A DNA stretch of 34,675 nucleotides, from the NCBI GenBank assembly GCA_016202435.1, contig JACQOR010000003.1, positions 1-34,675 on the forward strand, written 5' to 3'. This document shows, one piece after another, positions 1 to 34,675 of this stretch (positions are counted from its first letter, which is position 1; each line of letters opens with the position of its first letter). The DNA comes from Chloroflexota bacterium. GTDB lineage: Bacteria; Chloroflexota; UBA6077; SHYK01. Under the pieces are notes generated by a model. That model did no database searches. It had not been told where the DNA came from and worked only from the letters and a program-made list of their open reading frames with translations. Both the position numbers and the translations under genes were made by a program.

Positions 1-77
1 CCCCTGGGGGGCTTCGTCCCCCTTACCCCCTAGTTCGGGACGAGACTCCAGGAGTCCTCAAGGGGCTGCGCCAGGCA

Positions 78-117
78 GGCATCTCCTTCTCCCATCGCGA
101 TGGGAGAAGGAGATGCC
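78..117. repeat. Perfect 40-bp extragenic palindrome
   Basis: Bases 78-97 are the exact reverse complement of 98-117, so either transcript could fold into a 20-bp hairpin with essentially no loop. It lies 37 bases beyond the stop of the minus-strand HerA-like gene. Neither side has a clear T-run, so it is not a classical intrinsic terminator. It may still stabilise or end the herA mRNA, or be one copy of a dispersed palindrome. Another small G-run/C-run hairpin sits at about 6-22. Confidence 0.75.
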
Positions 118-153
118 CCATTGTGAGCGACGCATTTTTGAGGCAAAGCCTTT

Positions 154-2007
154 TCACTCCTCCAGGGCGGCGCGGCGGAAGACCGAGGGGACGTCGCTCC
201 CGTCCGGGTCGGGCGCGGCCTCCTCCGCGCGGGTCGCCCAGGCCGGGAAGGGGAACTGCACCATGAGCGGGACCGGCACGTCCGGCTGGGACAGGAACAT
301 GCTCCCGGGCTTCAGAAGCGCGGACCGCGCCCGCGCCTGCGAGGTCAGGAAACCGTATTCGTCCCGCTGGCCCTCGGCCGTGTCCAGCCGACCCACCACT
401 CGGAACGAGGCGTTGGCCGTGATGCGCCGCTCAATCTCGCTGGCGGTCTGCTGAGCGCCGACCAGTACGACCCCCAGGCTGCGGCCGCGCTCAGCGATGT
501 CCAGCACGACGTCCTTGATGGGGCTGTGGCCCTCTCTCGGTGCGTACTTGTTCAGCTCATCCAGTACGAGGAAGACCAGCGGCTCGCGGGTGCCCTGACG
601 TTCCTTCTCTTCCATGAGGCGCTTGACGACCACGCCGACGACGAAGCGCTTGGCGCGGTCGCTCAGCCGGTTGATATCGATGACGTTAACCTGTTTCCCG
701 GTCCAATCGAACCGGTGCTCGCGCGCATCGGCTTCGCGGGCGCCCCGGATCAATGGACCCACGGCAGTAGCCGCGGCGTGCAGTCGGCGCGCGAATGCCC
801 CCCGCGTCCCGTCAGCCACGTGAGGAGTCATCGCTTCCAGATGGTCTTCCGTGATGTACTGCACCAGTTGATCGAACGTGCTGATCTTCTCGTCGCCGAT
901 CCGGATCCACGGCGCCTCGGGGCTCGATTCGACCGCGGTTTCCAGCTGACGCTCCATCACGCTGATCGCGTACGCCAGCTGGCTGGCTTCGTCGTCGGCG
1001 TCGGCAAACAGGAACCGCAGCAGCCGGTCGCGGCAGAACTCGCGTAGCGTCCAGAAGTACGGAGTGACGCCGGCGATGCGGCCTCCCGTGTCCGGAATTG
1101 GCTCAAGACCCGGTTTGGAAGGCGCCCACAGGCCGACGCTGCCAAAGGGCTGGACCGGCAATTCGAGGGCCGCGTATTTCTGGCGCTCAGCGACCGCGAA
1201 GGCCTCAGCTCCCTCCAGCCGGGCATTCGGCCGGTCGAGCCAGAGCAGGTCCTCTCCTTTGACGTTGAACACGATGGCATGAGCCGCGTGCGGGTTTGCC
1301 AGGGTACGCCCGTGGAAAAGTCCGTAGAGCAGAAACAACGCGTAGCTCGTTTTGGTGGCCACGCCGGAGATGCCCGAGATGTTCACGTGCGCGCCTTTCG
1401 TGCCATCGAGGAACTCAAGATTCCCGTACACCGGCTGGCCGTCGCGCGAGAGGCCGGCCGGAAAGCGCCGCTGCATGCGGTCGAAGTAGAGGGCGAAGCG
1501 GCGATCGTCGCCGCTGGCGCGGCGCGCCGAGCCTCCCGGCCGAGGGGGCACGAAGACCTCGGGTTCAATGCGGGTCGCCGACACGTGTGCGATCGTGGAA
1601 AGCCCCACGGGCAACTGGCCCTCTTCGACGCGAAACACGTCCGAGTGGAAGGTGGCGCCCTCGTAGGCGGATTGGACTACGTCCACGACCCCGTAGTGCA
1701 TCACCTGGCGGGTCCCATCGGGGAGCGGCTCCGGCAGCGTGGTGGGGACCGCCACGACGTCGTCGAGCTGGAGGTAGTGTTCCTCATTCACCGCGATCCA
1801 GAAATCCAGGGGCTGGGAGTCGCGCGTGCCGAGCACCTTGCCGGCTTCGCCGGCCGGACTCCCTGCCAAGGGGGAGGCCGTTACCCGGTCATCGGCTCGC
1901 GGGTCACGCCCCTGCTCATGGTCGGGGCGGTTCGTCTCCGGATCGTTCGGGGCGCTCACGCGACTGCCTGGAGGAACAGGTGTTGCTCGATCGCTCGTCT
2001 CACCCAT
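154..2007 (-). CDS. HerA-like DNA translocase ATPase (DUF87 type)
   Basis: This 617-residue protein is a HerA/FtsK-superfamily ATPase, which with NurA forms a DNA-end processing machine: HerA pumps DNA and NurA cuts it. The first ~65 residues are polar and probably disordered, followed by a HAS-barrel-like beta region. A P-loop-like motif is at ~211-220 (ISGVATKT), Walker B at ~480-484 (LVLDE), and a GAQQ segment at ~517-520. The P-loop is unusual because threonine replaces the glycine before the lysine; I recall this variant from bacterial homologues, but activity is not proven here. A GGGAG ribosome site 7 bases upstream supports the ATG at 2007. The gene overlaps the end of the upstream nurA gene by 52 bases, implying coupled translation. 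Family assignment is strong; the cellular role is inferred from archaeal HerA/NurA. Confidence 0.82.
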   Translation of the reverse strand: MGETSDRATPVPPGSRVSAPNDPETNRPDHEQGRDPRADDRVTASPLAGSPAGEAGKVLGTRDSQPLDFWIAVNEEHYLQLDDVVAVPTTLPEPLPDGTRQVMHYGVVDVVQSAYEGATFHSDVFRVEEGQLPVGLSTIAHVSATRIEPEVFVPPRPGGSARRASGDDRRFALYFDRMQRRFPAGLSRDGQPVYGNLEFLDGTKGAHVNISGISGVATKTSYALFLLYGLFHGRTLANPHAAHAIVFNVKGEDLLWLDRPNARLEGAEAFAVAERQKYAALELPVQPFGSVGLWAPSKPGLEPIPDTGGRIAGVTPYFWTLREFCRDRLLRFLFADADDEASQLAYAISVMERQLETAVESSPEAPWIRIGDEKISTFDQLVQYITEDHLEAMTPHVADGTRGAFARRLHAAATAVGPLIRGAREADAREHRFDWTGKQVNVIDINRLSDRAKRFVVGVVVKRLMEEKERQGTREPLVFLVLDELNKYAPREGHSPIKDVVLDIAERGRSLGVVLVGAQQTASEIERRITANASFRVVGRLDTAEGQRDEYGFLTSQARARSALLKPGSMFLSQPDVPVPLMVQFPFPAWATRAEEAAPDPDGSDVPSVFRRAALEE

Positions 2008-2957
2008 GCCGGGTCTCCCATCTCATGGCGGAGCCGCGCCTCGAGCCCCCCGATCGGTAGCAGGTTCTGCGGGGCCCGGGGATCGCGCTCGCGGGGGGAT
2101 GCGAAGTCGGGAAGGTAACGAGCCGTCAGGTTGGCCAGCTCCACCGCGCGTTCCCGATCCACCTCGGCCAGTGTCTCCAGTCGGACCACGCCGGCGAGCG
2201 AATGGTCAATGGGCCGAGGGTCGGTGAGCCGCAGATACCACGAGTAGCGACTGGCGCGTCCCAGGACCATGAACACCGGGGAACGCTCGCCGGCCCGGAG
2301 CTGGGTAACCACGGCGCGGCATTCGGGTAGCTCGGCGGGCAGGTACTGGCGGTGAATCGTCTTCATGTATCCCACGAGGGCCGTGGTCGACGCGGGGTAC
2401 TGGGGCAGAGGGCCGTCCATTACCACCAGCGGCTCGCCCCGCGCCGCGAGCCCTTCGCCGAACTGCTTCTCCAGCGCGCGACGCTGGCTGTCGATCGCGT
2501 CGCGGATCCCCTCGGAGCCGGGCTTTTCGGAAGGCCGCGGTACAAACTCCAGGTCCTGGGATCCGGCGCGGACGGTGATGGCCTCCAGCGCTTCGCCGCC
2601 AAAGGTCGTGAAGAGCCGAGGAGCGTCCCCCATTGCGAGGCTGCGATGGACCAGCGGCGTCTCGATAGTCACGGAGCCGCTGGCAGCGCGGGCTGCTCCC
2701 ACGGCGAGACTCACCATGACGCCGAAGAACGTCTCGCCCCCTCCTTCGATCGTCACGTGCGCTTCCAATCGCTGAGTCCCGTCGACAAAATAAATCGAAG
2801 CTGGTCTTTCGACCGAGCCGGGTGAAACCGGACACCAATCGGCGGGGTTGGCGACCTCGACGCCGACGTCTACCTGTGGGGACTCAGTGGCCCCCTCGTC
2901 GCCGAGCTGCAGCCCAGATCCGTATTCCGTCGCCCAGGGGTCCACCCGCAGCCGCAT
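1956..2957 (-). CDS. NurA-domain nuclease
   Basis: A ~333-residue protein of the NurA family, a 5'-3' nuclease partner of HerA in DNA double-strand break end resection. The NurA-like core includes the VVMDGPL strand with its acidic residue and a following YPASTTALVGYMK segment. C-terminal parts (the VDRERAVELANLTARYL helix and the NLLPIGGLEARLRHE tail) also resemble bacterial NurA-like proteins. I chose the ATG at 2957 because it is preceded by GGAGGGCGAG. The in-frame ATG at 3113 would add 52 low-complexity residues and run across a hairpin repeat. The 3' end overlaps herA by 52 bases, so the two are an operon. Upstream lies the convergent-looking repeat at 3048-3078 rather than a recognisable promoter. 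Confidence 0.75.
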   Translation of the reverse strand: MRLRVDPWATEYGSGLQLGDEGATESPQVDVGVEVANPADWCPVSPGSVERPASIYFVDGTQRLEAHVTIEGGGETFFGVMVSLAVGAARAASGSVTIETPLVHRSLAMGDAPRLFTTFGGEALEAITVRAGSQDLEFVPRPSEKPGSEGIRDAIDSQRRALEKQFGEGLAARGEPLVVMDGPLPQYPASTTALVGYMKTIHRQYLPAELPECRAVVTQLRAGERSPVFMVLGRASRYSWYLRLTDPRPIDHSLAGVVRLETLAEVDRERAVELANLTARYLPDFASPRERDPRAPQNLLPIGGLEARLRHEMGDPAWVRRAIEQHLFLQAVA

Positions 2958-3047
2958 CTCGCCCTCCGGCCGGGGGCAATTTAGCACAAAGGTTCGATAC
3001 CCCTGGGCCGGTACCATGACCGATAGGCATGGGGCTTCCCCATAAGA

Positions 3048-3078
3048 CCCTCCCCCTGGATGCCTTGATGGGGGAGGG
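3048..3078. repeat. Hairpin-forming REP-like inverted repeat
   Basis: A 9-bp perfect stem (CCCTCCCCC at 3048-3056 pairing with GGGGGAGGG at 3070-3078) encloses a 13-base loop, followed by further purine-rich sequence. It lies between yceI and nurA, both on the minus strand. It has no T-run and looks like an extragenic palindromic repeat. Only this copy is seen in the window. Confidence 0.55.
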
Positions 3079-3167
3079 AAGGGTGAGGGTGATTCTCCGG
3101 ACTGAAGAGTCAACTCCCGACTGTATTCGTGCCAGCAAGGGGCAGATGAGGGAAGGAGGGATGAGAA

Positions 3168-3683
3168 CTATTCCCGGTAAACGATTTCCAGATCCACCAG
3201 CAGCTTCACTTCCTCGCCCGCCAGCGGAACTCCCTCCACGACCGTAGTGCTGATGCCAAAGTCCGCTCGGCGGATCGTGGCCGAGGCAGAGAAGCCGCGC
3301 CTCCGGTTTCCCCGCTGATCCACCGCCGCACCGTTGAAGCTCGCGTCTAGCTCGATCGCGTGAGTCTTCCCCTTCAGCGGGAGATCGCCCAGGATCGCGT
3401 AGCGTTGTCCGCGCGGCTCGATCCGCTGACTCCGAAATGTGGCCGTGGGGAATTGCGCGATGTCGAGGTAGCCCTCGCCGCGCAGCGTCTCGTCTCTCCG
3501 CTCGTTGCCCGAATCGATGCTGGCCGGGTCGATGGTGGTTTCTACCGTCGAGCGCGTCAGGTCATCCTCATCCATATCCAGACTCACTTCAGCACTCTTG
3601 AATCGACCTCTGATCAGCGCGATGCCGAAATGGGCAACCTCGAAAGCGATCACGGAGTGATTTGCGTCATATGTCCAGGGCAT
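3168..3683 (-). CDS. YceI family lipocalin-like protein
   Basis: A 171-residue YceI-domain protein. The family forms an extended lipocalin-like beta barrel that binds isoprenoid or other amphiphilic molecules; its functions vary and are often unknown. Family hallmarks are visible: the N-terminal WTYDANHSVIAFEVAHFG segment, the VETTIDPASIDSGNERRDETLR block, FPTATFRS, and the closing EVKLLVDLEIVY strand. There is no signal peptide, so the protein is probably cytoplasmic, unlike E. coli YceI. The ATG has a good GGGAGGAAA ribosome site. It is a single-gene unit between the terminator of the gdh operon upstream and the nurA-herA pair downstream. The protein family is certain; the ligand is unknown. 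Confidence 0.9.
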   Translation of the reverse strand: MPWTYDANHSVIAFEVAHFGIALIRGRFKSAEVSLDMDEDDLTRSTVETTIDPASIDSGNERRDETLRGEGYLDIAQFPTATFRSQRIEPRGQRYAILGDLPLKGKTHAIELDASFNGAAVDQRGNRRRGFSASATIRRADFGISTTVVEGVPLAGEEVKLLVDLEIVYRE

Positions 3684-3733
3684 TTTCCTCCCGTCTCCCG
3701 CTACTCAAATATCCCTGAAGACCAATGAGCGCG

Positions 3734-3754
3734 AAAAAGCCTCGCACGGCGAGG
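3734..3754 (-). terminator. Intrinsic terminator of the gdh operon
   Basis: On the minus strand a 6-bp stem (CCTCGC/GCGAGG, 3-base loop, 3740-3754) is followed by C and five T's (3734-3738), just after the stop codon of the cyclic-nucleotide-binding-fold gene at 3772. Geometry and position fit rho-independent termination of gdh plus that gene before yceI. Confidence 0.7.
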
Positions 3755-3771
3755 AGAGAGTTCCCTCGCTC

Positions 3772-4299
3772 CTATACCCACTGGGTGAAGAAGATGTTGC
3801 GCAAGCGCTCGAGGTCGCTCCCCACGACTGAGCCCACCGGTGCCCCTTTGGCCAGCTCGGCAATGTGGGCGTCCGCGGCTCGCAGCCGCACCGCCAGCGT
3901 GTGAGCGATGTTGTAGAGGATCCGGATGGCGCCCCGGTTCCCGCTCTCGATCGCCTCTTTGAGCCCATCGTTGCGGAAACGGAGCAGCGTGGAAGGCTCT
4001 ACGGTGTACACCGAGGCGGAGTGGGTACCGCCGAGGAGGAGACTCGTCTCCCCGAGCACGGCCCCGGCGCTCAACTGAGCGAGCGCGCTCTCTCCGCCCG
4101 GAGTCGCTGTCCGCACCTGCACCGAACCCCTAAGCACTGCGAAAAACGCGTCCGCCTCCTGGCCCTGAAGGAACACCGGCTCGTTGGCGCCGAGTTCCAT
4201 TCGAACGGCGCGCGCCACCAGCTCGGACCAGTCATCCTGTTGCAAGCCGCCGAAGAGCGGGGTGGGTGGGATCTCAGTGATGTCCGAAGCCTGAGCCAT
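3772..4299 (-). CDS. Stand-alone cyclic-nucleotide-binding-fold protein
   Basis: A 175-residue protein with one CRP/cAMP-binding-type beta barrel (~15-130) followed by helices. There is no helix-turn-helix, so it is not a CRP transcription factor. The phosphate-binding cassette region reads GET(83-85)...THSASV, where the usual Arg that contacts the cyclic phosphate is His93. Ligand binding is therefore doubtful. It starts 6 bases after the glutamate dehydrogenase stop, and its AAGGAG ribosome site lies inside the end of that gene, so the two are translated as a pair. It might sense a ligand or act as a protein-interaction or localisation domain for the dehydrogenase; that is inference. The terminator at 3734-3754 closes the unit. 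Confidence 0.8.
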   Translation of the reverse strand: MAQASDITEIPPTPLFGGLQQDDWSELVARAVRMELGANEPVFLQGQEADAFFAVLRGSVQVRTATPGGESALAQLSAGAVLGETSLLLGGTHSASVYTVEPSTLLRFRNDGLKEAIESGNRGAIRILYNIAHTLAVRLRAADAHIAELAKGAPVGSVVGSDLERLRNIFFTQWV

Positions 4300-4305
4300 A
4301 GCCAG

Positions 4306-5535
4306 TCACACTCCTTGAAGAACTGCCGCTCGGCCAACCCGTCCGATCGCGAGGACAAAAGCTGCGGTTCGTAAATCGAGCTTGCGGTCGCGTCCCAGGT
4401 GCGCCACCTCCTGGTAAGCGGACGTCATGGTTCGACTGAGGTTCTCTCGGACCTCCTCCAACGTCCACGTCACGTGCTGCAAGTTCTGGACCCACTCGAG
4501 GTACGAGACCGCCACTCCGCCGGCATTGGCGAGGATATCCGGAATGACCGTGATACCGTGCTCTCGGAACACGTCGTCGGCCTCAGGCGGCGTCGGACCA
4601 TTGGCCGCCTCTACGATTATCCCCGCCTGGACCTCGCGCGCCAACGGCACGTCAAAGACGTCCTCCAGGGCGGCGGGAATCAGTACGTCGCACGGGGTCG
4701 TCAGGAGCTGCTCGTTGGAGCAAGGCGCGCCACCTTCGAAAGTCCCAATCCGTTGCTGGCTCCGGACGTGCTGGAGTAACGCGGGCACGTCGATCCCGCC
4801 GGGGTCGACTCGGCCGCCGCGCGAGTCGCTCACCGCCACGACTTTGCCGCCGCGCTCGTGGATGCACCGCGCGGCATGAGAGCCGACGTTGCCGAAGCCC
4901 TGAATCGCAACGCTGCAGTCACCCAAGGAACGGCCGGCGTCTGCCAGACATTGCTCCAGGACCAGCGTCACTCCCAGGCCGGTGGCTTCGTCCCGTCCCG
5001 CCGAGCCGTGCAGCTCCACCGGCTTGCCGGTCACCACGCCGGGTGAAAAGCCGTGGATCTTCGAATACTCACTCATGATCCACGCCATGACTTCCGCATT
5101 GGTATTGACGTCCGGCGCGGGAATATCCCGCTGGGGACCGATAATGTCGTGGATCTTCTCCACGAACTTGCGCGTCAGTCTCTCCAGCTCCGGGCGCGAC
5201 AACTCCCTCGGGTCACAGGCTATACCGCCCTTGGCTCCGCCAAACGGCAGGTTGACTATGGCCGTCTTCCAGGTCATGAGCGCCGCGAGACCGGCCGCTT
5301 CGTCCATGTCCACGTGAGGGTGGTAGCGCAGGCCCCCCTTCATGGGACCACGAGCGCTGTTGTGCTGAACGCGGTACCCGGTGAACGTCGCCAGGTGTCC
5401 GTTGTCCCGTTCGATCGACAGGCTGACCTTTACTTCCCGTTCCGGTTTCGTGAGCAGCGCCTTGACCCGATCGTCCAGGCCCATGATTTGGGCCGCGCGG
5501 TCGAAGTAGGTATTGGCGGAGTTGAGGACGCCCAA
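4306..5535 (-). CDS. gdhA: Glutamate dehydrogenase (Glu/Leu/Phe/Val family)
   Basis: A 409-residue amino-acid dehydrogenase, most likely NAD(P)-dependent glutamate dehydrogenase interconverting glutamate and 2-oxoglutarate plus ammonium in the cytoplasm. Visible signatures are the substrate-binding GPMKGGLRYHP block with Lys66, Lys90, the LPFGGAKGG signature with catalytic Lys102, the catalytic Asp in PAPDVNT (Asp142), and the GFGNVG dinucleotide loop at 213-218. Length matches the small hexameric class. The start is a TTG at 5535 behind GGAGGTGGT. A canonical promoter lies 42-70 bases upstream, and the gene is followed within 6 bases by a cyclic-nucleotide-binding-fold gene. Cofactor preference cannot be read safely from sequence alone. 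Confidence 0.93.
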   Translation of the reverse strand: MGVLNSANTYFDRAAQIMGLDDRVKALLTKPEREVKVSLSIERDNGHLATFTGYRVQHNSARGPMKGGLRYHPHVDMDEAAGLAALMTWKTAIVNLPFGGAKGGIACDPRELSRPELERLTRKFVEKIHDIIGPQRDIPAPDVNTNAEVMAWIMSEYSKIHGFSPGVVTGKPVELHGSAGRDEATGLGVTLVLEQCLADAGRSLGDCSVAIQGFGNVGSHAARCIHERGGKVVAVSDSRGGRVDPGGIDVPALLQHVRSQQRIGTFEGGAPCSNEQLLTTPCDVLIPAALEDVFDVPLAREVQAGIIVEAANGPTPPEADDVFREHGITVIPDILANAGGVAVSYLEWVQNLQHVTWTLEEVRENLSRTMTSAYQEVAHLGRDRKLDLRTAAFVLAIGRVGRAAVLQGV

Positions 5536-5576
5536 ACCACCTCCAGGGGAAAGAGCCGGGAGCCAACCGGCAGGCC

Positions 5577-5605
5577 ACTGTACGGACCGCCCTGGGGAGT
5601 GTCAA
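5577..5605 (-). promoter_or_regulatory. Sigma70-type promoter of the gdh operon
   Basis: On the minus strand a perfect -35 TTGACA (5605-5600) is followed after exactly 17 bases by TACAGT (5582-5577). It is located between selA (ends 5618) and gdhA (starts 5535) and predicts a leader of about 35 bases. The hexamers and spacing are close to consensus, so this is one of the best promoters in the window. Confidence 0.75.
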
Positions 5606-5617
5606 GCCTCTTTCTGG

Positions 5618-7018
5618 TTACAGACTACTCGTCGCATGCGGGACAAGAAGATCCGCGACGATGCGGCACACCGTGGCGTCCTCATCGGGCGCGATGGTCC
5701 GCAAGTCCAGCAGCACGCGGTCGTCTTCGATGTGGCCGATGAGTGGGGGCTCACTGTGACGCAGCTCTCCGGCGAGCTGCTGCGCGGAGCCAGCGACGGG
5801 TCGCAGCGCGATTGCCCGACTGTCGAGCGTTTCACCCGGGAGCGAACCGCCTCCGATGGTTGTCTGGCTGGGGACGACACTGGCCTGGCGCGAGTTGAGC
5901 TCGGTGAGCATGACCTGCCCCCGATGCTCGAGTTCTGCCACCGGCAGGCTGATCATTCGCCACACGGGGATCTCCCGCTCCGCCGCCCCCAGCTCGTAGG
6001 CGATGAGCGTGGCGTAGAGCGCGGCCAGAGTCGCTTTGTCCGGCCGCAGGGCCCGCGTTAGCGGATGTCGCCTCAGCCGATCCACTATGTCTGTCTTGCC
6101 CACGATGATGCCGGCCTGGGGCCCCCCGATGAGCTTGTCCCCGCTGAAGCAGACCAGGTCAGCTCCGGCCGCAACACTCTCCTGCACCATTGGCTCATGG
6201 GCCAGGCCGTAACTCTCGGTCGGAAGCAGGCTGCCGCTTCCCAGGTCGTCTAGCACCGACAAATGACGGCCGCGGCCCAATTCGACCAGTTCGCCCAGAG
6301 AAGCGGTGTGGACGAATCCGCTGAGTCGGAAATTGCTGGTATGGACCCGGAGCAGGACCGCGGTGTCTTCGCCGATCGCCGCCGCGTAGTCCTCGGCATA
6401 GGTGCGGTTGGTGGTGCCGACCTCAACCAGGCGTGCGCCGCTTTGCCGGAGCACATCCGGAATCCGGAAACCGCCGCCGATCTCGACCAGCTGACCGCGC
6501 GAGATCAGGACCTCCTTGCCGGTCGCCGTAGCCGACAGAGCAAGGAGAATTGCGCTCGCGTTGTTGTTCACCACGAGCCCGTCTTCCGCGCCGGTCAGCC
6601 TCTGCAGGAGGCCGGTCACGTGTTCATGGCGGGTGCCGCGAGCCCCAGCGTCGAGATTGTACTCAAGGGTGCTGTAGCTTCGCGCCACTTGCTCTATGTC
6701 CTGTCGAGCCCTCGCGCTCAGCGGCGCTCGGCCCAGGTTGGTGTGCAGGATCACGCCCGTGCCATTGATGGCTGGCCGCAACGACGGCAGATAGCGGCTC
6801 TCGAGGATGTGTCGGCCCGTCGCGACGAGTCCGTTCTCAGAGAGATCGCCGCGCCCGGATCCAAATCGGGCTTCGGTCAGAGATTGCCGCAACGCATCCA
6901 CAACGCTCTGGTGAGGATAGGTCTCCAGCAAAATCCGACCGGCTTCGGATTGCAGCAGTCGATCCACGCTGGGCAGCGCGCGTCGATGATCTGTTCCGGT
7001 CCCGGCGTCGAGGTTCAT
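5618..7018 (-). CDS. selA: L-seryl-tRNA(Sec) selenium transferase
   Basis: A 466-residue PLP enzyme that converts seryl-tRNA(Sec) to selenocysteyl-tRNA(Sec) using selenophosphate. Family signatures run through the whole protein: the N-terminal LPSVDRLL segment, NGTGVILHTNLGRAPL, the NNNASAILLAL block, DDLGSGSLL, and CFSGDKLIGGPQAG with the PLP lysine at position 295, the same number as in E. coli SelA. The length is normal. The start ATG at 7018 has only a weak GGCGGG ribosome site. selB, selC and selD are not in the window, and downstream on the same strand is the separately promoted gdhA. Its presence implies that the organism makes selenoproteins, but I found no gene here with an obvious in-frame UGA. 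Confidence 0.95.
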   Translation of the reverse strand: MNLDAGTGTDHRRALPSVDRLLQSEAGRILLETYPHQSVVDALRQSLTEARFGSGRGDLSENGLVATGRHILESRYLPSLRPAINGTGVILHTNLGRAPLSARARQDIEQVARSYSTLEYNLDAGARGTRHEHVTGLLQRLTGAEDGLVVNNNASAILLALSATATGKEVLISRGQLVEIGGGFRIPDVLRQSGARLVEVGTTNRTYAEDYAAAIGEDTAVLLRVHTSNFRLSGFVHTASLGELVELGRGRHLSVLDDLGSGSLLPTESYGLAHEPMVQESVAAGADLVCFSGDKLIGGPQAGIIVGKTDIVDRLRRHPLTRALRPDKATLAALYATLIAYELGAAEREIPVWRMISLPVAELEHRGQVMLTELNSRQASVVPSQTTIGGGSLPGETLDSRAIALRPVAGSAQQLAGELRHSEPPLIGHIEDDRVLLDLRTIAPDEDATVCRIVADLLVPHATSSL

Positions 7019-7087
7019 CCCGCCAACGATATGCCGCCCAGACGCCCGTCAGCAAATCCTTCCTGCGATGACAGGTCATCCCACTCC

Positions 7088-7093
7088 TATACT
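7088..7093 (+). promoter_or_regulatory. -10 box for leaderless transcription of the GT2-GT9 gene
   Basis: TATACT sits with exactly 6 bases between it and the ATG at 7100, so transcription would start at or next to the start codon. There is no ribosome binding site upstream of that ATG, which fits a leaderless mRNA. A clear -35 is not visible. It lies in the 81-base divergent gap shared with selA. Confidence 0.5.
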
Positions 7094-7099
7094 GCCGGC

Positions 7100-9325
7100 A
7101 TGAACCTGCCTCGCGAGGCTGCGCCGCCAGTCGCGGTTGTAGTCGTCAACTGGAACGGCCGGCGCTACCTCGAGTCCTGCCTCGCCGCTCTGTCGCGCCA
7201 GACGTATCCGAACCTGCAGGTGGTCCTGGTGGACAACGGGTCGACGGACGGCTCTGCCGAACTAGTGGAAAGCCAATTTCCGGGCGTGCGGCTCATTCGC
7301 AACGATCGCAACCTGGGATTTGCCGCGGCCAATAACCAGGCGATTCGCGCCACGGACACGCCCTACGTGGCGACGCTGAACAACGACACCCTGCCTGAGC
7401 CCGGGTGGCTGGCAGCGCTGGTGTCCACGGCCGAGAGCGACCCCTCGCTGGGTGCGGTGGCCTCGAAGATGGTGTTCGCCGGAGGTCTGGACACGATCAA
7501 CTCCTGTGGCATCGCACTGGACCGCGCCGGCATTGCCTGGGACCTGTTTGGTGGGTGGCCGGCGGCCGCGGTGGATCGTCCCCGGGAGGTGTTCGGGGCC
7601 TGCGCCGGAGCGGCGCTCTATCGGCGAGCGATGCTGGACGACGTGGGTTTATTCGAAGCGTCCTTCTTCGCCTACCTCGAGGACGTAGATCTGGCCTGGC
7701 GTGCCCGCCTCCGGGGATGGAAGGCTCGCCTGGCGCCCCAGGCAGTCGTGGCCCACGTGCACTCCGGCACCCTCGGGGACGCGTCTTCACAGAAACGCTT
7801 CTTCCTCGCCCGCAACAAGATCTGGACTATCGTCCGTTGTCTCCCGGGACAAGATCTTTCGGCCCTACCCTTCGTTTTCGCCTACGACCTGGGCGCTGTC
7901 TGCGTGCGCCTTCTCGAGGGCGACTTGCCGGCACTGTTCGGTCGGGTCGCGGCCATCGTGGGACTTCCCAAGGTCCTCCTGGCGCGACGTCGCATCCAGC
8001 AGCGAGTTTCCCTGACCTCCGGAGATCTCATACGCTCGGCCTACGCGCCTATCGAGCTACCCTGGCGGATCCCGGCGCGATACCGTCACCTGCAGAAGGA
8101 GGGGAGACGCCTGGTCTCTCCCAGATCCTCGGCCGTTGGCCCGGATCTCGCGGACCCGCCGTTCCGGGACCGGCTGCGCTGGCTGCTGCTCGGCCTGGCC
8201 GGGCGCCTTGCCGCGGTCAGGAGGGCCCCCCGAGCAGCGTCGGGCTCCCATCCCGGCCTCCGGATCGCGGTGCTACGACCAGATCACCTGGGTGACGTGC
8301 TCCTCTCTCGACCAGCCATCCAGCTTCTCCAGCGGGAGCTGATGCCGACGGAAGTCACGGTAATCACGGGTCCCTGGGGAGCGGCGTCGCTGCAAGGGAT
8401 CGACTGTCGGGTTGCGACCTTTCCCTATCCCGGCTTCCAGCGGGCTCCCAGACAGAGCCTGCTGGCGCCCTATGGTGACCTGCTGGCGCTCGTCGCGCGC
8501 CTCCGCCGCGAGCGGTTTGACGCGGCGCTCATCCTGCGCCCCGACCATTGGTGGGGCGCACTGGCGTGCGCGCTCGCCGGCATTGAGGTCCGAGTCGGTC
8601 ATACGACGCCCGGAACTAGCCCGCTCTTGACCCACACAGTGCCGCTCGATCCGCACCAGCAGGCGGCCCAGCGGGCGATCGCTGCGGCTGGGGCGCTCGT
8701 CGGTGCTCTTGGCATGCCCCAAACCGTGAAGGCTGGCCCTGTCACGTTTGAGCCGACGCCCGAGGCTGTGCAGTTCGCGCGCCAATGGTTGAGTGACCAC
8801 GCACCCGTTGGGCGCCATCGAGTCGTTATCCATCCGGGGTCGGGAGTGGCCCTCAAGCTCTGGCCCTCCTGGCGTTGGGCTGAGATCATTGATGCCCTCG
8901 CCAAAGAGGAGGTTGTTTCCATACTTACCGGAGGACCCGAAGACACGCGCATTGTCGCTGTGATCGGCGAGGGCGCAACTGCCCCGGCATCAGCGGCCGT
9001 CGGGTTTAGCTGGGACCAGCTGGCCGGCCTGTATCAGGAAGTCGACCTGGTCATGGGAGTCGACAGCGGGCCTCTGCACCTCGCGACCGCCGTGGGAACC
9101 CCCACGGTTCGTCTCTATGGGCCCACCGACCCCGCCATCTTCGGTCCGTCTAGCGACTCTAGCGAGCATGTCGTGATTCAGAGCCGGGTGAAATGTGCGC
9201 CGTGCGGCAACCTGGTCGCCCCGCCGTGCGGCTATCGAGGGAGTGCGCCCTGCATGGCGACGATCGAGATGGCAGAACTGCTGGCTGCCGCCCGCGGCCT
9301 TATGGCCGAGAGGGCCGCCCCGTGA
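7100..9325 (+). CDS. Fused GT2 / GT9 glycosyltransferase
   Basis: A 741-residue protein joining two glycosyltransferases. Residues ~8-275 are a GT-A family 2 transferase: VVVVNWNGRRYL, VDNGSTDGS, the NND metal motif (94-96) and an EDVDLAWR acceptor-side segment, of the rhamnosyltransferase/WbbL kind. A linker of ~110 residues contains basic and hydrophobic stretches that may touch the membrane. Residues ~387-735 are a GT-B family 9 (heptosyltransferase-like) domain with RPDHLGDVLLS near its start and DSGPLHLATAVGTPTV...YGPTDP near its end. The probable job is addition of successive sugars to a cell-surface glycan. The ATG at 7100 was chosen because GT2 begins directly after it; the frame stays open upstream but has no homology. 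The next gene overlaps by a GTGA. Confidence 0.87.
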   Translation: MNLPREAAPPVAVVVVNWNGRRYLESCLAALSRQTYPNLQVVLVDNGSTDGSAELVESQFPGVRLIRNDRNLGFAAANNQAIRATDTPYVATLNNDTLPEPGWLAALVSTAESDPSLGAVASKMVFAGGLDTINSCGIALDRAGIAWDLFGGWPAAAVDRPREVFGACAGAALYRRAMLDDVGLFEASFFAYLEDVDLAWRARLRGWKARLAPQAVVAHVHSGTLGDASSQKRFFLARNKIWTIVRCLPGQDLSALPFVFAYDLGAVCVRLLEGDLPALFGRVAAIVGLPKVLLARRRIQQRVSLTSGDLIRSAYAPIELPWRIPARYRHLQKEGRRLVSPRSSAVGPDLADPPFRDRLRWLLLGLAGRLAAVRRAPRAASGSHPGLRIAVLRPDHLGDVLLSRPAIQLLQRELMPTEVTVITGPWGAASLQGIDCRVATFPYPGFQRAPRQSLLAPYGDLLALVARLRRERFDAALILRPDHWWGALACALAGIEVRVGHTTPGTSPLLTHTVPLDPHQQAAQRAIAAAGALVGALGMPQTVKAGPVTFEPTPEAVQFARQWLSDHAPVGRHRVVIHPGSGVALKLWPSWRWAEIIDALAKEEVVSILTGGPEDTRIVAVIGEGATAPASAAVGFSWDQLAGLYQEVDLVMGVDSGPLHLATAVGTPTVRLYGPTDPAIFGPSSDSSEHVVIQSRVKCAPCGNLVAPPCGYRGSAPCMATIEMAELLAAARGLMAERAAP

Positions 9326-10521
9326 AACCGCGGCTCAAGGGACTCGCGCATCGCCTCGCGAGAATACTTTTCGCGCTGTATGGGGGCTGGAGCTGGCTGT
9401 GGGGCCCGAGACCCTTGCTTCCCTTCCCCCGGAACGCGCCCCATCGGATTCTGGTCATCCGCCTGGATCTGCTCGGCGACGCGGTGTTCTCCACTCCCGC
9501 GATTCGCGCGCTCGCGGCGGCTTATCCCCAGGCCGAGCTGGACATGCTCGCCCTTCCCTACACGGCGCCGTTGCTCCGCACGATTCCGGAAATAGGCCGG
9601 GTTTACGAACTGGACGTCAACGACTACCGACGCCCCGGCGGGCTCCTAAAAGTTGGCACACTGCTGGCAGTCATCCGCAGCCTCCGATCCCGGCGCTACG
9701 ACCTCGCGGTGTCGCTGTCCCGCCTGGTGGGAGGGATTTTCGCGGTGGCGAGCGGCGCAAGATGGCGGGCCGGACCGGCCGCGGAGACCTACTGGGGCTG
9801 CTTCAATGTTCCACTGGCCGGCCGCCGCTACGCGCCGGGGCAGCACGAGGTGGACTTCTGCCTCGCCGTAGTCCAGGCGCTCGGGGCGGATGCGCCGGGG
9901 CAGCCCATTCCCGCGCTTACCGCTGAAAGCTTCGCAGGGCAAACGACGCCCGGAGAACCGTACGTGGTGATTGTGCCCGGGGCGAGCAATGGCAGTGCGA
10001 AGCGGTGGCCCGTCCGCTACTGGGCGGAGCTCGTGGATAGGCTCGTCCGGGACAGCAGTTTCCAGGTCGTTGTGTGCGGGGGTGCTTCCGAGCGGGAGCT
10101 CGGATCACAGCTTAATTTGATGGTCCACGTTCCCGTGGTCGACCTCGTGGGGCGGACGTCAGTGCCGGATCTCAGCGGCGTCCTGGCGAGAGCCGCCCTG
10201 GTCATCGCGGGAGACACCGGCCCCCTGCACCTCGCGGCCGCCCTCGGCCGCCCGACGCTGGGGATCTACGGTCCGACGGACCCCGCCAACACCGGTCCGC
10301 GTTCGCCAATGGCTCGGGTGCTGCGGGCCGGAATTCCGTGCAGCCCCTGCTACGATCTGCGGAGCCCGGCGGAGTGCAAGCTTCCGGATCGGAGTGTGGC
10401 CTGCATGTGGCAAGTCCAGCCGGACCAGGCCTTCGAGGCGGCGGCCGAGCTCCTCGGCGCCACCCGTCCCACAGCGACGCCGAGGCGGGATCGGCGAGCT
10501 TCCCGACGGAGTGCCCCGTGA
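9322..10521 (+). CDS. GT9 (heptosyltransferase-like) glycosyltransferase
   Basis: A 399-residue GT-B glycosyltransferase of family 9, which includes ADP-heptose:LPS heptosyltransferases; in organisms without LPS, relatives act on other surface glycans. The N-terminal nucleotide-sugar fold starts at HRILVIRLDLLGDAVFSTPAIRAL, and the C-terminal half has VIVPGASNGSAKRWP and GDTGPLHLAAALGRPT...YGPTDP. The GTG at 9322 overlaps the stop of the GT2-GT9 gene (GTGA), so translation is coupled; an upstream in-frame ATG at 9193 would lie deep inside the preceding gene. The C-terminus has several cysteines (PCSPCYDL...CKL...ACM), a pattern also seen at the end of the fused GT9 domain. Donor and acceptor sugars cannot be deduced. 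Confidence 0.87.
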   Translation: MKPRLKGLAHRLARILFALYGGWSWLWGPRPLLPFPRNAPHRILVIRLDLLGDAVFSTPAIRALAAAYPQAELDMLALPYTAPLLRTIPEIGRVYELDVNDYRRPGGLLKVGTLLAVIRSLRSRRYDLAVSLSRLVGGIFAVASGARWRAGPAAETYWGCFNVPLAGRRYAPGQHEVDFCLAVVQALGADAPGQPIPALTAESFAGQTTPGEPYVVIVPGASNGSAKRWPVRYWAELVDRLVRDSSFQVVVCGGASERELGSQLNLMVHVPVVDLVGRTSVPDLSGVLARAALVIAGDTGPLHLAAALGRPTLGIYGPTDPANTGPRSPMARVLRAGIPCSPCYDLRSPAECKLPDRSVACMWQVQPDQAFEAAAELLGATRPTATPRRDRRASRRSAP

Positions 10522-11093
10522 CCGCCCGGCGGGAACTGCCGCCTGGGCTTGAGAAAGGGGTGGGTGAGCTAGCACCTTGCTCCCTGCACCCACAGGTCGA
10601 GACCTCGCTGCGATGTACGCGCTGTGGGCGGCCGATCTGCCCCAAATGTGTGGTGCACACGCCAGACGGCGCACGCTGCCCTCGCTGTGCCCGCCGTCAA
10701 ACCCGCCGAGCCGGCTCGTTCGCTGACTCGGTGCGGACGTTCGGCGCATTACTCGTGGGATTCGGACTGGCAGCGGTGGGAGGGGCCGCCCTCGGCGCGT
10801 TCCCGGTTGGCCTTCTCTTGGTGATTCCCACGCTGGCCCTGGGCTTCCTCGTCGGCGAAGCGGTTGCCGCTATCGCCGGGAGGCCGGGTGGGGCCTTTCT
10901 AGCCTTGATAGGCCTTTTTTGCGGACTCTCCGGGCAGCTGCTGGGACACGCGGTCCTCGGTGGAGTCGTAGTCGAGCGTGCGGCATCTGCTCTCGGCCTC
11001 ACCTACTCAACACCGCCTCTGACCAGCTTTGGCCTGCTGCTGCTGGTCTGCGGCGCGCTGATCGCGGCATTCCGCGCGGCGTCCTCTAGGTAG
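10518..11093 (+). CDS. B-box zinc-finger membrane protein
   Basis: A 191-residue protein with an N-terminal B-box-like zinc module (C21, H24, C33, C36, C41, C44, H47, C54, C57) and about four hydrophobic membrane segments from ~residue 70 to the C-terminus. This layout resembles the zinc-finger N-terminus found on some bacterial rhomboid-type proteins. However, no GxSG serine motif or catalytic His is seen, so it is not assigned as a protease. The GTG at 10518 overlaps the TGA of the GT9 gene, making it the third member of a translationally coupled unit. A role in anchoring or regulating the glycosyltransferases is only an inference from position. Confidence 0.7.
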   Translation: MTARRELPPGLEKGVGELAPCSLHPQVETSLRCTRCGRPICPKCVVHTPDGARCPRCARRQTRRAGSFADSVRTFGALLVGFGLAAVGGAALGAFPVGLLLVIPTLALGFLVGEAVAAIAGRPGGAFLALIGLFCGLSGQLLGHAVLGGVVVERAASALGLTYSTPPLTSFGLLLLVCGALIAAFRAASSR

Positions 11094-11188
11094 TAGCTGA
11101 TGACCACAGGTTGGCCGGAAAACTCCGCCCTCGGTAGGTAGCGCAGGGGCGTGTCCCCCGCCGAGCCGGAGCGGGCCACCCGCCAGTC

Positions 11189-11208
11189 GCCTGCGCGACC
11201 CCGCAGGC
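11189..11208. other. Intergenic hairpin between convergent genes
   Basis: GCCTGCG (11189-11195) pairs with CGCAGGC (11202-11208) around a 6-base loop, between the stop codons of the convergent genes at 11093 and 11284. No T-run follows on either strand. Three copies of ACCGGCC follow at 11234, 11254 and 11272. The gap otherwise shows no gene. Confidence 0.35.
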
Positions 11209-11283
11209 TCTGAGCGAGAGAGCGCTAGCGGGAACCGGCCCGATGCTTGGGAGACCGGCCAGTCACCAGCAACCGGCCCCGGA

Positions 11284-11544
11284 TCACCCTCTGCCGGTTT
11301 GGGCCGACTCCAGCTCGCGCTCGAGGCGCTGCTTCGTCTCCTGGGCCGCGGCTCGATAGGCGGCCTGGGCACGATTCAGGCGCTCTTTGATCCCGGTCTG
11401 CACTTGTTCGCCAGCGTCGCGAAGATCCGGTGGAACCATTCTCCACAGGTCCTCCAGGTCTTCGCGGAGACCACCGGGCGTGTATCGCGAGCCAGCCGCT
11501 GCGCCGGCCAGCAAGCCCAGGGCTAGGCCGCTGAGAAAGCCCAC
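11284..11544 (-). CDS. Small YtxH-like membrane-anchored coiled-coil protein
   Basis: An 86-residue protein with an N-terminal glycine/alanine/leucine-rich membrane helix (FLSGLALGLLAGAAAG, ~3-18) and a long charged helical tail (~30-82) rich in Glu, Arg, Gln and Ala. This is the architecture of YtxH-type proteins, which are often stress-related and of unknown mechanism. It starts with a GTG whose G is the last base of the stop codon of the upstream gene (TAGTG), so it is translationally coupled to it. It is the last gene of a three-gene unit of small membrane proteins. Confidence 0.6.
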   Translation of the reverse strand: MGFLSGLALGLLAGAAAGSRYTPGGLREDLEDLWRMVPPDLRDAGEQVQTGIKERLNRAQAAYRAAAQETKQRLERELESAQTGRG

Positions 11545-11873
11545 TAGCCGCGATCCTTTCCGTCCCCGCGATCGGAGGAGAAGGCTGCCCTGGCGAACTT
11601 CGCGGCGGCAGTCACGATGCTGACCACCTCAATGAGCGGCCTGGCGGTGTGGTCTGCCACAAACGAGGTCGTGCCGCGCACGTTGCGCGCAGTTTCGGCG
11701 GTCGTGCCCAGGACCTCCGAGGTCAATCCGACCAGACGATCCACGTGTCCGCGGAGAACGTTCACGAGCTTCCAGAGGGTCAGAATGAGCACCAGGGCGG
11801 CGATCCCAACCAGGATGCTCTCGATGGCGAGCACGATGACCGCGATGTCTCGAACGATGAGAAGAACGTCCAA
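11544..11873 (-). CDS. Small membrane protein, DUF948-like
   Basis: About 109 residues from a TTG at 11873, preceded by GGGAG; an in-frame GTG at 11927 would add 18 residues. One strong N-terminal transmembrane helix (residues ~8-33) is followed by a long amphipathic helix with regularly placed Val, Leu and Thr (the VDRLVGLTSEVLGTTAETARNV region). The arrangement resembles DUF948-type proteins found beside YtxH-like genes in Gram-positive bacteria, and the gene directly downstream here is YtxH-like, which supports the comparison. Biochemical function is unknown. The stop shares a base with the next start. Confidence 0.55.
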   Translation of the reverse strand: MDVLLIVRDIAVIVLAIESILVGIAALVLILTLWKLVNVLRGHVDRLVGLTSEVLGTTAETARNVRGTTSFVADHTARPLIEVVSIVTAAAKFARAAFSSDRGDGKDRG

Positions 11874-11935
11874 TTGTGCGCACTCCCGAGGGTACCAGCG
11901 CCTGATGACAAGGCGCGTGGGCCGCACTTGTCACC

Positions 11936-12202
11936 TTAGCAGAAACGGAAGACGCGGCCCACGGCGAGTGCCGCCCAGGCCGCGAGCGTCGTGGCGATGA
12001 GATTCGTGTCCCCAATGGCAAGAATCGCCGGTGGGATCCAGATCCCGAGGAGCCCCCCGAGCACAGCGCCGGCGACCGCAAAACCGAGTCCCGAGGCGAG
12101 CTGCCGGAGTCCCTTCCCAAAAAAGATGTGGAATAGCGATCCGTGCACCACGCCGATCAACGCTGACAGCACGGTCCAGGGAGGGATGATGAGAATCGGC
12201 AA
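11936..12202 (-). CDS. Small polytopic membrane protein of unknown function
   Basis: An 88-residue, strongly hydrophobic protein with three likely transmembrane segments (~3-22, ~36-56, ~62-82) and little else. The TTG at 12202 is preceded by GGAGGGG at good distance, which is why I chose it. It is the first of three small minus-strand membrane genes and is separated from the second by ~60 bases. No motif identifies a function; a structural or small-channel role cannot be distinguished. Confidence 0.55.
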   Translation of the reverse strand: MPILIIPPWTVLSALIGVVHGSLFHIFFGKGLRQLASGLGFAVAGAVLGGLLGIWIPPAILAIGDTNLIATTLAAWAALAVGRVFRFC

Positions 12203-12276
12203 GATCCCCTCCGGATGAGTCCCGGTACAACGCCGCTGTGTGTCCCGCGGGCCCCCCGAACCCGGCGGAATGCGCC

Positions 12277-12282
12277 TATGAT
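12277..12282 (+). promoter_or_regulatory. Possible -10 box of recJ
   Basis: TATGAT lies 36 bases before the recJ ATG at 12319. No convincing -35 is seen 17 bases upstream, so this is a weak prediction. The gap between the divergent genes (12203-12318) would have to hold promoters for both. Confidence 0.35.
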
Positions 12283-12318
12283 AGCTGGGTCCGAATCACC
12301 GCTGAGGCAGATTCCACG

Positions 12319-14046
12319 ATGGTTCGCGAGCCCACTACCGGGACATCCCTGCCAGTAGTCCGGTGGCTGCTGGCTCCGAGAGTGGGCGAGGTAGAGCAGG
12401 GCCTCCTGGGCGTCGATTCCTTGCTCCTGGCTCAGCTGCTGTGGAACCGGGGTCTGCGGAGCTCGCCCGAAGCCCAGGCTTTTTTGAGTCCCGGTAGCCT
12501 CAGCACCCTGGGTGACCCGTTCATGATGCTGGGAATGGAATCGGCTGTCACCACGCTCGTCACGGCGATCCGGGAAGGTAACCCAATAGCCGTGTACGGC
12601 GACTACGACGTGGACGGGGTCGCAGGCGCAGCCCTCCTGGCGGAGGCACTTCGCTTCCTGGGGGGCACCGCTTTGTTGCACGTCCCGCACCGCGTTCGGG
12701 ATGGCTATGGGCTCAACAGCGAGGCGCTTCAGAGCCTGGCGCGGCGAGGCGCCAAGGTCGTCGTCACCGTTGACTGTGGCATCACCGCGAATCAAGAAGT
12801 GGAACTGGCCGCCGAGTTGGGCCTCCGTGTGATCGTCACCGATCACCACACGGTCCCGTCCCGTCTCCCCACCGCCGTTGCCGTCCTCAATCCGCACCAG
12901 GATGAGTGCGGATACCCGTTCAAGGAGCTCGCAGGCGGTGGCGTGGCGTTCCAGTTGGCCCGCGCCCTGCTGGAAAGGATGCTCCCATCGGGTCAGGTGG
13001 AAGCCCGGATCCTCGAGCTGGCGGACCTTGCGGCTCTCAGCACGGTGGCAGACGTTGTGCCATTGGTGGGCGAGAACCGGACCTTGGTAGCGCTCGGCCT
13101 CAAAGCCATGCGGCTCGGCAAGCGCCCGGGCCTGCACGCGCTGTGCGAAGTTGCCGCGCGCACCCCATCTGCGCTCACGGTGCGCGACCTCAGCTTCGCC
13201 CTTATCCCTCGATTGAACGCCGCCGGACGGATGGGAGAAGCGCAGGATGCGATCGACCTGCTGCTGGTCCGGGACCCGGACCAGGCACAAATCCTGGCTG
13301 CGCAGCTCGACGGCACCAACGACGCCAGGCGCCAGCTCATGGAGCAGCTCTCAGGGGGCGTCCTGGAACAGGCGGCCGAGATCGCCGGCGCGCCGGCGAT
13401 CGTCATCGAGGGCGATTTTCCCATTGGCCTGGCTGGATTGCTGGCCGCCCGGCTGGTCGACCGGTGGCTGGTCCCCTCGGTCGTCATCCAGCGTGGTGAA
13501 TCAGTCTCCCGAGGCTCGGCGCGCGCCCCCCAGGGCTTCGATTTGATGCAGCTGCTGGATGCCACGCGGCCTTCGCTGGTCCAATACGGTGGTCATCCCC
13601 GAGCGGCCGGGTTCACGTTGGCTACGCAAGACATCAGTGGGTTTCGCGACGCATTCTCCGCGGCCGCCAGCACGCTGCCCCTGAGCGCGAAACCAGAGCG
13701 GCTGGTGACCGCGGACGCGGCGCTGCGGCTGCGGTCGATCGGCCCGCTGCTCGCCGATCTGCTGGAGCGATTCGAGCCGTCTGGCGAGGGCAACCCCTCA
13801 CCCACGTTTGTTTCACGAGGGACCCTGGTGTCGCGCAAGGCCGGGAGCGATGGGCCCGTGCGCCTCAGAATCTCTGACGGCGACTCGGTGCGCCGCGCCG
13901 TGTTGTTTCGTCCACGAGCCGTCCCGCCCCTGGGCACGCGGGTTGAGCTCTACTATGAAGTTCGGCGCAGTCTCTGGCGTGGTGATCAGCAGATTGACAT
14001 GGTCGTCCATGAGGACGGCCTGGTTCCCCTCGCGGAGGCCGTATAA
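12319..14046 (+). CDS. recJ: Single-stranded-DNA-specific exonuclease RecJ
   Basis: A 575-residue DHH/DHHA1-family nuclease that degrades single-stranded DNA 5'-3' in recombination and repair. The catalytic motifs are all visible: DYDVDG at 95-100, VDCGI at ~151-155, DHH at 175-177, a GGVAFQLA motif, and the RLNAAGRMG segment. The C-terminal DHHA1 region contains YGGHPRAAGFT and an OB-like tail (~470-575). The length is typical of compact RecJ proteins. The ATG at 12319 was chosen because family similarity starts shortly after it; the in-frame ATG at 12238 lacks support. The stop codon is embedded in the -10 box of the next gene. It sits outside the herA-nurA unit but belongs to the same theme of DNA-end processing. 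Confidence 0.93.
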   Translation: MVREPTTGTSLPVVRWLLAPRVGEVEQGLLGVDSLLLAQLLWNRGLRSSPEAQAFLSPGSLSTLGDPFMMLGMESAVTTLVTAIREGNPIAVYGDYDVDGVAGAALLAEALRFLGGTALLHVPHRVRDGYGLNSEALQSLARRGAKVVVTVDCGITANQEVELAAELGLRVIVTDHHTVPSRLPTAVAVLNPHQDECGYPFKELAGGGVAFQLARALLERMLPSGQVEARILELADLAALSTVADVVPLVGENRTLVALGLKAMRLGKRPGLHALCEVAARTPSALTVRDLSFALIPRLNAAGRMGEAQDAIDLLLVRDPDQAQILAAQLDGTNDARRQLMEQLSGGVLEQAAEIAGAPAIVIEGDFPIGLAGLLAARLVDRWLVPSVVIQRGESVSRGSARAPQGFDLMQLLDATRPSLVQYGGHPRAAGFTLATQDISGFRDAFSAAASTLPLSAKPERLVTADAALRLRSIGPLLADLLERFEPSGEGNPSPTFVSRGTLVSRKAGSDGPVRLRISDGDSVRRAVLFRPRAVPPLGTRVELYYEVRRSLWRGDQQIDMVVHEDGLVPLAEAV

Positions 14047-14047
14047 T
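14042..14047 (+). promoter_or_regulatory. -10 box of rplY overlapping the recJ stop codon
   Basis: A perfect TATAAT whose third to fifth bases form the TAA stop of recJ. The predicted start of transcription is ~34 bases upstream of the rplY ATG. No strong -35 is visible at 17 bases, so it may rely on activation or other contacts. Confidence 0.5.
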
Positions 14048-14087
14048 CCTGCTTTCCGGACTCGTCACCCCCTCGGAGACTGCCTTC

Positions 14088-14753
14088 ATGCAAGCCGAAC
14101 GCGCCCAGCTTGCCGCCAGGACGCGAACCCTCAAAGGAAAACGCGCTCGCTTTCTGCGCCGCGCGGGCTTTACGCCTGCCAATATCTACGGGCCCGGATC
14201 ACCTTCGCTAGCAGTAGAGATCCCGACTCGAGAACTGGAGCGCCACCTGGGGCACGTTCCTCGGGGAGCACTCGTTTCCCTCGGCATCGAAGGGCAGGGA
14301 GACGTCACCGTGCTGGTGCGGAAAGTTGCCCGGAAGCCGACCACTGACGAGCTCTACCACGTCGATCTGTACCGAGTCTCAATGACCCACACCTTGCGCA
14401 CCGAGGTACCGGTAGTGTTCACGGGCGAGGCGCCCGCGGTAAGGTCAGCCAATGCCACGATTCTGCGCGGTATCGACGCCCTTCACATTGAGTGTCTGCC
14501 CGTTGACCTGCCCGAGAAAGTCACTGTCGATATTGAGCAGTTGACGGAGATTGGCTCAGCGATCCACGTGCGCGACCTTGCCCTTCCTCCCCGGGTGAAT
14601 TGCCTCACCGACCCTGACGAAATCGTGGTTCACGCCGTGGCGCCGCGGCTCGAGATTGAAGAGGTGGTCGAGGAGGAAGAGGGGGCGGCCCTCGCCCCCG
14701 CGCCCGCTGCTGCCGAAGCAGAGCCCGAACGCGGCGAAGAGAAAGAGGCCTGA
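14088..14753 (+). CDS. rplY: 50S ribosomal protein L25 (CTC/TL5 type)
   Basis: A 221-residue L25 of the long CTC form. Residues ~5-95 are the 5S-rRNA-binding L25 domain (KGKRARFLRRAGFTPANIYG...). Residues ~100-185 are the C-terminal beta domain, with RTEVPVVFTGEAP, IECLPVDLPEKVTVDIEQL and VRDLALP. The last ~35 residues form an acidic/alanine tail common in high-GC bacteria. It binds 5S rRNA in the large ribosomal subunit. It begins 41 bases after recJ with its own TATAAT box and ends before a strong bidirectional terminator, so it is probably mostly monocistronic. Confidence 0.93.
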   Translation: MQAERAQLAARTRTLKGKRARFLRRAGFTPANIYGPGSPSLAVEIPTRELERHLGHVPRGALVSLGIEGQGDVTVLVRKVARKPTTDELYHVDLYRVSMTHTLRTEVPVVFTGEAPAVRSANATILRGIDALHIECLPVDLPEKVTVDIEQLTEIGSAIHVRDLALPPRVNCLTDPDEIVVHAVAPRLEIEEVVEEEEGAALAPAPAAAEAEPERGEEKEA

Positions 14754-14774
14754 CGGCCCGCACCCGAAAAAAGG

Positions 14775-14806
14775 AAGGACCCGCTCGCGGACGCGAGCGG
14801 GTCCTT
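14775..14806. terminator. Bidirectional terminator between rplY and tatA
   Basis: A 15-bp perfect stem (14775-14789 with 14792-14806). On the minus strand it is followed by CCTTTTTTC, a proper U-tract for ending tatA. On the plus strand it is followed by CTATCTATC, a weaker tract for rplY. Both genes end toward it, so it serves the convergent pair. Confidence 0.85.
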
Positions 14807-14871
14807 CTATCTATCGCCTTCCATCGCGGGGCCCTTGTCACCAAAGGCCCCCCTCTGTCCGGCCCGGGAGC

Positions 14872-15072
14872 TCAGGCCTGCGGGCTAGGCGGGTTTCCCG
14901 CCTCGGTGGACGCCGGCCGCTCCGGCTTGGGGTCGTCGTCGACCGCCGCGTGCCGAAACTCACGAATGCTCTTCCCTAAAGCTCCCCCGACATCCGAAAG
15001 CTTGCCGGCGCCGAAGATGATGAGGGCGAGAACCAGGATGATGACCAGTTCGGTAGGTCCGATTGACGGCAT
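14872..15072 (-). CDS. tatA: Sec-independent translocase subunit TatA/TatE
   Basis: A 66-residue TatA-type protein. An N-terminal membrane helix (GPTELVIILVLALIIF, ~5-20), the FGAGKL hinge, and an amphipathic helix ending in IREFRHA form the pore-lining component of twin-arginine export, which moves folded proteins across the inner membrane. I chose the ATG at 15072, where family similarity begins and AAAGGA lies upstream; the in-frame ATG at 15099 adds nine unrelated residues. It follows tRNA-Glu closely and may be co-transcribed with it. tatC is not in the window, but at least two Tat substrates are (17093 and 23517). Confidence 0.9.
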   Translation of the reverse strand: MPSIGPTELVIILVLALIIFGAGKLSDVGGALGKSIREFRHAAVDDDPKPERPASTEAGNPPSPQA

Positions 15073-15104
15073 GTGCCATCCTTTCTCCGGGAGAGCCATG
15101 CCGC

Positions 15105-15181
15105 TGGTAGCGCGTGCGGGATTCGAACCCGCGGTCTCCGCCTTGAGAGGGCGGCGTCCTGGGCCGCTAGACGAACGCGCC
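15105..15181 (-). tRNA. tRNA-Glu (anticodon CUC)
   Basis: A complete cloverleaf on the minus strand. The 7-bp acceptor stem is GGCGCGU/ACGCGCU with a G-U first pair. The anticodon stem CCGCC/GGCGG holds the loop CUCUCAA, giving anticodon CUC. The T-arm reads GCGGGTTCGAATCCCGC. Discriminator A and CCA are encoded. It lies just upstream of tatA on the same strand. Confidence 0.93.
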
Positions 15182-15220
15182 GGAGCGCCGGCAGACCCGT
15201 GGCTGCGGGACGTGGACCGT

Positions 15221-15233
15221 CCGCGAAAGTATA
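15221..15233 (-). promoter_or_regulatory. Promoter-like TATACTTTCGCGG box upstream of tRNA-Glu
   Basis: On the minus strand, 40 bases before tRNA-Glu, the sequence reads TATACTTTCGCGG. The identical 13 bases occur at tRNA-Lys (31383-31395). TATACT is a good -10 box. A TTGACG lies further upstream, but at an over-long spacing (over 20 bases). Confidence 0.45.
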
Positions 15234-15311
15234 TACGCTGGACGAGCTTCCGCTCGGCGTCAAGCTGCCGCGGCGGCTGATCCGCTGTTCGGAGGCGGAA
15301 GTCCGCGGACT

Positions 15312-16484
15312 CTAGCGGCGGCCCCGAGCCCGGTAGAACCGGGCCGTTCGCACCGCGGCGAAAGCCACCCCGAAGACGGCGGTAGCGTAGAGCAGAATCT
15401 GCGCTGCGACCAGTACACCGTCAGGAAGGAGCGACTGGCCAGTTGCTTCAGACGAGACGGAGCGCACGGTCAGGAGCTGATCTTCTTCAACTGACCGAGA
15501 AGCTGGCGCAGCCTGCATCGCCTCACGAGAGCCCGGGGCGGTGAGGTCCGCCAGATAGATATCAAAATTCCCGGCACGTGGCGAGTGGAATAGGAGCCGG
15601 TTGCCGTCGGGGCTCATCTCGAACGGCCCCTGGATGCGAACCTTTTGGATGAGCAATTCTCTGGGCGCATTGCCGGATTGAGGGATCGCCCAGACGTCTA
15701 CCCACGCTTCGGTAGCGGCGACGTGTTCTTCAACGTACGCCAGCCGACCATCCGGCAGGAACCAGGGGAAATGGGAAATCTCCCGTCCCGTAACGGCGGC
15801 CACTGGCGTTCCGGCGCTCAAGAGGAGTGTCCAGACCGTGCGCCGGTCCCCACTTCCGAAAGCCAGGGTTCTGCTGTCCGCCGACCAGGCAGCCGCGTGG
15901 CAGGCGAACGTGCAGCCATTCTCCCGCTGGTCAGAGAGTTGGCTCGTCAGGGCGCGGGGCGTCGTCGCGTCCGCGTTGACCATCCATAGGTCCATCACGC
16001 CATCCCGGTAGACGAAAAACGCGATCTTCTGTCCGTCCGGGCTCCAAGCCGGGAAAGTGCTGAAGGCCCCCAGGTCCGTCACCTGCCGTCGGCCCCGACC
16101 GTTCAGGTCCATGATCCAAATCTCTCGCTTGAGATCGTTTCCAGAATCGAACACGATCGACCGTCCATCGGGGCTCCAGGAGGGATGGCGATCATCTGCC
16201 TCATCCTGGCTGATCCGTCGCTCCCCCGACCCGTTCACCCCAACCGTCCAGATCTGGTAGAGGCCAGACCGATTGCTCTGAAAGGCGATCGAGGCGCCAT
16301 CCGGGCTCCACGCCGGCCGCACATCGTTGCCCGCGCTGGCGGTGAGCCGCACCAGCGGGGTCTGCGATTGCGCCCCCGTTGAGCCGTTCAGGGCGAGACC
16401 CAGCAGGAGAGTGAGCCCGAGGGTGCCCGCGGCGATGCGGGCCAGCCGGGCGAGGGTCAGAGGCCTGAGCCATTCAGACGCCAA
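15312..16484 (-). CDS. Membrane-anchored PD40/TolB-like beta-propeller protein
   Basis: A 390-residue protein with an N-terminal hydrophobic segment (~18-32; signal anchor or signal peptide), six PD40-type propeller repeats (WSPDG, WSPDG, WSPDG, WSADS, FLPDG, MSPDG followed by IAF or similar strands) and a C-terminal transmembrane helix (~358-380) with a basic end. The propeller is thus displayed outside the membrane. Related TolB-like propellers mediate protein binding; no enzyme residues are apparent. The TTG start at 16484 overlaps the preceding gene by 11 bases, so the two are an operon. The exact start is uncertain because of the weak initiation context. Confidence 0.75.
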   Translation of the reverse strand: MASEWLRPLTLARLARIAAGTLGLTLLLGLALNGSTGAQSQTPLVRLTASAGNDVRPAWSPDGASIAFQSNRSGLYQIWTVGVNGSGERRISQDEADDRHPSWSPDGRSIVFDSGNDLKREIWIMDLNGRGRRQVTDLGAFSTFPAWSPDGQKIAFFVYRDGVMDLWMVNADATTPRALTSQLSDQRENGCTFACHAAAWSADSRTLAFGSGDRRTVWTLLLSAGTPVAAVTGREISHFPWFLPDGRLAYVEEHVAATEAWVDVWAIPQSGNAPRELLIQKVRIQGPFEMSPDGNRLLFHSPRAGNFDIYLADLTAPGSREAMQAAPASRSVEEDQLLTVRSVSSEATGQSLLPDGVLVAAQILLYATAVFGVAFAAVRTARFYRARGRR

Positions 16485-16902
16485 AATCGAGTCCCAGCGA
16501 TACCAGATAGGCGGCCAGAGTCGTCCGAGCTTCCTCGTGTGCGTTTCCGGCCGCCACCATGCAATGAATAGCGGGACTCAGCTCCTCGGGCGACGAGCCT
16601 TCCGCGAGATTCGCCGCGTGCCGATAGGCCTCTGCAAGGTTGACCAACGCGCGTTCCTCAGCCTCCACCAGGAGGTCAGTGACCGGACTGGGCGGGAGCT
16701 GTCCCATCTTGTCTCCGAAGCCGTCCAAGCTCTCCTTGAGCTCGCCGGCGGCGCCTCGCAGCCGAGACGGGTCTGCAACCGTGGCGAACGCCCGATCGAA
16801 GAGGACAGTCCAGTCCTGAGCCAGCTCCGCGTAGGCCTCCCCCAACTCTACGGCGGTGGAGAAGGTCGCGGAGTCAAGACCGTTGCCCGTTTCGCTGACC
16901 AT
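16474..16902 (-). CDS. Unknown helical protein
   Basis: A 142-residue, mostly helical and acidic protein with no signal peptide and no recognised motif. It contains one Cys and several long Ala/Glu/Leu helices, as in four-helix-bundle proteins. It overlaps the start of the PD40 propeller gene by 11 bases and is divergent from the molybdenum-hydroxylase operon. The ATG at 16902 has only a weak ribosome site (GGAAG at about 12 bases). I do not recognise the family. Confidence 0.5.
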   Translation of the reverse strand: MVSETGNGLDSATFSTAVELGEAYAELAQDWTVLFDRAFATVADPSRLRGAAGELKESLDGFGDKMGQLPPSPVTDLLVEAEERALVNLAEAYRHAANLAEGSSPEELSPAIHCMVAAGNAHEEARTTLAAYLVSLGLDFGV

Positions 16903-17015
16903 AATTCGTCATCGCTTCCAGAACATGATGGCGGCGATTCTATTGCCCCTTTAGTGGCAAGGCAAGTTGATCGTCTGGAAACCCATAAGAGTATCGTAAG
17001 AAATAGTACGCCGCC

Positions 17016-17044
17016 TTGACTGTACAAGTGGCTTCGAGTATAGA
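17016..17044 (+). promoter_or_regulatory. Sigma70-type promoter of the Mo-hydroxylase operon
   Basis: TTGACT (17016-17021), exactly 17 bases, then TATAGA (17039-17044). The predicted start is near 17051, giving a ~42-base leader with a strong GGGAGGAGG ribosome site at 17078-17086 before the ATG at 17093. A short inverted repeat TTGCC/GGCAA (16943-16960) lies upstream and could be an operator. Confidence 0.75.
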
Positions 17045-17092
17045 AGTGGTCTGAATCAAGCCGGTATCCGGTAATCGGGAGGAGGCTCGCGA

Positions 17093-17893
17093 ATGACCGA
17101 ACAACCGAGCGCCCCGGGGGGCGGGGCTCAGGAGGAGCAAGGCGGCGAACGCATCCAGCCGATGGTGACGCGGCGGGAGTTCCTGATCGGCGCGGGAACC
17201 GGGGTCGCGGTCGCGGCAGCGGCGGCCGGTGCCGCGACGGTGATTCGACCCGGAGGGTTAGCTCCGGGAATACCCGGCGGAGCCCCGGGAGCACCGGGGG
17301 CGCCGGTTACTACCCGAGGGGGAGTGGCCCTTCCGGCTTCCATGCGGCAGGTCAACCTCAATCTTAACGGGACCGTGCACGAGCTCACGGTGGACGTCCG
17401 CGAGAGCCTCTGGGAGACCATGACCTACCAGCTCGGTCTCGCGAGCGCCAACCTGGGTTGCGATCGCCTCCAGTGCGGCGCGTGCGCGGTCGTGATGGAT
17501 GGCAAGGCGGTCAACGGCTGCGGCGTATTCACCGCGCGGCTGGGACGGGGTCAGAAGATCCTGACCGTTGATGGCATTCGGACCGGGCCGGGCATGGAAG
17601 GTTTGCATCCCATCCAGCGGGCCTTCTGGCAGCAGGGCGCGTTCCAATGTGGCATCTGCGCCCGCGGGTTCATCATGTCCGCCTACGCGCTGCTGACGAC
17701 GAATGCGTCTCCCACCCACGCGCAGATCCGGGAGGGGCTCGCCGGCAACATCTGTCGGTGCTCTGAGTATCCCAAGATATATACCGCGGTCGACACCGCC
17801 GCCGCCGAGATGAGGTCGGGCCCCGCTCAAAGGCCGGTAATGGGACCGGGCACGAGCGGGGGCCGCGTCGACACCTCATCCAGCGCCGTCTAA
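17093..17893 (+). CDS. Tat-exported [2Fe-2S] subunit of a Mo hydroxylase (PaoA-like)
   Basis: A 266-residue iron-sulfur subunit of the xanthine-oxidase family. It begins with a twin-arginine signal (TRREFLIGAG, Arg27-Arg28, then a hydrophobic Ala/Val stretch) and a Gly/Pro/Ala-rich linker (~52-80). The plant-type ferredoxin domain has C123, C128, C131 and C143; the helical domain holding the second cluster has C186, C189, C221 and C223. It passes electrons from the Mo site towards FAD and carries the whole folded complex through the Tat pore, as PaoA (YagT) does in E. coli. A strong promoter and ribosome site precede it. The other two subunits follow at 17920 and 20496. The substrate is not determined by this subunit. 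Confidence 0.88.
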   Translation: MTEQPSAPGGGAQEEQGGERIQPMVTRREFLIGAGTGVAVAAAAAGAATVIRPGGLAPGIPGGAPGAPGAPVTTRGGVALPASMRQVNLNLNGTVHELTVDVRESLWETMTYQLGLASANLGCDRLQCGACAVVMDGKAVNGCGVFTARLGRGQKILTVDGIRTGPGMEGLHPIQRAFWQQGAFQCGICARGFIMSAYALLTTNASPTHAQIREGLAGNICRCSEYPKIYTAVDTAAAEMRSGPAQRPVMGPGTSGGRVDTSSSAV

Positions 17894-17919
17894 CGAAGCG
17901 AAGGAGGAGGAGGCGACAG

Positions 17920-20484
17920 ATGCCACAACGCAGCATCGACGCATTCAAGGTTCTCTCCGACTACGAGTACGCGGCCACGCTCACCAACGAAGAGTGGCTC
18001 TCGCTTTCGGGCAACCCCGAGTACCATACCCTGATCGCCGACGATCCGAGTCTGGCCGAGGAGCTCATCGCCCGCTTCGGCATGCTCGTGCCCGGTTTCT
18101 CGGCGGCGCTGGCCGCGGCGGCAAGCGTCCCCCTCACGGGCTTTGGTCCCACGGTGAATCGGCTCGCGGGACGGGGCGGCGGGTCGGCCGCCCCGTCGAA
18201 TGCCGAGTTCAGCATCGTGGGGACCAGCGTACCCCGGACCCACGGGTTCGGAGTGGTCACCGGCGTGGGACGATATTCCGAGAACCAGACGCTCCCCAAC
18301 ATGCTGTTCATGAAGACCCTGGGCAGTCCGTACCCGCACGCCCGGATCCGGAGCATCGACACGAGCAAGGCGGAGGCGCTGCCCGGAGTGCACTACATCC
18401 TGCACCGCTTCAATCTTCCGGAGGGGTACCAGGACGTGAGCCTCGGGAGCGGGCCCCCGTTCCGCTATCTCTTCAACGAGGAGCTGATCCAGGTAGGCGC
18501 ACCCGTGGCGGTGGTGGCGGCGGACTCCGACCACATCGGGGACGAGGCGATCCGGCAGATCCAGGTGGACTACGAGGTGCTTCCCGCCGTGGTCGACTTC
18601 ATGGAGGGAACGCGGCCCTCTACGCCCAAGCAATGGGACAACCGCCTGGACGGGACCATCCTGACGATCGCCAGCCCCTTTGTCCGGGGCGATGTCGAGC
18701 GGGGGTTCGCCGAGGCGGACATCGTCATCGAGAACGTCACGAGCATGTCCACCATCCAGCACGCCGCGCTCGAGCTGACGACCGACCTCACCTGGTGGAG
18801 CACCGAGGGGGCGCGCCCGCAGCTGACCCAGATCGGTCCCAAGCGGCACGCTCACGGAGCGCGCTCGGCGATCGCCCAGGCGCTCAAGGTCGACCAGTCC
18901 CAGGTACGGGTGATCACGCCCGGCTACCTGGGCATGAGCTTCGGAAGCTTCCGGGACACTGACCTTCCCGAGATCCACTCGGCGCTGCTGTCCTGGCTGA
19001 CGGGCCGGCCGATTCGCTTCATGTCCACCCGGAGCGAGGACATGGTCACCCGGACCCACCGGACCCAGACTCGCAACGAGTCGAAGATCGGCGTGAAGCG
19101 GGACGGCTCCATCACCGCGTTCTTCACCAAGAAGTACGGGAACGCCGGCGCCTATCGGGGCGGCGGTGGGACCGGCAACTCGCTGGGCCTGGCCGAGCTG
19201 TATACGATCCCGAACCTGCGCCAGGAAAACATCGACGTCTTCACCAACATGTACCGGTACGGCTCGTACCGCTGCACCACGCACCCGAACGACACGCTGG
19301 CGCGGGAGCCGCTGATCGAGCGCGCGGCCTACGCGATCAACATGAACCCGCTGGACTTCCGACTCCGGAACCTCTCGGAGGTCGGAAATCCGGAGACCCG
19401 GCGGCCGTTCAGCAATCCAGGGATCCGCGACACGATCACCCAGACGGCGGCGGCGATCGGGTGGCGGGAGAAGTGGCACGCGCCCAAGACGAGAGAGGTG
19501 CGGCCGGGCGTGTTCCACGGTATCGGCATGGCCTGCCACGAGTGCAACCACGGAGCGGGGGGGGCACCCTCGACCGGCTCGGTGGTGATCAACGCGGACG
19601 GGACGCTCACCGTGGTCTCCGGGGCGGCCGAGGTCGGTCCCGGCGAGCGGACGGTGATGGCCATGATCGCGGCCGAGACGCTGGGCATCCCGATGAACCG
19701 GACCCGGATCAGCCCGGACGTGGACTCGGACTTCACGGCGGACACCGGCGTCACGGCCGGCAGCCGCCAGACCTTGAGCGGCGGGTGGGGCATCCACCTC
19801 GCCGCCCTGGACGCCAGGGCGCAGCTGCTGGACTGGGGGGCGCGGAAGTTCGTGGACGACGCGCGGGTCGCGGGCCAGACGATCCAGGTCAGCGCGGACC
19901 AACTCGACGTCCGGGACGGCCTGGTCTCCTTCAAGGACGACCCGGAACGCCGTCTACCGATCGCTCAGGTCATCGCCTTCGCGTCGAACCCGATCATCGG
20001 CCGGGGCGCCCACATCCACCCACCGACGTGGGAACGCGTGGCTTTCGCGACGCATGCCGCGGAGGTTGAGGTCGACACGGTCACCGGAACGATCTCGGTC
20101 ACCAAGTACGTCGCCGCCCACGACGTGGGCCGCGCGCTCAACCGGATGGCGACGGAGCAGCAGATCGAGGGGGGCGTGATCGTCGGGCTGGGCCTGGCCC
20201 TGACCGAGCAGCTCCTGGTCGACGGGGCCACGGGCATACCCATCAACGACAACATCCTGGACTACAAGGTGCCGACCATCAAGGACGTCCCGGAGAAGAT
20301 CGACGTCATCATGGTGGAGAACGCCAAGGAGTACGGCGTCTTCGGCGCCCACGGCATTGGCGAGCCGCCGGCGGCGCTGGGCTTCTCGGTAATGGTCAAC
20401 GCGGTGTACAACGCCGTGGGCGTCTGGGTGGAGGACATGCCGCTGACGCGGGAAAAAGTCCTCAACGCGCTGAAGGGAAGATAG
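17920..20484 (+). CDS. Molybdopterin-binding catalytic subunit of a Mo hydroxylase (divergent)
   Basis: An 854-residue large subunit of the xanthine dehydrogenase/aldehyde oxidase family. The first ~95 residues are an extension not seen in PaoC-type proteins. The aldehyde-oxidase a/b hammerhead domain follows (~97-215), then the Mo-binding halves. Retained features are STIQHAALEL, the YRC...DFRLRNL region, GSRQTLSGG, and GAHGIGEPP with the catalytic Glu at residue 815. The usual GGGFGGK Moco loop reads LGMSFGSFRD, and the QG-GQGT loop reads VGPGERT, so the pocket differs from well-known members. There is no signal peptide; export would rely on the Tat signal of the small subunit. A GGAGGAGGAGG ribosome site precedes the ATG. 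Family is firm; substrate unknown. Confidence 0.85.
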   Translation: MPQRSIDAFKVLSDYEYAATLTNEEWLSLSGNPEYHTLIADDPSLAEELIARFGMLVPGFSAALAAAASVPLTGFGPTVNRLAGRGGGSAAPSNAEFSIVGTSVPRTHGFGVVTGVGRYSENQTLPNMLFMKTLGSPYPHARIRSIDTSKAEALPGVHYILHRFNLPEGYQDVSLGSGPPFRYLFNEELIQVGAPVAVVAADSDHIGDEAIRQIQVDYEVLPAVVDFMEGTRPSTPKQWDNRLDGTILTIASPFVRGDVERGFAEADIVIENVTSMSTIQHAALELTTDLTWWSTEGARPQLTQIGPKRHAHGARSAIAQALKVDQSQVRVITPGYLGMSFGSFRDTDLPEIHSALLSWLTGRPIRFMSTRSEDMVTRTHRTQTRNESKIGVKRDGSITAFFTKKYGNAGAYRGGGGTGNSLGLAELYTIPNLRQENIDVFTNMYRYGSYRCTTHPNDTLAREPLIERAAYAINMNPLDFRLRNLSEVGNPETRRPFSNPGIRDTITQTAAAIGWREKWHAPKTREVRPGVFHGIGMACHECNHGAGGAPSTGSVVINADGTLTVVSGAAEVGPGERTVMAMIAAETLGIPMNRTRISPDVDSDFTADTGVTAGSRQTLSGGWGIHLAALDARAQLLDWGARKFVDDARVAGQTIQVSADQLDVRDGLVSFKDDPERRLPIAQVIAFASNPIIGRGAHIHPPTWERVAFATHAAEVEVDTVTGTISVTKYVAAHDVGRALNRMATEQQIEGGVIVGLGLALTEQLLVDGATGIPINDNILDYKVPTIKDVPEKIDVIMVENAKEYGVFGAHGIGEPPAALGFSVMVNAVYNAVGVWVEDMPLTREKVLNALKGR

Positions 20485-20495
20485 GGAGGGTAATC

Positions 20496-21488
20496 ATGAA
20501 GACCTTCGAACTGCACGACGCGACGACGGTCCAACAGGCGGTGACCCTCCTCGGGCAGCTCGGCCCAACGGCCAAGGTGCTCGGCGGCGGCAGTGACCTG
20601 ATCAGCGGGGTCATGAAGGACTGGATCCAGGGGAAGGGAATGCCCCTCCCCTCAGCGCTCGTGGACATCACCACGATCCCGCAGATGACCACGATCCAGG
20701 TCTCCGGCTCCGGCGCCCGGATCGGCGCGGCGGCGACGCTGACCTCGATCATCGAGCACCAGGAGATCCGCCGGGGATGGCCGCTGCTCGTGGACGCCAC
20801 CGAATCGGTCGCCTCTCCGCTGATCCGCAACTTCGGCACCCTGGGCGGCAACATCAACCAGAGACCCCGGTGCTGGTTCCTGCGCGGTGAGAAGTTCGAC
20901 TGCTACAAGAAGGGCGGAGACTTCTGCTTCGCGGTCACCGGCGACAACCGCTACCACGCCATCATCGGCGGCGAGTTGTGCTACATCGTGCATCCGTCCG
21001 ACACGGCGACGGCGCTCGTGGCGCTCAGCGCGAAGACCAAGATCGCCGGCCCGCAGGGGGAGCGCGAGGTCGCGTTCGACGAGTACTTCATCGGGCCGCG
21101 CACCGACGTGCTCCGGGAGAACATCCTGCAGCAGAACGAGCTGATGACGGAGGTGTCCCTTCCCCCGCTGGCGTCGAACACCAAGACCGCGTGGATCAAG
21201 CTGAAGGACCGGCAGGTCTACGACTTCGCCCTCGTCAGCGTGGCCGCGGTGGTCACGAGTGAGAACGGCGTCTGGCGCGACGGGCGGATCGTGCTCGGCG
21301 GCGTGTCTCCGGTCCCGTACCGGGCCAAGGTCGTGGAGGATGCGCTCCAGGGCAAGGACATCAGGGCCAACATCACCGCGGCTGCCGGTGCGATCCGCAG
21401 CGTGGCGCGGCCGATGAGCGCGAACTCGTACAAGGTGGACATCGCCCAGGGGCTGATCGAGAGGGCGGTGCTGCAGGCGCTCGCCTGA
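20496..21488 (+). CDS. FAD-binding subunit of a Mo hydroxylase (PaoB-like)
   Basis: A 330-residue FAD subunit of the xanthine-oxidase family (vanillyl-alcohol-oxidase-type FAD fold plus CO-dehydrogenase-flavoprotein C-terminal domain). FAD motifs are VLGGGSDLI (~28-36) and IRNFGTLGGNI (~110-120). A following insert has C126, C136, C144 and C162, in the region where PaoB-type and 4-hydroxybenzoyl-CoA-reductase-type subunits bind an additional [4Fe-4S] cluster; cluster binding here is inferred. It starts 11 bases after the Mo subunit with GGGAGGG upstream. The gene order Fe-S, Mo, FAD differs from E. coli paoA-paoB-paoC. A strong terminator follows directly. Confidence 0.87.
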   Translation: MKTFELHDATTVQQAVTLLGQLGPTAKVLGGGSDLISGVMKDWIQGKGMPLPSALVDITTIPQMTTIQVSGSGARIGAAATLTSIIEHQEIRRGWPLLVDATESVASPLIRNFGTLGGNINQRPRCWFLRGEKFDCYKKGGDFCFAVTGDNRYHAIIGGELCYIVHPSDTATALVALSAKTKIAGPQGEREVAFDEYFIGPRTDVLRENILQQNELMTEVSLPPLASNTKTAWIKLKDRQVYDFALVSVAAVVTSENGVWRDGRIVLGGVSPVPYRAKVVEDALQGKDIRANITAAAGAIRSVARPMSANSYKVDIAQGLIERAVLQALA

Positions 21489-21510
21489 CCCAGCTTCCGA
21501 CGAGACGGAG

Positions 21511-21548
21511 AAACGTTCGGGGGGCCGAGGCCCCCCGAACGTTTTCTT
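21511..21548 (+). terminator. Strong intrinsic terminator of the Mo-hydroxylase operon
   Basis: A 14-bp perfect stem (AAACGTTCGGGGGG at 21511-21524 with its complement at 21531-21544), a 6-base loop, and a T-rich tail (GTTTTCTT). It starts 22 bases after the stop of the FAD subunit. Confidence 0.88.
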
Positions 21549-21576
21549 CGACTTATGCGGAGGTCCGCTCCCGGAA

Positions 21577-22074
21577 GTGACTTTCCTCAAGGCCAGCCAG
21601 CTCAGCATGGTCATTCTGGCAGTCGTGAGTCTCGGGGGCTGCGCGCCGGAGCCCGGGCCGACCCCAGCTACGCCGACGGTTCCACCCGCGCCCACAGCGC
21701 GATTCTCGGCCCCGGCCCGGCCTGCGGAGCCGACTTCCGCGCTCGGGTCCGCGGCGCCCACCAGCAGAGGAAGACCGAGCGTACGGATCATCGCCGAAGT
21801 GGCTCCCCCTCCGGTAGGGATACTTTCGGAAGTGGACACCGAGGTCGAGTTTGTTACGGCGCTAACAAACGCCGAGGCTATCCACGACTTGGCCGCCGGC
21901 TTGCGTTCGGTGCCGGGAATCTTTGAGCTGCGAGGCGACGAGCACGCAGTGACGGTGATATACGATTCCGGTCAGGTGACCGTCGTCCAGATCAGGGAGG
22001 CTTTCGCCAGGCTCGGCGCGCCGGCGAAGAACGTCGGTATCGAGATCGTCGATCCGGGCGTGGCAGCAGACTAG
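21577..22074 (+). CDS. Lipoprotein with HMA-like C-terminal domain
   Basis: A 165-residue predicted lipoprotein from a GTG. The signal peptide (~1-21) ends in the lipobox LGGC. A Pro/Ala/Thr-rich linker (~23-70) leads to a ~65-residue C-terminal domain whose pattern (EVEFVTALTNAEAIHDLAAGLRSV, a loop, then VTVIYDSGQVTVVQIREAF) resembles the heavy-metal-associated ferredoxin-like fold. The CxxC metal site is absent, so it is probably not a copper chaperone in the usual sense. It lies right after the Mo-hydroxylase terminator, and its TAG stop falls in the terminal CTAG of a dispersed repeat. Function unknown. Confidence 0.62.
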   Translation: MTFLKASQLSMVILAVVSLGGCAPEPGPTPATPTVPPAPTARFSAPARPAEPTSALGSAAPTSRGRPSVRIIAEVAPPPVGILSEVDTEVEFVTALTNAEAIHDLAAGLRSVPGIFELRGDEHAVTVIYDSGQVTVVQIREAFARLGAPAKNVGIEIVDPGVAAD

Positions 22075-22148
22075 TGGGTCCGTTCCGACGAATAGCGCCA
22101 TTTCGCCGCCGTAGGGGTCAGGCATGCCTGACCCGGGGGCGACGCATG
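22071..22148. repeat. Dispersed palindromic repeat, copy A
   Basis: A 78-base sequence that recurs inverted at 25585-25662 with three mismatches. It contains the perfect palindrome GTCAGGCATGCCTGAC (22117-22132) and half of the larger palindrome seen in copy B. It sits between convergent stop codons, both embedded in CTAG tetramers (22071-22074 and 22168-22171). It carries no coding potential. Confidence 0.85.
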
Positions 22149-22167
22149 AACCGGTCTTGACGCAGCG

Positions 22168-22995
22168 CTAGGCGGGACCGGGGGGCGCGGCGTTCAGGAT
22201 CTCGGTCATGTGGCGCAGCATCTCCCCGTGGAGGACGCCGTTGGTGGCGAGGTAGCTCCGGTCGGCGAAAAGCCACGAGCCGCCCTGGGCGCTGGTTAGG
22301 ATTCCGCCGGCCTCTTTCAAGATGACTGCTGCTCCCGCCACGTCCCACAGGTCCAGATCCAGTCCCAAATACGCATGCAGGCGCCCAGCCGCCAGGTAGC
22401 AAAGTCCGAGAGACGGCGCGCCCATGACGTTGAGCGCCAGCACATTGCTGGCCAGCATCTGCACCAGCTGGAGACTCTGAGTGCGTCGCCGCCCCTCGCG
22501 GGCCAGGTCCATCCCCAGCACGGCGTTCTCGAACGCCTCGAACGCTTCGCTCACCTGTTCGACCACGATGGGCTGGTCGTTGAGCCGGGCGCCGCGCCCC
22601 TCCACTCCCTGGAACAGCTCGTCGCGGCACGGGTCGTAAACGACGCCCACGCGATAGATTCCCTTCCGACGATATGCCAGGCTGATCGCAAACAGCGGCA
22701 GCGCCTGCTGATAATTCAAACTGCCGTCGATCGGGTCGACGATCCACAACGGATCGGCGTCAGCCGGCGGAGCGGTGTCGGATTCTTCCGCCAGGATCGG
22801 GTGCTCGGGGAAGTCTTGTTGGATCTCGGCCACGATGGCTTGCTGGACCACCCGAGCGGCCTCGACCTCGACATCCCGCATGCCTTTCCAACGGACATAA
22901 CCCAGTTGCCCAAGATGGCCGAGTGCGACCGCTCCGCCCGCGCGCGCGGCACGTACCGCCGTGGTGAGAATCTGGGTATCGTCCGACTCGTCCAT
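22168..22995 (-). CDS. Inositol monophosphatase family phosphatase
   Basis: A 275-residue Mg-dependent sugar/inositol phosphatase. Metal-binding motifs are present: ILAEESD (Glu70, Glu71), WIVDPIDGSLNY (Asp87, Asp90) and DLWDVAGAAVILKEAGG. Members hydrolyse inositol-1-phosphate, fructose-1,6-bisphosphate, 3'-phosphoadenosine 5'-phosphate or related compounds, and sequence alone does not separate these here. The ATG at 22995 has a clear GGGAGAG ribosome site. The gene is divergent from the unknown gene at 23052, leaving a 56-base promoter gap, and faces copy A of the repeat at its 3' end. Confidence 0.87.
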   Translation of the reverse strand: MDESDDTQILTTAVRAARAGGAVALGHLGQLGYVRWKGMRDVEVEAARVVQQAIVAEIQQDFPEHPILAEESDTAPPADADPLWIVDPIDGSLNYQQALPLFAISLAYRRKGIYRVGVVYDPCRDELFQGVEGRGARLNDQPIVVEQVSEAFEAFENAVLGMDLAREGRRRTQSLQLVQMLASNVLALNVMGAPSLGLCYLAAGRLHAYLGLDLDLWDVAGAAVILKEAGGILTSAQGGSWLFADRSYLATNGVLHGEMLRHMTEILNAAPPGPA

Positions 22996-23039
22996 GTTCT
23001 CTCCCGTCGATCGCGGGTTATGATAGCGGCCCAGGGAGA

Positions 23040-23045
23040 TAGAAT
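23040..23045 (+). promoter_or_regulatory. -10 box for leaderless transcription of the gene at 23052
   Basis: TAGAAT lies exactly 6 bases before the GTG at 23052, the same geometry as at 7088-7100, so transcription would begin at the start codon. No ribosome site overlaps this position except the GGGAGAT just before the box. Confidence 0.45.
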
Positions 23046-23051
23046 AGCCGC

Positions 23052-23444
23052 GTGAGCGAACAGGATCCTGCTCCCCTGAGGCGCCGCATCGTCTGCGGGT
23101 ACGATCGTGAGATGCTGCCCGGCTGGTGGCTCCAGGTCCACCGCTGGGTCAAAACCCGGCTCGAGCGAGAGGGCGCCCTGGTACGAGTGGACTTGCTCCC
23201 GATATCGGACCTTCCGCCCGAAGTGGACCTTCTGATCGTCGCGCCTGAGGTGCTGCACGGCGCCCGAGAGCACGCCCCCGAAGTCGAGTGCGTCGCCATC
23301 ACACCTGACGACTATCCGCGTCAGGTCGTCGAGGTCCTGGCTCATCTGCGGGACCGGGGCTGGTACGCGGTGGGAGAACCCTCGCCCTCCGAAGCACCCA
23401 AGCCCCGGATTGTTCGCCACGTGGGATACGAGCGAGTCGAGTGA
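23052..23444 (+). CDS. Unknown small alpha/beta protein
   Basis: A 130-residue soluble protein with alternating strands and helices: a first strand RRRIVCGYDRE, a helix with WWLQVHRWVKTRLE, a strand VDLLIVAPEVL, and a further strand VECVAITPDDY. The order recalls a small Rossmann-like fold such as PTS IIB domains, but the P-loop cysteine motif is not evident, so I do not assign it. It starts with a GTG preceded by a leaderless-type -10 box and lies 72 bases before the exported ferredoxin gene. Its neighbours are redox genes and a phosphatase; no function can be named. Confidence 0.55.
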   Translation: MSEQDPAPLRRRIVCGYDREMLPGWWLQVHRWVKTRLEREGALVRVDLLPISDLPPEVDLLIVAPEVLHGAREHAPEVECVAITPDDYPRQVVEVLAHLRDRGWYAVGEPSPSEAPKPRIVRHVGYERVE

Positions 23445-23516
23445 ACTGGGCAGGGAGCCCTAACAACCTGTAGAATCCCCGGCGCCCGGAATCCCCCCTC
23501 GAGCAGGAGCGCAACT

Positions 23517-24320
23517 GTGGAACGCGAGCCCCGGCGACCGGCTGGAGATCAGCCCCCAGGTGCTTCGACCGAGGGGGGCCCTCCCGAACTGACGCGGCGC
23601 ACGTTCGTCAAGGGAGCCGCCGCCGTAGGCCTGGCCGCGGGCGCCGGCGCTGTTGGCGCCACGAACCTGGCAGCGGGGAAGCAGCTCCCCGGCCAGAGGC
23701 TCTCCGACGGGGTGATCTTTCCCGATCCGACCCTCTGCATTGGCTGCCTGACCTGCGAGGTGCGCTGCTCAGCCGTCCACAAACAAGTTGGCCTCTCCGC
23801 CGTGCCCCGGATTCGCATCTACAACGACCCTTCCGTCGAGGTCCATCCCGAGATCCAGCGCAACTACCCGGACCGCGGCTCGTTCGTTCAGGAGCCGTGC
23901 CTCCAGTGCCCCACGGCGGAGTGCGTACACGTCTGCCCGGTGAACGCATTCAGAATCGAGGGCCGGACCGGAGCTCGGTACATCGACGAGGACGTCTGCG
24001 TGAGCTGCGGTCGGTGCGCCGAGGCGTGTCCGTTCCCCGTAACTCTGGAAGAGCGGGCCACGAACGGGCTGAAGCTCCACCAGGAGACCCGCATCACCTA
24101 CGACCCCGAGGCAGACACCTTCGCGAAATGTGACATGTGCTACTGGCGGGCCGAGGGTCCCGCCTGCGTCGAATCGTGTCCGGTGAACATCCGCATCCGG
24201 CAAGGAATCATCAAGAGCGACGTGATGTGCCTGGATGCCCCGAAAGCGGACCAGCAAACCTGGCAGCGCCTGACGTTCTTCCAGACCTTTCCCGGAAGTC
24301 CGGCACCCAGGCAAACGTAA
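23517..24320 (+). CDS. Tat-exported four-cluster [4Fe-4S] ferredoxin (FdnH/NrfC/DmsB-like)
   Basis: A 267-residue electron-transfer protein with a twin-arginine signal (TRRTFVKGAA, Arg27-Arg28) and sixteen cysteines in four clusters: C74/77/80/84, C128/131/136/140, C161/164/167/171 and C205/208/217/221. This is the arrangement of the beta subunits of membrane-bound molybdopterin oxidoreductases, which pass electrons between a catalytic subunit and a membrane cytochrome. The GTG start has AGGAG 7 bases upstream. The next gene, a b-type cytochrome, begins 21 bases later. No molybdopterin catalytic subunit of that superfamily is adjacent. A TAGAAT box ~45 bases upstream may be its promoter. Confidence 0.88.
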   Translation: MEREPRRPAGDQPPGASTEGGPPELTRRTFVKGAAAVGLAAGAGAVGATNLAAGKQLPGQRLSDGVIFPDPTLCIGCLTCEVRCSAVHKQVGLSAVPRIRIYNDPSVEVHPEIQRNYPDRGSFVQEPCLQCPTAECVHVCPVNAFRIEGRTGARYIDEDVCVSCGRCAEACPFPVTLEERATNGLKLHQETRITYDPEADTFAKCDMCYWRAEGPACVESCPVNIRIRQGIIKSDVMCLDAPKADQQTWQRLTFFQTFPGSPAPRQT

Positions 24321-24341
24321 GATCCCAGGGGGTTCTCGGCA

Positions 24342-25310
24342 ATGAGCTGGCTGGCATTCGCGATCGGCCTGATTCTCGCCGTAATCGGAATTGGCGGGGC
24401 CATTGCGCTGGCATCCTCGAGCGCGCAGCCCTGGGACCCGGAGCTCACCGACAATCTCATCTTTGCCAAGTCACTTCCGTTTATCCTGGGCTTCGGCATC
24501 CTGTCCGGTCTCGCGCGGGCCGCTTCTGATCGGTGGGTAACGGAGCGTCGGCCCGACGGAGCCATCCGCAGATTCAGCCCCGGCACAGCACTGAACCACT
24601 GGATCAACGCGCTCGGTTTTCTCATCGCCATCACCACCGGAAGCGTCCAGTACCTGATAGGCGTGGCGGACGCAACTCTGCCATTCCCATTATTCTGGGT
24701 CTATCGCCTTCACTTCATTGGCGCTTCGTTGATGGTGTACTCCGCGGCGCTCTTCGTCACCCATCGCCTGATCACGGGAGATACGAGGCTCCTGCCGGGA
24801 CGCGGAGAATGGATCCGTCACTTCCGGGGCCTGGCCCATGAGCTACCCCGGCCGCTGGGGAACGTGGTAGCGGGAGTCCTCGGGCTCGATCTCCGGAGAG
24901 AGCCGCCGCCGGTGGGCCAGTTCACCTACTATGAGAAGGCCTTCTCTTTTCCGGTCTGGGTGCTTTTGCTGGGACTCATCATCGTGACCGGCCTGCTGAA
25001 GGCCATGCGGTACGTCGCCCCCATACCGGGAGAAGTCCTGTGGTGGGCGAGCGCCCTGCACGTAGCGGCGATGATCCTCCTGGCCGCGAAATTCCTCGAC
25101 CACCTCCGGTACGTGCTCGCCCCGTCACGATGGCCACTGCTCCGTTCCATGGTGCAGACGTGGGTGAGTCAGGAGTACGTCCGGCTGCGGCACCCCCTCT
25201 GGTTTGAGTCCGTCCAGCGAGAAGAACGCGGTCCGGCCCCGGGAGGAGTGGGCTCCGCTCCTGAGCCGGCTCGGGGGGGGCCCCACGTAGCCGGAGGGAG
25301 CGGCCCGTGA
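24342..25310 (+). CDS. Cytochrome b561/FdhI-like membrane subunit
   Basis: A 322-residue membrane protein with about six hydrophobic segments (~3-23, 44-60, 85-106, 117-140, 203-222, 232-253). Histidines at 86, 124, 141, 240 and 254 lie in or at the ends of helices and can ligate two b haems, as in formate dehydrogenase gamma subunits, which connect a periplasmic Fe-S subunit to the quinone pool. The YYEKAFSFPVW and ALHVAAMILL segments are typical of that group. The C-terminal ~45 residues are Gly/Pro-rich and probably disordered. It follows the exported ferredoxin and overlaps the next gene by GTGA, so all three should form one complex or operon. Confidence 0.82.
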   Translation: MSWLAFAIGLILAVIGIGGAIALASSSAQPWDPELTDNLIFAKSLPFILGFGILSGLARAASDRWVTERRPDGAIRRFSPGTALNHWINALGFLIAITTGSVQYLIGVADATLPFPLFWVYRLHFIGASLMVYSAALFVTHRLITGDTRLLPGRGEWIRHFRGLAHELPRPLGNVVAGVLGLDLRREPPPVGQFTYYEKAFSFPVWVLLLGLIIVTGLLKAMRYVAPIPGEVLWWASALHVAAMILLAAKFLDHLRYVLAPSRWPLLRSMVQTWVSQEYVRLRHPLWFESVQREERGPAPGGVGSAPEPARGGPHVAGGSGP

Positions 25311-25528
25311 AGTTGGTGGTGGCGCTACTCGCGCTGCTCTGGGCCGCGGGCAATCTGTTCGCGGCTGGGCTGATGCTGACCAACGGCATCGCCGCGAAGA
25401 CGGCAGCGAAGGGTCTCACGGAGCAAGGGCTGCTGGTGTTGGGGGCCCTATTGCTGGCTGCCCTGGCCCTGTCGCTCATCTGGCAGTGCGTAGACCTACT
25501 GCGATCAGAAACGAACGAGTCCGCCTGA
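25307..25528 (+). CDS. Small two-helix membrane protein
   Basis: A 73-residue protein with two hydrophobic helices (~3-26 and ~42-62) joined by a short polar loop. Its GTG overlaps the stop of the cytochrome b gene (GTGA), so it is translationally coupled and probably an accessory subunit of that membrane complex. No motif is recognisable. It ends just upstream of repeat copy B. Confidence 0.6.
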   Translation: MKLVVALLALLWAAGNLFAAGLMLTNGIAAKTAAKGLTEQGLLVLGALLLAALALSLIWQCVDLLRSETNESA

Positions 25529-25548
25529 GCGACCGCCGCTAGGGGATC

Positions 25549-25658
25549 AGTTAGCACGGACGTGGCCATGCGGTAGGGGCGACGCATGCGTCGCCCGCGG
25601 GTCAGGCGTGCCTGACCCCTACGGCGGCGAAATGGCGCTATTCGTCAGAACGGACCCA
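25549..25658. mobile_element. Palindromic MITE-like repeat, copy B, with flanking direct repeats
   Basis: About 110 bases bounded by exact 10-bp direct repeats CTAGGGGATC at 25539-25548 and 25659-25668, which look like a target-site duplication. The interior (25585-25658) is the inverted counterpart of copy A at 22.1 kb. It contains a perfect 20-bp palindrome (25577-25596, core GCGACGCATGCGTCGC) and a near-palindrome at 25601-25616. There is no open frame, so it would be a non-autonomous element. The right-hand flank supplies the TAG stop of the minus-strand gene at 25659. Confidence 0.7.
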
Positions 25659-26096
25659 CTAGGGGATCTTGGTCCATGGGAGCAGGAATTCTCGCCGGGA
25701 GACTCCCTCGAGGCGGCGAGCCTGCTCTGCCAGCCAGCGCGCCCGCCGAGGTGACTTCGCGGCCGGATCCGATTCGTCCCGGGTCGAGCCCTCGACGGTT
25801 GGCTCCGGCGGCGGCGGCGAGCCGCTTTGGGGCTCCGATGCGAGATCCGAGGCGATGTCAGCCAACTCGTCGATGACGAGTCCCGCTTCCTGTTCGTGAA
25901 GCTCCCGAAACGCCGTCAGGCGCGCTGCAATTTCAGCGAGCCCCGCGTCTCGGAGCTCCTGCACAACGGCGCCAAGTTCCGCGCTGTGCAGGCCGGTAAA
26001 TGAGCGCAGCTGCTGCCGCGCCCGGCCCAGGCGCGTCACCGGGTGCAGCGGGCCGAACGCAGGCGGATCAGGTTGGGACAACTGATCGTTCCACAA
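25659..26096 (-). CDS. Unknown protein with helical N-terminus
   Basis: A 145-residue protein. Residues ~20-90 form Leu/Ala/Glu-rich helices with a coiled-coil-like pattern, residues ~90-115 are Pro/Ser/Asp-rich, and the basic end contains RRARWLAEQARRL and RREFLLPW. The start is a TTG with no strong ribosome site, so the true start is uncertain. The stop codon is part of the 10-bp duplication flanking repeat copy B, so the native 3' end appears preserved. I do not recognise the family. Confidence 0.45.
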   Translation of the reverse strand: MWNDQLSQPDPPAFGPLHPVTRLGRARQQLRSFTGLHSAELGAVVQELRDAGLAEIAARLTAFRELHEQEAGLVIDELADIASDLASEPQSGSPPPPEPTVEGSTRDESDPAAKSPRRARWLAEQARRLEGVSRREFLLPWTKIP

Positions 26097-26103
26097 GAGA
26101 GCC

Positions 26104-26144
26104 GGCCTGACTTGATATTCCCCGCCGAGCGGTAGTGTCAGGCC
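26104..26144. other. Inverted repeat GGCCTGAC/GTCAGGCC
   Basis: An 8-bp inverted repeat (26104-26111 and 26137-26144, 25-base spacer) upstream of tatA2 and of the divergent gene ending at 25659. The spacer holds TTGATA and TAGTGT, which could be a promoter at short spacing (15 bases). A CTCGAAG direct repeat with 11-base periodicity follows at 26164 and 26175. It may be an operator region; no factor can be named. Confidence 0.3.
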
Positions 26145-26270
26145 CGCGCGTGACGTCTCGATTCTCGAAGAATGCTCGAAGCGATTGCAATGCCACCCTC
26201 GCAGAGATATCCTTCGTCATTAGATGGATCGATCCGAGCGGCGCTTGGACGCTGTTGGAGGTTTCGCGCG

Positions 26271-26447
26271 ATGCCTTCAGTAGGACCAGTCGAGCTCGTC
26301 ATCATTCTTTTCGTGGTGACGATCGTGTTCGGGATCGGCTGGATGTCCGGCACGGTTGAGTCGCTGGGGAAAGGGATCCGGCGGTTCCGGGCTGAGGTCC
26401 GCGGGGACGATTCTCCTCCAAGGGACTCGGGGCGGAGGGACGGCTAA
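26271..26447 (+). CDS. tatA: Second TatA-like protein
   Basis: A 58-residue TatA/E-type protein: an N-terminal membrane helix from GPVELVIILFVVTIVFG (~5-21), a short hinge and an amphipathic basic helix (VESLGKGIRRFRAEV), then a charged tail. It differs from the TatA at 15072 in the hinge, where the FGAGKL motif is replaced by FGIGWMSG, so it may be specialised. The ATG at 26271 is preceded by GGAGG at 9 bases. It stands alone, convergent with the cupredoxin gene. Twin-arginine substrates in the same window make the duplicate relevant. Confidence 0.78.
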   Translation: MPSVGPVELVIILFVVTIVFGIGWMSGTVESLGKGIRRFRAEVRGDDSPPRDSGRRDG

Positions 26448-26490
26448 CAGCGCCGTCTGGCCCGCCTTGAAGGGGCTCTGGGGCTCAAGT

Positions 26491-26931
26491 CTACGGCTCG
26501 ACAATAATCAGCCCGGACATATCGGCGTGAAAGCCGCAGTAGTAGCGGAACTCTCCAGCCTCGTTTAGCCTCAGCTTATACGTCAATCCCTGGGTCATCG
26601 GCCCCGAATACCACAGTCCGTCAGCCGCCCTCGTGTCGTGAGACCTATTCCCGACGTGCCGCCAGGTGACTTCAGTTCCGATCCGCACGCTTAGCACGCC
26701 CGGCCAGAACGCGTTGTCCCCAATCTCGATCGCGTCACCAGTCGCCGTGCCTAGCACCGGTGTTGCCATCCCCGTCGGCTGGCTTTCCGGGGTCGGCGTG
26801 AGCAGCCGCACGGGGGGCCAAAGGGGGAGCTCTTGCGCAGCGGAGGAGGCCGAGGCGTCACGGTCGACGCGAACGTCGGAGCAGCCCCCAAAGAAGGCCA
26901 GCAGCAGAATCCAGGCACCAGCGTAGCGCAC
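26491..26931 (-). CDS. Cupredoxin lipoprotein
   Basis: A 146-residue predicted lipoprotein with a type-1 copper (plastocyanin-like) domain. From the GTG at 26931 the signal is short (RYAGAWILLLAFFGGC, lipidated Cys17), then a Pro/Thr/Ser linker (~20-62) and the cupredoxin fold. Copper ligands are visible: His98 (NRSHD), Cys132, His135 and Met138 (YYCGFHADM). It probably shuttles electrons outside the membrane. An in-frame GTG at 26982 would add 17 residues; I prefer 26931 because it gives a clean signal peptide. A truncated paralogue lies 0.5 kb upstream at 27449. A remnant of tRNA-Gln precedes it on the same strand. Confidence 0.78.
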   Translation of the reverse strand: MRYAGAWILLLAFFGGCSDVRVDRDASASSAAQELPLWPPVRLLTPTPESQPTGMATPVLGTATGDAIEIGDNAFWPGVLSVRIGTEVTWRHVGNRSHDTRAADGLWYSGPMTQGLTYKLRLNEAGEFRYYCGFHADMSGLIIVEP

Positions 26932-27048
26932 GTCAACCCCGTACGTGAGGGTTCCGTTTAGCCCCTCGGACTCAAGGAACACGCGAATCGGGCCAAATTG
27001 CCCAACGTTCAGTCAGGCGCCGCTGAGACGAGCGATCGAGTTCTGTGT

Positions 27049-27073
27049 GGCTGCGGGACGATCAACTGATCCA
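27049..27073 (-). pseudogene. Decayed tRNA-Gln 3' fragment
   Basis: GGCTGCGGGACG followed by ATCAACTGATCCA matches two blocks of the intact tRNA-Gln gene at 27600-27672 (24 of 25 bases). A 15-base gap removes exactly the T-arm stem-loop segment, flanked by ACG in the intact gene. Beyond 27073 the similarity fades. It cannot form a functional tRNA and looks like a remnant of a duplicated tRNA-Gln. Confidence 0.55.
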
Positions 27074-27187
27074 AGGTCCGATGTAGGCCCTTCCAGAGCG
27101 GTGGTCACGGCTCATAATATAGGGGACGGATAGCGATGCCGTTCGCACGGGTTCCCAGCAGCCCACTAGCGTTTTGGGAGGGATGCG

Positions 27188-27391
27188 TTGGCCACCGAAA
27201 CAACATGGAATCAGGACGAGTGTCCCCATTGTCACGCACGCCTGTCCCCCGCAGACGTGAACCGACTCGAGTGGCTAGCCCGCTCAACGCAGTGGGCAGG
27301 CAAGAGAACGTGGTGGACACTGGCTTGCGGGGATCGCGTCGAAGCACGGGTTGATCGCACAGCTGGGGGGCTGCATCTTCAGATCGAGTGA
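27188..27391 (+). CDS. Small protein with a CPHC motif
   Basis: A 67-residue possible protein from a TTG with GGGAGG six bases upstream. It has one CxxC pair (CPHC, ~12-15) and a third Cys near residue 47, Trp-rich centre and basic character. A zinc-ribbon half-site is conceivable, but a full set of four ligands is missing. It sits between the intact and truncated cupredoxin regions. It may be a real small gene or a chance frame. Confidence 0.35.
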   Translation: MATETTWNQDECPHCHARLSPADVNRLEWLARSTQWAGKRTWWTLACGDRVEARVDRTAGGLHLQIE

Positions 27392-27448
27392 CGGGCAACA
27401 AGGGGAAGAGCCCGAGGCGGGAGGGCCGACGCAGGTAGCCCTCTTCTC

Positions 27449-27583
27449 CTAACGCTCGACGATGATCAGGCCGGACATTTCGGGGTGTTGGGTGCAGAAG
27501 TACCGGAAGTCGCCCGGCTGTCCGAACGTCAGCTCCTGTAAGGCGAGGCAGATGCCAGCAGGGGCGGCCGGGCTCTGGAAGAA
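27449..27583 (-). pseudogene. Truncated cupredoxin, C-terminal remnant
   Basis: About 45 codons encode the end of a cupredoxin: LTFGQPGDFRYFC, then TQHPEM (Cys, His and Met ligands in the C-x2-H-x2-M pattern) and SGLIIVER before the stop. The N-terminal two-thirds, including the first copper His and any signal peptide, are absent; upstream in frame the sequence runs into the tRNA-Gln gene at 27602. The remnant therefore cannot bind type-1 copper. Its nucleotide sequence differs from the intact cupredoxin at 26491, so it is an old paralogue or a foreign piece. Confidence 0.65.
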
Positions 27584-27601
27584 CTGGTTCGTTCGGGAGG
27601 G

Positions 27602-27672
27602 CTGCGGGACGTGGATTCGAACCACGATTAACTGATCCAGAGTCAGCCGTCCTACCGTTGAACGATCCCGCA
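27602..27672 (-). tRNA. tRNA-Gln (anticodon CUG)
   Basis: A full cloverleaf on the minus strand. The acceptor is UGCGGGA/UCCCGCA with the U1-A72 pair typical of tRNA-Gln. The anticodon loop CUCUGGA gives CUG. The T-arm reads CGTGGTTCGAATCCACG. Discriminator G is followed by CCC, so the terminal CCA is not encoded, unlike the other two tRNA genes here. TATGAT at 27698-27693 (minus) is a plausible -10 box 20 bases upstream. Confidence 0.92.
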
Positions 27673-27813
27673 ATGGTCAGCCGAACGGGAGGATCATACC
27701 ATCCCGAGCGGCACCATCCTGGCGCTCAAGTCTAACGCCGAAGCCAACTGAGCTGCCTGGGCAGGTGCAGCGTGGCTCTGACCACCCGCCGACCTTGATG
27801 TCGGCGCGGCGCC

Positions 27814-28905
27814 TCAAGGTGCGTTCTGACCGGCATGCGCGCTCGCCGATTCGAATGACACGCTCGCTGCCTGCTTCTTGGCCTCCGCGGAAAGGTGGCC
27901 CCAGAAGGGGTGCTCCAGAACGTCAACATTGAGGACGTTTATCGGCCTGCCGTCGAGGGCCCCTTCCAGATTCTGAGCTGGTGTCCGGCCTCGCTCCTCC
28001 GCAACCTCCTGCGTGTTTGCGCCCGAATGGGGCGTCATGATCACGTTATCCAGGCCCTTCAAGGGGAAATCCTCAGGCACCGGCTCCTGGGAGAAGACAT
28101 CGAGGCCCGCGATCAGGCGGCCACTCTTCAGTTCGTCGATGAGTGCTCCCTCGTCGTACAGCCCCGCGCGAGCCGTGTTGACGACGATGGCTCCATTCTT
28201 CAGTAGCGACAACTCGCGGCGGCCCAGGGTGCCTCGGCTGCTATCTGAGAGCCGCAGGTGCAGGCTGATGGCGTCTGAGGCCCGCAGCAGGTCATCGAGG
28301 TCCCGCACCAGCTCCGCGCCGCACCCAGCGGCTCGGGCGGGGTTCCAGGTCGGGCTCCACGCGATTACTCGCATCCCAATGCCGGCGGCGAGCCGGCACA
28401 TGATCTGGCCGATCTGCCCGAGGCCGATGACGCCCAGCGTCTTGCCTTTGAGTTCTATGCCGCGCTGGCCCTGCCACTTGCCGGCCTGGATGCGGTTGTG
28501 CACGAGCGGGATCCGACGATTGGCAGCCAGCAGCAATGCCAGCGACATCTCGGCCACGGCGTTGGACGACTGGTACGGCGTGTTCGTGACGAGGATTCCT
28601 CGTTCCGTCGCCGCGTCCTCATCGACCAGCGGCGCGGTCGTCCCCCGGATCGAGATCACTCGCAGGTGCGGCAACCGATCGAACAGCTGGTCCCCGAACT
28701 CGGACCGGGCGCGTATGTCGATCACCCCGTAGGCCCCGGCCAAGCGGCCGGCGAGCTCGTCCAGGGTGTTCGCATCGTCGCCGAAGACCTCGAGGTCGGT
28801 TCTTTCCCGAAGCCCGTCCAGGAGGTAGGGGAACTCATCGTAGAAGCCACCCCGGGAATGGTTGATCACGACGATGCGTGGCCGAGGTGAGCCCGTGCTC
28901 TGCAT
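27814..28905 (-). CDS. D-2-hydroxyacid dehydrogenase family protein
   Basis: A 363-residue NAD-dependent D-isomer 2-hydroxyacid dehydrogenase. The Rossmann motif GLGQIG is at 161-166. The catalytic triad is visible as Arg246 (NTARAGLYDEGAL), Glu274 (FSQEPVP) and His293 (TPHSGANT). The family includes phosphoglycerate, glyoxylate/hydroxypyruvate and D-lactate dehydrogenases. There is no ACT domain, so it is not a canonical full-length serine-pathway SerA; the exact substrate is open. The ATG at 28905 has GGGAGG at good spacing. It follows the conserved hypothetical gene ending at 28999 on the same strand, with a 93-base gap. Confidence 0.9.
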   Translation of the reverse strand: MQSTGSPRPRIVVINHSRGGFYDEFPYLLDGLRERTDLEVFGDDANTLDELAGRLAGAYGVIDIRARSEFGDQLFDRLPHLRVISIRGTTAPLVDEDAATERGILVTNTPYQSSNAVAEMSLALLLAANRRIPLVHNRIQAGKWQGQRGIELKGKTLGVIGLGQIGQIMCRLAAGIGMRVIAWSPTWNPARAAGCGAELVRDLDDLLRASDAISLHLRLSDSSRGTLGRRELSLLKNGAIVVNTARAGLYDEGALIDELKSGRLIAGLDVFSQEPVPEDFPLKGLDNVIMTPHSGANTQEVAEERGRTPAQNLEGALDGRPINVLNVDVLEHPFWGHLSAEAKKQAASVSFESASAHAGQNAP

Positions 28906-28998
28906 GTGTCCTCCCGGTTACCTCACGTTTTTCCCAGTGGCGCGCACTGGTATACACCACGTTCCCCGTCCGGCAAGGGCACGGTGCCCGAATGGCGC

Positions 28999-29349
28999 TC
29001 AGGACGGAGCATCCTTCCAGTACGCGTGGACGCGGGCAATCTCCGCCTCGAAGAACTCTCGGTTGTCCTGGCCCGCTGGCATCAGCCCGACCAGACGCGC
29101 GAGGTCGAAGAAGCCCTGACCGGGGCGCTTGACTCCAGCCATGACGCATACGGCCGAAAGCAGCGGTCGCCCCTCCCGGTGCTCAACTTCCGAGATGGCG
29201 CGTAATGAGGAGGTCAGGAAGTTCATGTCCGCGGTTCGGCGCACGTCGAGACCGATTCCAGCGCCCACTTGCGCGTACGTCGCAGTCCGGCCCGCCCTGG
29301 CGATCTCGACGAGGTAGCCGCGGAGTTGCTCACGGGTGTCGTTGGTCAT
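28999..29349 (-). CDS. Conserved hypothetical protein
   Basis: A 116-residue protein. An N-terminal half resembles small winged-helix or MGMT-like starts (LRGYLVEIARAGRTATYAQVGAGIGLD), followed by EHREGRPLLSAVCV and GQGFFDLARLVG blocks. I recall this pattern from widespread hypothetical proteins, sometimes in mobile or defence contexts, but no function is established to my knowledge. I chose the ATG at 29349, where the conserved pattern begins; an in-frame start at 29502 adds 51 residues with no similarity. It precedes the hydroxyacid dehydrogenase on the same strand. Confidence 0.6.
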   Translation of the reverse strand: MTNDTREQLRGYLVEIARAGRTATYAQVGAGIGLDVRRTADMNFLTSSLRAISEVEHREGRPLLSAVCVMAGVKRPGQGFFDLARLVGLMPAGQDNREFFEAEIARVHAYWKDAPS

Positions 29350-29490
29350 CGGCAGGCCCTCAGGGATGGATTCGGGGACCCGGAGCCGGGTCCCAGCGGG
29401 CGACCGCCCGGGCGTCAGCGGGCAACGATTGTAAACCGGCGCGATTCGTCGTCGTGGATTTACCGAATCGTGTCTCCCGCGCGATGTGCC

Positions 29491-29537
29491 AGGGCCTAGC
29501 AATTAGGCGCCCTAATGGATTAAAACGGCAGCATTAG
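29491..29537. other. Hairpins in the AT-richer leader region before the MATE gene
   Basis: AGGGCCTA...TAGGCGCCCT (29491-29514) forms a bulged 8-bp hairpin, and CTAATG/CATTAG (29512-29517, 29532-29537) an overlapping one. The 250-base gap 29350-29600 is the AT-richest stretch of this part and probably holds the promoter of the MATE gene. No known riboswitch class is recognised. Confidence 0.35.
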
Positions 29538-29600
29538 CAAGACCTCAGCAACGGTTACTGCAGAAAGCAATATTGACCGCGCTGCGATGATTCTGGAGCG

Positions 29601-31226
29601 GTGAAGCGGCGGGGGTATGCCCCGGCGGTGAGAGACGACGTGCGAGAGAGCGGTAGCGGGAATCCCGGCACCGACGGCGGATTCGAGCGGTCGACGATCC
29701 CGGAGACGAACGGTGACGGTCATCCGGACCGGAACGGCGGCCTGCTGACCGCGGGTGCGGCTTCCGCCACCGCGACCTCACCCCCCCTGGGACAGAGCTC
29801 GGGAAGAGGACCCGGTCCGGACTGGAGGCGGGGCCCGGCCGGTCCCGGCGGTGGCCGACCGGGCCAGTCCGCCTACGCCACCCGTGATCTGACATCCGGC
29901 AGCATTCCCAAGAACCTCGTGTTCCTGGCCTGGCCCCAGATCCTGGAGGGCCTCCTCCGCATCGTGGACCAGATCGCTGACCTGATATGGGCCGGGTTCC
30001 TGGGCCATCGCGCCATCGCCGGAATGGGAGCGGCGCAGCAGTACACCGGGCTGGCCTTCACGGCCCGCATGGGCATGGACATGGCCATGCGGGCAATGGT
30101 GTCTCGGGCCATGGGCATGGGCGATCCAGCCCTGGCGAGCCGCGTGGTGATCCACGCCATCGCGATCACGCTCATGTACTCCGGGATCCTCGTGGGCGTG
30201 GGGATCCTCCTGACCGAGCAGCTGCTGCGGCTCATCGGGATTTCGGAGGCCGTCATCGCGGAAGGCGCCGCGTACATGCGAGTCCAGTTCATCAGCCAGG
30301 CGGCCATAGGAATGCAGAACCTGACCAGCCACGCGCTGGCCTCCTCCGGCGACACGCTCACCCCGCTCAAAGCGACGACGCTGTCCCGAGTCATCCACAT
30401 CTTTCTCAGTCCGGCCCTCGTCTTCGGGCTCGCCGGCCTCCCCGCGATAGGACTTCCGGGCGCCGCGCTCTCGAACTTCATCGCCCACATGGCCTCCCTG
30501 GGGGTTCTCGGCTGGGTCCTGGTCCGCGGAACCTCGCGCCTCAAGTTGACGCTCCGGGGCTTTCGGTTCGAGGCCGAGATTCTGAAGCAGCTGCTCAAGA
30601 TTGGCCTCCCGGCCTCTGTGAACGGCATGGAGCGGGCAATGGCCCAGCTGCTCATCCTCGCGCTGGTGGCCCCGTTCGGCGACTTGATGGTGGCGGCCTA
30701 CACGCTCAGCCGCCGCGTCGAGATGGTGGGCCAGGCGGGGTCCATGGGTCTGGGCAACGCGACCGGCACGATCGTCGGCCAGAGCATCGGCGCCCAGAAA
30801 CCGGAGCGGGCAAAGCAGACGATCCTCTGGGGCGGCGGCTTCGCGATCGCGATGAAGACCCTGTTTGTGGTACCGATCGTCTTGTTCCCGATCGCGATCC
30901 TCTCGGTCTTCACCCGTGACGCCGAGCTGGTCGAGATCGGGCGCAACTGGATCCTCATTCAAGCCGTGGGCTACATCCCGACCGGCGTCAACATGGTGTT
31001 GAACCAGACGTTCCAGACGGCGGGCGCGACGTTCTTTGTGATGCTGGTCACCCTGGGCTCTCTATGGGGAATCGAGCTGCCTCTGGCCTATGCGCTCTCG
31101 CACTGGACCGACCTCGGGGCACTGGGGATTGCCTGGGCGATGATCGTTCCCATGGTGCTGAGACCGTTTATCTACGTTCCCTACTTGCTCTCCGGCAGAT
31201 GGCTTCACATCAAGATGTTCCACTAG
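29601..31226 (+). CDS. MATE family multidrug/Na+ exporter
   Basis: A protein of up to 541 residues, with ~12 transmembrane helices from residue ~100 on, of the MATE (NorM/DinF) family that exports cationic drugs or metabolites using a Na+ or H+ gradient. Family features include the LAWPQILEGLLRIVDQIADLIWAGFLG first helix pair and its partial repeat in the second half (IGLPASVNGMERAMAQLL..., VGQAGSMGLGNATGTIVGQSIGAQ). The first ~97 residues are Gly/Pro/Arg-rich, low complexity and cytoplasmic, and unlike family members. The GTG at 29601 has GGAG too close to it, so the real start may be further in. Substrate unknown. Confidence 0.88.
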   Translation: MKRRGYAPAVRDDVRESGSGNPGTDGGFERSTIPETNGDGHPDRNGGLLTAGAASATATSPPLGQSSGRGPGPDWRRGPAGPGGGRPGQSAYATRDLTSGSIPKNLVFLAWPQILEGLLRIVDQIADLIWAGFLGHRAIAGMGAAQQYTGLAFTARMGMDMAMRAMVSRAMGMGDPALASRVVIHAIAITLMYSGILVGVGILLTEQLLRLIGISEAVIAEGAAYMRVQFISQAAIGMQNLTSHALASSGDTLTPLKATTLSRVIHIFLSPALVFGLAGLPAIGLPGAALSNFIAHMASLGVLGWVLVRGTSRLKLTLRGFRFEAEILKQLLKIGLPASVNGMERAMAQLLILALVAPFGDLMVAAYTLSRRVEMVGQAGSMGLGNATGTIVGQSIGAQKPERAKQTILWGGGFAIAMKTLFVVPIVLFPIAILSVFTRDAELVEIGRNWILIQAVGYIPTGVNMVLNQTFQTAGATFFVMLVTLGSLWGIELPLAYALSHWTDLGALGIAWAMIVPMVLRPFIYVPYLLSGRWLHIKMFH

Positions 31227-31291
31227 GAACCGCGCGGCGGGGTGCTCGGCGAGTCCCCGCTACGCACGGTTTCTCAGTCTGGACGCGGCGT

Positions 31292-31368
31292 GCCGGTCAC
31301 ACAGCCGGGATTCTTTTCCCTGACCTGGCGCGCCGGCTTCGGCCTCGGCGTTGCCGGGCCGGTCACAC
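31292..31368 (+). repeat. 11-bp direct repeat GCCGGTCACAC upstream of tRNA-Lys
   Basis: GCCGGTCACAC occurs at 31292-31302 and again at 31358-31368, in the gap between the MATE gene and tRNA-Lys. The second copy covers the place where the -35 box of the tRNA promoter is expected (CGGTCA at 31360-31365). It could be a binding site or chance in GC-rich DNA. Confidence 0.3.
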
Positions 31369-31382
31369 GTGGGGAGCGAGCG

Positions 31383-31393
31383 TATACTTTCGC

Positions 31394-31395
<2 letters not shown>
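31383..31395 (+). promoter_or_regulatory. Promoter box TATACTTTCGCGG of tRNA-Lys
   Basis: TATACT ends five bases before the mature 5' end of tRNA-Lys (31394), so the precursor would need almost no 5' trimming. The same 13 bases occur upstream of tRNA-Glu. A weak CGGTCA -35 sits 17 bases upstream. Confidence 0.5.
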
Positions 31396-31468
<73 letters not shown>

Positions 31469-31483
31469 AATCCCGAGGAGCGC

Positions 31484-33097
31484 TCAACGCGCGGCGGTGA
31501 GGGACGGGGTCGGACGCTCGGACAGCAAGTGGAGAATTTTTCCGGACTCGGTGACCCGGGGCGGCTCGCGCACAACGGTAAGCAGACCGGCCCCACGCCA
31601 CATCAGTTCCGCCACCCGTTCCGCCCCTGTTCCTCGCCCAATCGCTTCCAGGAATGCATCGGCGACTCCGGGCTCATCCATCGGCCCCAATCGGGGATGC
31701 ACCACGAGCCGAATCCTCGACCCGCCACCCTCGGATTCCGTCTCGACCAGCTGGTAGTCGGTCGGTCCACCGCCGAAACGCGCGGGGAGCTGCTCCTCCA
31801 GCACCCGAACGACATCCGTGTCCAGGAACGTCATCCCGCCCGCGGTGAGCTTCTCGAAGCTACGGATCGTGTGGAGGTGCGCAGTCCAGCCGAGCTGCTC
31901 GAGCGGGCAACCGCAGGGCCGCTGGGAAACCACGGCCGCATCGCCGATCGAGACGTTGAGCAGAATGAGCGGGGCCGTTGCCCGCAGGGATGAGAACAAG
32001 AGAGCGCCGGCCGGCAACCCATCGCGGCTGTCCTGGCCTCCCACCTGGATGAATGCCTGGGCATCAGCCATGAAATGCATCTCGTCGGCCTGCTGGGGCG
32101 CCAGGCAGCCCCGGGCAATGTTGCCGGTCTCCGTAGAGCCATAGCTGGGGACCGCCTCGACTCCGGCGCGATGGAACGCAGCCATCCGCTGCGGCGTAGC
32201 TGGCTCGCCACTGACGGAAAACTGGGCCCCGGCAATCTCGATGCCGGCCGCGGCGGCGGCCTCGCAAAGGCGGACACCCAGGCTCACGGTGGTGTGGATG
32301 TGGGGGGTGCCCACCGCTCGGAGCACCCTTTCCATCCAACGGACTGCCGGCGTCATATCGGCCATCGGGACGTATGCGGCGGCCGGGATTCGCACGCCCG
32401 CCGCGAGACCGCTCCAGTGCAGGAGTCGCCCGCTCCAACGATACTGAGGGTCCAGCCCCGGCGCCTCCGGATCCACCGGCGAGAACCAGCGAGCGAAGGG
32501 CTCCCCCGCCGCCGCGTATTCCAGGAGGGTCATCAGGGCATAGCTGCCGGGAACTGTCAGTAGCCCCTGAGACCAGCCAAAACCGTCCCTAGCGTACAGG
32601 TGCAGGATCCGGTTCATCCCCCGCTCACGACAGGTTGCCAGATCTATCCGAGCGGTTCGCCCCTGGCTGCGGGTCCCGGGACGCCTCGCCTCGACGTACT
32701 GACCCTGGAAGGGGCTCTGCAAGTGGGCCGGTTCGAAGGGCAGGGTAAGACTTCCGCGGACGACCGGCTGGCCCCGGCACTCCGCCACGGTCAGATACAC
32801 TCCCTGGCGATACAACGCACGCAGAGCTTCCTCCAGTCCTTCGCCGTGTACCAGACGCTCCAAATCCCCCGGCTCACAGCCCGCCATCCGCAGCAGCGGC
32901 AGGTAGGGACTCTGGGGATAATCGTAGATGGCCTCACGAGCCAGGGCGAGGAAGTCGTCCTCTCGGTGCCCCAGGCGATGGCGCAAGGTGGAGAGCGCCT
33001 CATCGACGGTGACCGGATCCCGGAGGAAACTCCGAAGGCCCATGACAAAGCGCAGGCCGCTGGCCACTCCGGCGAGGGTGGGAAGCGACCGTAGCAT
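31484..33097 (-). CDS. ANL-family acyl-activating enzyme (phenylacetate-CoA-ligase-like)
   Basis: A ~537-residue adenylate-forming enzyme of the acyl-CoA synthetase/luciferase superfamily, closest in look to phenylacetate-CoA ligases and long-chain acyl-AMP ligases. Core features are SVSGEPATPQRMAAFHRAGVEAVPSYGSTETGN (the A5-type motif at ~residues 310-325), LLFSSLRATAPLILLNVSIGD and a C-terminal lid ending in PRVTESGKILHLL with the conserved catalytic Lys. A typical Ser/Thr/Gly-rich P-loop is not obvious in the N-terminal half. The ATG at 33097 has GAGAAGAGG upstream; a TTG at 33136 would add 13 residues. It stands alone, convergent with tRNA-Lys. Substrate unknown. Confidence 0.75.
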   Translation of the reverse strand: MLRSLPTLAGVASGLRFVMGLRSFLRDPVTVDEALSTLRHRLGHREDDFLALAREAIYDYPQSPYLPLLRMAGCEPGDLERLVHGEGLEEALRALYRQGVYLTVAECRGQPVVRGSLTLPFEPAHLQSPFQGQYVEARRPGTRSQGRTARIDLATCRERGMNRILHLYARDGFGWSQGLLTVPGSYALMTLLEYAAAGEPFARWFSPVDPEAPGLDPQYRWSGRLLHWSGLAAGVRIPAAAYVPMADMTPAVRWMERVLRAVGTPHIHTTVSLGVRLCEAAAAAGIEIAGAQFSVSGEPATPQRMAAFHRAGVEAVPSYGSTETGNIARGCLAPQQADEMHFMADAQAFIQVGGQDSRDGLPAGALLFSSLRATAPLILLNVSIGDAAVVSQRPCGCPLEQLGWTAHLHTIRSFEKLTAGGMTFLDTDVVRVLEEQLPARFGGGPTDYQLVETESEGGGSRIRLVVHPRLGPMDEPGVADAFLEAIGRGTGAERVAELMWRGAGLLTVVREPPRVTESGKILHLLSERPTPSLTAAR

Positions 33098-33145
33098 CAC
33101 GAACCTCTTCTCTCCCGCCCCGGTGGTAGAGATCAAGTGGGGCGC

Positions 33146-33189
33146 ACCTGCACCCCGTCCGCCTCAGGCCTGGTGGGCGGGGTGCAGGT
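33146..33189. other. Long intergenic hairpin upstream of the ANL gene
   Basis: A 12-bp perfect stem (ACCTGCACCCCG at 33146-33157 with 33178-33189) extends inward by six more pairs, two of them G-U, to an 8-base loop. It lies between the GH99-like gene and the ANL gene, both minus strand. There is no T-run, so it may be a 5' leader structure of the ANL gene or a repeat. The rest of the 33137-33344 gap shows no gene. Confidence 0.5.
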
Positions 33190-33344
33190 CCGAGTCTTCC
33201 TGTCCCGTTGGGCGTCATCGGCACCGCGAAGGACGCCAAAGTGGCAGAACCTCCGCGGGGTTCCGGTCCGCAAACCTAGGGTACTACCTCGCCTGGTCCC
33301 GAGACCTCCTCAGCCAGAGCGACCGCATTGTCTCACGGCAGCGC

Positions 33345-34412
33345 CTACGGATTCTCGGCCAGCTCGGCCGTTGCCTCCCCATCGGCCGCGGGGTCGGGTT
33401 CAAGCGGACCCGCCGCGACGCCTTTCCAACTTTGAGCCCAACCGTGGGTCAGCTCCAGGTAGGCATTGCCATAGGAGCGACTGGGCTCGATCTGGGAGCC
33501 CTCAACCCACTCATTCCAGCTCGTGATGATGATCCAGTCGGCGCCGCTGGCCGTCGCCGCCTGCCAGGTCTCGTCATAGTAGGCGCCGCTCGCCCGGTCG
33601 CGGCGAAGAGCACCCGAGCGGCCAGTCAGCAGGTCGTCGTAACCGGGCATGACCGTGGCGACCCACAGCTTCCGGGTCCCCAGGGCAGCCGCCTGTTGAC
33701 GAGTCCGAGCGCCGTAGCTGTTCAGGGTTCCCAGAACATTGCGGGACCAGGCGATGCTATACGGGTAGATGCCGTCGAAGACCTGGAGGAATTCGAAGCG
33801 ATCCCCCTCGCCGATCCATAGCATCTCGCGATTTGGGTCGACCTCATCGCGCACGGAGCGCCACGCCTCTGCCGGAGAGCCGGACCCGTCGGCCGGAATC
33901 GCCTCGAGCCGCCAGAAAAAGATGACCGGCCGACCCTCGTATCGCAGGTAGCCGGGCTGACTCATGTGGGTGTCCATGGCGTAGCGAAGGCCGGAGACGA
34001 CGGCCTCGCGCGACCCGAGGAACGGGCTATCCGTCTCAAAGCCAACGGCGAGGGAAATGCCGCGGCTCGCGGCGAGCGGCAGCATCGTGCCGAGATTCCA
34101 GTCGGTCGGGTTACGGGGCCCGAGCCACGCAACGTTGAACGCATCAATTCCGGCAGCCCGGGCCTGGTCGACGTGCTCAGCCATCGCAGCAGCATCTGCC
34201 GACACGTAAAGCTGGACGGGCAAGTCCGACGTGATCCCAGCGCTCCAGGCATCCATGTCGTACCAGGAGTAGTAATGGGCGACGACCAGGCGCTGGGCGG
34301 ACACGTCCGCTGCCTGCGCAGGAACGGAGGGGCCAAAGGCCAGACCGGACGCGGCAAGAATGAACCCGGCCCGGGCGTAGAACGCACGCGCCGGCACCGC
34401 AGAAGAAGTCAA
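33345..34412 (-). CDS. Secreted glycoside hydrolase GH99/WbsX-like protein
   Basis: A 355-residue secreted protein. The Sec-type signal peptide ends near SVPAQAAD (~30-35). The mature part is a (beta/alpha)8-like domain beginning VVAHYYSWYD and ending with IIITSWNEWVEGSQIEPS, which are the hallmarks of GH99-type endo-alpha-mannosidases and the related WbsX-like proteins. The acidic residues of the WNEW-EGSQIEP segment (~300-312) would be at the active site. It may trim or process exported glycans, in line with the glycosyltransferases elsewhere in the window. The TTG start at 34412 is supported by GGAGG seven bases upstream. Specific linkage is not predicted. Confidence 0.75.
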   Translation of the reverse strand: MTSSAVPARAFYARAGFILAASGLAFGPSVPAQAADVSAQRLVVAHYYSWYDMDAWSAGITSDLPVQLYVSADAAAMAEHVDQARAAGIDAFNVAWLGPRNPTDWNLGTMLPLAASRGISLAVGFETDSPFLGSREAVVSGLRYAMDTHMSQPGYLRYEGRPVIFFWRLEAIPADGSGSPAEAWRSVRDEVDPNREMLWIGEGDRFEFLQVFDGIYPYSIAWSRNVLGTLNSYGARTRQQAAALGTRKLWVATVMPGYDDLLTGRSGALRRDRASGAYYDETWQAATASGADWIIITSWNEWVEGSQIEPSRSYGNAYLELTHGWAQSWKGVAAGPLEPDPAADGEATAELAENP

Positions 34413-34675
34413 TCAGTCGCCTCCAACCCGGCCCGCTGAGCCGCACCCATCGGCGAAGTCTGGACGCCAGGGCAACAGCCGTAAGAAAACGCCAGCGAAC
34501 TTCCCCCGTTACGCACCAGTGCGGACGCAAGAATGATTAGAAGCCAATGCCCCTCACGGCACCACTGGCAATGAAAATGGGAACGGGGTTGAATGAGCTC
34601 GGTAGCGGGTGAAGCGAGATCGTCACGCCTTGGTGCTGTGAGCCCGAGGATTAGATGGATCCCGGCGGCCCCCTC
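34413..34675. other. Right-edge intergenic region with no recognised gene
   Basis: No supported gene is seen in the last ~260 bases. The end (about 34570-34660) has a GGGAACGGGGTTGAAT stretch and a later CTGTGAGCCCGAGGA stretch that faintly recall conserved blocks of cobalamin riboswitches, but the pairing does not work out. A gene starting beyond the window could be controlled from here. Confidence 0.3.

Follow-up and report, generated by a model that had tools for sequence, protein, structure and literature searches.

Results

Organization of the operon

The DNA analysed here, a stretch of 34,675 nucleotides from a Chloroflexota genome that we refer to as the window, carries on its plus strand three intact, adjacent open reading frames encoding, in order, an Fe-S subunit (17093-17893, 266 aa), a Mo subunit (17920-20484, 854 aa) and an FAD subunit (20496-21488, 330 aa). 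These genes constitute a genuine operon for a three-gene molybdenum enzyme, and because homologous operons are found at about 20 further loci, the arrangement lies far beyond chance. The original prediction had described a complete promoter-to-terminator operon in this order, with a Tat signal on the Fe-S subunit. The gene order and the signal were borne out by the reading frames, the Pfam domains and the motif TRREFL, while the transcriptional part of the description is half supported: a real intrinsic terminator, a hairpin with a T tail, is located at 21505-21553 (+; folding energy -37.7 kcal/mol, z = -6.4), but a scan of the plus strand upstream of the operon revealed no sigma-70-like promoter.

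The Fe-S subunit, recognized from its sequence, the Pfam domain Fer2_2 and relatives that possess an RRxFL motif, retains the Cys residues of both [2Fe-2S] clusters, and its Tat motif (TRREFL, 17171-17185) is followed by a hydrophobic stretch. The FAD subunit (Pfam FAD_binding_5 and CO_deh_flav_C) contains a PaoB-type insert at 20871-20981 with four Cys residues (Cys126, 136, 144 and 162), all four of which align with those of PaoB. This predicted [4Fe-4S] site, which goes beyond what the original prediction described, is kept at the loci of the clade defined below wherever their sequence reaches that region, and is absent from the sister group.

Other genes of the window include selA (5618-7018, minus strand; PF03841, E 5e-136), encoding selenocysteine synthase and pointing to selenocysteine use; no tRNA-Sec was detected in the window. 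The stretches 6263-10521 and 33345-34412 contain glycosyltransferase genes of families 2 and 9 and a GH99/WbsX-like gene, and two long open reading frames on the minus strand (154-2007 and 31484-33136) that lack a Pfam match encode uncharacterised proteins or are chance frames in GC-rich DNA.

Fold and active-site motifs of the Mo subunit

The domain composition, alignment and predicted structure of the Mo subunit place it in the xanthine oxidase family. Its Pfam scores for the hammerhead, MoCoBD_1 and MoCoBD_2 domains (77, 154 and 196 bits) exceed the cut-offs of 31, 27 and 27, and the AF2 model built from 80 sequences, which was used in place of a 6-sequence run of pLDDT 48, reached a pLDDT of 87.8 and a pTM of 0.84. 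Foldseek matched this model to HcrA (TM 0.79/0.88), PaoC (0.76/0.88) and CO dehydrogenase (CODH; 0.77/0.82), and TM values by query of 0.73-0.79 indicate that the overall fold is that of the family. The possibility that the structure would bar the molybdenum cofactor (Moco) had been raised beforehand; the model, computed without Moco, gives no sign of exclusion and suggests that the subunit keeps the ordinary xanthine oxidase fold.

The homologous core of the subunit begins at about residue 93-99, so that the predicted count of about 95 extra residues before the hammerhead domain is correct. In the AF2 model, residues 1-60 of this extension (17920-18204) are mostly helical and residues 62-94 form a disordered linker. 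A Pfam search with the extension gave no match. It is common to the clade, centered on the pattern LT..EW..L..NP.W..L..E, and a related extension is found in the sister group.

The active-site motifs quoted in the original prediction, GAHGIGEPP with the catalytic Glu815, LGMSFGSFRD and VGPGERT, are all present. The Moco loop does not conform to the canonical GGGFG, which is a variation of motif rather than a failure at the domain level; it reads GYLGMSFGSF (residues 335-344, 18922-18951) and has one inserted residue. Arg309 (18844-18846) occupies the position of the active-site Gln, which is present in 14 of 17 clade members and is replaced by Arg in the window and at locus L009, and the segment from His811 to Glu815 (20350-20364) has His where nearly all other subunits have Lys. 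Both family residues Glu815 and Arg451 are present here and invariant across the clade.

A distinct clade with a sister group

Homologue searches covered relatives, the class, the phylum and a second class of the phylum. They yielded a clade of 22 distinct Mo subunits, including that of the window and fragments, which are 48-76 % identical to the window protein and come from two Chloroflexota classes; the next-best Mo subunits outside it are 35-38 % identical. A scan of genome contigs with one protein reached a single clade member, and a plasmid search gave nothing above about 33 % among the matches listed. The clade received 100 % support in a 71-row tree and 100/100 in a 23-row tree, and its union with a sister group of three loci (L109, L110 and L164) received 99 % and 93/98, respectively. 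The clade's side of the tree also includes PaoC and many PaoC-like proteins of Chloroflexota; on the opposite side are CoxL, QorL, 6-hydroxypseudooxynicotine dehydrogenase, HcrA and XdhA. Neither tree places a reference enzyme inside the clade, and we found no description of it in open-access papers. The clade thus appears, as judged from its sequences, to lack a characterised member. The proposal of a distinct clade, which was to be abandoned if the large subunit fell inside a characterised clade with the same loop and extension, is therefore upheld by the branch support, the shared extension and the position of the reference large subunits.

The loop behaves differently from what had been expected of it. 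Most clade members have one extra residue and the form GY[VLM]GSGYG, with F changed to Y, and the GMSFG of the window is the extreme case. An altered active-site surround is seen clade-wide, as had been proposed, but the loop proves less unusual than at first sight, and SFGS is the end state of the window protein and not the mark of the clade. We rejected the loop as the defining trait because the sister group keeps a canonical GGGFGDK loop and yet shares Cys452, the HxCxH strip and a related extension. The altered loop is genuine for the clade, although other shared traits run deeper. At the sister loci (L109, 7069-13064; also L110 and L164) Fe-S, Mo, FAD, ferredoxin and cytochrome b genes form one run, and the operon combines the Cys and an HxCxHG strip with the canonical loop and lacks the four-Cys insert.

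A conserved Cys and a His-Cys-His strip

The residues that unite the clade with its sister lie elsewhere in the Mo subunit. In a joint alignment that took in four CoxL sequences, three of which score above the curated CODH cut-off, the clade motif [ASP]YRC falls exactly on the AYRC/AYAC of CoxL. In the window this motif is part of SYRCTTHPNDT (residues 449-459, 19264-19296), and Cys452 (19273-19275) aligns with the Cys that binds Cu in CODH (motif AYRCSFR), with SFR replaced by xHPN. The second element is HGIGMACHECNHG (residues 533-545, 19516-19554), which contains His533, His540, Cys542 and His544. Cys452, His540, Cys542 and His544 are invariant in the clade and sister group, and none of 59 other subunits has Cys452, Cys542 or His544; the only invariant Cys residues of the clade are Cys452 and Cys542. 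A scan for columns conserved in clade and sister and present in under 20 % of the 59 others identified 13 signature columns, six of which are Cys or His (Cys452, His520, His533, His540, Cys542 and His544) relative to 0.4 expected, a nominal binomial p of 9e-7 that ignores shared ancestry. Common origin of Cys452 and the CoxL Cys was rejected (AU test, p 2.7e-7), so the correspondence is convergent.

A ferredoxin and a cytochrome b near the operon

Two kilobases downstream of the operon, at 23517-25310, lie a gene for a poly-[4Fe-4S] protein of the NrfC/HybA/FdnH kind, which carries a separate Tat motif, TRRTFVKG (23517-24320, +), and a gene for a membrane cytochrome b resembling the formate dehydrogenase gamma subunit (24342-25310, +). 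Homologues of one or both genes accompany 13 loci of the clade and 3 of the sister group, in a number of different gene orders; among about 60 control loci that have a canonical Mo subunit and flanks of several kilobases, none has them. Both genes are co-directional behind the FAD gene at L086, L088 and in the sister group; clade locus L089 lacks the pair within its 10 kb of downstream sequence. In one family (f41; L104 at 12160-19000, L163, L150, L153 and L157) the module adjoins MocA, XdhC and another Mo hydroxylase, which is HcrA-like. The ferredoxin and cytochrome genes of this family run along with the operon of that second enzyme, which makes it ambiguous which of the two they serve. The curated models for the membrane modules of formate dehydrogenase N (FDH-N) and hydrogenase-2 all score below cut-off on the window genes (FDH-beta, 26 vs 335 bits; FDH-gamma, 41 vs 116 bits), suggesting that these proteins are relatives of the FDH module rather than members of it. 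Also frequent among the neighbors are an inositol-monophosphatase-family gene (22168-22995, -) and a PD40 beta-propeller gene (15312-16484, -).

Discussion

The locus most likely encodes an exported, quinone-linked molybdenum dehydrogenase with a rebuilt active-site pocket, a reading to which we assign a probability of roughly 60 %. The original prediction anticipated the distinct clade, the extension and the changed loop; it missed Cys452, the His-Cys-His strip, the FAD-subunit [4Fe-4S] site and the neighboring ferredoxin and cytochrome b. We propose that the heterotrimer is folded in the cytoplasm before the Fe-S subunit's Tat signal directs its export, with the Mo and FAD subunits carried along as hitchhikers by analogy with PaoABC, for which such export has been described (PMC4273604). 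Outside the cytoplasm, the Mo centre would oxidise a small organic substrate with water, Glu815 acting as base; by default the substrate would be a small aldehyde-type compound, and CO is possible but disfavoured. Electrons would pass from Mo through the two [2Fe-2S] clusters to FAD and the FAD subunit's [4Fe-4S] site, and from there to the Tat-exported poly-[4Fe-4S] protein, the cytochrome b and quinone, a route whose step from FAD subunit to ferredoxin is suggested by gene association. The pocket would be rebuilt around Cys452, at the CODH Cu-Cys position, and the strip His540-x-Cys542-x-His544.

In xanthine oxidase structures the counterpart of residues 531-545 presumably lies close to the Mo site, on its substrate side. 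We infer that Cys452 and the residues of the strip work as one group, which would either coordinate a second metal near Mo or brace the pocket with a disulfide. Metal binding by this group is a tentative possibility with the odds against it, and the same holds for the full proposal built upon it, a second, independently evolved heterobimetallic Mo hydroxylase, in which Cys452, His540, Cys542 and His544 would hold a metal such as Cu in an exported enzyme with FDH-like quinone wiring and a chemistry new to the family. A disulfide also figures in a somewhat less probable and in our judgment doubtful alternative, an aldehyde oxidoreductase of the usual PaoABC-like type whose loops have drifted, in which Cys452 and Cys542 are paired and the cytochrome genes serve something else. 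The Tat motif, the PaoB-type FAD subunit and the placement of PaoC on the clade's side of the tree are consistent with such an enzyme, and an even number of invariant Cys residues, exactly two, would suit a disulfide, which is useful outside the cytoplasm. However, His540 and His544, on the same strand and equally invariant, would be left unexplained by a disulfide, and the neighbor pair is kept across differing gene orders and in the sister group.

The exact position of SYRC/AYRC, the active-site Gln, Arg and Glu retained in most of the clade, and the quinone-linked module invite comparison with CO oxidation. Cu is bound by a Cys in Mo-Cu CODH (PMC10992861), Cys388 is located at the CODH active site (PMC7862525), and SYRCSFR is counted among the accepted form I motifs (PMC13203968). 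Identification of the enzyme as CODH from Cys452 was nevertheless ruled out by the motif, in which xHPN replaces SFR and AYXCSFR is not matched, by a gene order of S-L-M instead of coxMSL, by the TIGR02416 score (170 bits vs a cut-off of 991) and by the AU test. The same findings speak against an extracellular oxidiser of CO (or H2) that evolved as a Mo-Cu dehydrogenase a second time; in addition, three clade genomes also carry a true CoxL and the window has Arg where Gln is expected, and we regard this reading as improbable. Even less credible is a degenerating paralogue without Moco or activity. Divergence in loop and Gln is greatest in the window and L009, and the same genome (1.76 Mb, 77 % complete) has 12 further matching places for the Mo-subunit family, 13 including this one; yet the three frames are intact, Glu815 and the ligands of the Fe-S and FAD subunits are kept, L009 has similar states at 61 % identity, and the terminator is strong. 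Order-level relatives have up to 49 stretches matching the CODH large-subunit model, a large expansion of the xanthine oxidase family.

To our knowledge, CODH is the only xanthine-oxidase-family member with a second active-site metal, which is held by one Cys. A distant clade with a Cys at the CODH position and a His-Cys-His strip allows the origin of such sites to be tested directly. Chloroflexota have many Mo hydroxylases, the roles of which are mostly not known, and the exported quinone-linked dehydrogenase, if our reading is true, would link a trimer of the xanthine oxidase family with an FDH/Hyb-type membrane module and so give this phylum a new route into respiration.

Of the known systems, PaoABC of E. 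coli resembles the window enzyme in its separate Fe-S, FAD and Mo subunits, in a Tat signal confined to the Fe-S subunit and in the four-Cys insert of the FAD subunit. It differs in its gene order (Fe-S, FAD, Mo), in having no ferredoxin and cytochrome b genes next to it in E. coli, and in PaoC, which lacks Cys452, the His-Cys-His strip and the extension; the curated PaoC model NF041671 gives the window Mo subunit 246 bits against a cut-off of 1180. CoxSML, the form I Mo-Cu CODH, shares the Cys of [AS]YRC at the same alignment position, the Glu and the Arg, but it is distant in the tree, and the window enzyme is distinguished from it by its probable Tat export, its gene order, the loss of SFR and the convergent origin of the Cys. 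HcrABC provides the best PDB match in both sequence and fold and likewise has an FAD subunit with an extra [4Fe-4S] cluster; in contrast, it is a cytoplasmic reductase with Gly at the Cys452 position that lies on the other side of the tree, and the HcrA alpha-subunit model TIGR03194 gives 361 bits against a cut-off of 994.55. Finally, FdnH-FdnI of FDH-N and HybA-HybB of hydrogenase-2 likewise pair a Tat-exported poly-[4Fe-4S] protein with a membrane cytochrome b, but their catalytic subunits are of the DMSO reductase or NiFe type, whereas the neighbor here is a xanthine-oxidase-family trimer.
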